DNA of 45,824 nt. Source: a virus. The notes under the pieces are model-generated. The model worked only from the letters and a program-made list of their open reading frames with translations. It did no database searches and had not been told where the DNA came from. Made by a program: the position numbers and the translations under genes. The stretch lies in the IMG/VR virus record IMGVR_UViG_3300045120_000193, positions 1 to 45,824 of that record; one strand, written 5' to 3'. Shown piece by piece: positions 1 through 45,824 of this stretch (within the stretch, counting starts at the first letter, position 1; the number at the start of each line of letters is the position of its first letter).

Positions 1-119
1 ATCAAAATCCATCTGTGTCGGGAGCAACCCGCGATACCCTGCGGATTTCAGTTTAACGCCATACGCCCACAGATAATTGAAATCGCAGAACACAAACCAA
101 TCGTCCCGAGTCGAACGCG
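1..119. repeat. Imperfect terminal repeat, left copy
   Basis: Bases 1-119 align without gaps to 45706-45824 with 10 substitutions (109/119 identical) in the same orientation. Both copies lie in the same position and reading frame of the PurD-like gene. The simplest reading is assembly overlap of a circularly permuted or terminally redundant genome with strain variants at the two ends. A tandem gene duplication cannot be excluded from sequence alone. Confidence 0.85.
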
Positions 120-345
120 GTTGCCCAAGCAGGAACGATAGTAGCTTGTCCGCGTCCCATTTGCGCTCTAATAATCCGTCGTAAAGTGCCAGTCGTTTAT
201 GCCGCGCGTCATCCTCTTCAGGATGCTGCATCCTAAGCTTTTCCCAACGACTGACCTGACCTACCCACACGTCCTGACCTTCTTCTTGAAGGTGATACGC
301 AATCGGAAGCCCAACGCCGTCAATGTCGAAAATCGCCAGCTTCAC
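1..345 (-). CDS. PurD-like ATP-grasp protein, N-terminal part (runs off left end)
   Basis: The frame starts at GTG 345-343, overlapping the TGA of the 1375-residue gene as GTGA, and stays open to base 1 (115 codons). The N-terminus (KLAIFDIDGVGLPIAYHL) has the beta-strand/loop/helix pattern of the PurD (glycinamide ribonucleotide synthetase) N domain. The last 39 codons match the start of the right-end gene fragment with one amino-acid change (Ser/Ala). Joining the two at the terminal repeat gives an uninterrupted chain of about 451 residues, a normal PurD length. No strong ribosome binding site precedes the GTG, so translational coupling is likely. The fold is fairly secure; the substrate is not. 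Confidence 0.75.
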   Translation of the reverse strand, partial: MKLAIFDIDGVGLPIAYHLQEEGQDVWVGQVSRWEKLRMQHPEEDDARHKRLALYDGLLERKWDADKLLSFLLGQPRSTRDDWFVFCDFNYLWAYGVKLKSAGYRGLLPTQMDFD

Positions 346-3300
346 GGTACGGCGAGCAGGCTTTGTTTACGCGGACGCGATTGTCCTGCGGCTCGCTGTA
401 ACGCTTGAATCTGTTGTCGCTCCGGCGTGACATCGAACGTCCTGCTTACCGAATGACGTTCTTCGTATGTGGCCTGCGATTTTTCGCGTTTACGACGCAT
501 CATTTCCTGTAACGCTTCAGCCTGCTTAACCAGTTCGCCTTTCTGCATACCAGGCATCCAATCTGGCAACCACTTCATAAGCCGACGCGGTTCATATTTC
601 AGCGCGGAATGTTCCGAGACAGCAATGGTCGTGAGCATATCAACCAAGTGCTGCGGATTGTTGTCCTGCTTGAACGCCGTCCATTCAGCCGGGAGATTGT
701 AAATCTGGCTCAAGCCCCAAAACATATTCATTATCCGAGCTTTCTGGCTCGGATCTCCGCTGATCGCTGCCATCATATCTTTAATCGTACTCGGCGCTTG
801 TCCGCCGCCGGGGCCGAATAAAAGCGTTGTCGCGGCTACACCCAATGTTGATTGCGCGGCGTTACGCGCGCTGCGCGCGTCGTGGATTTGCGTGGCGCTA
901 TTGATCGCTTCCCCTAACGGCGCTTCCAAATAATCGTGCGGCAAATGCGTCCATCGGCCTGTGCCTCGGTAGCGCATTTCCCTGAGATAATCGAGTGATC
1001 CAAAAAACAGAATTGTCCGAATCGGATGCGAGCGTATTGCTTTCCCCAACGTGACGTACGTGCCGGTGCGCCAAGGCACGAAGAAATTGAACGGGATAGA
1101 TTTCCAGAAGTTCATGCCGCCCGAGTTCGCGTCGTACCGGATAAGATCAATCCAGACATGGTTTGCAGCATCTTGGTCGCTCAGTCCTTTGCGAACGTAA
1201 TCTTTCCAGAGCGAATAGCGCATGGCAGGATCAGCCTTTTGGAAAATGAAATTTCGTGAAGGCGTATTCGGTTTGCTGCTCTGCTGGATCGTGCGCTCAC
1301 CCCAAGTTCCAACTTCGCGCGCCATGATACCCGGAGTGCGCTCTGCTGTTTTCGGGAACGGCATCACTTTGTCGAATCTCTCCTTCAACGCGGTAGGAGT
1401 GGTTCTTGAGTACTCTGCAACGTCAGCCTTGAGCAGCGCGTTGTTGATCCTGCCCAACGCATATTTGACGAACATATTTTTGGTGACGTGCGGCAACGGA
1501 TTAACTAAATTCCAGTCCCTTAAATACGTCGTGGTCAGGCGTTGTAATTTGCCGAACGGACTTCGTGGCATGGACGACACGTTTTGTTCAAGAAACACCG
1601 CTTCCTCTGGACTGCGCGCGTAATAGGTTTTCGGTCCTAACCCGCGCACCTGAGAGATCCGCCGGTTTGGACTCGCCGCCAGCGCGTCTTTCGGATTCTC
1701 AAAGAGCACTTTCCCTTTGAGTTCACGGACAAGGTTAGCGGTGGCGTTAAGACGCGCAGAGGTTAATTCACGAATGAACACGGCTCGCGCGACAGGCTCA
1801 TACTGTGTGCCAGCCAGAATCCCCTCTTTCATCGTTGGATGGACGCGCGAATTATCGAAAGCGCCAATAGTCGTGCGCAACGATCGACCAACGGTTGTGC
1901 CAACACCGGGATTCAAATCCACAACGTCTTTCCCGTCTTCGTTGGTCAGTCGAGCAAGATACGGGTCGCCTGTGTAAACAGGTGGCTCAATCCCGAGTTC
2001 ACGGTAATCGTCGCTCTCTCGTGCTATTCTGGTTTCATCCATCAAAACGTCTTGAAACCATTTGGGGAATTTCGACAGCACCTTTTGCTTTGCAGCAAGA
2101 CGATCAGCTTTCGGGCCTTTCATCGACAATTCCAACTGGTACGCTGCCCGGAATTGTTTGACGGCTTTGTTCTCCATATCAATCAGTTCTTCGTCCGACC
2201 GGCCTCGGAGAGCTTTCCAGAACGGTTGCGCAGAAAAGTTTTCAAGGTAATCCACTGGCCCCGCGATAAACCTTTGGTGCGCGCTGATAACCGGAGTTGC
2301 GTCCGCTTCCTTTGCCTCTAGTAATTTGCGCAAGTTGTGAACTGACAAATCGCGCGGCCAAAACTTTTCCCACCACCGTTTGAAACTGTTCGTGATACGC
2401 ATCGCGTAAACGTGCTCAGGTATTCCGTCCGGCGGCGTGTCGGCTGCAAACACTGAGCCTGTAGGCGGTTTGGATTTACCGCCATCCGCGATGTTGAGCT
2501 TTGGCGGCTCGAACGTTGGCGTTTTCCCGAACAAATTGGTTTGAATCGCGTCCACGGCTTTCTGGACTGCTCGAATAATCTTTAGGCCAACGTCCGGTTG
2601 CCCGCGTCGTAGTCCCATTGCAAACAGATCGGTTGCTCCGAAACGAGCGGCTTCCAACGCCTCGGCTTTAGCGAGACTCCCGTAAACTTTTTTACCAGTG
2701 CGCAACCGCTGTTCGATTAGGTCTAGTGCGTCCGCTGGCGTTTCGACATCGAATCCTTGGGATTTAAGCAGTCCGGTCAACGAATCTATTGAGCCGCCAC
2801 CTTTTTTGAAAATATCCTGGTAACTGAGTTTCTCTCCGGTCCCGGTGACGATATTTCCTAGTCCGCCTTTCTTACCTTGAAATCCGCCTGACTTGAACAT
2901 TTCCCTGATGTTTTTCAGTTCGCCAGTGTAATGCGTTGCTTCAGGAATCAACGGAAGACCATGTTGCTTTAGAACGTCAACAAGCTCGTCGCCACCACGC
3001 GCCATATGCTGTTCCGCTTCAGCCAGTAATTCCTGCTCGTACTCCCGCTGCATCCTGAGTTTGTCGGCGGTTGATAAACCACCTGCGAACAAATCTTCTC
3101 CACCGAACATTTGTCCCTGACCAAGATCGCCTGTCGTGCCAGTCAACGGTTGTTGCCAGCCGTGTTGCACTTGCGCTTTCTTGTCCGCTTCAGCTTGCAG
3201 TTCTCGGTTAGTCCGTTCCTCGTTGGCTTGCCGCGCCAGCATTTCTTCGTCGGTTTCGGGTTTGCCCAAGTCTAGAGTCTCTGCGGGTAGTTTGGAGGTG

Positions 3301-4469
3301 ATTGGAGTTGGAGCTTGCTCTTCCTTGGAAGCGGTCGGCGTTGTTTTTTGTGCTGGAACTTCAGCAGGCTTTTCTACCAATGGTTGCAACGCTTCGTTTA
3401 AGTTTTTGGTCTGTGCTGGCGTGAGTTCATCTGGATGCGTCATGCCTGCGACCGATACCAGCGCCGTCAACGGCAGTCCTAACCCCACCGCAATCCCGCT
3501 GCCGACCTGCCATTTCTTGACCGGATCACTCGTTTCTTTGAACTCTTTCCATTGCTCCGGGAACGCTTTGATAGCTTGCGCTTCAAAGTATGCGCCGATC
3601 CCTGTCATCGCCAATTTGCCAACTAACCCGCCCGGAATAAACCCTGTGGCGCCCACTAACCCCACATTCTCAGGAGTCGTGAATTGCGCCGCAGTTTGAG
3701 AGAGTCCGGTAGCAATGGCTTCGGTCTTTTCAGGTCCAACGATTTTCCCGAGCCAATAGAGCGGACTGGTCTTGTAACCGGATTTGATGAGTTCGGATGG
3801 GATGAGTGGATCGCGATTGACCGACAACTTGTAATCCTGTTCGTCTGGATGTTGGAGCGTAGCCATTTCTTTAGGCCCAATTTCAACAGGCAACTTGCCG
3901 CCCGGTTGTTGCGACTGCGGCAAAGGTTCGGCGCGACGGACTTCAGCGTTGGGATCGAACGCGCGCGGCGCTGCGGCGCGCGGCGCGGCAGGCGCGGGAA
4001 CCTGCTTTTCGCCGGGGATAGGATCGTTCGGATCAAACCCGCGTTTCTCAATCAGCCCGAAGGATGGAGCTGCGCCGCGTATCGGCGCGTGTCGAGCTAA
4101 TTTAGGGTCTGAAGTGGCAACGTCGATCTGCCCCGGCACAAGACCACCGCCGGTATCCACGTTCCACGCGAGCACGGTGCGCCCGTTGATATTTAGCGGG
4201 AACCGTTTCCCGGTAGGCTCACCCGGCATTGCCACCGCAACGACGCTATTCGGATCGTTCTCGTTGTATTTTTCGAGCGTGTGATGGCGGAGGTCAACGT
4301 TTCCGAAGCGACCGCCACCTTGAATACCGCCCTCGACGCGCGGACTTAGACCGGCCGCTATCGTTTCCTGGCGTGTTGCCGGGAAATAAAAGGTGAGCTT
4401 TTTAGGTATAACCGGATCAGGCGGTTTAACCGGAGTATCGAAATCGGCTTCTGGATCGAAGGCCGACAT
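342..4469 (-). CDS. Large virion-associated (internal/injected) protein, 1375 aa
   Basis: This is the longest gene of the window and lies at the end of the tail/injection-protein run, the usual place for large internal proteins of short-tailed phages. The N-terminal ~200 residues are Pro/Ala-rich and low in complexity. Around residues 265-345 there are Gly/hydrophobic stretches (GLVGATGFIPGGLVGK, VGSGIAVGLGLPLTALVSVAG) that could insert into a membrane. Residues ~395-480 are charged and coiled-coil-like. The C-terminal third (from about residue 1010, LRDWNLVNPLPHVTKNMF) resembles the helical C-terminal regions of large polyvalent phage proteins that enter the cell with DNA. I see no catalytic motif. 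Its stop overlaps the PurD-like start. The virion role is inferred from size and position. Confidence 0.8.
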   Translation of the reverse strand: MSAFDPEADFDTPVKPPDPVIPKKLTFYFPATRQETIAAGLSPRVEGGIQGGGRFGNVDLRHHTLEKYNENDPNSVVAVAMPGEPTGKRFPLNINGRTVLAWNVDTGGGLVPGQIDVATSDPKLARHAPIRGAAPSFGLIEKRGFDPNDPIPGEKQVPAPAAPRAAAPRAFDPNAEVRRAEPLPQSQQPGGKLPVEIGPKEMATLQHPDEQDYKLSVNRDPLIPSELIKSGYKTSPLYWLGKIVGPEKTEAIATGLSQTAAQFTTPENVGLVGATGFIPGGLVGKLAMTGIGAYFEAQAIKAFPEQWKEFKETSDPVKKWQVGSGIAVGLGLPLTALVSVAGMTHPDELTPAQTKNLNEALQPLVEKPAEVPAQKTTPTASKEEQAPTPITSKLPAETLDLGKPETDEEMLARQANEERTNRELQAEADKKAQVQHGWQQPLTGTTGDLGQGQMFGGEDLFAGGLSTADKLRMQREYEQELLAEAEQHMARGGDELVDVLKQHGLPLIPEATHYTGELKNIREMFKSGGFQGKKGGLGNIVTGTGEKLSYQDIFKKGGGSIDSLTGLLKSQGFDVETPADALDLIEQRLRTGKKVYGSLAKAEALEAARFGATDLFAMGLRRGQPDVGLKIIRAVQKAVDAIQTNLFGKTPTFEPPKLNIADGGKSKPPTGSVFAADTPPDGIPEHVYAMRITNSFKRWWEKFWPRDLSVHNLRKLLEAKEADATPVISAHQRFIAGPVDYLENFSAQPFWKALRGRSDEELIDMENKAVKQFRAAYQLELSMKGPKADRLAAKQKVLSKFPKWFQDVLMDETRIARESDDYRELGIEPPVYTGDPYLARLTNEDGKDVVDLNPGVGTTVGRSLRTTIGAFDNSRVHPTMKEGILAGTQYEPVARAVFIRELTSARLNATANLVRELKGKVLFENPKDALAASPNRRISQVRGLGPKTYYARSPEEAVFLEQNVSSMPRSPFGKLQRLTTTYLRDWNLVNPLPHVTKNMFVKYALGRINNALLKADVAEYSRTTPTALKERFDKVMPFPKTAERTPGIMAREVGTWGERTIQQSSKPNTPSRNFIFQKADPAMRYSLWKDYVRKGLSDQDAANHVWIDLIRYDANSGGMNFWKSIPFNFFVPWRTGTYVTLGKAIRSHPIRTILFFGSLDYLREMRYRGTGRWTHLPHDYLEAPLGEAINSATQIHDARSARNAAQSTLGVAATTLLFGPGGGQAPSTIKDMMAAISGDPSQKARIMNMFWGLSQIYNLPAEWTAFKQDNNPQHLVDMLTTIAVSEHSALKYEPRRLMKWLPDWMPGMQKGELVKQAEALQEMMRRKREKSQATYEERHSVSRTFDVTPERQQIQALQRAAGQSRPRKQSLLAVP

Positions 4470-4471
4470 AA

Positions 4472-5374
4472 CTAATCCGATTCGGTTGAAGTGTCGTCAG
4501 GAGCAGCCTGCTCCGTTTCAGCCGGAGCAGAGCCCATGATTTTGCGTTTCACAACTTCATACCATTTTGCGGCACGCGGATCTTTCTGGTTTTCCCGAAT
4601 CCATTTTAGCGCACCTTGAGTCCACTCAGGGTCATCCGTCGTTTTAGCCGCCAAATCCTGCAACGATTCGATGTCGGGCTTCGACACGATCACTCCGGGA
4701 TTTCCTTTATCTGTGTCGGTTGAAGATCGGAAACCTACCCTTAGATGAGTAGCTTTGTCGTAGTCCCCTTCAGGGATGAACTCTTTCGACGCTGGCTTGT
4801 TCTCCCCTTTCGGATCGGTTTTCTTAATTGTGCCGCCCTCGTGCTGACTCGAATCGAACAGCAAACGCCTGTTCAGATTGTATTGCTTTAACCGTGAATC
4901 CAACGCCTTCTGCTGTGCCGTTACCTTTTTCTGTTCCGCTGCATCCTGATTGCCGCCAGCTACAGGAACCCATTGCTTACCGCTGAACCGCCAGACACGA
5001 CCAGATTCATCTTTCTGCGTGATCGGGCCTTGCTCTAAAGCCTTGTCGTTTTCAATTTGCTTCCTAATCGGCGCGGCGGCTTTGTACATCGTCTCCCCAA
5101 GCTTGAGCATGTCCATTTCGCCTTTCATGGCGGCGTCGAGTTGGGAACCTTTAAGCTGGCGCAAGTGCAGAATCTTCTGCGGCGATACCAACGGTTTTTC
5201 TCCCTTCGGATCAGTCGGGTCTTTCATCTGCTCCAATTCATCCAACCTAGACAAATCGTACATGGTCAACTGCTGTTCTTTCCGATGCCGTTGAATGTTT
5301 TCGGCTAGACCTTTCCCGATGTTTTCTCCGAACCCGCTCAGGGCGTGATAATAGATGTCGCCCGCTCCGGCCAT
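4472..5374 (-). CDS. Putative virion protein, helical, 300 aa
   Basis: Family not recognised. The protein is hydrophilic, rich in Lys, Glu and Gln, with predicted helical stretches (residues ~25-60 and ~150-180) and an acidic C-terminus (DDTSTESD). The Gly-rich N-terminus (MAGAGDIYYHALSGFGENIGKG) resembles the starts of phage DNA-transfer/ejection proteins. It lies 2 bases from both neighbours between an ejection-like protein and the 1375-residue protein, so a role as an internal ejection protein is a reasonable inference but not shown. Confidence 0.75.
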   Translation of the reverse strand: MAGAGDIYYHALSGFGENIGKGLAENIQRHRKEQQLTMYDLSRLDELEQMKDPTDPKGEKPLVSPQKILHLRQLKGSQLDAAMKGEMDMLKLGETMYKAAAPIRKQIENDKALEQGPITQKDESGRVWRFSGKQWVPVAGGNQDAAEQKKVTAQQKALDSRLKQYNLNRRLLFDSSQHEGGTIKKTDPKGENKPASKEFIPEGDYDKATHLRVGFRSSTDTDKGNPGVIVSKPDIESLQDLAAKTTDDPEWTQGALKWIRENQKDPRAAKWYEVVKRKIMGSAPAETEQAAPDDTSTESD

Positions 5375-5375
5375 A

Positions 5376-6161
5376 TTACTTCCTGTGCATCACGGGGTCT
5401 CGTAGTTTGGAAAGATCAATGAGTTTGTGCCCGGTCAAGGGCAACGTTATCACGGCGTCCGGTCGCACTTTGGCTACGTCCTGCGCCGTCATGCCAACCC
5501 ATCTTTCGTCGTCGCCCTTGTAGTTGAACTCTTTAATGGGGATGTCGTCAGCGGTCTTTTCCCCGGTGTCCACGATGTTTTCCTTAAACCGTTCGTCGCA
5601 CGCGCCGATCGCGGCGCCCGCAATGCTGCCGATGCTGCTTATCCCGCTACCGATGAGTCCCGCCTGTTTATTCTGGTTAGCAATCTGCGCTTGGAGATCG
5701 GCGTTCTGCGTGTTTTCAAACAGGCTATAAAGCGGATTGATAAGCTGCGCGAACGAACTGGTCGCAGTCTGCTCGGTTTGCAGTGCTGGCGTGATTAACC
5801 CTTGTTCCTGACTGATTGCCTGATTTAGCCGGTTTTGCCTGAACTGGTCACGGTTGAGAAGTGTCGCGCCTATTGCTTGGTTGCCCATCACGTTGCCGCG
5901 CGCAGCAAACTCAGATCGTGTAGCCTGCGTCACGTCCCGGTTTTGCTCCGGTGTAAGCGCACCTTGATTTTGGATAATGTTCTCAAGCCACGGAGTCGCG
6001 CCCTGCAATGCGCCCGACGCGAGTGTTCTCGATTGGTCAAGGAGCGGCTGTTTGTTGAAGAATGAATTAAACGTGGGAAGCGTTTGACCTTTGAACCCAC
6101 TGTCGATGTTCCCAAGTTCAGGTGTGATATTTGGATTACCCGCGCTAACTGAGCCGCCCAT
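5376..6161 (-). CDS. DNA-transfer-like protein with C-terminal S74-type chaperone motif, 261 aa
   Basis: Residues ~40-150 are Gln/Asn/Ala-rich and helical (RSEFAARGNVMGNQAIGATL), as in phage ejection proteins. A short hydrophobic Gly-rich stretch follows at ~165-187 (GLIGSGISSIGSIAGAAIGA). The C-terminus has the hallmark of the intramolecular chaperone / peptidase S74 family: CDERFKENI at ~188, IKEFNYKGDDERWVGMTAQDV at ~210-230, then a Pro-Asp-Ala turn. In that family the usual start is SDxRxKxNI and the domain sits behind a spike or fibre. Here there is no spike body in front and the domain is short. It overlaps the upstream gene by 17 bases. Ejection protein is the best guess. Confidence 0.8.
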   Translation of the reverse strand: MGGSVSAGNPNITPELGNIDSGFKGQTLPTFNSFFNKQPLLDQSRTLASGALQGATPWLENIIQNQGALTPEQNRDVTQATRSEFAARGNVMGNQAIGATLLNRDQFRQNRLNQAISQEQGLITPALQTEQTATSSFAQLINPLYSLFENTQNADLQAQIANQNKQAGLIGSGISSIGSIAGAAIGACDERFKENIVDTGEKTADDIPIKEFNYKGDDERWVGMTAQDVAKVRPDAVITLPLTGHKLIDLSKLRDPVMHRK

Positions 6162-6531
6162 ATTTACTCCTTGTCGTTGATTCCACTAACCGCACGAACC
6201 GCTTCATGTCGTACACCCGCATCTTGTCCTCGCTACGGCGACAAAAGCAAATCGTGTCCAAATAGCAAGGCAGTAGAGTTAGTAAGTAGCGAATGTCGCC
6301 CACACTGCATCTGATAAACCACGCTGGCTTTTTAGGTTCTCCCTCTTTCGCAAGGTCGATGATCTTAACCATCGCAAAAGCGAGAGGAGTCGAGTAAACG
6401 CACCCGGTTGAAATGTAATCCGCGAGATCAACGAAGAACGGAATCTTCGACCACTTCTCGTACATCGCCATAGCCTCGATGAACGGTTTGTGCCGCGCTA
6501 CGCTCACCCGAATTACAGGCTCAGTTTTCAC
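6145..6531 (-). CDS. Conserved-looking phage protein of unknown function, 128 aa
   Basis: The gene starts at GTG 6531-6529, overlapping the TGA of the 44-residue gene as GTGA. The protein mixes aromatic and basic residues with a hydrophobic centre (YLLTLLPCYLDTICFC). The acetyltransferase-like T7 gp13 family came to mind because of its position beside ejection proteins, but I cannot find the expected CoA-binding signature. It is a soluble protein of unknown role, probably expressed with the tail/ejection genes. Confidence 0.7.
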   Translation of the reverse strand: MKTEPVIRVSVARHKPFIEAMAMYEKWSKIPFFVDLADYISTGCVYSTPLAFAMVKIIDLAKEGEPKKPAWFIRCSVGDIRYLLTLLPCYLDTICFCRRSEDKMRVYDMKRFVRLVESTTRSKYGRLS

Positions 6532-6662
6532 AGTCCGTACGGCGTCAGCGTTTGATGCTTTTGTTTCTTTCCCTTCTTCGCCTTCGGCTTTGGCACCTTC
6601 ATAAACGAAGCAGGATTTTCGTTAATCTTCATCACGCTCGCATGATATTTTTTCGGTTTCAT
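6528..6662 (-). CDS. Small basic protein, 44 aa
   Basis: A very small Lys-rich ORF (MKPKKYHASVMKINENPASF, then a run rich in Lys and Pro). Its ATG overlaps the stop of the 24-residue ORF and its TGA overlaps the GTG of the next gene, so it fits the coupling pattern of the operon exactly. A GGAG sequence lies further upstream. Function unknown; the basic character would suit nucleic-acid binding. Confidence 0.6.
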   Translation of the reverse strand: MKPKKYHASVMKINENPASFMKVPKPKAKKGKKQKHQTLTPYGL

Positions 6663-6733
6663 GTTTTGTCTTTCTTTATTCTCCAAAGAGGTCTGCGTTT
6701 TCTGCTCGCTCTAACCTTGTCGTCTTTAGTCAT
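6659..6733 (-). CDS. Tiny basic ORF, 24 aa
   Basis: It starts 2 bases after the stop of the tail nozzle gene and ends with an ATGA overlap into the 44-residue gene. The product is almost entirely Lys, Arg and Asp with one Trp. It could be a real microprotein or only a re-initiation bridge that keeps ribosomes moving between the flanking genes. Confidence 0.4.
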   Translation of the reverse strand: MTKDDKVRASRKRRPLWRIKKDKT

Positions 6734-6735
6734 AC

Positions 6736-8688
6736 CTAAGCAATCACCTTCACCGTTTCTTCAATCGGTCTTCCTTCAACGCTCACGGAAAGTAAGTCGC
6801 ATTGTCCCTGAGAATTTTCAATCCGTAACGCCAACGCTTTTGCCATTGTGCCGACCGCGAATCGTTCCAGACTTTCCTGCTTGTTCGCGCCAACCGAATC
6901 TTCCAAACTCGCGGGCAACGTGTCAATCGGGCCAGCAGGCCAGTCGTCAAAATCTTCCACGATATAATCGTTTGAACCGCTTCCCTGCGAGTAATCTTCC
7001 CTGAGCGGCTCGTTTGGATCGTCGGTGAGCGGGTTGAAATCCTTGTGCTCAGCCTTGTAGAATTTCAGATGATCTTTCGTAAGATCGCCGTTGGTCAACT
7101 CAATTTCGTCGTTATACCCGTCACGCAGCGCAGTGATTTTAATGGACGGATCGAATGTGCGAATAGAGAGCGTCATCCGTTGATACCGCTTGAACCCGAA
7201 CGGGTTTCCCAGGTTGTAACCGCGTGTTTCGATCACGTCTTGTATCGGGAAATCTTCGCCGCTGATTACGTCTGACAACGAATCGGTGTTCAACTCCACT
7301 ACGCGCCGATTAAAGAAATCAATCGCCAAAACGGATTGGTCGCCTTGAACTTGCAAGACGTGCATAGCGTTAATCCTGAAATCCGAGTCCGGCCACGTAT
7401 CGACGCTCTCCCACATTTTGCTTACGGTATTGTAAACCAACAGCACGTTAGAACCGCCTGCCGCCTGATCTATCGGCACGGCGAAATAAGCGTAATCCCC
7501 GCACGTTACCGCAGCCACTACCCACGGCAGAAACGCGTACTGCCATTCGATGCGTTTGATTATGTCGTCAATCGGCTCGCTCACCGGCACCGGCTCGGTC
7601 GTTATCCGTTGCTGAATGACTTCGCTTAAGCGATAGATTCCCCCTGGCTCGGACAGAAACAACGTGTCGGCTCCGATTAAGACCACCCCTTTTTCAGCCA
7701 TGCAACCGATCTTGGAATTGAGCAGTTGTTGTTCGGTCAGGAACGGGTCAATCGTGAAGTTGGTGACGAGCGCGATTGACTTTTTCATAAACACTACGAC
7801 GCCTTGCTTAAAATACGGCCATAGCCTCGTGATAATGTCTGCGCGCGCAGATTCAACGTTGAACACGCCAAGGATGGGATCGTACGCGGTCCCGTCGAGA
7901 ACGTCGGTCATAATGAATTGGTCGCGCCCGATCTCAAGTTGGACTAGTTCTTGTCTCGGATTATAGAGTAAAAGTCGATTTTCAAACGGCTCTCCGTTGA
8001 ACGTGTTAGGTGTCGGTCCACTGCCCACAGGCGGATACAAAGTCAGTTTTGATCCGTTCGTCCACGTTGTAGGAGTTGTGCCGGTCGCCTGAAAAATCAC
8101 GCCAGTCGCATTAGACGCTGCGCCGACATTCGTGAAATCGTCCCCGGCAACGAAATTCGTAATTATGTAGCGCTGGTCAATGACAAGGCTACCGGATGTC
8201 TGACTGGCAAAGATTACATCGAAAGAGTGCGAAGGATCGCCGTCCCATTCGACCGGGAGATAAGTTGTTATCGGTCGCCTGTGCAACCGTACCTTCGTGA
8301 ACGATTGACTGAACTCGACAGGGCCGGGACCGACAGTCGTATTATCGGGATCGCTAATATCAATCTTGACCGGATCATGCCCGTCCTGGCACGCCCACAC
8401 GTAACTTGAGTTTTGTGTCGCGATTAAGAGCCATTCGCCGCCCATCGCGGTGTTTTGGTAAACGCCAGTGCCGACGATCAACGATTCAAACGCAGGATTG
8501 AAATCTATGGCATCCGCCATGCCACCGCGCGTTTCCGCGCGGCCTGTCCACATCCGCTTGTTCTCGGAGCGCGTCACCATGCCCGGCGCGAGAATCCCTC
8601 GGTCACGGCGCATGTCGATACCCTTAAAAACAACGTCGCCGTCCGCTTGAATCTGCGTGTCGAGTTTCCCGTATGATTGGTATCTCAT
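6736..8688 (-). CDS. Beta-propeller tail nozzle / tail stabilisation protein, 650 aa
   Basis: A long all-beta protein with repeated strands ending in aromatic-rich turns (YVWACQDG, ALVTNFTIDPF, IYRLSEVIQQRI, MWESVDTWPDSDF), the style of the tail-nozzle/tail-hub propellers of short-tailed phages (T7 gp12, P22 gp10 class). The start (QADGDVVFKGIDMRRDRGILAPGM) fits the family, which begins by listing a source term and a constant. Residues ~170-217 hold an inserted unit (DDFTNVGAASNATGVIFQATG) of a type seen in several unrelated phage tail proteins. The neighbours are tail genes on both sides. No tape measure exists in the genome, in line with a short tail. Confidence 0.75.
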   Translation of the reverse strand: MRYQSYGKLDTQIQADGDVVFKGIDMRRDRGILAPGMVTRSENKRMWTGRAETRGGMADAIDFNPAFESLIVGTGVYQNTAMGGEWLLIATQNSSYVWACQDGHDPVKIDISDPDNTTVGPGPVEFSQSFTKVRLHRRPITTYLPVEWDGDPSHSFDVIFASQTSGSLVIDQRYIITNFVAGDDFTNVGAASNATGVIFQATGTTPTTWTNGSKLTLYPPVGSGPTPNTFNGEPFENRLLLYNPRQELVQLEIGRDQFIMTDVLDGTAYDPILGVFNVESARADIITRLWPYFKQGVVVFMKKSIALVTNFTIDPFLTEQQLLNSKIGCMAEKGVVLIGADTLFLSEPGGIYRLSEVIQQRITTEPVPVSEPIDDIIKRIEWQYAFLPWVVAAVTCGDYAYFAVPIDQAAGGSNVLLVYNTVSKMWESVDTWPDSDFRINAMHVLQVQGDQSVLAIDFFNRRVVELNTDSLSDVISGEDFPIQDVIETRGYNLGNPFGFKRYQRMTLSIRTFDPSIKITALRDGYNDEIELTNGDLTKDHLKFYKAEHKDFNPLTDDPNEPLREDYSQGSGSNDYIVEDFDDWPAGPIDTLPASLEDSVGANKQESLERFAVGTMAKALALRIENSQGQCDLLSVSVEGRPIEETVKVIA

Positions 8689-9467
8689 CGTGAACGCAAG
8701 AACCCGCGCGAATGGATTCTCAGACGGCTAGAATGAAACGGCCAATAAAAGAAAAAACTGTCAGGGAGTGAACTCATTGAAATCGTGGCTGTAGTCCGAA
8801 CCGTTCCAGACCACGTTTCCAGTAAAGACAATAATGCGTCATCTGTAGGCGCGATAGAAAACGCCATGTCGCACGAGTGAACATCGTTGGCTATCACGTC
8901 CACGGTTATCATGTTGCTGCTCGGATTATTTCTTTTTAACCTGAACCCGAGCGCCGTGCAGTAACCGCCGGCATTGGAAGGGTCTTGAACAAAATGCTGT
9001 TCCCAACCGGCGTTCTCGGAAACCTTCGATTGAAATCCCTGCACAACCATCAGTCCACAGAAGTTTAATCCCGAAGCAGTCGGTCGCCAGTAATAAGCGT
9101 TGTCTGTGCCTACGGCAATGTCGCTGCTTACAAGTTTACCGTCACCGCCATGCCAGCTCGGAGGCGCAAAAGCATGAGCGTTCGTGAATCCGATAAACGA
9201 TGTTGCGCCCGCAAAGGGAAACGCTTCCCCGTCGCTCTTTAATCCGAGCCAATAACAATCGTACGGTCCGGGAACACTGGAAATGGTTTCAGATAAAGTC
9301 GTTGGATCATCGTCGTTAGCGGCTCTGGTGATACTCAGGAAAAATCCAATCCGCAAATCCGTCCACGCTCCGGCCGCAAACTTCTGTCGAATCGCCGTGC
9401 GAATGTTCGGGATCACGATGTGATCGTTCGGCGTTGCTGTCTTAATGTAAACTTTGCCTCTGCTCAT
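8685..9467 (-). CDS. Putative tail/fibre-associated protein, 260 aa
   Basis: Not assigned to a family. It is beta-rich with many Gly, Ser, Trp and Asp residues and reads like a jelly-roll or lectin-like structural protein: DCYWLGLKSDGEAFPFAG at ~90, AYYWRPTASGLNFCGLMVVQG at ~125-145. The start overlaps the stop of the 56-residue gene (ATGA) and the stop overlaps the nozzle start (ATGA). It may decorate or extend the tail. No enzymatic motif is visible. Confidence 0.7.
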   Translation of the reverse strand: MSRGKVYIKTATPNDHIVIPNIRTAIRQKFAAGAWTDLRIGFFLSITRAANDDDPTTLSETISSVPGPYDCYWLGLKSDGEAFPFAGATSFIGFTNAHAFAPPSWHGGDGKLVSSDIAVGTDNAYYWRPTASGLNFCGLMVVQGFQSKVSENAGWEQHFVQDPSNAGGYCTALGFRLKRNNPSSNMITVDVIANDVHSCDMAFSIAPTDDALLSLLETWSGTVRTTATISMSSLPDSFFFYWPFHSSRLRIHSRGFLRSR

Positions 9468-9634
9468 CTTGGTGGACTTATCACAGCCGGTTGAATTGTC
9501 ACGTCGCCGTCAATGTCGTCGCCAGTTAATTCGCTGCCGTCCTCCAATGGCATTGCGTCAATCGTGAACCAATCATTCGTAATGTGCGCGTCAACGCTGT
9601 ATAAAAATCCTTTGTAAAGTCGGACGGCTGGCAT
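9464..9634 (-). CDS. Small acidic protein, 56 aa
   Basis: The ORF starts directly after the TAA of the 249-residue gene and ends in an ATGA overlap with the 260-residue gene. The product (MPAVRLYKGFLYSVDAHITN...) is acidic, with two beta-strand-like segments and a Pro-rich end. It belongs in the operon by position. Function unknown; it might be a small tail component. Confidence 0.6.
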   Translation of the reverse strand: MPAVRLYKGFLYSVDAHITNDWFTIDAMPLEDGSELTGDDIDGDVTIQPAVISPPR

Positions 9635-10384
9635 TTATCCTGCCCCTCTGTAGCGCGGCACTTGCGCGGGTTGCTGGTCGGTAAGCGAATCATACGGTGG
9701 AGCAATTTTGGCTTGAAGCGTTTCCGACATTTCACCGAGCGCACCCTGTTCTTCGACCTGGCCTTTGTCAGTTTGCCCCTCTGTTCTCAGCATGTCCGAA
9801 TACGCTCCGCGCACGACTTGGTTTGCTAACGCTTGCGGGAACGGCACGAGACTCCAATTCGTCGTGTCGCCCACCGGGAAATTATTCAAGTTGGTGTCCG
9901 CAAGGCTCGCGTAACATTCGCCGTCGCCGCCTATGGTGTCTGGCACGTAAACGAGATCACCGACCGAATAGGTCGAACTCGAATCCCACAGTTCCCCGGT
10001 AAATTGCGGTTCGCGTTTGATGAAACGTATCCAGACTGTTGCCCCGTGATCGTACCCGCAATGGACACCCTGATCTTGTAATGTGAACGGCGTATCGACG
10101 GGAGCAGCGTTGGACGTGCGCGGATCTATCAGAAACACTTTCAGAACTCTGCCGAGTGGCGTTTGATTCGCTTGATCGTATCCGACGATGTGATTCGTCG
10201 GCATCCGTTCTTCGATCAACGTCCACTCAGGAAAATCGGCTTTATCCCATAGTCGTCGCACCCAAAGATTGATGAACACTATCATCGCAGCCATCTGGTT
10301 CGACTGAAAATCTCGCACTGGATCGAGCCCGACTTTGAATGCTGTCGGATGCAAAACCCCAGTTTGAAAGTTTACCGTCCTCAT
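9635..10384 (-). CDS. Putative head-tail connector-region protein, paralogous module with the 502-aa adaptor
   Basis: A region around residues 85-215 resembles part of the adaptor-like gene at 12604-14112. Both have a VW(I/V)(R/K)F core, then a short loop and a (Y)(S/G)(V/I)G(D/E)xV strand followed by CY, a Pro turn and SW or NWS, and then a helix with GAY(S/A)DM or GAYADLM. The (Y)xxGDxV...CY...W pattern also recalls small carbohydrate-binding folds of the chitin-binding type. The N-terminus is helical (ADFPEWTLIEERM region). A structural role in the neck or tail is inferred from position and paralogy. Confidence 0.7.
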   Translation of the reverse strand: MRTVNFQTGVLHPTAFKVGLDPVRDFQSNQMAAMIVFINLWVRRLWDKADFPEWTLIEERMPTNHIVGYDQANQTPLGRVLKVFLIDPRTSNAAPVDTPFTLQDQGVHCGYDHGATVWIRFIKREPQFTGELWDSSSTYSVGDLVYVPDTIGGDGECYASLADTNLNNFPVGDTTNWSLVPFPQALANQVVRGAYSDMLRTEGQTDKGQVEEQGALGEMSETLQAKIAPPYDSLTDQQPAQVPRYRGAG

Positions 10385-10755
10385 ACTTCTTCAACGCTAA
10401 TCCAATGCACTGTGCGCGTGTCTGCGTTGTCGCTGCTTTTAATGTCGAACGAAGCACCAACCACGATATTTTCAATGTCCAATGCGCCGGTTGATCCTGA
10501 GCCAATAGGTGTCGCTACGATCCGTGATTGAGCCGTAACCCATGTCGCCGTCACTGTCTTTGTACCTGCAACCAATACTGCGGTGCCTTTCTTCACGAGA
10601 TTATCAATGTTGGCCTGCAACACATCATGCAACGATTGAAGCTCGGCCGTTAATTGGTCGGTCAACGTTTTAGCCGACGCAGGGTTTCCGCCAGTAGTCG
10701 GCAGGGTTTGAAACCCCATCAGGATTCGTTTCCTGTTTTCGAGAACTAACGTCAT
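10381..10755 (-). CDS. Phage structural-region protein of unknown function, 124 aa
   Basis: Helical N-terminus (residues ~25-60, AKTLTDQLTAELQSLHDVL), then a compact beta part (GTAVLVAGTKTVTATWVTAQSRIVATP) typical of fibre or decoration tips, ending in VHWISVEEV. Stop and start overlap both neighbours. The beta part resembles C-terminal pieces found in phage fibre proteins. Not assigned to a family. Confidence 0.65.
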   Translation of the reverse strand: MTLVLENRKRILMGFQTLPTTGGNPASAKTLTDQLTAELQSLHDVLQANIDNLVKKGTAVLVAGTKTVTATWVTAQSRIVATPIGSGSTGALDIENIVVGASFDIKSSDNADTRTVHWISVEEV

Positions 10756-10952
10756 GGAGTCGGTGTCGCGGTAGCCGTTGGCGTGCTCGTGGACGAAGGC
10801 GTAGGCGTGACGATGACGACCTTTATCGGCTGCTCAACGATTTTGCTTTGAACAGGGAAGTTCTTCGGATTCGTCACGATCACGCCGCCTTGCTGTCCGT
10901 AAACGCCAAGGGCAATAAATGGAAGGATGAGAATAAGTAGGATGGTTTTCAT
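10752..10952 (-). CDS. Small secreted Thr/Pro-tailed protein, 66 aa
   Basis: A clear Sec signal peptide (MKTILLILILPFIALGVYG, likely cleavage near GQQ) is followed by about 25 residues with strand-like IVVIV segments. The C-terminal end is a Thr-Pro/Ala-Thr tract (TPTPSSTSTPTATATPTP). It is the third signal-peptide protein in a row (after 12603 and 12007). I recognise no domain. It probably leaves the cytoplasm. Confidence 0.65.
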   Translation of the reverse strand: MKTILLILILPFIALGVYGQQGGVIVTNPKNFPVQSKIVEQPIKVVIVTPTPSSTSTPTATATPTP

Positions 10953-10960
10953 GGTTGGTT

Positions 10961-12007
10961 TTAATCTATCTCTGAATAGGAAATTTCTCTAGCTGCCGGA
11001 GTGACTGTGACTGTTGGCGTGGCGGTAGCTGTTGCCGTGGCTGTTGGAGTCGCAGTGGCCGTCGCGGTAGGCGTTGACGTTGGGGTGGACGTAGGGGTAG
11101 GCGTGCTCAATGCAGCGGAGGCCCCACTCTCAAGAACGTTCAAAAGCAGGTTGTCAAAAGCGAGAATATCGTAGCCACCTCCATTCCAGTGAATACGCCC
11201 AGTACCAATACCGATCTCGCTTGTTACCAAAACATCCCCTTCAAGCCCGGTAAAGTCGGTTGACGGAAATTTGTAGATTTTATCTAGGTCAACTACAGCG
11301 ATGTAAAACGGGAGGATTGGATTCGGTATTACGCTCAGTTGCTCGGGGCCAGCCCAATCAACTATTTCTGTAGTGATCGTGCCTACATTATCAATCGCCG
11401 TGACCCAACTATTGTCGTTGTCTGCTACAAGAATCTGACCGGCGTAAGTGCCAAAAGTGGTAGGTGCTACCGCTGGACCGCGCGTAAACGCAGCAGTGTC
11501 AGCTATCAAACCGACAGTTCCATTCGACAAAACCTTCTCAACTTTTCCGCCTTGGCACGTCACGATCATGTTGTTTCCAAACGTTCCAACCTGATCGAAC
11601 GTGATCCCCGATTCGTCGTCTGTGCAATCCGTCACCGTAGTGAAAAGAGTCGCGCTGCCAGCCGATACTCTAAAGATTTGTTTGCCCCGAATTACAAAAA
11701 TCGTGCCGGGCGTCCATGCTGGCGTTGCGGATGCGGACGCAGGAGGAGCTACAGCAATCTCTTTCTCTCCGCAGAATGGCGTTGGACTAGGACTCGGGAG
11801 ATTAGCAAAGAGAGTCACGTTACCACTAGAATCCACTTGATCGACATTTTCAGTACAGTTGTGGGTGATTAATAGCTTACCATTTGACACTCCGACTCCG
11901 TTGGGAGCGGTAGCAGATGCGAACGGAGTTGGGTTTGCGGGATAAACCGATCCTGCGACCGTTAGTAGTCCGAGCGCTGTCACGATAGTTTGCGTGCGTC
12001 GTTTCAT
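10961..12007 (-). CDS. Secreted beta-propeller-like protein with C-terminal Thr-Pro/Ala-Thr tract, 348 aa
   Basis: I place the start at ATG 12007, which overlaps the stop of the upstream gene (ATGA) and opens with a Sec signal peptide (MKRRTQTIVTALGLLTVAGS). Residues ~35-290 hold repeated strand/turn units of propeller type: NGVGVSNGKLLITHNCTENV, FGNNMIVTCQGGKVEKVLSNG, YAGQILVADNDNSWVTAIDN. These resemble NHL/SMP-30-like propellers. Residues ~300-336 are an almost pure Thr/Pro/Ala/Ser tract, and a short polar tail follows. It looks like an extracellular protein placed among virion genes, which is unusual. Ligand unknown. Confidence 0.7.
   Translation of the reverse strand: MKRRTQTIVTALGLLTVAGSVYPANPTPFASATAPNGVGVSNGKLLITHNCTENVDQVDSSGNVTLFANLPSPSPTPFCGEKEIAVAPPASASATPAWTPGTIFVIRGKQIFRVSAGSATLFTTVTDCTDDESGITFDQVGTFGNNMIVTCQGGKVEKVLSNGTVGLIADTAAFTRGPAVAPTTFGTYAGQILVADNDNSWVTAIDNVGTITTEIVDWAGPEQLSVIPNPILPFYIAVVDLDKIYKFPSTDFTGLEGDVLVTSEIGIGTGRIHWNGGGYDILAFDNLLLNVLESGASAALSTPTPTSTPTSTPTATATATPTATATATATPTVTVTPAAREISYSEID
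10998..11106 (-). repeat. Thr-Pro/Ala-Thr coding tract
   Basis: About 36 codons of ACN, GCN and CCN (with some TCN) encode the C-terminal tract of the secreted propeller-like protein. Third codon positions vary, so the DNA is not a simple short tandem repeat and the pattern appears to be kept at the protein level. Confidence 0.8.
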
Positions 12008-12603
12008 TTGAACGCCAGCGTGATCTCTACGTATGTCGCGGTTGAAATTCCAGACAGGTTCACAGCTAGATTGTCGGCCGGCGTTATCATCGTTGAAGTC
12101 CAACTGCTTAAATCGTTGGACAAGTTTTCAACGTTGCTCGCAATCGCAGGTTTCGTTCCCGCTCCCACGATACTCACAGTCGGAAGTCCAGCGCCGTTCG
12201 CTGACCTGTAAATATCCACGGTGACTGAGCCGGACGGTTTACACGTCATTGTCCAGCCTCGGAGCGTACCGCCGATAGGAATTTTGACAGGATTTTTCGT
12301 GCCTGTCGTGAGCACCGATCCCGATCCGTCCACGTAAAGCGTGATTAAATGCAAGAGCCCGACCGTGTTGGTATCGACGTAATTGATGTCCCACGGCAAA
12401 GGCGTTGGTGCGGGAATGGGAACTTTTACCTTATGATTTTTGGTGTCGATGTTGATCGGCTCGTTTGATCCGCCGCGTGTTGCCGTAGGCGTTGGAGTGG
12501 GCGTATTCGTTGAGCTGGCTGTCGCGGTAGCCGTTGGCGTGGGAGTCGGTGTCGCCAACGCAGACGAAGCAATCACTATCAAAAGCAAAATTAGACGTTT
12601 CAT
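12004..12603 (-). CDS. Fibre-tip-like domain protein with Sec signal peptide and Thr-Pro tract, 199 aa
   Basis: Signal peptide at residues 1-17 (MKRLILLLIVIASSALA), then a Thr-Pro/Ala-Thr tract at ~18-42. The C-terminal domain (~85-199) has the pattern of a common phage fibre or receptor-binding tip: IPIGGTLRGWTMTCKPSGSV, then TVDIYRSANGAGLPTVSIVG, a TKPAIAS turn, LSSWTSTMITPADNLAVNLSG and a final VEITLAFK strand. In other phages this domain caps tail fibres that have no signal peptide. Here it follows a cleavable-looking leader, suggesting export to the host envelope. Domain recognition is from memory of the family pattern. Confidence 0.75.
   Translation of the reverse strand: MKRLILLLIVIASSALATPTPTPTATATASSTNTPTPTPTATRGGSNEPINIDTKNHKVKVPIPAPTPLPWDINYVDTNTVGLLHLITLYVDGSGSVLTTGTKNPVKIPIGGTLRGWTMTCKPSGSVTVDIYRSANGAGLPTVSIVGAGTKPAIASNVENLSNDLSSWTSTMITPADNLAVNLSGISTATYVEITLAFK
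12480..12555 (-). repeat. Thr-Pro/Ala-Thr coding tract
   Basis: This tract encodes residues ~17-41 of the fibre-tip-like protein, directly behind its signal peptide. It uses the same Thr, Pro and Ala alternation as the tracts near 11050, 43040 and 43290, with different codon choices. Confidence 0.75.
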
Positions 12604-14112
12604 TTAATCAATCCTAGCCCAGTACTTATTGTTGCTCGTGCTGTCGTAATCGAGCGGCCGCACCTGCCCCGGATCATCGTCTTCAGCGTTCCCCAGCATC
12701 AACCGATATTCCTGGTTCTGAAATTCTTGTCCCGGATAATTAGGGTCAATCACGATCTTGGCAACCTGGTGCAGCGGCAAACCTACCGTCACGATTTCAT
12801 CCAGCGCAGGGGAAGCTGTCGCGCGGCGTAACGCTACAATGTCTGGATAATAAATCTCGTATGGCAACGGCGGACTTGGCGGCGTTGGTGTAGCGATCGG
12901 TGTCGCAGCTCCGCCTGTATCCCTTCTGTGGCACCGTAGAGCTTTGATACTGAAAAACATCTTCTTACCTTCAGCCATGTCCCGATCTATCTCAGCTAAA
13001 AGAATGTTCATTGCTTCGGCTTCTGCCATTTGCGCCATGCCAAGGCGTTGACTGTAATCGGTGACACCTTTCTCCATGTCGCGCATCAAATCCGCATACG
13101 CTCCGGCCGTAACGTACCGCTGAAATCTTTCAGGGAACTCGATCACCGCCCAAGATTCGCTCGGAGGCGGATCTGCGTTTGTGCCTGAAATCTTGACGTA
13201 ACAATTCCCGTCGGTGTGCAAAAACACGCGCTCTCCGATTCCATACGTCCTGTTGACGTACGGCAGCATGGTGAAAATCGGCGGCGGCGGTTTGAATTTC
13301 ACCCATGCAACTGTGGGGATTGGTGGGCAGGAACAGTAGGAAATGTCAATGCCGCGTGTGGACGGATGAAACCCTAATGTGCGAGCACGATGATTATCTC
13401 TCGGATTATCGGTGTAAATCTGTGTGACCTGAGCGATGGGCGTTTGAAACGGTTGCTCGTACTCAAGGTAAACGTCGCGCAACGGAGTGATGTTTTGCCA
13501 GAAATTCGTGTCGGTAATCGGCGTACCGCCAAGAACAGGTTGCAAAGCCTGATAATATCCGGGGTCAGTATTGGTATCACCGCCGAAATAAACCTGCGTG
13601 TCGGTGTCGTATCGCAGATCGTCCTGCCAAATCTGTCGCCACGCGCGTTCTTCAAGTAACGATATGAAGCGCCATTCCCACGCAAACCACATCGAATAAA
13701 CCCGGTCGTTGATGTGTTCGACCAAGTTTTTTACCGTAGCGGAATTGATCTCGGAGTCCGAAGGATCTAGGCCGGTGCGCCGCATTATTCTGTCCAAAAC
13801 AGATTTGAACTTAACCGTTCGCCCCGGCAGAATCGGTATTCGTGAAGCGGCAGCTAATGCCGTCAGTTTTGCTTCCGCTGCCGCCGCAAGGAGATACTGG
13901 CCAGGATTCCAGTTGGTAACGTCGGTTACGTCGTATGCAACGATTTCCTCTGCGCCATCTGGCGGCTCCGCTACAAACCGAAACTCAGGGAACGTGACAT
14001 CAGGTTGCGTAATCCCTGTGCTCTGCTCCGGCCCATAAGCGCCTGCGACCAGCCATTTGTAGCGAACATTCGCAAGAACAGTTCCCGGCTGTAATGGAAT
14101 TGTGAGGATCAT
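12604..14112 (-). CDS. Probable head-tail adaptor protein, 502 aa
   Basis: The beginning is a Fn3-like beta region (LANVRYKWLVAGAYGPEQ). Residues ~100-165 are helical with KSVLDRIMRRTGLDPSDSE and NLVEHINDRVYSMWFAWEW, the helix pattern of P22 gp4/T7 gp11-class adaptors. Residues ~220-390 hold the module shared with the 249-residue protein: a WVKFKPPPP core, YGIGERVF, a CYVK strand and a GAYADLMRDMEKG helix. A short Pro/Thr linker (ATPIATPTPPSPPLP) then leads to a C-terminal part with AKIVIDPNYPGQEF. It is encoded soon after portal, scaffold and capsid, as adaptors usually are. Larger than typical adaptors because of the added domains. Confidence 0.65.
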   Translation of the reverse strand: MILTIPLQPGTVLANVRYKWLVAGAYGPEQSTGITQPDVTFPEFRFVAEPPDGAEEIVAYDVTDVTNWNPGQYLLAAAAEAKLTALAAASRIPILPGRTVKFKSVLDRIMRRTGLDPSDSEINSATVKNLVEHINDRVYSMWFAWEWRFISLLEERAWRQIWQDDLRYDTDTQVYFGGDTNTDPGYYQALQPVLGGTPITDTNFWQNITPLRDVYLEYEQPFQTPIAQVTQIYTDNPRDNHRARTLGFHPSTRGIDISYCSCPPIPTVAWVKFKPPPPIFTMLPYVNRTYGIGERVFLHTDGNCYVKISGTNADPPPSESWAVIEFPERFQRYVTAGAYADLMRDMEKGVTDYSQRLGMAQMAEAEAMNILLAEIDRDMAEGKKMFFSIKALRCHRRDTGGAATPIATPTPPSPPLPYEIYYPDIVALRRATASPALDEIVTVGLPLHQVAKIVIDPNYPGQEFQNQEYRLMLGNAEDDDPGQVRPLDYDSTSNNKYWARID

Positions 14113-14483
14113 GGCTTATCCACAAAAAGCTCCGGCGCTTTACGCCTCGTGTCCGCTACCCAATCAGGATCGTTCCAATGCCCCGGTCCGTAGCGCGCGG
14201 TGAAATCCGCTTCGATCACCGGATCGACTACCGCTATCCTTCGGATCTGTCCGGGTTTCTTTAGCTTCTCCTGTTCAATAGCGGCCGCGCGCAATTCCCG
14301 TTGGCGTTTTATCGCAGCTTCTTGCTCGTAAACCGCGAGAGCTTTAAGAAAATCTCGCCAAGCTTGCGCTTCATCGCACTTGGAATGAAGCACCCAATCT
14401 TCAACGATCGGGTCTTGAACACCCGCGCTGCGTAGCATTAACGCTATCTGAACAGAAAGAGGATCGCCAACTTTCTCATTCAC
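14109..14483 (-). CDS. Small phage protein of unknown function, 124 aa
   Basis: Helical and charged in the first 80 residues (AVYEQEAAIKRQRELRAAAI), with a C-terminal motif ARYGPGHWNDPDWVADTRRKAPEL similar to ends seen in other phage hypothetical proteins. Start and stop are coupled to the neighbours (the stop at 14109 overlaps the adaptor ATG). It could be a head-completion or scaffold-related protein. Not assigned. Confidence 0.65.
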   Translation of the reverse strand: MNEKVGDPLSVQIALMLRSAGVQDPIVEDWVLHSKCDEAQAWRDFLKALAVYEQEAAIKRQRELRAAAIEQEKLKKPGQIRRIAVVDPVIEADFTARYGPGHWNDPDWVADTRRKAPELFVDKP

Positions 14484-14768
14484 TTAGGGAGTCGGCGTTG
14501 CTGTTGCAGTGGCAGTGGATGAGGCTGAAGGGGTTGCAGTTGCAACGAGTCCAGCAGAGGCTAATGCGGCTTCCAAACTGGCGGCCGTCAATGAACCAGT
14601 TATGATCGGCTTCGGAATCGGTGTCGCACCCCAATACCCGATTTTGTCAGTTGTTTTCTGACCGATGTGCGTACCGTTCACCCCTTCAAAAATGTGGTTC
14701 GTTTGCGCGAATAGCATTAGCGGTATTCCAACCCCTACGATGAGAATGAACGGAGCTTTGAAACGCAT
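14484..14768 (-). CDS. Secreted short fibre-like protein with Thr/Ala/Pro tail, 94 aa
   Basis: The signal peptide is MRFKAPFILIVGVGIPLMLFAQ. Residues ~35-75 carry a motif common in phage head and tail fibres: IGQKTTDKIGYWGATPIPKP, then a turn and a short helix (AASLEAALASAGLV). The last ~20 residues are Ala/Thr/Ser/Pro only. In other phages the TDKIGFFG-like motif ends or joins virion fibre proteins. Its combination with a leader and a Thr-Pro tail matches the other exported proteins of this block. Confidence 0.7.
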   Translation of the reverse strand: MRFKAPFILIVGVGIPLMLFAQTNHIFEGVNGTHIGQKTTDKIGYWGATPIPKPIITGSLTAASLEAALASAGLVATATPSASSTATATATPTP

Positions 14769-14772
14769 GATC

Positions 14773-15231
14773 TTAAGTCCCGGTTTGAGGAATGAAGATG
14801 TCGAATAGCAACCGAAGTTCGCCCCCGGTCAGATCCGCTAATTTATACGTTGACTTAGGCGTGAACGTGGCGACGACCTTCGGATGCGCCGCGAGGATTT
14901 TGAAAGGGAACGCATCTCCACTGTCGTAGATCGGGAAAATTGCCGGACTACCACTCCGGTTGTCGATCTGTGTTGCGGTCAGGAAATTGTCATCGTCATC
15001 GTCTGTGCCTACTTGCACCGTGACCGAATCGTAAGCAGCAACAGCGTTTTGGAAACTGGTTGGCAATTCCAGTGTGACATGCTTGACCAGCGCGGCTACT
15101 GGTAAAGTGAATAGCGTGAGAGTTTGTGCTTCACTCGCAACAGCATCGGTCAAATCGTCAAACTTAATGATTGCGATGAGGTTCGCTTTGCTACTGGTTA
15201 TTTCTTCGTGAACCTGTGGATGTACGTACAT
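14773..15231 (-). CDS. Head decoration / capsid-associated protein, 152 aa
   Basis: I choose ATG 15231 (MYVHPQVHEEITSSKANLIA) over the longer frame because AAAGGAGA lies about 10 bases upstream. The product is beta-rich with an Asp-rich loop (DDDDDNF) and ends in LRLLFDIFIPQTGT. It follows the major capsid gene directly, the typical place of a decoration or capsid-cement protein. Its strand pattern fits small phage head proteins, but no family can be named with certainty. Confidence 0.7.
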   Translation of the reverse strand: MYVHPQVHEEITSSKANLIAIIKFDDLTDAVASEAQTLTLFTLPVAALVKHVTLELPTSFQNAVAAYDSVTVQVGTDDDDDNFLTATQIDNRSGSPAIFPIYDSGDAFPFKILAAHPKVVATFTPKSTYKLADLTGGELRLLFDIFIPQTGT

Positions 15232-15247
15232 TTGTCTTATTTCTCCT

Positions 15248-16357
15248 TTAAGTGCTGGTTGTCTGCAAAACGTTCGGGTCAACTTTCATGTGGCCCCGTG
15301 GATCGCCGTAGGCGAGTCCGAGCAACGACTGAATCAGTCCTCGCGGTCCCGCGCCTTTGTCTTCCAACGGCATGTAAGTCAGCCATTTTCCGCTCGGGCG
15401 AATCGCCACCTTCGTCATGTCGAGGAAATATCCTCGACCGGCGACCGCACTAGGGTCGGTTACGACAGTGCTAGGTCTGCGCGGCATGAAACTCATCAGC
15501 TTCACCTGAATCACGCCGAAATCGGTTTTCAGGATGTCCGCTCCGTAAAGAGCGTACTCTTTCATGGTGATCGCTTCCTGCGGAGTGCGTGCGACCGCTG
15601 TGTATCCTCGGACGTTCTCTTCGTACCGCCCGGAAAGATATTTGCTGAAATGCGTTTTCAGAGTCGAATCGCAGTAGCAGGTCAGATCGGTCTGTTGCCC
15701 AACGTTGTCGAATCGGCTTTTTACCATTGCTATCAGAACGGCTTCACTGAAGGTAGGCGTGATTTCCCCGGAGCCGTTAATGTCGGTCAACGGGCCAACG
15801 TAAATCTGCGCAGTAGGCGTTCGGAAAAGTGGATTGATGGAGGTCTGCGTATCCCCGAAAGGCAGTGCGGCGTTTGAGCTTCCGATGCTGGTGGTGTCGT
15901 TGATGATACGGCCGAGCCCCATGAACTCGCGTCCCTGCGCTACGCCGTCGTCGGTTTTGCTATCGTTATCTGACGCGATGCGCTTCTCGATTTTGCGCTT
16001 CATTTCGACCGTTTTGTTGACGATCTCTTTTCGCTGTTTTCCGAAGTCCGCGACCGTCACGTTGATGTCATTGGATTCCATCGTGACGTGGGGCAAACCC
16101 CAAAACTTCATCGTCCGATTGTAAAGCTGGTACTGCTTGTTCCCCTCGAATTGATCGGCGTCCTTGTTCTCGGGAATACCTACCGTGTCGTAGTTGTCGG
16201 TGTACTTCTCTACTTCCCACGAAAACAGATCGACGTTCTTGATGCGCTCGCCTTGTCTTAAATCTTTGAGAAGAGGCGTGTCGCGCGCGTCGATGTTCAG
16301 ATAGACATCGCTAATGTCCTCCCTCACGATTTCGTCTTTGGTTGTTACTGCTGGCAT
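15248..16357 (-). CDS. Major capsid protein (DUF5309/SU10-like), 369 aa
   Basis: It opens with VYLNIDARDTPLLKDLRQGE and then FSWEVEKYTDNYDTVGIPE. This matches the start of DUF5309/SU10-type capsids: an Asp-Thr-Pro, then a Trp-containing strand about 20 residues on. A long helix follows at ~105-130 (KQRKEIVNKTVEMKRKIEKR, the spine helix of the HK97 fold), then FMGLGRIIND. Later parts include YVGPLTDING and TYMPLEDKGAGPRGLIQS at the C-terminus. Length and position between the scaffold and a head protein are as expected. Confidence 0.85.
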   Translation of the reverse strand: MPAVTTKDEIVREDISDVYLNIDARDTPLLKDLRQGERIKNVDLFSWEVEKYTDNYDTVGIPENKDADQFEGNKQYQLYNRTMKFWGLPHVTMESNDINVTVADFGKQRKEIVNKTVEMKRKIEKRIASDNDSKTDDGVAQGREFMGLGRIINDTTSIGSSNAALPFGDTQTSINPLFRTPTAQIYVGPLTDINGSGEITPTFSEAVLIAMVKSRFDNVGQQTDLTCYCDSTLKTHFSKYLSGRYEENVRGYTAVARTPQEAITMKEYALYGADILKTDFGVIQVKLMSFMPRRPSTVVTDPSAVAGRGYFLDMTKVAIRPSGKWLTYMPLEDKGAGPRGLIQSLLGLAYGDPRGHMKVDPNVLQTTST

Positions 16358-16379
16358 GGTTGTTGTTCTCCTTGTTTTA

Positions 16380-17330
16380 TCAGATTCCCATTGCCGCTAA
16401 GAGTTCTTCGGCGGCTTCTTCGCTGCCTTCTGTTTGCAGACGTTTCCTGGATGATTCGATTTTGTGCGCTGCGCTTTTCTCGATTGTCCCGCGGGTGCTC
16501 ACGACTGCCGGAGCGACTTCTTGCGGTGCAGCTTTGATTTTCGATACGGCTTCGGATGTTTTGCCGTTCTTCTTTCCGGCTTGCTCTTTCAAAAATTCGG
16601 CGCGCCCCCGGAGCGCGTGACCGATCCAAATCATAAAGTCAGGAGAATTAGCAAGCTGCGGTACGGACGCCAGAAGTTGCGCAGCGTCTTTCCGCCACGG
16701 CGATTCTTTTTTGGCAAGCTCGGGATAAATCTCGACGGCGCGCGCATCGCATTGCGCCCGGACAGTCAGGTACTCTCGGCGCTTCGGGATGGCGCGAAGC
16801 GCCGATTCAGCACGCAATTTGATGTTTGTCACCTGTTCGGGTGTGAAATCTTTCTTGGTCACGTTCCCTTTAGAATCGCGCACTTCGTAATCGTATGCGC
16901 CGTCCCGGTGAGTCTCGGCAAATTCAACGAGTGCTTCGCAATCTTTCTCGGCCATTTGCAGACTGGATTCGTCGTACACGCCGTCGAGAAGATCACCGGA
17001 AACCGTTGGATCAATAGAACGGGGAGCCGGCTGCGCAGCGGGTTCCGGCGCTTGAGGTTTCAGCGCAGCCAACTCCTGCCGCAGATTGGTTACGATTTCA
17101 GTCAGACCTTTAAGCTGATCTTCGACCGTGGGAGGTTTTGATTCGGCAGCAGGCGGCGTTTCGGTTTCTTCAGCAACTACGTCCGTGCCTTCAGGAGCAG
17201 GTGTTTCCTCTTTTTCAGCTACCGGCGTTTGTTCGGCTTCGGGAGTTTCCGTTTCCTGCGCTTGATCGACAATCTCGGGATCGTCTTTTATGTCCTGCAA
17301 GATTTGCGCTGCCAACGTTCCTTCAGTCAT
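16380..17330 (-). CDS. Capsid scaffold protein, 316 aa
   Basis: The N-terminal ~90 residues are strongly acidic and Pro/Glu/Thr-rich, with a coiled-coil segment after them (VEDQLKGLTEIVTNLRQELA). The C-terminal part is helical and basic, rich in Lys and Arg. Position between the portal-side genes and the major capsid gene, and composition (acidic start, helical body, basic end), are typical for scaffolds. An inverted repeat lies directly at its start codon. Confidence 0.75.
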   Translation of the reverse strand: MTEGTLAAQILQDIKDDPEIVDQAQETETPEAEQTPVAEKEETPAPEGTDVVAEETETPPAAESKPPTVEDQLKGLTEIVTNLRQELAALKPQAPEPAAQPAPRSIDPTVSGDLLDGVYDESSLQMAEKDCEALVEFAETHRDGAYDYEVRDSKGNVTKKDFTPEQVTNIKLRAESALRAIPKRREYLTVRAQCDARAVEIYPELAKKESPWRKDAAQLLASVPQLANSPDFMIWIGHALRGRAEFLKEQAGKKNGKTSEAVSKIKAAPQEVAPAVVSTRGTIEKSAAHKIESSRKRLQTEGSEEAAEELLAAMGI

Positions 17331-17369
17331 TTGTCAAGCGCGATAACAGCAATCCCCGGAGTTGACAAA
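17330..17369. promoter_or_regulatory. Inverted repeat upstream of the scaffold gene in a 236-base gap
   Basis: TTTGTCAA at 17330-17337 and TTGACAAA at 17362-17369 form a perfect 8-base inverted repeat with a 24-base spacer. The left arm touches the scaffold start codon. The gap 17331-17566 holds no convincing gene and is the longest non-coding stretch in the morphogenesis block. It may contain a control site or promoter, but I see no clear -35/-10 pair for the scaffold. Function inferred. Confidence 0.4.
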
Positions 17370-17566
17370 GCCATTTGATTAGTAATTATCTCCGTACGTG
17401 GAACGGCCGCTAGTGTACGAGAAGCGAATTTACGTAGTCCAACTGCCGGTCACGTTCTCTCTAAAAACGATGTACTATTCGCTACCCAACTCGGATCGCG
17501 TAGATTGCAGAAAACGGTTGCGAGACGTGCTTGAAGTTTTTTGCGCACAACAACTGAGGCGAAATT

Positions 17567-17854
17567 CTAAGCGTTAGTTTTTCGTTCCGCAGATTTACGT
17601 TTCGATTCCAGATCGTAAATCAGTGTCCCTAAAATATCCGCGCCACCGAGCGCCGCGCTAGCTGCGTGAGTTTTTTCCTGCTCGTTGAGCGTTGCAGCCA
17701 ACGCAATTTGTTCTTCGCGTGTGCAGGTCAGAAGCCACACAACAGATTTGTAAAACGGATGCTCCGCTGAAATTGCAAAGCCGTTGTCCAGTTCCGATTC
17801 ACTGAGCGGTTTAACTGCGTAAACTCGGACTTTGCTAGGCTTCGATGCTGCCAT
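17567..17854 (-). CDS. Small phage protein of unknown function, 95 aa
   Basis: It lies between the portal-linked 78-residue gene and the scaffold. It has a helical centre (VVWLLTCTREEQIALAATLN) and a basic end. The start overlaps the last base of the upstream gene. The first half (AEHPFYKSVVWLL) resembles small proteins often found next to portal genes in short-tailed phages. No function assigned. Confidence 0.65.
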   Translation of the reverse strand: MAASKPSKVRVYAVKPLSESELDNGFAISAEHPFYKSVVWLLTCTREEQIALAATLNEQEKTHAASAALGGADILGTLIYDLESKRKSAERKTNA

Positions 17855-18090
17855 TATAGCTCTACGAACGGATAATCGGCACTTGGTCGAATCGGCTGTA
17901 GCGGGTGATTAAATGTAAGTTGTGTCCACCAAATTCTGCCAGTGAACAAAACTTTAATGCGCTCGCTCCAACTTAACTTCCAGCACGACGTGCAGTCGCC
18001 GTCATCTGTTTTATGAACTGGCAATGGCAGGTACGGTGGCTGGTTTTTTGCGTAGATACAGGTTTGTTCTTTGAACTCGATTGGTTTCAT
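17854..18090 (-). CDS. Conserved short portal-linked protein, 78 aa
   Basis: The sequence MKPIEFKEQTCIYAKNQPPY, then LPVHKT, a CTSCWKLSW element and IWWTQLTFNHPLQP, matches a short protein found in many tailed phages, usually with vocabulary such as SCWKLSWxERIKxLxTGRIW. I know no function for it. Two Cys in CTSC could bind metal only with partners. It is located immediately after the portal gene. Confidence 0.75.
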   Translation of the reverse strand: MKPIEFKEQTCIYAKNQPPYLPLPVHKTDDGDCTSCWKLSWSERIKVLFTGRIWWTQLTFNHPLQPIRPSADYPFVEL

Positions 18091-18093
18091 ATT

Positions 18094-20217
18094 TTATTGC
18101 TCGCTCCCATTAGACGACATCGCCACGTCAGGAGCTTGCTGTGGCTGGAAAGTTTTGCCTGTCAATGCGCGACCAATCGCAGGGTTCTGCGTAAACTGCT
18201 GAATCTGCCTCTGAAAAAATTGTACTCGGTTCTGAATAAGTTTCTGGCTGTCCGGCAAACTCTGCAACCGTTGCGGCATGTTCGGTTGCGAAAGTAATTG
18301 CTGCATTGTTTGCAGGCGCAACTGATGGTTGCCCATCATCGGCAGATCTGGCTCGACTCCTGCCATCATCAGTCCGAAAGCGTGCTTCTCATCCTTGCGC
18401 TCTTTCTCCATCGCTTCGGGGCTAGCCTGATCTTGTGCGATGGCGTCGGCCGCGTCGGGATCAATAAGTTCCACCGCCATCTTGAACAGTAAGCCTTCCT
18501 GCTTGAACGCCATTGCGCGCGTTATCAGATCAATCTTGTGCTCGGCGTAATCTTCGTTCAGCATCCGCGTATCAATCGTTGCGCTGATTTCGTAGCGCCC
18601 CTGAATGTCTTTCGTGCTCGCTGGAAATTTGAGTTCGCTTTTTCCCGCTACCCGTTCGACTTCAGCCTGCGTCTCGTATTGCTGTTGTAGTTGCCACGTC
18701 TGTTCAAGGGTCTGCTCGAATTGCGCGAGCATGTGACCTGCTAAATGTTCGCGCCGGATTTCTTTTAGCGCGGGATCAACTGTGGGACCGAAAAGCGCGT
18801 AGCGTTCGTCCAACCTGGTTTTAACTAGCTCCATTACTTTGAGCGGTGTTTGATCGGACGGCGGCAAGGGAGGCCATGTCAATTCATTCGGTCGATTGAT
18901 CGCAAGGTAATGTCCAGGCTTGAACCGGCCTTTTAACGCTTCGTAGCGCAACGATGGAATGAACATCGGCGGGCGATTGATTAAATCGCTGCGGTCGTTT
19001 AATCCGTCCTGTTGCTTTTTGATGTCCTGTTCGTCGCTCCACGCTTCATGCGCGATGCCGCGCTCGTGCAACAACATTCTGTGCTCTGCCTGCCAACGCC
19101 AGAGCACGAACGGATATTGCTTGTGTTTGTACGGATGCACCTGATGCAATGCGCACAAGTCAGTCTTAATGCCCATCACCGACTCGGAGAACACTGTGCG
19201 GTAAACGCATGGTGTTCCGTTGACCAGGCGCCGGGAATAAAAATGTTGGAGTTCAATTAAATCGCGTTCACCGCCGATAGCTGTCGCGCTGAACCTATCG
19301 TTGACATGCCACCCTGCGAACTCTCCTTTTTTCTTTATCGCTTCGGTCACAAAATCTGGATCGTAATTCTCCGTTTCAATCCGGTCAGTCAGTTCGCTTT
19401 CGGTGACAAGTTCGCGTCGGTTAATCCAACGCTCGGACTGAATCGAACTTGCGCTAGATGGGAGTAGAACGTCATGCACCATGCGTAGCGCAGTCCACTT
19501 CGGCTTGTTCTCTACCAGGAAAACTATCGGCACTGTCGTCTGTAAATCGCGCCGGAGTTCGCTAAGGATTTTACGAGCTCTATCCCGATTAATGATCGGA
19601 GAAAAACTCTGGATGAAATCAAGTAGCGTTGGCGACGGATCGGCGTCGGAGAACAGTTCTAGCAACTGATCTTCAGCACCCATTTCTTGAAACAACAGTT
19701 GCGCGTCCTGCGCGCTTACCGGCACTTCTTCTATTGTGCGTTGCTGTTCCCATTCAATCCCGATTACCACGAGCCCGCGCGTGAACATCCATGTGTACGC
19801 CAACGGCAGTTCGGTTAAAAGTTCCTGGCGCATGTGCGTGTAAATGCGCCACTTCAACAACTTCTCAGCAACGTTACTTATCCGTCCTTCAGTCAATGGG
19901 CGCATCGCGCGCATCTGCACTTTGGCGCGCAAGAAAGTGAATAGCGCGAAACTGACGTGCTCGCGGATTAGCGGTTGCACAACGCGCACCCTTGCATCGC
20001 TCGCGCCGTCCCACGGAAACGCCTCTTCTTCGCCGTCGGAATGTTTGCAGCGATCTTCGTGTTGCCCTTTCCAGTGACAATGAAAATAGCCGTGCGCGCT
20101 TTGAGCGTCCTGCCAGTACGCATCGCAATCAGCGCGAGCGTCGTTAATTTCGGCAACGACCTTTTTCAGATTCGGCGTTTGAACCTGCTCAAGCCGTTCG
20201 TCGGATTGGTCAGACAT
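18094..20217 (-). CDS. Portal protein, P22-like, 707 aa
   Basis: Size and content fit the P22 gp1 family: a helical start (PNLKKVVAEINDARADCDAYW), the core element SDARVRVVQPLIREHVSF at ~75-92, a helical wing region, LWRWQAEHRMLLHERGIAHEAW at ~385-405, and a Gln-rich C-terminal helix and tail (QLRLQTMQQLLSQPN, VQFFQRQIQQFTQNP). It forms the DNA channel at one capsid vertex and works with the terminase. It is encoded between the terminase and scaffold, as usual. Confidence 0.85.
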   Translation of the reverse strand: MSDQSDERLEQVQTPNLKKVVAEINDARADCDAYWQDAQSAHGYFHCHWKGQHEDRCKHSDGEEEAFPWDGASDARVRVVQPLIREHVSFALFTFLRAKVQMRAMRPLTEGRISNVAEKLLKWRIYTHMRQELLTELPLAYTWMFTRGLVVIGIEWEQQRTIEEVPVSAQDAQLLFQEMGAEDQLLELFSDADPSPTLLDFIQSFSPIINRDRARKILSELRRDLQTTVPIVFLVENKPKWTALRMVHDVLLPSSASSIQSERWINRRELVTESELTDRIETENYDPDFVTEAIKKKGEFAGWHVNDRFSATAIGGERDLIELQHFYSRRLVNGTPCVYRTVFSESVMGIKTDLCALHQVHPYKHKQYPFVLWRWQAEHRMLLHERGIAHEAWSDEQDIKKQQDGLNDRSDLINRPPMFIPSLRYEALKGRFKPGHYLAINRPNELTWPPLPPSDQTPLKVMELVKTRLDERYALFGPTVDPALKEIRREHLAGHMLAQFEQTLEQTWQLQQQYETQAEVERVAGKSELKFPASTKDIQGRYEISATIDTRMLNEDYAEHKIDLITRAMAFKQEGLLFKMAVELIDPDAADAIAQDQASPEAMEKERKDEKHAFGLMMAGVEPDLPMMGNHQLRLQTMQQLLSQPNMPQRLQSLPDSQKLIQNRVQFFQRQIQQFTQNPAIGRALTGKTFQPQQAPDVAMSSNGSEQ

Positions 20218-20220
20218 AAC

Positions 20221-20559
20221 TTAAACGTCCCACAACCATCGCTTAGGCGTGGCGCTCGGAGTAGGAGTAGGCGTTGCCTGTTGCGCGCCGCCGCCGTAAA
20301 ACGAACTCTCGATGTCTCTATTCAAGTCGGTGCGATCATCCACTTTCAAGAGTTGTAGAATGTCCGGTTGCCTAATCATGCCGGGGTCAACGTTACCCGG
20401 TCGAGTAATCATTCTTGGATCTACGTCCTTCAAATTCTGCGTTGGAGTTGAAGCAGGCGTTGGGGTCGGGCGCGCAGCAAACGGATTTAAGAAATCCAAG
20501 CTCGGCATCGACAATAAGCTTGTCACGTTGCTTTGCTGGCCTTCTGATCCGTCGCCCAT
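20221..20559 (-). CDS. Small Pro/Thr-containing phage protein, 112 aa
   Basis: I choose ATG 20559 (MGDGSEGQQSNVTSLL) because AAAGGGGAAA lies ~4-8 bases upstream; the longer frame has a poor context. The protein holds two Thr-Pro runs (RPTPTPASTPTQ near residue 30 and TPTPTPSATP near the end). Between them is a motif MITRPGNVDPGMIRQPD, of a kind found in short phage proteins that name the packaged or injected set. No clear function. It lies between the terminase side and the portal. Confidence 0.65.
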   Translation of the reverse strand: MGDGSEGQQSNVTSLLSMPSLDFLNPFAARPTPTPASTPTQNLKDVDPRMITRPGNVDPGMIRQPDILQLLKVDDRTDLNRDIESSFYGGGAQQATPTPTPSATPKRWLWDV

Positions 20560-20572
20560 TTGCTTTCCCCTT

Positions 20573-20785
20573 TTACAGCCTGTTCTCTTTACTCGCAACT
20601 AAAGAATTGCGTCGTTTCATCTTCCCTAAACACACCGATCCGTTTGGTTGCGGCATACGGCAAGTTAGTTCTACTTCATTAGGGCTCCATGTTTTTCTAC
20701 CGCAGACTGAACACGCTGCTAGTTCCATTTCGTTAATGTATTTTAAGCACGCCTCTTTACCTATCACTTTAGTTTCTTCTTCCAT
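20573..20785 (-). CDS. Small zinc-ribbon protein, 70 aa
   Basis: CSVCG at residues ~25-29 and a later pair (CRMPQPNGSVC at ~42-52) form a likely four-Cys zinc ribbon. The N-terminus is helical and acidic. It lies right after the large terminase gene. It could be a DNA- or partner-binding adaptor, but this is inference from the motif alone. Confidence 0.7.
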   Translation of the reverse strand: MEEETKVIGKEACLKYINEMELAACSVCGRKTWSPNEVELTCRMPQPNGSVCLGKMKRRNSLVASKENRL

Positions 20786-20791
20786 AGATTC

Positions 20792-22489
20792 CTAAAACCT
20801 TCTCCAACTGTAAGCGTCTTCCCCGATAAAATCTATGTCGCTCGCCGCCGCATACCTGAGCAAATCAATCGGATCTTTCGTCGCGCCTTTATTCCCGTCT
20901 TTCCCTGTCCACGTCTTTAATGCGTATATCGTGTTCGGACATTCAACTGAAATCTTTAACCGAGGCTGGTTCACCCGCGCTAACCGACTCGAAAATTCCC
21001 CAACAACACTTTCCCGGTCGTAATCCAACAACTCGTTCACCAACGTCGTTGACGCTTTAATCTCGTGCGCTACCGCAGGCTCGAATATCATCCCTTGTTC
21101 TTCCATCTGCTCGATTAACGTTCGGCTCCCGTCAATCTCTGTAATCGGCGTGTTCCCGAAACGTATGTCCATCCGGCGCTCAACGATTACTTCTTTCCCT
21201 TCTAACCGTTCGATCTCAGTTTTGTACTGCCGCAACCCAAACTGAAAACTGTCCTGCGCCGGTCCGCGCTCCCCGTCCAACGCTTTCCCCGGAATCGCCC
21301 ACGGGCCCGGATGGCCTATCCCTGGTATGTACGCAGAAGGATGTCCGTGGCTAGGCCATTCACGATACACCCACCACTTGCCATCGTCGGTGATTCGTAT
21401 CCATAGCATGAACCAATTCCTGCCGTCGCACGGATCGACAAATAAAAAGTTGCTGCCCACACTCGGGATCTCTTCAGACCGACACACATGAACCAAATCG
21501 CTGAAGAACGGAAACTGCGCATACGCGGCTTTGCTCACCATCCCGTACACGCGCATCTTGATCTCGTGCTCAGGTTGCCCTTTCGCTTTCTGTCGAACAC
21601 CCTCCCAATTTCCGAAGATAGGATTGTCGCTCGAATGAAAGTAGATCACGCGCGCTCGAGGATTAGAGCATTGCAATACCCGATGGACTTTCGCGCCGCG
21701 CTCGCTATCCGCGTTCAGTGGCAACAAATACGGGTCAGCTTCAACTTCCTCTAACACAGTCGCACCATCCAAGAAATGTCCGACCGTCTGCGTGTATCCT
21801 TCGTAAGGCGTAAACGTAATCAGGAACAACCCATTCCTCTCTACCAACCGCCATTCAATCTCCTTGATCCACTCAAACGGCAATAACTCGTCTCCCCAAA
21901 ATCCGTCCAGCGCCACCGCTTGCAACGTCCCCAACTTCTGTTCGTAAAACTTGAACCGGCACTCGCTCTTGTTCGGTAGCACCATCGCGTTCTCTGTAAA
22001 TCCACCGGACTGACTGAACCGCACCTTGGTAAACTTTGTGCGCCTCTTGTTAAGCGTGCCTGTCTCTCCAGGCTTCCATCCCACAGGCAACGAGTTCTCG
22101 ATATACCGCTGCTGATTGTCCCTGCTCGCCGCTTCCGTCGCGTCCGCACACCACCAGCGTTGCCCGTCCTTAGTAGCTAACTGCCGCGTAACATACGGCG
22201 CAGCAAACGCGCTCTTACTACTCCTGTGCCCCCCAAGGATGATTAGGTAAACAACCCCCTTCGGAAACTTCCCTCGTAACTCCGACATCTGTTCCTCTGC
22301 CTTCTCCCACACAGGATTCCGAAACCCATACGTGTACGGATTCAAGATCGCTTGCTTCGCTCGCTCTTTGATGATCGCTTCCCAATCCTCCGCGTCAGCA
22401 CCGCCCTCCAACGCTTTCTCCACAGGAAACCGAGAAGCAAACGCCAACTCCATGTTACGCAACGCTTCTTCGCTGATAGCTTCGTTCAT
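20792..22489 (-). CDS. terL: Terminase large subunit, 565 aa
   Basis: ATPase part: Walker A-like GGHRSSKSAFAAPYV at ~85-99, adenine/stacking region after it, and a Walker B element VALDGFWGDELLPFEW at ~193-208, where the acidic pair is DE. A coupling segment LITFTPYEGY follows. The nuclease part begins with FVDPCDGRNWFMLW at ~350, whose first Asp is the usual metal ligand, followed by later acidic residues. It cuts and pumps DNA into the capsid through the portal. The gene overlaps the upstream small gene by 4 bases. Confidence 0.9.
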   Translation of the reverse strand: MNEAISEEALRNMELAFASRFPVEKALEGGADAEDWEAIIKERAKQAILNPYTYGFRNPVWEKAEEQMSELRGKFPKGVVYLIILGGHRSSKSAFAAPYVTRQLATKDGQRWWCADATEAASRDNQQRYIENSLPVGWKPGETGTLNKRRTKFTKVRFSQSGGFTENAMVLPNKSECRFKFYEQKLGTLQAVALDGFWGDELLPFEWIKEIEWRLVERNGLFLITFTPYEGYTQTVGHFLDGATVLEEVEADPYLLPLNADSERGAKVHRVLQCSNPRARVIYFHSSDNPIFGNWEGVRQKAKGQPEHEIKMRVYGMVSKAAYAQFPFFSDLVHVCRSEEIPSVGSNFLFVDPCDGRNWFMLWIRITDDGKWWVYREWPSHGHPSAYIPGIGHPGPWAIPGKALDGERGPAQDSFQFGLRQYKTEIERLEGKEVIVERRMDIRFGNTPITEIDGSRTLIEQMEEQGMIFEPAVAHEIKASTTLVNELLDYDRESVVGEFSSRLARVNQPRLKISVECPNTIYALKTWTGKDGNKGATKDPIDLLRYAAASDIDFIGEDAYSWRRF

Positions 22490-22620
22490 CGCTGCCTGTA
22501 GTTAAAAAACCATTCCAAATATAAAAGTATCAACATCAAAACCCGAACCCAAGGCAACCAGATAAGTAGCAACACTATCGCAAAAGCTAAAGCTATCTGA
22601 CACCAGCGTAACCAGCTCAT
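22486..22620 (-). CDS. Small membrane protein, 44 aa
   Basis: ATG 22620 overlaps the stop of the upstream gene (ATGA), and the stop overlaps the terminase start. The product is almost one long hydrophobic helix (QIALAFAIVLLLIWLPWVRV) with a basic, aromatic end (EWFFNYRQR). A longer frame from 22686 exists, but the coupling supports the short start. Function unknown. Confidence 0.6.
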   Translation of the reverse strand: MSWLRWCQIALAFAIVLLLIWLPWVRVLMLILLYLEWFFNYRQR

Positions 22621-22832
22621 ACCACCATCACATACCCCATACGACTGCTCTCCACCACTTCCACACGCGACCTGTCCATCCACCAAACCCCGTCACATTT
22701 CCATAGCAAAAATGTGTTGCACAATAGCCAACACCAAAACGTCGTGCTCAATATCACCCGACAAGGCTCGTGCTTCTCTAAGTCATCCTGCATTTCAAAC
22801 GCTAACATCTCAAATTGGCTCTCAGCACTCAT
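22617..22832 (-). CDS. Small protein with Trp-rich membrane-like segment, 71 aa
   Basis: ATG 22832 is preceded by AAGGAG at good spacing and overlaps the previous stop, so I prefer it to the earlier ATG at 22859. It opens with an acidic amphipathic start (MSAESQFEMLAFEMQDDLEK), then has a hydrophobic, Trp/Cys-rich stretch (FWCWLLCNTFLLWKC) that may sit in the membrane. It ends in hydrophobic residues. Unknown role. Confidence 0.55.
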   Translation of the reverse strand: MSAESQFEMLAFEMQDDLEKHEPCRVILSTTFWCWLLCNTFLLWKCDGVWWMDRSRVEVVESSRMGYVMVV

Positions 22833-22972
22833 ACCTTCTCCTTCCTCGCCGCTCGCCACCGAACTTGAGCCGCGTTCCTCGCAGCCTTCGCCCTAGCCTT
22901 AGATCCTTTCCCCGCCGCACCACCCAAGCGCCCCATCGCCACAGCGTGCGCGTTCTTCTTTGCCTTCATCAT
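22829..22972 (-). CDS. Small basic protein with RLGG/ARWR motif, 47 aa
   Basis: The ORF begins ATGATG at 22972, coupled to the upstream stop, and ends in ATGA with the next gene. The product (MMKAKKNAHAVAMGRLGGAA..., ending AAQVRWRAARKEKV) resembles short basic proteins in phages and plasmids that have RLGGxxGG and xARWR segments. DNA or RNA binding is plausible but not shown. Confidence 0.6.
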   Translation of the reverse strand: MMKAKKNAHAVAMGRLGGAAGKGSKARAKAARNAAQVRWRAARKEKV

Positions 22973-23166
22973 TCCACGCTCGACATCTCGTTAAAAAGCT
23001 CCTCGCTTCGTTCACCTTTGTTAAATCGCACGGAAAGCGGATCGAATGTAAAGCGTAGAGCTAGTGACGTGTTCACTCCCGGCATACCCTCTAAATCCTG
23101 ATAACGCCTACGCACTTCATCGAAATGTTGCTTCGCCGTTTTCCAGTCCAAGTCAGTTTCATTCAT
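22969..23166 (-). CDS. Small conserved-looking phage protein, 65 aa
   Basis: Helical start (DWKTAKQHFDEVRRRYQDLE), then a core VNTSLALRFTFDPLSVRFNKGER followed by SEELFNEM. The second half resembles a short family placed upstream of terminase genes in other phages. Function unknown. It is coupled to the small basic protein downstream. Confidence 0.6.
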   Translation of the reverse strand: MNETDLDWKTAKQHFDEVRRRYQDLEGMPGVNTSLALRFTFDPLSVRFNKGERSEELFNEMSSVE

Positions 23167-23190
23167 TGCGTAACGCTACGCATAAAGAAT

Positions 23191-23499
23191 TTACAGGCAA
23201 ATCTTTTTTTGTTCGCAAAATTTCTCCCGCACTGAACGGTGAGGCAACAGCGCCCGCGTGACGTGCGCGCGACCGCCCCCCCGGAGGTCTGCAACCATCT
23301 GTTCGTTGAGCAATGGTCGAAACTCTCGGATCGCAGCTGCTTCCCGGTCGCGTAGCTCACGCTTGCGGCATGGATCACAGAAGTACCCAGCGAAGTCTAG
23401 GCCACTGTAGGCGTGCTTTGCTACTCGTCGCTCGACGTTGATCGACGACCCGATGTAAAGCACCTCAGAGCCGTCCCACAAATAGTAAACTCCAACCAT
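23191..23499 (-). CDS. GIY-YIG nuclease-domain protein, 102 aa
   Basis: The GIY-YIG core is readable: GVYYLWDGSEVLYIGSS at ~3-19 (the GVY and YIG elements), ERRVAKHA after it (the conserved Arg and His), and REAAAIREFRPLLNEQ at ~52-67, with the conserved Glu and Asn of the domain. In phages such small proteins may be free-standing homing-type nucleases or DNA-processing enzymes. GTG 23502 is an alternative start. Being next to the terminase genes, it might help in packaging or recombination, but that is inference. Confidence 0.7.
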   Translation of the reverse strand: MVGVYYLWDGSEVLYIGSSINVERRVAKHAYSGLDFAGYFCDPCRKRELRDREAAAIREFRPLLNEQMVADLRGGGRAHVTRALLPHRSVREKFCEQKKICL

Positions 23500-23547
23500 C
23501 ACTAGCGCAACGACTTGCGCATAACATCAGCCAAGATCAGTAAGCAC

Positions 23548-23988
23548 TTACGCACCGTTGGCCTGCGGGCTCGGCGGAGTTAATCGTTGCGCTTTCCTGG
23601 CTAGCATTGCCTCAAGCATGTCATGGTCGCTCAGGTTAGCGTGCAGGTGCTCATGGCGTATCGTCATTACTGGATCGCCGGACAAGGCCAAGATCTTGTC
23701 CACCGCAACGCCGAACATTGCGTTAAGAACTGCGGTCGGTGCCTTCTCTATCCTCGTTGCCAACTCTATCGCGCTCCCTTTTGCGTTCAACGTTGCCTGC
23801 GAGCGAATGTGTTCGCGTGCCTCATCATATTCTGCATCGGTTAGACGTTGGACCGTGTACGTTGAGAGCTTGGCGATTGCTGAAGCTTTGCGAAGGCTGA
23901 AACCTTGCAAGCGCAGCTGAGCGGCATACTCGCGTTGACGTTGTTTATACGGTCGCGGTGATTCTGCGGTGCTTAGCGCTTTAACCAC
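23548..23988 (-). CDS. HTH DNA-binding protein, possible small terminase, 146 aa
   Basis: Residues ~20-55 form a helix-turn-helix (AAQLRLQGFSLRKASAIAKL and STYTVQRLTDAEY). A helical middle (residues 65-105) and a polar end with HEHLHANLSDHDMLEAM follow. It is the first gene of the late block, six genes upstream of the large terminase. A DNA-recognition HTH followed by an oligomerisation helix is the small-terminase layout, and no better candidate exists here. A regulator of late transcription is the alternative. Confidence 0.55.
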   Translation of the reverse strand: MVKALSTAESPRPYKQRQREYAAQLRLQGFSLRKASAIAKLSTYTVQRLTDAEYDEAREHIRSQATLNAKGSAIELATRIEKAPTAVLNAMFGVAVDKILALSGDPVMTIRHEHLHANLSDHDMLEAMLARKAQRLTPPSPQANGA

Positions 23989-24002
23989 GAGAAGGAATGA
24001 AC

Positions 24003-24027
24003 GCTTGACGCGGCGTGGTTGTCAAGC
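24003..24027. promoter_or_regulatory. Palindromic site in the divergent region between late and early block A
   Basis: GCTTGAC at 24003-24009 and GTCAAGC at 24021-24027 form a perfect 7-base inverted repeat with 11 bases between. It lies between the first late gene (minus, start 23988) and the first early gene (plus). The other divergent region (32611-32679) contains the related sequence GCTTGACAAGC. A repressor/activator operator is plausible, with half-sites of the TTGAC type. No clear -10 boxes are visible at this site. Confidence 0.45.
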
Positions 24028-24054
24028 AGAGTGAGCGAAACGGATTCGCAGATA

Positions 24055-24222
24055 ATGGAAACGCAAGAACTGATTAGAGAGGCGATGCGGGAGCTAGGGA
24101 AGCGCAAAAAGACAATGACCGCGGCGGCGGTCGATCAACGGCGCCGAGCGAACAAGGCGAGCGTGAAATCGCGCAAATTGAGTATGCGAAAAAAGTATGC
24201 TCAAGGTGAAAATAAAGATTGA
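24055..24222 (+). CDS. Small basic protein, 55 aa
   Basis: ATG 24055 is the first ATG of an open frame that starts further upstream at TTG. No good ribosome binding site is visible. The product is helical and strongly basic (REAMRELGKRKKTMTAAAV, then RRRANKASVKSRK), similar to short proteins with a GRKGGxxxAxxM-type repeat region. DNA/RNA binding is likely, but unproven. It could be the first early gene of the block. Confidence 0.5.
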   Translation: METQELIREAMRELGKRKKTMTAAAVDQRRRANKASVKSRKLSMRKKYAQGENKD

Positions 24223-24242
24223 ACGAAACTGTTTCGCATGTA

Positions 24243-24262
24243 GTCTCATAGGCAAATGAGAC
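24243..24262 (+). promoter_or_regulatory. Hairpin covering the start codon of the 66-aa gene
   Basis: GTCTCAT (24243-24249) pairs perfectly with ATGAGAC (24256-24262) across a 6-base loop; the start codon ATG 24256-24258 lies in the right arm. A second palindrome, CGAAAC-T-GTTTCG, lies just upstream at 24224-24236. Together they could block or control initiation of the 66-residue protein. Confidence 0.5.
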
Positions 24263-24456
24263 AGAGATTCACGAAGCGAAACGTCGGCTCTTGCGTTTCG
24301 TTTGATGCTTTCGATGGCAAGAGATATTACGGCGAGATATTCAGTATTCGCAATCGCGTAGTGGCAGTCCGCTACAACGTGCCAAGCGTCGGCTCGGTGA
24401 TTGCGAATCTGGGTCGGAGAACAATTAAACCGCTTACAATTCGCGGATTCACTTAG
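24256..24456 (+). CDS. Small SH3-like beta protein, 66 aa
   Basis: Unknown family. The product has a basic start and then alternating strands (VSFDAFDGKRYYGEIFSIRN, RVVAVRYNVPSVGSV), which suggests a small beta-barrel. Its start codon lies inside a perfect 7-base-pair hairpin with no exposed Shine-Dalgarno sequence, so translation may be controlled. Early-block protein; possibly a host-binding inhibitor, but this is only an idea. Confidence 0.55.
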   Translation: MRQRFTKRNVGSCVSFDAFDGKRYYGEIFSIRNRVVAVRYNVPSVGSVIANLGRRTIKPLTIRGFT

Positions 24457-24470
24457 GAAAGGCTAATCCA

Positions 24471-24764
24471 ATGACAGAGAAAACACAGACAGTAAAAATG
24501 CAATGGTGCCATACGCGCGGCGGAACATCCATTGTCACGGACAACAAAAAAGATCGCCCATTCGATCAGACGGTAACGGGCTTGGGCAATGCGCCGAGCG
24601 AGCAAGACTGTATGCGATGCGAAGAAACTTTTGCTGCCGAGGCTTGGGATAAGCGAGCGGGCCATGTGACGACCGGATCGACGATCCACACAAGCAGGGA
24701 AAAAACCTGCCTTGAGATGGGTGCTGATTGCCCAAGTGTGTTTCCCAAAAGGATACGATCATGA
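24471..24764 (+). CDS. Early-block protein of unknown function, 97 aa
   Basis: AGGAAAGG precedes ATG 24471. The protein is polar with several Cys (QWCHTRGG, QDCMRCEETF, KTCLEMGADC), which could form a metal-binding site, and no membrane segment. The stop overlaps a very short ATG frame that leads into the 49-residue gene. Not recognised. Confidence 0.5.
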   Translation: MTEKTQTVKMQWCHTRGGTSIVTDNKKDRPFDQTVTGLGNAPSEQDCMRCEETFAAEAWDKRAGHVTTGSTIHTSREKTCLEMGADCPSVFPKRIRS

Positions 24765-24777
24765 CTCGCAATCGAAA

Positions 24778-24927
24778 ATGCAAATAGCAGTCGCGAGGGC
24801 ACAAGCCATTAAGGATACGGCCACTACATGTCTTCGATACGCGCTGCGAACATGGTTGAGCGAAGAACAACGAATTAATGACATCGTTAATACAATTTCG
24901 AAATGGGAGTCAACTCCTGAACCTTGA
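24778..24927 (+). CDS. Small helical protein, 49 aa
   Basis: Start chosen at ATG 24778 because the frame before it overlaps the 97-residue gene. An 8-codon ORF from 24761 bridges the two genes and may pass ribosomes on. The product is one to two helices (AVARAQAIKDTATTCLRYAL, RINDIVNTISKWE). No family recognised. Confidence 0.45.
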   Translation: MQIAVARAQAIKDTATTCLRYALRTWLSEEQRINDIVNTISKWESTPEP

Positions 24928-24951
24928 GCCTGAACAAACAGACAATCTGCC

Positions 24952-25411
24952 ATGAGTGTACCATTAACATCATTCGAGCGAGCGGCCAGGCTATTCAAGC
25001 AAGCCGAGAAACTCGGTTGCGACACCCCAACTGAGAGCATGATTGCCGATGCGATTCAAGACGCCGAGTTTGACACGCTGCATAACCCCGAAATCATAGC
25101 GGAGCGGCATGGTGATCCACGCATAGCGAAGCGATTCCACACAGCTATTGCAGAATTTCGCGCGCGGGAAGGTAATTCCGTCCCTTCGGACCACTACCGT
25201 GTTATACGGTCGCTTACCAGCCTTTCACCAATAAAAAAGTGTCCCTATTGCCAGATTGCTCCGGTGGAATCTCCCCATTGGCGCGGCCACTTTGGATGTC
25301 CAACCGAAAGCTGCGCGGCCTACGGCTGCGAACTTAACCGCCGAAGAATGGAATACGCGGGCGGAAAATCTCACGCTGACGGTGGAAGATTGGCTGAAAG
25401 ATCGCAAATGA
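24952..25411 (+). pseudogene. Lar-like zinc-ribbon protein gene with a frameshift
   Basis: The first ~129 codons encode a helical N-terminal part and a zinc ribbon (KKCPYCQIAPVESPHW, then FGCPTESCAAYG). Family logic demands an AxxxWNxR ending. That ending is present one frame over: LTAEEWNTRAENL, then TVEDWLKDRK and TGA at 25409-25411, which overlaps the ATG of the next gene. A one-base shift near 25331-25337 (GAACTTAACC) joins them. In the uncorrected frame the protein runs into the IS1-like ORF, which I regard as accidental. A sequencing indel or a real lesion is possible. Lar-type ribbons often occur in phages; function here is unknown. Confidence 0.6.
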
Positions 25412-25671
25412 ACAGGTTATCCACCGAAGATCGGACGCGGGCGATTGCCTGCCTTGTCGAAGGTAATTCACAGCGCGCAACGTGCCGAATGACTGGCCTT
25501 GCGAAGAAAACCGTAGGCCGTTTGGCTGTCGAAATTGGCGAGGCTTGCGAGCGATTCGCGGATAACATCATGCGCGATCTGCCCTGCACGCGTATCCAAT
25601 GCGACGAGATTTGGAGCTTCTGCTACTCCAAGCAAAAGAACGTTCCGAACAATGAAAACGCGCTGGCCTAA
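25408..25671 (+). CDS. Truncated IS1-family-like transposase, N-terminal HTH part, 87 aa
   Basis: Starts at ATG 25408 with MNRLSTEDRTRAIACLVEG, then NSQRATCRMTGLAKKTVGRL (an HTH), EIGEACERFADNIM and RIQCDEIWSFCYSKQKNV. This is the N-terminal third of a bacterial IS1-type transposase family in which CDEIWSFC leads into the DDE core. The ORF stops about 8 residues later, so most of the catalytic core is missing. No inverted repeats or target duplication are visible. It is placed as an ordinary gene in the operon, so it may be a captured DNA-binding protein rather than a live element. Confidence 0.7.
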   Translation: MNRLSTEDRTRAIACLVEGNSQRATCRMTGLAKKTVGRLAVEIGEACERFADNIMRDLPCTRIQCDEIWSFCYSKQKNVPNNENALA

Positions 25672-25675
25672 GACA

Positions 25676-25882
25676 ATGACCGTTGCCGAGTTCCAGGAGC
25701 GCATCCGACAGCAATGCGGAGCGCCGGCAATCAGACCCGAAAACCCGCTTCTGACACGCAAACCTACCGACCGGGGATTTAACCCGCCGAAGTTGGTAAG
25801 TGACCACGAGAAGAAAGAAATATGGCACCGAGGAATTGCCAATAACCCGCCAAAAACTAAACAGATCGGAGGAAAAATATGA
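25676..25882 (+). CDS. Small phage protein of MTVAEF type, 68 aa
   Basis: Starts MTVAEFQERIRQQCGAPAIR 4 bases after the previous stop. The MTVAEF opening and Lys/Arg/Pro-rich remainder occur in several short phage proteins of unknown role. The stop overlaps the start of the membrane protein. No domain recognised. Confidence 0.55.
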   Translation: MTVAEFQERIRQQCGAPAIRPENPLLTRKPTDRGFNPPKLVSDHEKKEIWHRGIANNPPKTKQIGGKI

Positions 25883-26070
25883 ATAACCCGCCAGCATTTC
25901 CAACCATCGTTCTCGAAATCTTTTTATACGTCTTTATCACAATCGTCGGATTCATAACTGGCGCTTGTTTAGACGGCGCGCACGTTGCCTCACATCCGTC
26001 TAGTTTTTGGTTGATCGGTTACATCACCGGAGTGATTGCAATGCTCGCAGGAAGGAGAAAAAAGCAATGA
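25879..26070 (+). CDS. Small membrane protein, 63 aa
   Basis: A strong ribosome binding site (CGGAGGAAAAAT) precedes ATG 25879. Two membrane helices are visible: IVLEIFLYVFITIVGFITGA and FWLIGYITGVIAMLAG, with a basic end (RRKKQ). It probably sits in the host inner membrane early in infection. Possible roles are superinfection exclusion or membrane protection, but the sequence does not decide. Confidence 0.65.
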   Translation: MNNPPAFPTIVLEIFLYVFITIVGFITGACLDGAHVASHPSSFWLIGYITGVIAMLAGRRKKQ

Positions 26071-26246
26071 GCAGCCGATACTACGAATGCCCAAATTGCT
26101 CTGCCGAAGTCGAACTCGCAAGCTACGAGAAAATGAAATTCTGCCCTGAGTGCGGGAAACTGCTAGAACTCGACGCCGACGTTGACAATTACGGCATGGA
26201 AAACCAACGCGACCTGTCAAAGCTAATCGAAAGGAAACCAGAATGA
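26067..26246 (+). CDS. Small zinc-ribbon protein, 59 aa
   Basis: ATG 26067 has AGGAGAAA upstream and overlaps the previous stop. CPNC at ~8-11 and CPEC at ~29-32 form a classic zinc ribbon. The rest is acidic. Several early-block genes encode such ribbons; they may act on host proteins or nucleic acid. Function unknown. Confidence 0.7.
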   Translation: MSSRYYECPNCSAEVELASYEKMKFCPECGKLLELDADVDNYGMENQRDLSKLIERKPE

Positions 26247-26443
26247 GAACACGCGACGAATCCAAATGGAAAGCGCGCAAATCGCGCCCAAACTCCAAGA
26301 AACGCACGCCGATACCGTTCCTCGCATTGCACATGCGGCTTTACAATCGGCCAATGACGACCAAAGCAGACCTAGCCCGGACGCGCGCCTGGATTGCTGA
26401 CCGCGTTATTGAAAGCAGTTTCCCGCGAACAGAAAGGCTCTAA
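26243..26443 (+). CDS. Small basic protein, 66 aa
   Basis: Coupled by ATGA to the zinc-ribbon gene. The product is rich in Arg, Lys and Ser in its first half (RKSRPNSKKRTPIPF) and has an amphipathic second half (KADLARTRAWIADRVIE). No family recognised. The next gene starts 2 bases after its stop. Confidence 0.5.
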   Translation: MRTRDESKWKARKSRPNSKKRTPIPFLALHMRLYNRPMTTKADLARTRAWIADRVIESSFPRTERL

Positions 26444-26444
26444 A

Positions 26445-26606
26445 ATGAGAAAGCTATGGGCAGACAAACAGAAGATCGGCAAAGTTCCCGTCGATAACGC
26501 TTGGTGCGACCGATGCTGCGATACCGCCGCCGTCTTAGTGCGCGGCAAATGGCATTGCGCGTCATGTGGTACGACTAAAATCGAGCGCGAGAAGGCTCTA
26601 AAATGA
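26445..26606 (+). CDS. Small zinc-ribbon protein, 53 aa
   Basis: ATG 26445 is chosen over a longer frame that overlaps the previous gene. CDRC at ~21-24 and CASC at ~38-41 form a likely zinc site with an intervening Trp (KWHCASCG). Basic ends suggest nucleic acid contact. Stop overlaps the next ATG. Confidence 0.65.
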   Translation: MRKLWADKQKIGKVPVDNAWCDRCCDTAAVLVRGKWHCASCGTTKIEREKALK

Positions 26607-27022
26607 CGACCAGACCGAATGAAGCCATCGCGCGCAATTTGGAAATCGAGCTTTCCTCCCTCTATTCACAATATCACAGCCGAGAGTTTGACATTCATCC
26701 GAGAGAAGTAGAGGCGGAGGCCATTAGGTTAATCCTCGACGCTTTGAAAATGACGACCAACCCTACCCAAGACCCAAAAGACAGCCAAAAGTCACGCCAG
26801 CGAAGCCACAGGAACGCGCCAGGCCACTCTAGCGAGTCGCTTAACCATCCGCTGAAACGCCACTTCCCGGCGCCAAATGCGCGCGAAGGCTGGCTCACTT
26901 ATCATCCAGCATCGGGAAAGCCTGTCGAAGTCGTGACCCGCGAGGATTACGACTGGCTTCGCAATCACGCCGCAAAACTGGCCGAAGCGTTGCGCGAAAT
27001 CGAAAACGCTAATTGCGGGTAG
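26603..27022 (+). CDS. Early-block protein of unknown function, 139 aa
   Basis: Helical start (NEAIARNLEIELSSLYSQYH), a Ser/Lys/Pro-rich linker at ~50-85, then a compact second half (WLTYHPASGKPVEVVTREDY and DWLRNHAAKLAEALREIE). The second half resembles a small domain added to phage proteins with an EVVxREDYDxLR pattern. Might be two small units joined by a linker. No function recognised. Confidence 0.55.
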   Translation: MTTRPNEAIARNLEIELSSLYSQYHSREFDIHPREVEAEAIRLILDALKMTTNPTQDPKDSQKSRQRSHRNAPGHSSESLNHPLKRHFPAPNAREGWLTYHPASGKPVEVVTREDYDWLRNHAAKLAEALREIENANCG

Positions 27023-27045
27023 TGGGCTACTTTGAAAAATAAACT

Positions 27046-27480
27046 ATGAACATCACCAAAATCACAATCGGGCGGCTCTATAATCTCGGCAATTACGAGC
27101 ACGTCCGCTATGAGCTAACCGCCGAGATACCAGAAGGCAAAAGCGCAACCATTGCTGTGTTAGGAATGGAAAAAATCCTAGCAGGCATGAAGCCGGTAAG
27201 AACCCTGTGCGTTGATAGTGAACATGAAATCAAGAGGATGCACGCCGAGGTGCTTAAAATGGAGGGGCTTGATGCCGATCATTGGCAGCGTGATTACGGA
27301 CATTGTGTTGGAACGCGCGAGGAAGTCATCGAGCGATACAAAACGTCATATAACAAGGCCGTAGAGAAACGAGAGGCGGCGTTGGCTTTGGCTTCTCGCG
27401 CCAGAGCGTTATTCGATGACTTGGGCGGAGCTTCTGAGTGGAAGGATGCCAAAGTCGATTGGGACGATGCCGACTTTTAA
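27046..27480 (+). CDS. Conserved-looking phage protein, 144 aa
   Basis: It starts with a strand pair of the type KITIGRLYNLGNYEHVRYEL, which I have seen as the opening of small phage proteins in several tailed phages. The remainder is a long helical hairpin (REEVIERYKTSYNKAVEKRE, ASRARALFDDLGG) and an acidic tail. Function unknown. Confidence 0.65.
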   Translation: MNITKITIGRLYNLGNYEHVRYELTAEIPEGKSATIAVLGMEKILAGMKPVRTLCVDSEHEIKRMHAEVLKMEGLDADHWQRDYGHCVGTREEVIERYKTSYNKAVEKREAALALASRARALFDDLGGASEWKDAKVDWDDADF

Positions 27481-27488
27481 TCAAAATT

Positions 27489-27893
27489 ATGAAATGCGAC
27501 CTTTGCGACGAACTCGTTGACCCTGACGATTATCAGGAGCATTGCGAACAGCACCGTTGCGACGGTGAACTATCGAATCGGGAGGCGTTTAAGTGCGCGA
27601 CGTTCGACCAAAGTGAAATCACACCCGAAATACGTGCCAAGATGGATGAAGGCCGAAGGAGAGCGGAGCAAAGTGGGACAGGAGTATATGATGCCAGTCG
27701 TGTAGAAACAGGTTGGCTTATAGAACATGGAATGTCCTACGCCCCTAGCTACTTATCGATCTGCAATGGCCATTGGAAATGGACGAAAGATCATAACGAA
27801 GCCCTACGCTTTGCTCGTAAGATAGACGCGGAGCGTGCTGCGACTACATGTTCCCTCAAGGTGGACAGAATCGCCGAACATTCTTGGTCGTGA
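27489..27893 (+). CDS. Cys/His-containing early protein, 134 aa
   Basis: ATG 27489 gives MKCDLCDELVDPDDYQEHCE, a possible C2H2/zinc element at the start. The C-terminal part (WLIEHG, APSYLSICNGHWKWTKDHNEAL, RFARKIDAERAA, AEHSWS) follows a pattern of small phage proteins that contain a WTxDHxxALRFAxxxDAE motif. So this is likely a fusion of a metal-binding start and a widely seen phage tail unit. Role unknown. Confidence 0.6.
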   Translation: MKCDLCDELVDPDDYQEHCEQHRCDGELSNREAFKCATFDQSEITPEIRAKMDEGRRRAEQSGTGVYDASRVETGWLIEHGMSYAPSYLSICNGHWKWTKDHNEALRFARKIDAERAATTCSLKVDRIAEHSWS

Positions 27894-27894
27894 T

Positions 27895-28260
27895 ATGAAC
27901 GAGGAAGAACGACGCGAATTGACTCGATTACGTTCCGAAGTTTCGGGACTGCGGATGTTCCACAAATGGGCCACGGCTGAGCTAGCTGATCAGGCCCGGA
28001 CCATTCTCAGGGAAACTTCACGCAAACGGATAGGATACAGCAAGGGCAGCGCTCGCAGACTGGCAGAAGGAGGAAAAATGAGTTGGCTTGTCTTGCCAGT
28101 AGCGTTGATTCTGTTCGGCGGTCTTGCGTGGATTCGTAGCGGGCACGGCGGCGGCGTTGGCAGGCATATCCGACGCTCCGATTGGCTTGCATGGCGAGAT
28201 GCTGTGGATCGGACAGAACGGAAAATATCGGAACTCAGAAAGGCGGAGCCAAAACAATGA
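27895..28260 (+). CDS. Helical protein with C-terminal membrane segment, 121 aa
   Basis: The frame begins MNEEERRELTRLRSEVSGLR (charged coiled coil) and continues through ARTILRETSRKRIGYS into a membrane helix (WLVLPVALILFGGLAWI at ~64-80) and a basic C-terminus. A perfect AGGAGG lies just before an in-frame ATG at 28078, suggesting a second, shorter product. Early-block membrane protein of unknown role. Confidence 0.6.
   Translation: MNEEERRELTRLRSEVSGLRMFHKWATAELADQARTILRETSRKRIGYSKGSARRLAEGGKMSWLVLPVALILFGGLAWIRSGHGGGVGRHIRRSDWLAWRDAVDRTERKISELRKAEPKQ
28078..28260 (+). CDS. Possible internal start product: membrane protein, 60 aa
   Basis: Same frame as the 121-residue gene. AGGAGG at about 28069-28074 is followed by AAAA and ATG 28078, the best ribosome site in this region. 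The product is the membrane helix and basic tail alone. Two products from one frame, as in some phage lysis proteins, is an inference from the ribosome site. Confidence 0.45.
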   Translation: MSWLVLPVALILFGGLAWIRSGHGGGVGRHIRRSDWLAWRDAVDRTERKISELRKAEPKQ

Positions 28261-28469
28261 GATACTACGAAGCGCCAGAGAGCGTCAAACACTGGGACGG
28301 CATAGATCCCGCCGACGAGCCGGGACCGCCGGACCACGACGAAGCCTGTATGGTGTGCGACAAGGTCAACTGCGAGTGTCCGTCGGAGGAAGAGATTGAG
28401 CCGAAGGTGACAAAGGGAAACCGCTCCCCAAAGAGCGGTCTGAGCGAAGCGAAGCCTTTGGCATCGTAG
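28257..28469 (+). CDS. Small Cys-rich acidic protein, 70 aa
   Basis: ATGA overlap with the previous gene. The N-terminal half holds DHDEACMVCDKVNCECPSEE, a compact Cys cluster with acidic residues that may bind zinc. The C-terminal codons lie in a predicted stem-loop that can terminate the convergent minus-strand operon. Last gene of early block A. No function assigned. Confidence 0.55.
   Translation: MRYYEAPESVKHWDGIDPADEPGPPDHDEACMVCDKVNCECPSEEEIEPKVTKGNRSPKSGLSEAKPLAS
28410..28440 (-). terminator. Possible intrinsic terminator for the minus-strand early operon
   Basis: On the minus strand, a 7-base-pair stem (arms 28433-28439 and 28420-28426, ACCGCTC/GAGCGGT) with a 6-base loop is followed by a pyrimidine/T-rich run (TTTCCCTTTG). 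It sits downstream of the PAPS-reductase-like gene, inside the end of the convergent gene. The U-tract is imperfect. Confidence 0.4.
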
Positions 28470-28639
28470 GCGGACAATTCACTGTACGTACAGCACCAAT
28501 AATGTGACACTGACACTGGCACAGAAGTTAGTGCCACTACTCTTTACTTTAGTAACACCTTGGCACCAACCCATTTTTGGCAGTGGCACCACGTGGCACC
28601 AGTGGCACTAAATGGATACTAAATACGCGGAAAATCACA
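28470..28639. repeat. Iteron-like TGGCAC repeat cluster between convergent genes
   Basis: This 170-base non-coding gap contains TGGCAC at 28517, 28561, 28584, 28594 and 28603, and an inverted copy GTGCCA at 28531-28536. The last three copies are about 10 bases apart, that is one helical turn, as in iterons bound by replication proteins. A perfect 12-base palindrome CTGTACGTACAG lies at 28482-28493, and an AT-rich stretch with TTTACTTTAGTAA lies between. A replication origin or protein-loading site is plausible. No gene seen in it. Confidence 0.55.
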
Positions 28640-29462
28640 CTATTTTGCCGTCGCTCCTCCGCATCCACAACCTCCCCAATCATGCTTGCTGAACTCTTCC
28701 CCTGACTCAATGCGGGCGCGCAAATCACGGAGATACAGATTTTTTGTCTCGCCGTTTCTGCGATCCTTGAGCATTGAAAGCGGTTCGATTGACAAGCTTC
28801 GCAGGTATTCGGCGGTGCTCCATTCCTCATTTTCCCACTCTTCAAACGCAGCGCGCCTAGTGTGGTAGAGATGAACCCAATGGGTTATTCCAGCGCGCAC
28901 GCATCGACCACCGCAGTTGAAGTGAGGAAACCCAAGCCTATAAAGTTCTGGTGTCACGAAGCCAAGGCTCTCCGCTTCTCGTTGCATCCGGCATTTGTCC
29001 CAAATCTCACCTTCCTGCATTGGTGCCCGAACCTTCCCATGTTGGATGAGACTCGCGCATCTCATTTGTTCTATGTTCTTCTGTCCAGTCAAAACCTATC
29101 GACACGCTGGCGCTTGGAAGCAAGTAGTCTCGTTCGTGTCTGTTCATCTGAAAATTAGCAACCATCCACGCATCCAACAACTCTCGTTTTAAGTAAATCG
29201 AACAGATCGGAAAACGGTTGTTGCCAATCATCTTTTGCTTTCTGAATAACTGCCACGGAGTTAATTCTGCTGAAACGCGCGTGATCGGAACCCCAAGAAA
29301 ACTACTGGCCTTCTCGTTGAAGGCGTAAAGTTCAGGGTCTTCAACGAGTGTGTCGGCGAATAAAAGCGTACAGTTAAGCGGTCCAAATTGATCCACTTCG
29401 CGTTTGGCGGCAAAGAAAGAGCACAGGCCGCCGCTAAAATTACAAATCCTATGTATCACCAA
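28640..29462 (-). pseudogene. PAPS-reductase/PP-loop family protein gene with a frameshift
   Basis: The first frame (29462-29007) has a PP-loop, NFSGGLCSFFAAKR at ~8-21, then LLFADTLVEDPELY, IYLKRELLDAW and IGFDWTEEHR. The second frame (open from 29092 to 28640) continues the family with PMQEGEIWDKCRM, GFPHFNCGGRCVRAGITHWV and a Cys-rich end. Family members need both halves in one chain. The frames overlap at 29007-29092 and are joined by a one-base shift near 29030-29050. No slippery site is evident. It lies downstream of the helicase, overlapping it by 14 bases. The family uses a PP-loop to activate or transfer small groups; the substrate here is unknown. Confidence 0.65.
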
Positions 29463-31107
29463 TCGCCACCCAACCTTGGCCTTTTTCTTTGATTTTGGAA
29501 GCCTTTTTTAGCGCCTTCCAATGCCTGAAAAACGTGCGTTTTGCCATCCCAAATTCGGCGTTCATTTTGCGTTGAAGCGAACTGGCCTTGATCGGTTCCA
29601 CGAAGTCCATCTGAAGCAGAATATCCTCTGCGCGGCCGGACTCCGTTTCAGGCTCCTCGACTTGGTTCCAACAGATGCCTTCCTTTGAGTGTTCCATATA
29701 AACAATGTCGGTAAACTCTCCGGCGGGAGTCTTGGCGCCGGAGCGAAATGTTCGCTTGCCAAAATCAAGCTTCCACGTTCCGGGCGGATCTTTCAAGGGT
29801 GTGATCGTGCTGACAGCGCGGAAAGAGTTTTGCACTTCGCTACTGCCGAACCCGAGATACATGGTGTTCGCCGGATCGCCACCTTCCCGCGGCGGCTTTG
29901 ATACGTGGTGCATTACCACAGAGCAATACCGAAATTTGTCGCCCAGCGCGAAAAGCTTGTCCCGGAGGAATGTACCTACCGACGGGTCGAGAAGATCACA
30001 GCCGGCATACGCGAATAACGGGTTGATCCCGACAATATCGGGTTTCAAGATGTGCACGTACTCTTCCAACATAGCCAAAAAGCGGTCGCCGCTAATCGCC
30101 CGAGCTTGTTTGATAATAAGATTTTTGCGGATCTGTTCGTTGAACTTCTCCAAGTCCAAATCCTCAGACGCTTGGATGCCTTTGAATACGCCTTGCGCCT
30201 GCTCCGATACATCACCGAAATCATCCTCTGCTTGGAATATCAACGTCTTAAGCGCGCGAACAGGCGTCATGCCGAACATTGGCGTCCCGGTCGCCCAATA
30301 GATCGCCAGTTGAATCATGAGCGACGATTTACCGCAGCCAGTGGGACCGGCAATCATCCACGAGCCACCGCGAACCAAGAAGCGACGGCCAACCAAGCAA
30401 TTCGGGTCGTGCGCGGAATCGAACGCCAAAAGCTCATCCAGATCGAAGTTGATAGCGCCGTTCGGACCACCGCCGGCTAGCTTCAGGTCTTCAACGGTGC
30501 GCTCCATGTCAGCGAGTAGCTCGCCCAAATCCGCGTTCTTGGCTCTGGACGCGAGCCCGAACGAACGCAGGATAATCTGGCGTCGGACATATTTCTCGCG
30601 CAGTTGATCGACGTAGTACTCCAGGTAACTCGCCGCGACATTCTGCGTAAACAGGTCGGTGATTACGCCAGGACCGCCCAAAGGCTTTAGCTTGCCAAGC
30701 GTGTCGAGGTCCGATGTAAACCCGATTAGATCAATCTTGCCGTTTTCCTCGTAGAACTGCTTCGCGAGCACGTAAATCTCGCGCCGAACTGGATCAGCGA
30801 AAAAACCTTTGCGGCCGATGCGCTCAAATGTTGGAAATCCTGTTTCCGCGTTATCGAAGATTGCGCCTAGAACGGCTTTCTCTATCTCTGGCGCTTCGGG
30901 CAGTGCGTCGGGCTCGCGTTGAGGCTTGCCAGCTGGCGCAGGCGCACGCGGTTGGGGTTTCTGGACAGTCTTTTGAGCGGGGCGTTGTGCTTCGGGAGCA
31001 TTTACGCGGGCGCCTTCCGCTACACTTTTGCTACCCACACTTCCGCTCAAATTCTGTTCCCGCTTTACCTTGAGACGCGGAACCCCGCCAGAAGTCAGGT
31101 CATCCAC
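29449..31107 (-). CDS. Replicative helicase-like protein, DnaB-N plus RepA-type ATPase, 552 aa
   Basis: GTG start. Pro/Ala-rich N-terminus (~1-70), then a DnaB N-terminal-like helical domain (PEIEKAVLGAIFDN at ~72, EIYVLAKQFYEENGKIDLIG, then VITDLFTQNVA at ~150). The ATPase domain contains Walker A AGPTGCGKSSLM at ~250, LIFQAEDDFGD at ~285 (Walker-B-like), a VVMHHVSKPP motif at ~395 and TITPLKDP after it. This is closer to RepA/KaiC-like ring helicases than to canonical DnaB. The C-terminus has a winged-helix-like end (RKMNAEFGMAKRTFFRHWKA). It probably unwinds phage DNA for replication using host polymerase, as no polymerase or primase gene is present. Confidence 0.8.
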   Translation of the reverse strand: MDDLTSGGVPRLKVKREQNLSGSVGSKSVAEGARVNAPEAQRPAQKTVQKPQPRAPAPAGKPQREPDALPEAPEIEKAVLGAIFDNAETGFPTFERIGRKGFFADPVRREIYVLAKQFYEENGKIDLIGFTSDLDTLGKLKPLGGPGVITDLFTQNVAASYLEYYVDQLREKYVRRQIILRSFGLASRAKNADLGELLADMERTVEDLKLAGGGPNGAINFDLDELLAFDSAHDPNCLVGRRFLVRGGSWMIAGPTGCGKSSLMIQLAIYWATGTPMFGMTPVRALKTLIFQAEDDFGDVSEQAQGVFKGIQASEDLDLEKFNEQIRKNLIIKQARAISGDRFLAMLEEYVHILKPDIVGINPLFAYAGCDLLDPSVGTFLRDKLFALGDKFRYCSVVMHHVSKPPREGGDPANTMYLGFGSSEVQNSFRAVSTITPLKDPPGTWKLDFGKRTFRSGAKTPAGEFTDIVYMEHSKEGICWNQVEEPETESGRAEDILLQMDFVEPIKASSLQRKMNAEFGMAKRTFFRHWKALKKASKIKEKGQGWVAIGDT

Positions 31108-31328
31108 GCTCGCAAATCCTCGTTGCGATGCTCAACTCGCTTAGGCAACCGCCGCGTGACAGAGAAGGAGACGCAACGATCCGAGCGAGCACCGCAATGA
31201 AGATTTGCATGGCCTAAGTAGTAAAGAGTGAGAGTTGCACGGGCTTTCGATTTTGTCGAATATTTTTGGAATTTTCGGGCGCGATTCTGTTGCTCGGATG
31301 CGAGCGCGCGTATCCTTCGGAGCACCAA
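31095..31328 (-). CDS. Alternative small ORF before the helicase, 77 aa (uncertain)
   Basis: This frame overlaps the helicase start by 13 bases. Its C-terminal half (LHCGARSDRCVSFSVTRRLP, then KRVEHRNEDLRAWMT) looks like a natural protein, while its first half looks random. It overlaps the 92-residue frame at 31214-31492 in another register, and both cannot be fully real. It might be the true end of a gene whose start lies elsewhere or is damaged. Confidence 0.3.
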   Translation of the reverse strand: MVLRRIRALASEQQNRARKFQKYSTKSKARATLTLYYLGHANLHCGARSDRCVSFSVTRRLPKRVEHRNEDLRAWMT

Positions 31329-31492
31329 ATGAATTGCGGCTCCGGTATTTTCTCAAGCGAACCACCGGGAACCACATGAAACCACTGGTGCAGCAATCGA
31401 CAAAACCAGGCGTCGGCCACCCAACCGTTTAACCTAACCATTGTTGTGCAGTTAGGTGGCTCGACGCGAAAAGCAAATACCCAAGAGTTCAT
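31214..31492 (-). CDS. Small ORF coupled to the RusA gene, 92 aa (uncertain)
   Basis: ATG 31492 overlaps the RusA-like stop (ATGA), in line with operon habit. The product is rich in Trp, Cys, Pro and Asn (WVADAWFCRLLHQWFHVVPG, PEPQFIWCSEG). No family recognised. It conflicts with the 77-residue frame. Without it, the 400 bases between RusA and the helicase hold no gene. Confidence 0.4.
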   Translation of the reverse strand: MNSWVFAFRVEPPNCTTMVRLNGWVADAWFCRLLHQWFHVVPGGSLEKIPEPQFIWCSEGYARSHPSNRIAPENSKNIRQNRKPVQLSLFTT

Positions 31493-31920
31493 TCCAGATT
31501 CTCACTAATTAAAACATCGACACGCGATGGTTCTCCCCAACGTTTACGCAATGTCTCGGAAACAATTTGCGCGTCGTCCACGTAAATCACGCCCTTCAGC
31601 GCATCTTCTACCGCTCGCGTTAGCTTCAACAGATCCGGTCTTGTTTTAGGGCGACAGTCCGCAGCCTTGCTAAACGTGCCATCCGATTTGAAGTGTCCCT
31701 TAGGCCGGACCCGGTAGAATACTAGGGTCATGGACAATGCCTCCCTCAATAGCGGTCCCGCGTATGCCTGATGCGCTGCCGATGCGACCTGCTCTTTCCA
31801 TGAGCGCGACTTTTTATTGTCGTCGGTGATAATGACACGCTTGAGTTTTGGCTGGTAGAATCCCTTTTTACTGCCGGCTGTTTGCGGTTGCCCGAAAACC
31901 GTGAACTCGATTTTGGTCAT
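31489..31920 (-). CDS. rusA: RusA-like Holliday junction resolvase, 143 aa
   Basis: The family start (MTKIEFTVFGQPQTAGSKKGF) and the catalytic region (RPDLLKLTRAVEDALKGVIYVDDAQIV at ~91-117) with the conserved Asp residues are visible. The element KPDxDNLxKxxxDAL...DDxQI of the family appears here as RPDLLKLTRAVEDALKG. It cuts branched DNA made in replication, recombination or packaging. Located in the helicase operon. Length is normal for RusA (about 120-140). Confidence 0.85.
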   Translation of the reverse strand: MTKIEFTVFGQPQTAGSKKGFYQPKLKRVIITDDNKKSRSWKEQVASAAHQAYAGPLLREALSMTLVFYRVRPKGHFKSDGTFSKAADCRPKTRPDLLKLTRAVEDALKGVIYVDDAQIVSETLRKRWGEPSRVDVLISENLE

Positions 31921-32114
31921 AAATGCGCGGCAGGGTCGTTTCTGTGCTCAATATACGCGCGTTCCTGCCGCACCTTAGCCTTGAGTCTGAGAATGTAAGC
32001 GTGATTCCTGATCTGAACGTCATCAGGTTGCGTTTCCCATTCATCCAGTAACGCCTTGAGCGAGTAGTATCGTTCAATCCTTCGTTCGGTCGTTTCTTGC
32101 TTGGGACGCTTCAT
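31917..32114 (-). CDS. Small helical protein, 65 aa
   Basis: ATG 32114 overlaps the stop of the 43-residue membrane gene (ATGA) and the stop overlaps the RusA start. Charged helical protein (RRIERYYSLKALLDEWETQP, YILRLKAKVRQERAYIE). A longer frame with an unlikely start exists. No family recognised. Confidence 0.6.
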   Translation of the reverse strand: MKRPKQETTERRIERYYSLKALLDEWETQPDDVQIRNHAYILRLKAKVRQERAYIEHRNDPAAHL

Positions 32115-32242
32115 GTCAGCGCGAAAATTATGATGCCGACCGCTAGCCCGACGATGCTCCAAATTATTCCAACTTGATCCCAAATAGCGATGAAACCCGC
32201 TAGGCAAGCTATCGGAAGACCTAAGCAAAGCACAAATTTCAT
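32111..32242 (-). CDS. Small membrane protein, 43 aa
   Basis: Two hydrophobic helices (FVLCLGLPIACLAGFIAI and IIWSIVGLAVGIIIFAL) separated by a short polar turn (WDQVG). ATGA overlap with the next gene supports its reality. Early-block protein, perhaps modifying the host membrane. Confidence 0.6.
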   Translation of the reverse strand: MKFVLCLGLPIACLAGFIAIWDQVGIIWSIVGLAVGIIIFALT

Positions 32243-32263
32243 AAAAGAATGAACGTCAGAGAC

Positions 32264-32464
32264 TCAGCGCCGTTTCTCAGTTCCCCCAGAGTGCTCCGGC
32301 TGCCGACTGGTAACTCCGACGTTCAAAGTATCATCGTGGATCGAAACCAAAATTACGAGAGGAACGAAGACAGCATAGAACTGCCACGTAAATAGATTCC
32401 AACCTAAAAGAGACAGGCAAATAGAAATCCACATCGCCCAAGCATATTTGCAGATCCATTTCAT
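32264..32464 (-). CDS. Small membrane protein, 66 aa
   Basis: Two membrane helices (AWAMWISICLSLLGWNLFTW and FYAVFVPLVILVSI), a Trp-rich start and a polar, basic end. Its ATG overlaps the RHH gene stop (ATGA). Function unknown. Confidence 0.6.
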   Translation of the reverse strand: MKWICKYAWAMWISICLSLLGWNLFTWQFYAVFVPLVILVSIHDDTLNVGVTSRQPEHSGGTEKRR

Positions 32465-32610
32465 TTTGGATCCGGCGCCTCCTTGATTGATCGTAGGTAG
32501 ATGCGCAGGGCTTCGTCGATTTGGTACTCCAGCGTCCGCTTGTTGGCTCTAGCACGAGCCTTAAGCCTACGATGATCTGACGGACGAATCTTTACCATCT
32601 TCCTGCTCAT
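32461..32610 (-). CDS. Ribbon-helix-helix (Arc/MetJ/CopG-like) regulator, 49 aa
   Basis: A short beta strand (KMVKIRPSDH, residues ~4-13) leads into two helices (RRLKARARANKRTLEYQIDE, EALRIYLRSIKE), the RHH fold used for sequence-specific DNA binding as dimers. It is the first gene of the minus early operon and starts in the divergent region with the GCTTGACAAGC palindrome. It is the best candidate for the phage's own regulator, possibly acting on that site and on the related palindrome at 24003-24027. No toxin partner is apparent. Confidence 0.75.
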   Translation of the reverse strand: MSRKMVKIRPSDHRRLKARARANKRTLEYQIDEALRIYLRSIKEAPDPK

Positions 32611-32679
32611 TTATTTTGGTAAACTAAAGTAAAATCAGGGCTTGACAAGCATTTTCTTTTGAAATAATCTGGAGGTCTT
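32611..32679. promoter_or_regulatory. Divergent promoter/operator region between RHH operon and recombination operon
   Basis: Contains GCTTGACAAGC at 32640-32650 (a palindrome with a central base) and, in plus orientation, a -35-like TTGACA at 32642-32647 spaced 17 bases from TAATCT at 32665-32670. The strong ribosome site GGAGG (32671-32675) for the metallopeptidase-like gene starts immediately after that -10, so the promoter assignment is doubtful and start-site position is uncertain. AT-rich TAAACTAAAGTAAAA lies on the RHH side. Confidence 0.5.
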
Positions 32680-33252
32680 ATGTCAGCCATTTATTCCAAA
32701 GCACCCGGAGAAGTGATTGAAAAAGCCAGAGCGTTAATCGAGAAAAATCACTTCGACCTTCACAATAACAGCGTGCGAATTGATTTCATCTTCGCCAACT
32801 CAACACTTAACGACGATGGCGTTCCTGTCGGTCCAGCGTTAAAGCACAACGGCTATGCCGCGCTCGGACTCACGCGAATCCTAGGACCAAAAGAACGACT
32901 CATGGAGCGCGGAGACTGCGAGATTGTCATTGACGGTGATCGTTGGCCGAATCTCTCAACAGAAAAACAGGACGCTCTCATTGACCATGAGCTTGAACAT
33001 TTGCAACCAAAGTTCACGAAGACCGGAGATGTCGTAACCGACGATCTGAACCGGCCAAAACTCAAACTCCGCAAGCACGATCACCAATTCGGATGGTTCG
33101 ACAACGTAGCACGCAGACACGGAAAAGAGTCAATCGAGGTCAACCAGTTCAAGGCACTTTGCGAGAGCGAACAAGGCCAACTCTATTTCCCATTCGTTAG
33201 TTTGGAAAGCATAAAGCGGATCGCAGATTCAATGAAAGACACAAACCCATGA
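32680..33252 (+). CDS. HELEH metallopeptidase-like phage protein, 190 aa
   Basis: GGAGG precedes the start. HELEH (residues ~107-111, in ALIDHELEHLQP) is a zinc-binding HExxH motif. The region after it contains KLRKHDHQFGWFDNVARRHG at ~127-146, a pattern seen in the phage metallopeptidase family (PF18894-like), where a later His/Asp completes the site. The start (AIYSKAPGEVIEKARALIEK) is helical. It lies at the head of the recombination operon. Whether it cuts proteins or merely binds metal is not known. Confidence 0.7.
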   Translation: MSAIYSKAPGEVIEKARALIEKNHFDLHNNSVRIDFIFANSTLNDDGVPVGPALKHNGYAALGLTRILGPKERLMERGDCEIVIDGDRWPNLSTEKQDALIDHELEHLQPKFTKTGDVVTDDLNRPKLKLRKHDHQFGWFDNVARRHGKESIEVNQFKALCESEQGQLYFPFVSLESIKRIADSMKDTNP

Positions 33253-34322
33253 ATGAAGAAAAATCAGAAATAGCGAACTTTGAAATCGTAACCACGCCGA
33301 CCGCGCTCGAATCTCTTGAGCGTGCTAACATTGATATGCAGATCGCAACAGCGAAGCGTTATCCACGAAGCCTCGCAGTCGTGAAAAAGAAAATGCTCGA
33401 CCTCGCCACGCTCGACCAGGAAACGGCGGCGAGTTGTTTTTATCGCCTGAACCGACAGGGAAGGAACATTGAAGGTCCAACGATTCGGCTCGCGGAAATC
33501 GCGGTCAGTTCGTTCGGGAACCTACGCTACGGCGCCCGAGTAATCAGCAACGACAAAAAGGTTATCACCGCGCAAGGCTACTGCTTTGATCTTGAATCCA
33601 ACGTGATGAGCCAGGTGGAAGTCCAACGCCGGATTACAGACCGCAACGGTCACACGTATTCCGACGATATGCAGGTAGTGACTGGCAATGCTGCTTGCGC
33701 AATCGCGGCGCGCAACGCCGTTTTCAAGGTCGTGCCGTTCGCGTTCATCAAACCGATTTTCTCGGCTGCGAAGAAAGCGGCGGTCGGAGATATTAAGACT
33801 TTGGTTGAACGACGGACAGCAATGTTGCAAAATTTCGCGGCATTAGGCGTGAACGATAAGCGAGTACTTTCTGCAATCGGCAAAACCGGAATTGAGGAAA
33901 TCGGACTTGCCGAACTCGAAACGTTGATCGGCCTACGCAACGCAATCGAGGATAAAGAGCAGACCGTCGAGGAAGCGTTTCCACAGATTATAGCTCGCGC
34001 TCAAGTTCCTAAGACTGAGCCTCCGACTGAGAAAGGTCTGACTCCCGAACCACCTACCGCCGAAAATCCTTCCAAAAAAAAACTGACTCGGAAGAAAAAA
34101 GAATACCCTTCTTCTGAGACGCCTCCAAATCTGCTGTCGATCACAAAACTGCTAGTAGCCAGTGGATTCAGCCATCAAGATTTCATGGAGATAGCTTTGG
34201 AACAAGGATGGGTGACTGCCGACCAGAAATGGCCGCTGCCAGAAGAAACCCTCGCTCAGTTCATCGACCCGGAGAATTGGGCGGTGGCCATCAAACCTGA
34301 ACTTGAGGCTCTTAAAAAGTGA
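33249..34322 (+). CDS. Probable single-strand annealing / RecT-like phage protein, 357 aa
   Basis: Core pattern RSLAVVKKKMLDLATLDQET, then YRLNRQGRNIEGPTIRLAEI, ARVISNDKKVITAQGYCFDL, and VTGNAACAIAARNAVFKVVP (~150-170). This is a widespread phage family usually found directly before a Cas4/RecB-like nuclease, as here. By genomic pairing it is a likely annealing protein, but family assignment by pattern is not proof. The C-terminal third is Pro/Lys-rich then helical. GTGA overlap to the next gene. Confidence 0.6.
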   Translation: MNEEKSEIANFEIVTTPTALESLERANIDMQIATAKRYPRSLAVVKKKMLDLATLDQETAASCFYRLNRQGRNIEGPTIRLAEIAVSSFGNLRYGARVISNDKKVITAQGYCFDLESNVMSQVEVQRRITDRNGHTYSDDMQVVTGNAACAIAARNAVFKVVPFAFIKPIFSAAKKAAVGDIKTLVERRTAMLQNFAALGVNDKRVLSAIGKTGIEEIGLAELETLIGLRNAIEDKEQTVEEAFPQIIARAQVPKTEPPTEKGLTPEPPTAENPSKKKLTRKKKEYPSSETPPNLLSITKLLVASGFSHQDFMEIALEQGWVTADQKWPLPEETLAQFIDPENWAVAIKPELEALKK

Positions 34323-34651
34323 GTAATTTACGTGAAACTATTCCAGCTGGAAAAGAATCATTTTGCCCGACGAACGGCACTGCTTATTACATGATCTATA
34401 ACGCCGTCAGAAACCAAAAAGGGCTAATCCACGGAAAGTTTGACAACTCAATCGGTGAGCACTGCGCCATAGGGAGCTACTTTTCTCTGCGTACGAATCT
34501 GTCACTGAACGAACAGTTAATAGATGAGGTTGCGGCCGTAAACGATTCGATTCCTCGTGCAACAAAAGGTCAGAGAAAGTTCCATGTTCTTCGGTGGCTA
34601 AAATGGAAGCTCGCTGAGTACGGATTTGAAGGGTTCAAAAAGAAGAAATGA
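34319..34651 (+). CDS. Phage protein of unknown function, 110 aa
   Basis: GTG start overlapping the stop of the annealing-protein gene, between it and the nuclease. Motifs are HGKFDNSIGEHCAIGSYF and LRWLKWKLAEYGF. I recognise the general shape from phage recombination clusters but not its role. It may be an accessory of the annealing/nuclease pair. Confidence 0.6.
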   Translation: MSNLRETIPAGKESFCPTNGTAYYMIYNAVRNQKGLIHGKFDNSIGEHCAIGSYFSLRTNLSLNEQLIDEVAAVNDSIPRATKGQRKFHVLRWLKWKLAEYGFEGFKKKK

Positions 34652-35790
34652 TCTTCCGTGCCTCAAATATGCAGCGCCGGTTCCTCTGTCGAGGGTCGGC
34701 TAGGATGGAACTCGGATTACCCGACAGGGACAGCGAGGACGCAAAAGAAGGTCGATTACTGCACTCATACTCTGCGAACAAAAACTTAGACCGCTCAACG
34801 CTCAAACCCGAGCATCAAGACGTTCTCCGAATCGCTGACGAAATTGACGAATCAGTTTTCAAGAGGGCAGAGGAACAATTTCTGCCAAAGAGAGAAGAAG
34901 CGTATGACTACGACGAAGGGCATGAGAAAGAGATTTGGTTGATGCGCGGTGAGAAGCGCGAGATCCCAGGGCATTGCGATACTTGGCGCTACTACACAAA
35001 TTCCAAACTTGTCGTTATATCAGACCGTAAATTCGGCAGAAATCCAGTCGAGCCGGCGGATGCGAATTTTCAGCTACGTACATATTCTGTAGCAGCCGCA
35101 GACGAATGGAACGATGCTGAGAACATTGTGGTCGCTATCAATCAGCCGCGACTTGGCTATTTCGAGCGTTCTACAACCGCGTTCTATAATCGTGAGGATG
35201 TTGAGGCTGCTAGAAATGAACTGCTCGCAATAAAGGATGATTGCGAAAAGCCCAACGCTCCGCTGTCAGCGAGTGAGGATGCGTGCCGAAATTGCAGAGC
35301 GGCACGACCAGAACTTTGTCCAGCATTCAAAAAAGCGATGCAGGTTCCAGCAGTCATCACACCAGACGCGGCGCTGTCTAAGGCTGCAAGAGAAGAGTTT
35401 TTGCAGCAGCGTGTGGCACAGTTTACCGACGAAGAACTTGAGAAAACGTTTCTGGCGCTCACTCTATCTCGATACGCGCACGATTCGGTTCACGACGAAA
35501 TACGGAAGCGCAAAGCGAACGGCGGCATGACCAATTTCGAGATTGCGAAAGACTCCGAGGTTCGAGAGGTCGTCAATCCCCGTCGAGGTATATCACTTCT
35601 GTCACTCGCTGGTTGGGAGAAGTCGGACATATTCGATTGCGTACCGAAGTTATCGCTCACGGATGTCGAAGCAAAGCTGCGAAAGCAACATCCAAACTGG
35701 ACTGCGAAAGAGGCCAAAGATTGGGTAAATTTCAAGCTGTCGAGCGTGATAGAAAAGGTGACGCGCAAAGGAAGGATAATTCGCAAGTGA
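34648..35790 (+). CDS. PD-(D/E)XK nuclease, Cas4/RecB-like, 380 aa
   Basis: N-terminal RFLCRGSARMELGLP at ~11-25 and EGRLLHSYSANK (His of the fold) at ~34-45. GHCDTWRYYTNSKLVVISDRK at ~110-132 gives the D...(D)xK core. A Cys cluster (CRNCRAARPELCP at ~213-225) after the core resembles the iron-sulfur-like Cys of Cas4-type exonucleases, with an earlier Cys at ~14. Helical C-terminal end. Likely a 5'-3' DNA exonuclease that feeds the annealing protein. Confidence 0.75.
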   Translation: MIFRASNMQRRFLCRGSARMELGLPDRDSEDAKEGRLLHSYSANKNLDRSTLKPEHQDVLRIADEIDESVFKRAEEQFLPKREEAYDYDEGHEKEIWLMRGEKREIPGHCDTWRYYTNSKLVVISDRKFGRNPVEPADANFQLRTYSVAAADEWNDAENIVVAINQPRLGYFERSTTAFYNREDVEAARNELLAIKDDCEKPNAPLSASEDACRNCRAARPELCPAFKKAMQVPAVITPDAALSKAAREEFLQQRVAQFTDEELEKTFLALTLSRYAHDSVHDEIRKRKANGGMTNFEIAKDSEVREVVNPRRGISLLSLAGWEKSDIFDCVPKLSLTDVEAKLRKQHPNWTAKEAKDWVNFKLSSVIEKVTRKGRIIRK

Positions 35791-35825
35791 CTGAACAAAC
35801 TACATTGGAGTGTAAAGACGAATGA
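35787..35825 (+). CDS. 12-codon bridging ORF (uncertain)
   Basis: GTG overlaps the nuclease stop (GTGA) and its TGA overlaps the next ATG (ATGA). Product VTEQTTLECKDE. It is too short to score as a gene, but its exact coupling at both ends suggests it passes ribosomes from the nuclease to the Cys-rich gene. Confidence 0.3.
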   Translation: MTEQTTLECKDE

Positions 35826-36019
35826 CGATGCAAGAGAAACAATCTGCTTTCCTTTACGGATACAGGGATCCAGCGCTTACGAAATGCCGATGCGGACATT
35901 CAAGACAAGGGCACACTTGGAAGGGGAATGGCTGCGCGGTCACTGGCTGCGACTGCAAGACCTTTCAAGTCCGCAAGTCTCCGTCTTTACAAACTGTGCC
36001 AGAAGGTAAAGACAAATGA
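35822..36019 (+). CDS. Small Cys/His-rich protein, 65 aa
   Basis: Residues ~22-48 hold KCRCGHSRQGHTWKGNGC and AVTGCDCKTFQ, a CxCGHxxxxH...C...CxC arrangement typical of a small metal-binding unit found in phages and bacteria. Coupled to both neighbours. Function unknown. Confidence 0.65.
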   Translation: MTMQEKQSAFLYGYRDPALTKCRCGHSRQGHTWKGNGCAVTGCDCKTFQVRKSPSLQTVPEGKDK

Positions 36020-36312
36020 GCAACGATCAAGCGGCCTGCTGCGCCCATTGCAGGGTAATCCTAAAACACATTGACCATGAGGACGGGACTCGATCTGATT
36101 ATTGGGAATGCGATTCAGGTTGCGGCAGAAAGTTTTCTCCTGCGGGCAACGACGAAGCTACAGAGGCGGGAATGGTTTACAATGAGGTTCATTCAGTCTG
36201 TAAACGCTATTGCAGCGAAGGTGATAGGCTAACCGTTCTTGGTGTAGTGGGCGCTCTTGAAGCAGTTAAGGCGGACATCCTCGATATGCTCGTTCGGCAC
36301 AACACGAAATAG
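36016..36312 (+). CDS. Small zinc-ribbon protein, 98 aa
   Basis: CCAHC at ~8-12 and CDSGCGRKF at ~32-40 make a probable zinc ribbon. A helical second half (NEVHSVCKRYC, then a VLGVVGALEAVKADIL helix) follows. It is the last gene of early block C and converges on the late block; only 16 bases separate the stops. Function unknown. Confidence 0.65.
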   Translation: MSNDQAACCAHCRVILKHIDHEDGTRSDYWECDSGCGRKFSPAGNDEATEAGMVYNEVHSVCKRYCSEGDRLTVLGVVGALEAVKADILDMLVRHNTK

Positions 36313-36328
36313 TGACGGTCTTTGCAAA

Positions 36329-36610
36329 TTACGGTTTTTTGTTCAAGGGCAGGAACTCGTTATCAATCTTGCGCCACTGGCTACCATCGGCATCAATCCA
36401 GACGCCAAGCGGACTGTCGCCGTATCTCCATACGCGATACCGAGAATTGCCTGAATCGCCCTTTCGCCAGTCGTAATGCCGGTATGCGATTGCGCCCGGA
36501 TGGTTGCTCGTGGTGTAACACCCTGAGAATACCAAGAAAAGCGCGATGAGATATTTACCTGGAAGGAACAAAGTGCGTAGCACAACTCCCAAAGGTAACG
36601 ACGATTTCAT
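36329..36610 (-). CDS. Putative lipoprotein, 93 aa (last gene of the late block)
   Basis: Frame opens MKSSLPLGVV and has a signal-type hydrophobic run ending in a lipobox-like FSGC (KYLIALFLVFSGCYTTS). A later TTG could be the real start, because the ATG lies inside the upstream small gene. Mature part is polar with YRHYDWRKGD and WIDADGSQW. It might be a spanin-like outer-membrane partner, given its place among lysis-region genes, but this is inference. Confidence 0.5.
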   Translation of the reverse strand: MKSSLPLGVVLRTLFLPGKYLIALFLVFSGCYTTSNHPGAIAYRHYDWRKGDSGNSRYRVWRYGDSPLGVWIDADGSQWRKIDNEFLPLNKKP

Positions 36611-36674
36611 ATGCAACCACAGCCACAACAATTATCAAGATTGTCGCCAGAATGTACGTCCAGTCGTATTTCAT
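36555..36674 (-). CDS. Small membrane protein, 39 aa
   Basis: ATG 36674 overlaps the previous stop (ATGA). One membrane helix (YILATILIIVVAVVAYEIVV) with a short polar tail. It overlaps the beginning of the lipoprotein frame by about 56 bases, so the two may be an overlapping pair, as i-spanin/o-spanin genes often are. This resemblance is positional only. Confidence 0.5.
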   Translation of the reverse strand: MKYDWTYILATILIIVVAVVAYEIVVTFGSCATHFVPSR

Positions 36675-36850
36675 TGCTTGCCTAGACCGCCTTTTTTAGC
36701 TGACGCGCGCTTGGCCATGCCGTCGATAAACACCCGCAACTGCTGCCAAATAGCCTCGTAAGCTATGCCTTCCTTAGTCTTTTCTTCCAGCCTGACCATC
36801 TCGCGCTTGATCTTGCTTCGCGTTTCTGCTGCTGCTTTATTTGCGGTCAC
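36671..36850 (-). CDS. Small basic helical protein, 59 aa
   Basis: GTG 36850 and TGA coupled to the membrane gene (ATGA). Lys/Arg/Glu-rich coiled-coil-like helix (KIKREMVRLEEKTKEGIAYE) and a basic end. Too short for the ORF list but well placed. No family recognised. Confidence 0.5.
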   Translation of the reverse strand: MTANKAAAETRSKIKREMVRLEEKTKEGIAYEAIWQQLRVFIDGMAKRASAKKGGLGKQ

Positions 36851-37007
36851 AAGTTCTTGTTACAGGGATTATAGATGTTCCATCTTCGAGTTGTTTTGAG
36901 CATTTGGTGTGAACAGTAAAAACGCGGTCGGTGTCGTCCGACATTGTGGCAAGACAAAAGTCCTCGAGTACAACTTCTCCGCAGACGTAGCATTTTAGAG
37001 GGTTCAT
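36837..37007 (-). CDS. Small zinc-ribbon protein, 56 aa
   Basis: The ORF from ATG 37007 contains KCYVCGEVVLEDFC at ~5-18 with later Cys (TKCSKQLE, TRTCDRK), a likely zinc ribbon. Overlaps the next gene by 14 bases and the previous gene by 3 (ATGA). Function unknown. Confidence 0.6.
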   Translation of the reverse strand: MNPLKCYVCGEVVLEDFCLATMSDDTDRVFTVHTKCSKQLEDGTSIIPVTRTCDRK

Positions 37008-37288
37008 TTGTCAGGATCAATGCGGCAAAGTGCAGCCCTGAGCGCGTCCAATTCCTGATCGTACGGCCTTGGTCCAAAGTTTCCGCCGTCGATTGCGTAC
37101 GTCGGAGACTGAACGCGGATGTTGTCCAGCTTTTCCACTAAGGTCTTCGCCCTTCCCAACGCTTTACCTTGTACATTGATTATTTGAACGAGCCCTGCGA
37201 CGGTGGAGTAGTCGCCAACGCCAGCCCAAGGAGTTTTCAGTCTGGCCTCAGTGTCGCGTAGCAATTCTCGTTCTTTTTTGGTCAACAT
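37004..37288 (-). CDS. Small helical phage protein, 94 aa
   Basis: ATG 37288 gives MLTKKERELLRDTEARLKTP, then a helical body (ALGRAKTLVEKLDNIR) and DQELDALRAALCRIDPDK. The upstream frame overlaps the 56-residue Cys gene, so the shorter start is preferred. Unknown function. Confidence 0.55.
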   Translation of the reverse strand: MLTKKERELLRDTEARLKTPWAGVGDYSTVAGLVQIINVQGKALGRAKTLVEKLDNIRVQSPTYAIDGGNFGPRPYDQELDALRAALCRIDPDK

Positions 37289-37452
37289 TGCTTGTGTCCA
37301 ACGTCGCCTTTCTTGATGATGTCCAAACCACATGCAGCAACGAAAATCTTACCGCATTTCCAGCACGTCCATCGAACTTCGTCATCAGAAACCCTGCTAA
37401 GATCGCGATAATCGAATCGATGCCTGCAAAATAATTGCCGTAAGAAGCTCAT
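37282..37452 (-). CDS. Small Cys-containing protein, 56 aa
   Basis: ATG 37452 follows the upstream stop in ATGA coupling. Product begins MSFLRQLFCRHRFDYRDLSR and has WTCWKCGKIFVAACG at ~32-46, a possible zinc site (CxxC plus flanking Cys/His) as in short phage proteins of the LFCRHxWxD...CxxCGK type. Unknown role. Confidence 0.6.
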   Translation of the reverse strand: MSFLRQLFCRHRFDYRDLSRVSDDEVRWTCWKCGKIFVAACGLDIIKKGDVGHKQC

Positions 37453-37550
37453 TTTAATGGAAGCAGAACGACTAGAACGGCAACGACGACAGCAGTCAAA
37501 GCTACGAGCGCAAGGACATTGATCCCGTAAATGTGGAAGTACGCAATCAC
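37449..37550 (-). CDS. Tiny membrane protein, 33 aa
   Basis: GTG 37550 start and ATGA stop overlap. Nearly all hydrophobic (VLALVALTAVVVAVLVVLLP), a single membrane helix. Its size is like a small holin or lysis-regulation peptide, but this is a guess. Confidence 0.45.
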   Translation of the reverse strand: MIAYFHIYGINVLALVALTAVVVAVLVVLLPLK

Positions 37551-37563
37551 GGCCTACTTTGAT

Positions 37564-37662
37564 TTATTTCCATAAATTACGAGCATTGACTACCGACCCG
37601 AACCACTGACAACCGCACATTGCCAATGCGATGCCAGTGATCCACACTGCGCTCAGCTTCAC
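37564..37662 (-). CDS. Tiny putative lipoprotein, 32 aa
   Basis: GTG 37662 overlaps the previous stop (GTGA). Signal-like start KLSAVWITGIALAMCGCQWF with two Cys in lipobox-like positions, then VVNARNLWK. May be a very small outer-membrane lipoprotein such as a spanin part, but evidence is limited. Confidence 0.45.
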   Translation of the reverse strand: MKLSAVWITGIALAMCGCQWFGSVVNARNLWK

Positions 37663-37970
37663 GGAATTTTATCAGGCGCGAATGGTGGCGGATGCGGCTG
37701 CGCGTCGATTGTGCTATTGATGAACGCTAACAACGCATCGTGCATTGCCGGCGTGATAACAGCGTCCGGATGCGCCTTCAGAAGCGCGGCGATTTGCTGG
37801 CCCCATCTCTTTTCAAACTCAGCTTTGAGTCTGTTCGGGTCGATATTGTGGACGATCGGCTTGGGCGGGAGTCCGCCTTGTCCCGGTCGCGTCGGCGGCG
37901 TAGGCGGCGGCCGCGGGGTTGGCGTTGGCCTATCTGGTAGTGCCATATTTTTCTTCTTTCGTTTGCTCAC
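37659..37970 (-). CDS. Pro/Thr-rich small protein, 103 aa
   Basis: Lys-rich start (MSKRKKKNMALPDRPTPTPR), a Thr/Pro-rich region to ~30, then a helical C-terminal part (LKAEFEKRWGQQIAALLKAH) with a PITPAMHDALLAF-like end. Another carrier of the Thr-Pro theme. GTG start overlaps the previous stop. No signal peptide. Confidence 0.6.
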   Translation of the reverse strand: MSKRKKKNMALPDRPTPTPRPPPTPPTRPGQGGLPPKPIVHNIDPNRLKAEFEKRWGQQIAALLKAHPDAVITPAMHDALLAFINSTIDAQPHPPPFAPDKIP

Positions 37971-38209
37971 GGCGTTGGCGGATTCGCGATTGCGGCCGCG
38001 AGCGCGTCTGATTTCGCCTTCAATGCTGTGCCTAGATCGGTAAGCGGTTGCATTTGCGCGGAGGTTGCTCCGTCCGCCATTGCCGCTGCTACGGCGTCCG
38101 CGATTTTTTGTGCCACGCCCAAAATGAACGTGGTTGCGCTATCCACTACGCCTTCGGTGTCTGTGACTTCCTGAGTTAATGCTGCGATTTGTTCTGTTGC
38201 TGATGCCAT
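37967..38209 (-). CDS. Small Ala-rich coiled-coil protein, 80 aa
   Basis: Ala/Asp/Gln-rich helical protein (IAALTQEVTDTEGVVDSATT, ALKAKSDALAAAIA) ending NPPTP. Similar small helical proteins occur in phage fibre-adjacent regions. Probably a virion or structural accessory. Unknown function. Confidence 0.55.
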   Translation of the reverse strand: MASATEQIAALTQEVTDTEGVVDSATTFILGVAQKIADAVAAAMADGATSAQMQPLTDLGTALKAKSDALAAAIANPPTP

Positions 38210-38213
38210 TTTA

Positions 38214-38432
38214 TTATTTTCCTTCGGTTGGTTGTTGTTTGGATTGCGCGTTGAGCGCGTCCAAAAGTTTTTGCCGTTTCGCTGCTAAATCTGCGCCCGC
38301 CTGAACGAGTCCTAGCGGAAGTTGAGCGCCGAGATGCTGGCTTAGCGTGTCGAGCGTATGCTGCTGGTGGTTGATCTGCTTGCTGATAATGATTAGCGCC
38401 TGAATTAACCACTGCCATTGACTGTCGCTCAT
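38214..38432 (-). CDS. Small helical protein, 72 aa
   Basis: Starts MSDSQWQWLIQALIIISKQI, followed by LGAQLPLGLVQAGADLAAKR and a Gln-rich end. Amphipathic helices only. Lies between two other small helical proteins. Unknown function. Confidence 0.5.
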   Translation of the reverse strand: MSDSQWQWLIQALIIISKQINHQQHTLDTLSQHLGAQLPLGLVQAGADLAAKRQKLLDALNAQSKQQPTEGK

Positions 38433-38462
38433 TGGCTTGAATTTACACGGTTATTCCAATTT

Positions 38463-38804
38463 TCAAAGCACTGATTTCGCAGCGTCAAACGCGACTCCGA
38501 CTATGATTTCTACGACGCCGTTCTTGAACTTATCCAATTCGATTTGCGCTAGTCCGGTTTCCTTCAGGGCGTGGAGAAGCGCGACATCTATCTGGCCTTG
38601 CACGAGATCCTCGAACTCTGCTTTGGTAATTTTTTGCTCGGCAAGTTCGACCGTCCACCGTTGCACGTCGTCCTTGGAATTAGTCAGAAAATCTTTCACG
38701 TCTTGCATCCCCTGTTTTGTGAAGTCGGAGATTAACTGCTGCGCTAACGTTTCTGACTGCGCGACAATGTCTTTGAGGAGATTGTTCCAGTCTATCGTGT
38801 TCAT
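38463..38804 (-). CDS. Helical phage protein, 113 aa
   Basis: ATG 38804 overlaps the previous stop (ATGA). The chain (TIDWNNLLKDIVAQSETLAQ, RWTVELAEQKITKAEFEDLV, ALKETGLAQIELDKFKNGVV, EIIVGVAFDAAKSVL) is helical and resembles proteins next to holin-like genes in some tailed phages. Unknown role. Confidence 0.6.
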   Translation of the reverse strand: MNTIDWNNLLKDIVAQSETLAQQLISDFTKQGMQDVKDFLTNSKDDVQRWTVELAEQKITKAEFEDLVQGQIDVALLHALKETGLAQIELDKFKNGVVEIIVGVAFDAAKSVL

Positions 38805-39007
38805 AAAAAAGAAACAGAGATCGCCCACTTAAGGGCATGGCAATAAGATAATCCCCCGTCAATTCCAGTTCTGAAGTTTCGATAAAAATACAACCAGCGT
38901 CTCGCGTATCCTTTTCTGTGGTACTTGAGTCGGCTAATTAAATTATGGCGATCACGCGGCCCAATATCCTGCACAAAAAATCCTGATCCGTCTGGTAATC
39001 TTGTCAT
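38801..39007 (-). CDS. Small phage protein of RLPDGSGFF type, 68 aa
   Basis: ATG 39007 overlaps the lipoprotein stop, and the stop overlaps the 113-residue gene. Motifs are MTRLPDGSGFFVQDIG and LKYHRKGYARRWLYFYRN. The RLPDGSGFF opening occurs in other phage hypothetical proteins. Basic, aromatic product. Function unknown. Confidence 0.6.
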   Translation of the reverse strand: MTRLPDGSGFFVQDIGPRDRHNLISRLKYHRKGYARRWLYFYRNFRTGIDGGLSYCHALKWAISVSFL

Positions 39008-39432
39008 TGGTGAACTTTCCCGGTTTCTAGTTGAGTCACTTGATCCATTGCAAGCGCCATCTGTAATTTCTTTTCGGTGATGTAAGCTGAGCGAAGTGTG
39101 CCTTCCGCTTTCCACAGTGTCACCACGCGATAGAAAATCCCACGGATCAATTTCCACTGAGCAGTCTGTATTTGGTTCAGCGGCCGACTGCGATCATATT
39201 CGTACGCTCGCTCCATATTCAGCGTAACGTCCTTGATCTGGTCGAGATTTTGGTCGTAAGGGGTGTTGGCTGCGTCCAACAGTTTCAGAACATCGGCAAG
39301 GCACGAGGTCTGCAAGCCGTACGCGTGCTCATCGTACTTCGATATTGTGTCGCACCCGCCGAGAAAATAAATCGCCAGCAGAGCTCCAGTGATTGCGCCT
39401 GCTGTTTCGAGATAGAGTTGGCGCTTCGTCAC
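39004..39432 (-). CDS. Lipoprotein, 142 aa
   Basis: GTG 39432 gives a signal sequence with lipobox LGGC (AGAITGALLAIYFLGGCDTI). The mature part is helical (SCLADVLKLLDAANTPYDQN, IQTAQWKLIRGIFYRVVTLW). It is probably lipidated and anchored in the envelope. Role in lysis or in superinfection exclusion cannot be decided. Confidence 0.65.
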   Translation of the reverse strand: MTKRQLYLETAGAITGALLAIYFLGGCDTISKYDEHAYGLQTSCLADVLKLLDAANTPYDQNLDQIKDVTLNMERAYEYDRSRPLNQIQTAQWKLIRGIFYRVVTLWKAEGTLRSAYITEKKLQMALAMDQVTQLETGKVHQ

Positions 39433-39512
39433 GAAAGCATCATCCAATACACGAACACGCAGAGAAGAGCGAATCCTAAAAGGAACAACGCGGTTTTCTG
39501 ACCAGTGCTCAC
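39429..39512 (-). CDS. Tiny membrane protein, 27 aa
   Basis: GTG 39512 overlaps the previous stop (GTGA) and the TGA overlaps the lipoprotein GTG. Product is a single membrane helix (ALFLLGFALLCVFVYWMMLS). Too short for gene finders, but the double coupling makes it credible. Confidence 0.5.
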   Translation of the reverse strand: MSTGQKTALFLLGFALLCVFVYWMMLS

Positions 39513-39736
39513 TCGACTGCTGTGGCTTTTGGCAATGGCGGTATCTCAATCTGAAATCCGCCGTCCACGACTTTTAGCTTTGCTCCGTTAAGGCGATCCA
39601 ATGCGCCGTGGATAATTCCGCCAAAACGATTCTCGATGTCGGCGGAGATTGGTGCGATTTGCTGGACAATCTGATTAGCGGCGGTCTGCGCGTCCGTAAT
39701 GGATTTGCCAGCGCCAAGAAAGTCCAGAAGAGACAT
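39509..39736 (-). CDS. Small phage protein, 75 aa
   Basis: MSLLDFLGAGKSITDAQTAA start, then a Gln-rich helix, then LKVVDGGFQIEIPPLPKATA. Overlaps the previous gene's last base. The beta end suggests a small virion or accessory protein. Unknown function. Confidence 0.6.
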   Translation of the reverse strand: MSLLDFLGAGKSITDAQTAANQIVQQIAPISADIENRFGGIIHGALDRLNGAKLKVVDGGFQIEIPPLPKATAVE

Positions 39737-40122
39737 CAGGTTTTAGTAATGAAGGGGAACGCACCGGCCTCAAGACCTTTACCAATCGCGGTCAACGCCG
39801 ATTTCCCGTACGTCTGATACACCAAACTGATCGTTGTCGTAATTGTCGCTGTTATCAGCGGATATTTGTCCTGAACATCCTTCGGGATGAACGCCAACAC
39901 CTTCGTAATTAACTCTTGCACCGTAGGCGTACCGTCTATCGAGTAAACTGCCTTCGCGGCCGCATCTAGGTAATTAGCCAGCGGCGTATGGAACTCTACC
40001 GGAACGTGGGTGATCGTTTCGGTAACAGCAATCTGAACCGCGTTCGTGATTTGCTGGTCTGAATTGGCGCATCCGTTGAGGAACAGCGCGACGGCGATTA
40101 TTGGAGCGATTAAGTTTTTCAT
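39736..40122 (-). CDS. Lipoprotein, 128 aa
   Basis: ATG 40122 (MKNLIAPIIAVALFLNGCAN) gives a lipobox LNGC. The mature part is helical with PLANYLDAAAKAVYSIDG and KDVQDKYPLITATITTTISL. Similar lipoproteins are seen near holin-like genes. The longer upstream frame is not needed. Confidence 0.65.
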   Translation of the reverse strand: MKNLIAPIIAVALFLNGCANSDQQITNAVQIAVTETITHVPVEFHTPLANYLDAAAKAVYSIDGTPTVQELITKVLAFIPKDVQDKYPLITATITTTISLVYQTYGKSALTAIGKGLEAGAFPFITKT

Positions 40123-40127
40123 TGGTT

Positions 40128-40343
40128 TCAAAAACTGAATGTGTAGTAACCCAAGATGCCGAAAAGGATGATCTGAATAAACGCGGTCCCATAAACGACG
40201 TTTGGGTTGTCCCATTTAGGGACCGTTCCGATTGCCCACAAGATCAATAGTATCCAGAAGATGATCTTCGGCATAAATGAGCCAGAGCTTTCATTACCGT
40301 GAATTTGCGCGAACGCTGTTACTAATGTCAATAATGTTCCCAT
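40128..40343 (-). CDS. Small multi-pass membrane protein, 71 aa
   Basis: Two to three hydrophobic helices (MPKIIFWILLILWAIGTVP, AFIQIILFGILGYYTFSF) and a polar loop (KWDNPN). A holin candidate by size, membrane content and neighbours; not proven. Confidence 0.55.
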   Translation of the reverse strand: MGTLLTLVTAFAQIHGNESSGSFMPKIIFWILLILWAIGTVPKWDNPNVVYGTAFIQIILFGILGYYTFSF

Positions 40344-40357
40344 GGGAATTTATCTTC

Positions 40358-40693
40358 TCACGTTGTCGGGTCGCTGGCAACCTTTTCTTTCGGAGCCTCT
40401 TCGGTATGAACAGGATTCTGTTCGGAACTCACTACGGCAACCGGAGTTGGGGTTGCACCGTTTGGAATTATCGGTGGCGTTGGTGACTGCTTCTGAGTTT
40501 CCGTTGGTGACGTTTTGACCAACATCGAAGTCAATGCGCCGAGCAGTCCGGTCGTAATCATGCTCAAATCTTTCGGAACTTCTTTCCCGTAATACGACAT
40601 TGCGCACACAGTCACAACGCATCCAATAGCCATAGCGGCGATCGTGCAGACGATAATGTAAATCTGCCACTTGTTTGTGGTCGTCCCGTTCAT
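40358..40693 (-). CDS. Membrane protein with Thr-Pro tail, holin candidate, 111 aa
   Basis: Helix 1 at ~10-32 (IYIIVCTIAAMAIGCVVTVC) and helix 2 at ~45-60 (SMITTGLLGALTSMLV), then a Pro/Thr-rich tail (SPTETQKQSPTPPI, ATPTPVAVV) and an acidic end. The two-helix layout and the length fit a holin, and the tail links it to the other Thr-Pro proteins of the genome. Start overlaps the upstream stop. Confidence 0.6.
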   Translation of the reverse strand: MNGTTTNKWQIYIIVCTIAAMAIGCVVTVCAMSYYGKEVPKDLSMITTGLLGALTSMLVKTSPTETQKQSPTPPIIPNGATPTPVAVVSSEQNPVHTEEAPKEKVASDPTT

Positions 40694-41310
40694 TTGAGCA
40701 CCAAAACTATGAGCACTCCGAGAGAGATTAGGAGTGAAATTCCTGCGATTACTGCGCCAAGTAACCAGTTCGATTGACCCTTATTTTCAACAGCCTGCTG
40801 TTTCTGGCCTTCGCCGCGATCCAACCGCCCCTTCAAATCGTTCATTTGATTTGTTAGCGCGTCGATCTTGCTCAAGCTCAATTCCTGGTTAGTCTTAATC
40901 GTTTCTGCTGTAGCCCGTTCACTCTTTTCGATTGCCTTAGCGTTGGCTTCGTCCTGTTTTGCTGCGGCTTCCTTTTGCGCTGCGAACGCCGCATCCACGG
41001 CTACTTTATTGTCGCGGGCTTCGCGTTCAGCTCTGATGTCGCGCTCTTTGAACTGAGTCGCAATACTACTAAACTTCTCCATCACACCAGTAAACTTTTC
41101 CTCGACCAACACCCGCAACTTATTAACCTTGTCGTCTATCATACAAGGAATTTTGTCCACCTGTTCCTTGTTTAGTCGCGTTGCGGTATCCATTCCGTCC
41201 AACCGCGTTTCAATGATCTCGCGTGACGCAGCAATCTCTCGAGTTAACTGTTGCGTCGTTAAGATTGTGGGGTCAGGAACGGGGGTACTGCCTTGGGGGA
41301 GGGTAGTCAT
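40690..41310 (-). CDS. Coiled-coil protein with C-terminal membrane anchor, 206 aa
   Basis: A long coiled coil (LTREIAASREIIETRLDGMD, then TATRLNKEQVDKIPCMIDDK and ALTNQMNDLKGRLDRGE) is followed by a C-terminal membrane helix (GAVIAGISLLISLGVLIVLV). The ETRLDGMDTATRLN motif appears in a phage family found in lysis regions. ATG 41310 is preferred; GTG 41325 is possible. The protein likely lies in the inner membrane with the coil outside or inside; role unknown. Confidence 0.65.
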   Translation of the reverse strand: MTTLPQGSTPVPDPTILTTQQLTREIAASREIIETRLDGMDTATRLNKEQVDKIPCMIDDKVNKLRVLVEEKFTGVMEKFSSIATQFKERDIRAEREARDNKVAVDAAFAAQKEAAAKQDEANAKAIEKSERATAETIKTNQELSLSKIDALTNQMNDLKGRLDRGEGQKQQAVENKGQSNWLLGAVIAGISLLISLGVLIVLVLK

Positions 41311-41328
41311 TTTATTAGATTCCACAGG

Positions 41329-41403
41329 TTATTTTATGTTCCGCAGTTGAATATCAAGTAACCCACAGCAATTCCGCCAAAGTGCGATAAGCGGTTTCAT
41401 CAT
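41329..41403 (-). CDS. Tiny ORF after the fibre gene, 24 aa (uncertain)
   Basis: ATG 41403 overlaps the fibre stop, and the TAA is 3 bases before a GTG of the next gene. Product MMKPLIALWRNCCGLLDIQL followed by a few residues. Could be a bridge ORF or a microprotein. Confidence 0.35.
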   Translation of the reverse strand: MMKPLIALWRNCCGLLDIQLRNIK

Positions 41404-44327
41404 TGTGCGTAAAATCCGAACACAAAAACGTTGCCAGTAACAGTTGTGCTGGTTGTCCATGCGGTCGTAATTGAAAACTGCACTTTATTGCCTGCCGCGC
41501 ACATGACAAATGGACCCGAATTGGCTAGAGCCGCATATTGAGGCCAGGCTTTCGTTGTAAGCGGACTGGTGGACGTAGATGCTGTTGCCGCTGTCATTGC
41601 ACCACTAGCACCACTTTCAATTATTTTCCACACAATCGCGATGTTAGCACCACTCGTAATAGAAGTCGGAATTATCCAAGCATCTCTAACAACAAACGTC
41701 CTACTCGTTGGCACAGTAAATATGTCGGTCGTGCCATTGGCTTGGAAGTTCACACCGGATTTGAACGCGACGACCGGCAAACCTACTGCAACAAATGCGG
41801 GAGCGACCCCTGTTGCCGTGGCCGCGCTTAGGCTTGTGAAGGTAGTGTGATCTGCTGCGGACATTTCTCCTGTTACAGAATCCGTCGCAGCGGACATATT
41901 ACGACCGTCACCCGATGCTGGTGTTCCGAGAACTGGCGTAACCAAAGTCGGACTTGTAGCTCTGACGAAATTGCCTGTTCCAGTCCCAGTGTATTCTGCC
42001 GAGGTTAGATGATAATACTGCCCAGAGCTTCCACCTTGTATATTTGCAAGATCGTTATGATTTTGAACGGAGTTGGATGAAAACGTTGTCGTGAAAACAG
42101 TTTGAGTGGCAGCCGGAGCGTTCACCCCTTGTTGGATCACTAATCTTCCGATCAACATGCCCATTGCCTGAATACGCGGAGGAACTGCGCTCGGAACAGT
42201 GTCTCCTAATCCTAAAGCAAGCGAAACGAATTGGTTTTGACCGTACACCATCGCCAATGTGCCGTCAGTCATCAGATAAAACCATCGCGACGAATAGTCG
42301 AGCACGGTCAAATTAGCCAGAGTGCCACTGCTGTTGTCGTATTTAGTGACATCGTATTGCGTTTGCGCAGCCTGCTTTGTCCAGCCGCCAGAACCGTCAC
42401 GGTAGTAAGCGTCGAACGTTCCTGAACCAGACGTGTCGATAGCGGTAATCGCAAACTCGCTCATCCTGTCCATCAGTGATCCTGCGCTGACGGTTACGTT
42501 TCGCGTTCCAGTTGTTCCAAGGATAAGACCGCCCAAGCGATTGTCGCGAGCAATGTTCGCCAACGAATCAAATCGTTCGATCAGATTGGTTTGATTGTCG
42601 CCTGTGTTCCACGTGTTGTTGACGATGTAGCGAGTTCCACCTTCGTTCACGCATATCCCCAATGGAAATTCCGTGTCGTAGTCCCACGAATCAGACGTTT
42701 TCGCGACTACGTTCGGAGTTCCTGCGTTGTATTGAACACCGATGTATCGGACGGTGTTTGATGGAACTGAGAGTGCTGTTGAGGCCGACCAGTTGAAAAA
42801 CGACTGCGTTGCTACATTGGAATCCGTTGCCTTAATGAATCCTGTTCCTGCCGCAACATCTACTGCGTTAGCTGTGCCTGACGCCGTGATAGTACCACCA
42901 GACCATGAGCCAGTTGACATTGCAGCATTAAAGAAGTGTTGAACGGTCGAGTAAGTTGGTGTCCCGATTGTGGAGAGTTCAGGAGTCGGGGTCGCTGTTG
43001 GCGTAGCTGTAGGAGTCGGCGTTGAGGTACTTGTGGACGTTGCTGTTGGAGTCGAAGTTGGAGTTGGGGTGAACGTTGATGTCGCAGTCGGTGTAGGAAC
43101 AGTCAGCGTGATCGTGTCGGTTGATGCGTTGGTTGTGGCTGATATATTTCCAACGGTGTTGATATTCAACGTATCCGAATCACTATCGGCAACCACGTCA
43201 CTTTGACCTGGTATGGAGATGGTCTTGAAGATGGATAGCGGAGTGGCCGTTGCCGTCGCGGTTGGCGTTGAAGTTGCCGTTCCACTTGGTGTGGCTGTCG
43301 CTGTGGCGGTCGCTGTTGGGGTGGGAGTTGGAGTTGGTGAACTGAACACTAACCCATCAGCGGTCGCGTTTACAATTACATGCCTTCCTGCGAATCCTGA
43401 GTAACTGTTTGGAACGTCAGACAAATTTGTGAATGGTATTCCGGTAAGTTGAGAACCGTCACCAACAAAAGAACCGCCATTAAAGAAATCTCCGGTAAAT
43501 TGTTCCGCGTGAGCATTGGCGTGAACCGTCGAGTTACTTGCTTGAAATCCACAATAAATATCACTGACCTCCTGATTCCCAAGTGTGATTGTATTGTCAT
43601 CGTTAGAAGTTGCATTTTCTCCTATAGCTACAGAATGAACACCGCCCGCCGTAGCCGACTTTCCAATGGCTACCCCGCCAGGATCACGAACAAGAGCCAA
43701 TGCGCCTAGGACTGTTCCATTTGAAGTATCTCCCTCTAAGTCTGAATTAGCACCTATACAGGTATTATTGTCTCCAGTATTATACGCAGACCCCGAATGT
43801 ATTCCAAGACTGGTATTGTACGATCCTGTGGTGACAACGTTCATTGCGTACCAACCAACAGCCGTGTTATTTTTGCCTGTGGTAATGGTCTCTCCCGCAA
43901 TCGCTCCTAAAAAGGTATTTGCAGTATTGTTACCGCCTGCTGGTGAAGGATCACTGAAATGAATCCTTCCCACTTCAACTGAGCTACCATCTATAATCAG
44001 GATTTCTGGACTGTAAGTTGTTGTTTTAAGGGTCAATTTCTTTGCGGAATTGTCCCACTTAAGATTATCACTACCACCGATACTTGTTCCGACTCCAAAT
44101 GCCACCTGCTGATCTGCTATGCTGCCGCCGATGCCGCCGCCTGCTGCGTTTTGATTTTCCCATTTGCCGGTGACGCTGTTAAAGGTGAGAACCTGAGTAT
44201 TCGTGGGTGACGTAATGCTTACATCTCTGAGCAGTGAGAGTTTATCGACTGGCGGGCGTGGAGCTTGGGCTAATACGAATCCCAAAGTCACAAACCAAAT
44301 GACCGCGATTGTCCTACTAATCTTCAT
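41400..44327 (-). CDS. Large fibre protein with Sec signal peptide, YadA-like head repeats and Thr-Pro tracts, 975 aa
   Basis: ATG 44327 overlaps the previous stop and gives a Sec signal peptide (MKISRTIAVIWFVTLGFVLA). Residues ~35-120 form a short beta start; ~136-250 hold YadA/Hep-Hag-like repeats (NTFLGAIAGETITTGKNNTA, NTSLGIHSGSAYNTGDNNT, GVAIGKSATAGGVHSVAIGE). Thr-Pro/Ala-Thr linkers lie at ~330-362 and ~409-448. The rest is beta-rich with fibre units (RYIGVQYNAGTPNVVAKTSD) and a C-terminal jelly-roll-like tip ending VFVFGFYAQ. A bacterial-adhesin layout in a phage fibre gene. No autochaperone motif is seen. It may be a tail fibre or an exported surface protein. Confidence 0.75.
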   Translation of the reverse strand: MKISRTIAVIWFVTLGFVLAQAPRPPVDKLSLLRDVSITSPTNTQVLTFNSVTGKWENQNAAGGGIGGSIADQQVAFGVGTSIGGSDNLKWDNSAKKLTLKTTTYSPEILIIDGSSVEVGRIHFSDPSPAGGNNTANTFLGAIAGETITTGKNNTAVGWYAMNVVTTGSYNTSLGIHSGSAYNTGDNNTCIGANSDLEGDTSNGTVLGALALVRDPGGVAIGKSATAGGVHSVAIGENATSNDDNTITLGNQEVSDIYCGFQASNSTVHANAHAEQFTGDFFNGGSFVGDGSQLTGIPFTNLSDVPNSYSGFAGRHVIVNATADGLVFSSPTPTPTPTATATATATPSGTATSTPTATATATPLSIFKTISIPGQSDVVADSDSDTLNINTVGNISATTNASTDTITLTVPTPTATSTFTPTPTSTPTATSTSTSTPTPTATPTATPTPELSTIGTPTYSTVQHFFNAAMSTGSWSGGTITASGTANAVDVAAGTGFIKATDSNVATQSFFNWSASTALSVPSNTVRYIGVQYNAGTPNVVAKTSDSWDYDTEFPLGICVNEGGTRYIVNNTWNTGDNQTNLIERFDSLANIARDNRLGGLILGTTGTRNVTVSAGSLMDRMSEFAITAIDTSGSGTFDAYYRDGSGGWTKQAAQTQYDVTKYDNSSGTLANLTVLDYSSRWFYLMTDGTLAMVYGQNQFVSLALGLGDTVPSAVPPRIQAMGMLIGRLVIQQGVNAPAATQTVFTTTFSSNSVQNHNDLANIQGGSSGQYYHLTSAEYTGTGTGNFVRATSPTLVTPVLGTPASGDGRNMSAATDSVTGEMSAADHTTFTSLSAATATGVAPAFVAVGLPVVAFKSGVNFQANGTTDIFTVPTSRTFVVRDAWIIPTSITSGANIAIVWKIIESGASGAMTAATASTSTSPLTTKAWPQYAALANSGPFVMCAAGNKVQFSITTAWTTSTTVTGNVFVFGFYAQ
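42982..43100 (-). repeat. Thr-Pro/Ser/Ala coding tract
   Basis: Encodes residues ~409-448 of the fibre, built from Thr, Pro, Ala and Ser codons only. Third positions vary as in the other tracts. Confidence 0.75.
43241..43338 (-). repeat. Thr-Pro/Ala-Thr coding tract
   Basis: Encodes residues ~330-362 of the fibre, a linker between the repeat-rich part and the next domain. Same amino-acid alphabet as in the secreted proteins near 11000-14800. Confidence 0.75.
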
Positions 44328-44698
44328 TTGCAGTGATCTTTCCACAGAATACCGCACTCGCGCACTCCAAGCATTTCGATCAGCGTAGCGAACTCGTGTT
44401 CTTTCCGATACGGCGCACGAGGATCATCCCCAGGCTCGTCGTCTTCTCCGTGTAAACCTTGCGCTCGTTCTGCTTCAAACATCTTGTCGTGTGCGGTTAC
44501 TTTTTCGTCGGTGATTCCGCGTTTTTGACATAACCACGCTTCGATTGCTTCATGGATTGCAACCCAAAATTCGGAGTCAGCGTTCTCCATCCTACTGACG
44601 ATGATTTCCATGTCGCCGTTGGGATGAATTTTCCAGTTCCCGATAGTTTCGTACGGGTGAGATTCGCCTTCAGCGAGTGTGCGCAAGATGATTTTCAT
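44324..44698 (-). CDS. Phage protein with HEAIEAWLC motif, 124 aa
   Basis: HEAIEAWL at ~49-56 resembles the metal-binding helix of small metallopeptidase-like proteins (HExxE), followed by CQKRGI and PGDDPRAPYRKEHEFATLIE with a second His and Glu. The pattern is seen in other phage proteins of the AxHExxEAxLC type. Start and stop overlap the PurD-like and fibre genes. Activity unknown. Confidence 0.65.
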   Translation of the reverse strand: MKIILRTLAEGESHPYETIGNWKIHPNGDMEIIVSRMENADSEFWVAIHEAIEAWLCQKRGITDEKVTAHDKMFEAERAQGLHGEDDEPGDDPRAPYRKEHEFATLIEMLGVRECGILWKDHCK

Positions 44699-45824
44699 TG
44701 CTTCACGATTCCGAGTTTAGTCAAAACCTGTAGTCTGTGCAATATATTCTCGGGGAACTCCGTATCGTAAAAGTCGCGCTTCTCCAAGCAATATCCCGAG
44801 TCGTAATGCACATTTTCCATTGTAGCGTAGAGCGCGTCAATGGCGCTATCCACGTTGTCGGCCGCGCCCGTGACTAGAAGCGTGTCCTTGTCTATGCCGG
44901 TCGTGTAAAGTTTGTCGTCTTTTTTTTCGATGTCCCAGGCCCAAATGTTCGGGTCAGCAATGTCAGCTATCATCAGTTGCTCTTTCTGATGTTTCCCGTG
45001 TAGATCGAACAGGCGCGCAGATACTCCCAGTGGTTTAGTGTCGTCTTGCTCCAAAGGTTCGCCGCGGAACAATCGCTCGAAGTACGCAGTGGCGTTTGGC
45101 TGCGTTGCTATCTCGGTCAAGACCGAATTGTATCCCGGCCTATTCATGCAAAATTCGCCTGGGAAAAACTGTCCAGTTTCAGGAGAATAAAACACGCTCA
45201 AATCCCAAATCGTAACCTCGTTGTCACGTAGCATTAAATCTTCGATCGGTTCAAGGAACTTTCGATAAAGCTCGCTGTTATCGTTTTGCCAGAGCACGCA
45301 ATCAAGCGTGCAACCCGTCATAAAACCACGTCGGCTCCCTAGCATTTTGTGCTCGATGTCCACAGACACGCCTACGATTGTCCCGAACGCTGAGACTGCT
45401 TCCGGCGTGAACTCTACCAAGTCAGGAACTTTTTCTTCGAGTACGAACCCTTCCCGCTCGTATTCCTTTTTCTCTCTGGTCAACGCATCTTCCAATACCG
45501 CCCTGTTAATCTCAGGATCATCGCTCTCTGGCACGACCGTATTCGAGTCCATGTAAAATCCCTTGAGAACAAAAAGCGTGTCCTGATTCTCTTTCAAAAA
45601 CTTTAGGCCGTCTGCCACTTTCTTGAACTCTTTGTATTCGCCCATCGTGATCGACTGGTAACGTTCAGCGATAAGTTTCTTGGCAAGACGCCGGTCTTTC
45701 TCCAAATCGAAATCCATTTGTGTCGGGAGCAGACCGCGATAGCCTGCTGCTTTCAGTTTAACGCCGTATGCCCACAGATAATTGAAATCGCAAAACACAA
45801 ACCAATCGTCCCGAGTCGAACGCG
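44695..45824 (-). CDS. PurD-like ATP-grasp protein, C-terminal part (open at right end)
   Basis: The frame is open to 45824 and would continue into base 119 of the left end. In the joined protein (451 aa), ATP-grasp elements are VLKG (~162-165), VLEEKVPDLVEF (~203-214) with the adenine-contact Glu pair, and a metal-site element PGEFCMNRPG (~297-306). The C domain has VTGAADNVDSAIDALYATM (~393-411) and YCLEKRDF, like the VTAxGxTxxxAxxxAY and (Y)RRDIG of PurD. PurD joins glycine to phosphoribosylamine using ATP. No other purine gene is present, so a changed substrate is possible. Confidence 0.75.
   Translation of the reverse strand, partial: RSTRDDWFVFCDFNYLWAYGVKLKAAGYRGLLPTQMDFDLEKDRRLAKKLIAERYQSITMGEYKEFKKVADGLKFLKENQDTLFVLKGFYMDSNTVVPESDDPEINRAVLEDALTREKKEYEREGFVLEEKVPDLVEFTPEAVSAFGTIVGVSVDIEHKMLGSRRGFMTGCTLDCVLWQNDNSELYRKFLEPIEDLMLRDNEVTIWDLSVFYSPETGQFFPGEFCMNRPGYNSVLTEIATQPNATAYFERLFRGEPLEQDDTKPLGVSARLFDLHGKHQKEQLMIADIADPNIWAWDIEKKDDKLYTTGIDKDTLLVTGAADNVDSAIDALYATMENVHYDSGYCLEKRDFYDTEFPENILHRLQVLTKLGIVKQ
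45706..45824. repeat. Imperfect terminal repeat, right copy
   Basis: Matches 1-119 in the same orientation with 10 substitutions and no gaps. Closing the molecule here keeps the PurD-like frame intact. Confidence 0.85.

Follow-up and report, generated by a model that had tools for sequence, protein, structure and literature searches.

Sec-type leaders on fibre-like proteins of an uncultured phage and their possible route out of the host cytoplasm

An uncultured environmental phage, and with it several unrelated uncultured ones, probably sends a group of fibre-like proteins out of the cytoplasm of the infected cell, something for which standard phage assembly gives no account. We base this on the window, by which we mean the whole 45,824-nt (45.8-kb) uncultured virus record IMGVR_UViG_3300045120_000193 of IMG/VR. 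Its five proteins of this kind begin with Sec-type leaders, fibre domains are present among them, the combination recurs in unrelated phages, and the leader has been gained or lost between orthologues; all of this can be read from the sequences. Tail fibres set the host range of a phage, and it is taken for granted that they are mounted on the particle inside the cytoplasm. Leaders that come and go on otherwise ordinary fibres of several unrelated phages would point to an unrecognised phage use of host export, either for late completion of the virion outside the cytoplasm or for a secreted arsenal of adhesins. Current annotation pipelines flag neither, and both are directly testable.

Five leader-bearing proteins

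A sequence-only reading of this DNA had picked out five ORFs, and all of them are present where it placed them, on the minus strand (Table 1). The four small ones lie in the interval that separates the major capsid gene from the second tail-adaptor gene, and the capsid gene context places them in the virion block. The 975-aa ORF is about 29 kb further on in window coordinates, beside lysis-type genes. ATGA overlaps between start and preceding stop codon are seen at 12007 and 44327, and again at 10755, where the gene after the 66-aa protein begins; these overlaps fit tight gene packing. For some starts a clear ribosome-binding site is absent. Two other ORFs, at 39736-40215 (near the lysis-type genes) and 36329-36631, have lipoprotein-like N-termini (LNGC and FSGC) and are possible spanins or exclusion lipoproteins.

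Table 1. Leader-bearing proteins of the window and the genes used to interpret them.
Feature	Position	Strand	Context or match
94-aa protein: leader 14706-14768, GTHIGQKTTDKIGYWG core, Thr-Pro tail 14487-14546	14484..14768	-	two genes downstream of major capsid gene
199-aa protein: leader, Thr-Pro tract 12478-12555, INIDTKNHKVKV motif, C-terminal knob 12007-12357	12004..12603	-	
348-aa protein: leader, possible NHL-type repeats, four Cys, Thr-Pro tract 10991-11107 near C-terminus	10961..12007	-	
66-aa protein: leader 10896-10952, short GVIVTNPKNFPVQSKIV core, Thr-Pro tail 10755-10820	10752..10952	-	
975-aa tail fibre: leader 44268-44327, YadA-head-like repeats ~43575-43649, Thr-Pro spacers 43239-43349 and 42981-43103, phrog_5668 domain 42081-42956, C-terminal knob-like end	41400..44327	-	beside lysis-type membrane genes
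Major capsid protein	15248..16357	-	24% identity to major head proteins of phage C75C1 and phiM5; 81% to G001
502-aa tail-adaptor-like protein, left edge of variable fibre cassette	12604..14112	-	57% to G001 322-aa protein
124-aa leaderless protein, candidate ordinary virion fibre	10381..10755	-	K1-lyase_C domain at C-terminus
261-aa leaderless protein, S74 chaperone domain, second candidate ordinary virion fibre part	5376..6161	-	Peptidase_S74 E 1e-8

We scored leaders with a rule of three parts: basic residues in the n-region, 8-14 residues that are hydrophobic and carry no charge, and small residues at -3 and -1. The rule and the choice of starts at other loci are our own, and the leader of L182 and some cleavage sites were read by eye. 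At a score >9.5 the rule recovered 11 of 12 textbook Sec signals, and without any cut it passed 2.8% of shuffled N-termini. By this score the signal peptides that had been claimed are there on all five proteins, and each shows all three elements: a basic n-region, a hydrophobic core free of charges, and small residues at the cleavage site. The putative sites are LFA/QTN, ALA/TPT, AGS/VYP or YPA/NPT, VYG/QQG and VLA/QAP, of which ALA/TPT and YPA/NPT were read by eye while the script preferred ATA/TAS and AGS/VYP. None of the five has a Cys at +1 (lipobox), so they are not lipoproteins, and no sorting or anchor motif was seen at their C-termini.

How often would such leaders be expected? For comparison we retrieved 80 phage loci through a fibre motif shared with the 975-aa protein. 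At a slightly lower cut, leaders were found on 0/74 of their fibres with a complete 5' end. Across the same tail-region loci 6/623 ORFs of at least 100 aa scored >9.5, and none of the six is a fibre. The fibres of three cultured phages with partial similarity (DLP6, Leeuwenhoekiella Arctus_1 and ctfne034) also have no leader. Such leaders are thus rare among comparable phage genes, and by sequence a Sec-type leader on a fibre-like protein in the virion block is an unusual combination.

The fibre assignments differ in strength. The 975-aa protein matches the tail fibre family phrog_5668 with E 8e-38. Phage fibre motifs had been reported for two of the small proteins. That of the 199-aa protein stands, because its IPIGGTLRGWT/LSSWTS knob matches phrog_35197 (E 1e-7) and phrog_10330, a 'virion structural protein' family (E 0.0027); the 94-aa TDKIGYWG protein has no family match, and we would call it a 'head fibre' only by inference. 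No fibre or virion-structural family was matched by the 94-, 66- and 348-aa proteins. For the 348-aa protein, matches to Pfam NHL (E 0.015, 15.7 bits, where the Pfam cut-off is 20) and to TRIM2 NHL (E 0.006 over 49 residues) hint weakly at a beta propeller. Structure models were too poor to use (pLDDT 49, and 37 for the 348-aa protein).

Long Thr/Pro/Ala tracts are present in all five proteins, as the sequence-only reading had described. They follow the leader in the 199-aa protein, lie at the C-terminus of the 94-, 66- and 348-aa proteins and separate domains in the 975-aa protein. Most synonymous codons are used within them, and a check for DNA repeats found just short, imperfect arrays. The varied codons indicate that the tracts are kept at the protein level and are not simple DNA repeats. 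Among 38 other viral ORFs picked solely by a TPTATATATP tract, 14 have leaders, compared with the 6/623 above (Fisher p 1e-14); since this set is tract-picked, includes proteins of the type studied and has some contigs that may hold host DNA, it gives an association and not a phage-wide leader rate. Phage proteins also have tracts with no leader, such as a 748-aa fibre of the close relative discussed below, so the tracts look like a general fibre spacer. In the beta-helix family that we come to later, the two tract-bearing members have the tract where the leaderless member in L177 has a short Gly/Ser linker, before the conserved C-terminal end. A spacer role fits the Thr-Pro tracts, and the glycan acceptor proposed in the sequence-only reading is conjectural.

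Relatives with and without the leader

The close relative, G001, has 81% identity to the window in the capsid and 77% in the portal, and the capsid, adaptor and tail genes that flank the leader-bearing genes are conserved in it. A 367-aa protein (44695-45798), 72% identical to part of a 486-aa G001 protein, is also among the best conserved. G001 keeps the 94-aa protein at 70% identity with both leader and tail, although the cleavage site is poorer there, and this conservation of the leader supports the 94-aa start. Between the two adaptor genes the window has the 199-, 348- and 66-aa proteins with leaders, whereas G001 has leaderless fibres of 138, 585 and 748 aa. The leader-bearing genes therefore sit at fibre positions. 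Within this cassette the core of the 66-aa protein has 52% identity over 27 residues, a short match, to the leaderless 138-aa protein, and no relative of the 348-aa protein was found in G001.

The first 53 residues of the 124-aa protein (10381-10755) are 51% identical to the start of the 748-aa G001 fibre, which makes it look like a minimal fibre, with a fibre-type N-terminal domain joined to K1-lyase_C. The 748-aa fibre (L002:15476-17722) has a signal-like hydrophobic stretch at residues 84-102, behind an 80-residue N-terminal domain, and a 586-aa fibre (L003:6582-8342) has one at residues 105-127 that ends SANA/Q. Both look like leader-bearing fibres that were fused behind another domain.

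The same architecture, which the sequence-only reading had suggested looking for in other phages, does recur in unrelated ones. The knob at the end of the 199-aa protein recurs on three fibres elsewhere: a leader-bearing one of 511 aa in G005 (L179), an otherwise unrelated phage (66% identity), a leaderless one of 453 aa in G004 (L177; 63%) and a leader-bearing one of 234 aa in L124 (49%). The window, G004 and G005 have little else detectable in common: an exonuclease (window and G005), a small domain and the knob. The C-terminal part of the 502-aa adaptor-like protein is 34% identical to a 107-aa protein of G005. The L124 protein consists of a leader, then a standard N-domain with which the ordinary leaderless fibres of L041 and L051 begin, then the knob; its neighbour is a leader-bearing 529-aa right-handed beta helix with a Thr-Pro tail. 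G005 has a pair of this type (511 and 515 aa) with leaders on both. In L177 both members of the pair (453 and 481 aa) lack a leader, and the two further proteins after them have one. The motif INIDTKNHKV follows the Thr-Pro tract in the window's 199-aa protein, its counterpart VMIDTKTHKI directly follows the leader in G005, and a related motif occurs in the 530-aa leader-bearing fibre of L177.

Beyond these, clusters of two to five leader-bearing proteins occur in L182, L183 and L186, and leader-bearing proteins are also encoded near capsid and portal genes (L122, L162) or near tail-type genes (L118, L146). In L122 a Cys-rich C-terminal domain is duplicated: the final 82 residues of a 1002-aa leader-bearing protein (6463-9471) recur at 57% identity in the 111-aa leader-bearing protein (6140-6475) next to it. 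We considered the 204-aa leader-bearing protein after the L122 capsid gene as a decoration protein and dropped it because it has no Pfam or PHROG match. In G005 a protein matching major head proteins (L198:5739-7307, phrog_334) has a signal-like hydrophobic N-terminus if the longest start is used. Cultured phages yielded no close relative of the 199-aa protein, the L124 fibre or the queried leader-bearing proteins of L179, L182 and L186, and the weak matches covered just part of one protein. In the part of the open-access literature that we searched there was no description of Sec-exported tail fibres, and such an absence is not proof.

Leader change can be followed best in the beta-helix family encoded beside such fibres. 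Five of its 11 phages have the leader and 6 do not, counting L182, whose leader failed the automatic cut and was accepted by eye. On a tree of the leader-trimmed proteins, well-supported branches force at least two leader changes, and leaders cluster more tightly than in most shuffles (25/500 were as low). When L124 and L179 are aligned with L177, the leader is added exactly at the N-terminus, with M-AYTEYYC in the leaderless protein and ...SFA/ATYTEFYC in the others. Gain or loss of the leader between orthologues is thus visible in the sequences. We also tried to argue for periplasmic folding from disulfides and gave this up, as Cys counts do not separate leader-bearing from leaderless members.

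We looked for signs of the host as well. Gln is exposed at three of the five predicted cleavage sites (14484-14768, 10752-10952 and 41400-44327) and in several leader-bearing proteins elsewhere, including those in L122 and L163. In this small sample, Gln at +1, as in the Q-rule of Bacteroidetes (cited in PMC10367356), might hint at the host group. A portal search of bacterial genomes found nothing. The beta-helix family matched in bacteria one Opitutaceae MAG, with a leaderless relative, and had no other match in 388 further genomes of that MAG's phylum. We rejected Thr-Pro tracts as a mark of a Verrucomicrobiota host, since the DNA pattern was in just 1/368 genomes of that phylum.

Where the exported proteins may act

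We favour a reading in which virion-type fibre modules have gained a Sec signal peptide and would be made with the virion proteins in late infection. The modules would be exported across the inner membrane, where the leader would be cleaved and the fibres would fold. The leader-bearing proteins would most likely be the phage's own receptor-binding fibres together with small decorations, kept in the periplasm, and these stored fibres would join particles when the cell lyses; the Thr-Pro tracts would be stiff or extended spacers. Tailspikes and fibres are able to attach to finished particles outside the cell, as in P22 and T4. Export, cleavage and above all joining at lysis are steps that we infer, and we give this reading of Sec-rerouted receptor binders a probability of roughly 40%. 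It corresponds to the alternative of the sequence-only reading, that the leader helps to assemble or secrete virion fibres, and we rank it first.

A virion role is favoured by the fibre domains, by the fibre positions and by the possibly incomplete contigs G005 and G009, where leaders are present on all large proteins whose composition resembles that of fibres, a rough criterion. In G005 these are two proteins only, one of which matches tail fibre families. Against a virion role, the window keeps two leaderless candidate fibre parts, of 124 and 261 aa. Leaderless fibres are also found in G004, G006 and L183, and the proteins with leaders may thus come in addition to those of the virion.

The strongest competitor is that the exported proteins work outside the virion, on the host cell or its surroundings. 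They could sit on receptors or hide them, bind surface polysaccharide or cleave it, or stop progeny from sticking to debris, with the tracts as surface spacers. We think this quite possible, if less probable than not. Leaders on all five proteins agree with it, as do the arrays of different adhesin-like proteins in L182 and L186, and the leaderless candidates in G004, L183 and the window could serve the virion. T5 Llp, an exported receptor-blocking lipoprotein, is a precedent (PMC9586334). However, no outer-membrane, lipoprotein or C-terminal sorting signal explains how the proteins would arrive at the surface before lysis, and their location among late virion genes suits a virion role. The version in which the phage copies its own receptor binder has found no support so far: leader-bearing and leaderless proteins have no sequence in common in the window and no common domain in G004, G005 or G009, and the one case of sharing within a genome is a YadA-like stretch in G006. 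The leaders on every large fibre-like protein of G005 and G009 also fit the phage's own fibres better than decoys. We therefore rank joining the virion at lysis slightly above a role in the host envelope, as somewhat more likely. The wider proposal, in which a set of uncultured phages uses host Sec export for the fibres that bind its receptors and for its decorations, and completes the particles outside the cytoplasm, at lysis and not before, is tentative and in our judgement less likely than not.

It is unlikely that the leaders play no part in export and are either hydrophobic ends that belong to virion proteins or remnants taken up when fibre modules were exchanged. The 94-aa protein of G001 would suit this, with a leader that has no good cleavage site, and so would the 748-aa G001 and 586-aa L003 fibres, whose internal stretches could not act as ordinary signal peptides. 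But n-region, core and cleavage site are all kept across unrelated leader sequences, five in the window and many elsewhere, as working signals should, and leaders begin exactly at the start of leaderless orthologues. Very improbable explanations are chance, misassigned start codons and a contig that contains host DNA: some starts have no clear ribosome-binding site and several TP-tract contigs look like host or non-coding matches, but starts overlap upstream stops, the 94-aa leader and the flanking capsid, adaptor and tail genes are conserved with G001, and the base rates are 0/74 and 6/623.

Comparison with known systems

With known tail fibres and tailspikes the window proteins share families (phrog_5668 for the 975-aa protein, virion-type families for the 199-aa knob), the gene position of the G001 fibres and, in related clusters, beta-helix and knob fibres. 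They differ in that all five have a leader, which is lacking in DLP6, Leeuwenhoekiella Arctus_1, ctfne034 and the 74 metagenomic fibres.

Exported phage proteins encoded beside receptor-binding or tail genes are known. In T5 the receptor-binder gene has as its neighbour the gene for Llp, an exported lipoprotein that acts from the periplasm to block the receptor (PMC9586334), and Lom of lambda is a related exported phage protein (PMC12309495). Of these two, Llp is small and a lipoprotein, Lom is a barrel of the outer membrane, and neither is made of fibre domains. The window proteins have no lipobox, in contrast to exclusion lipoproteins of the Llp/Cor type. Sec signals also occur in phages of Porphyromonas gingivalis, among others on certain genes of unknown function and on some capsid proteins, whose leaders are thought to be removed by the prohead protease (PMC10367356). 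The likeness to the window lies in the Sec signals on phage genes, and the difference is that the unknown genes there are not described as fibre-like (PMC10367356).
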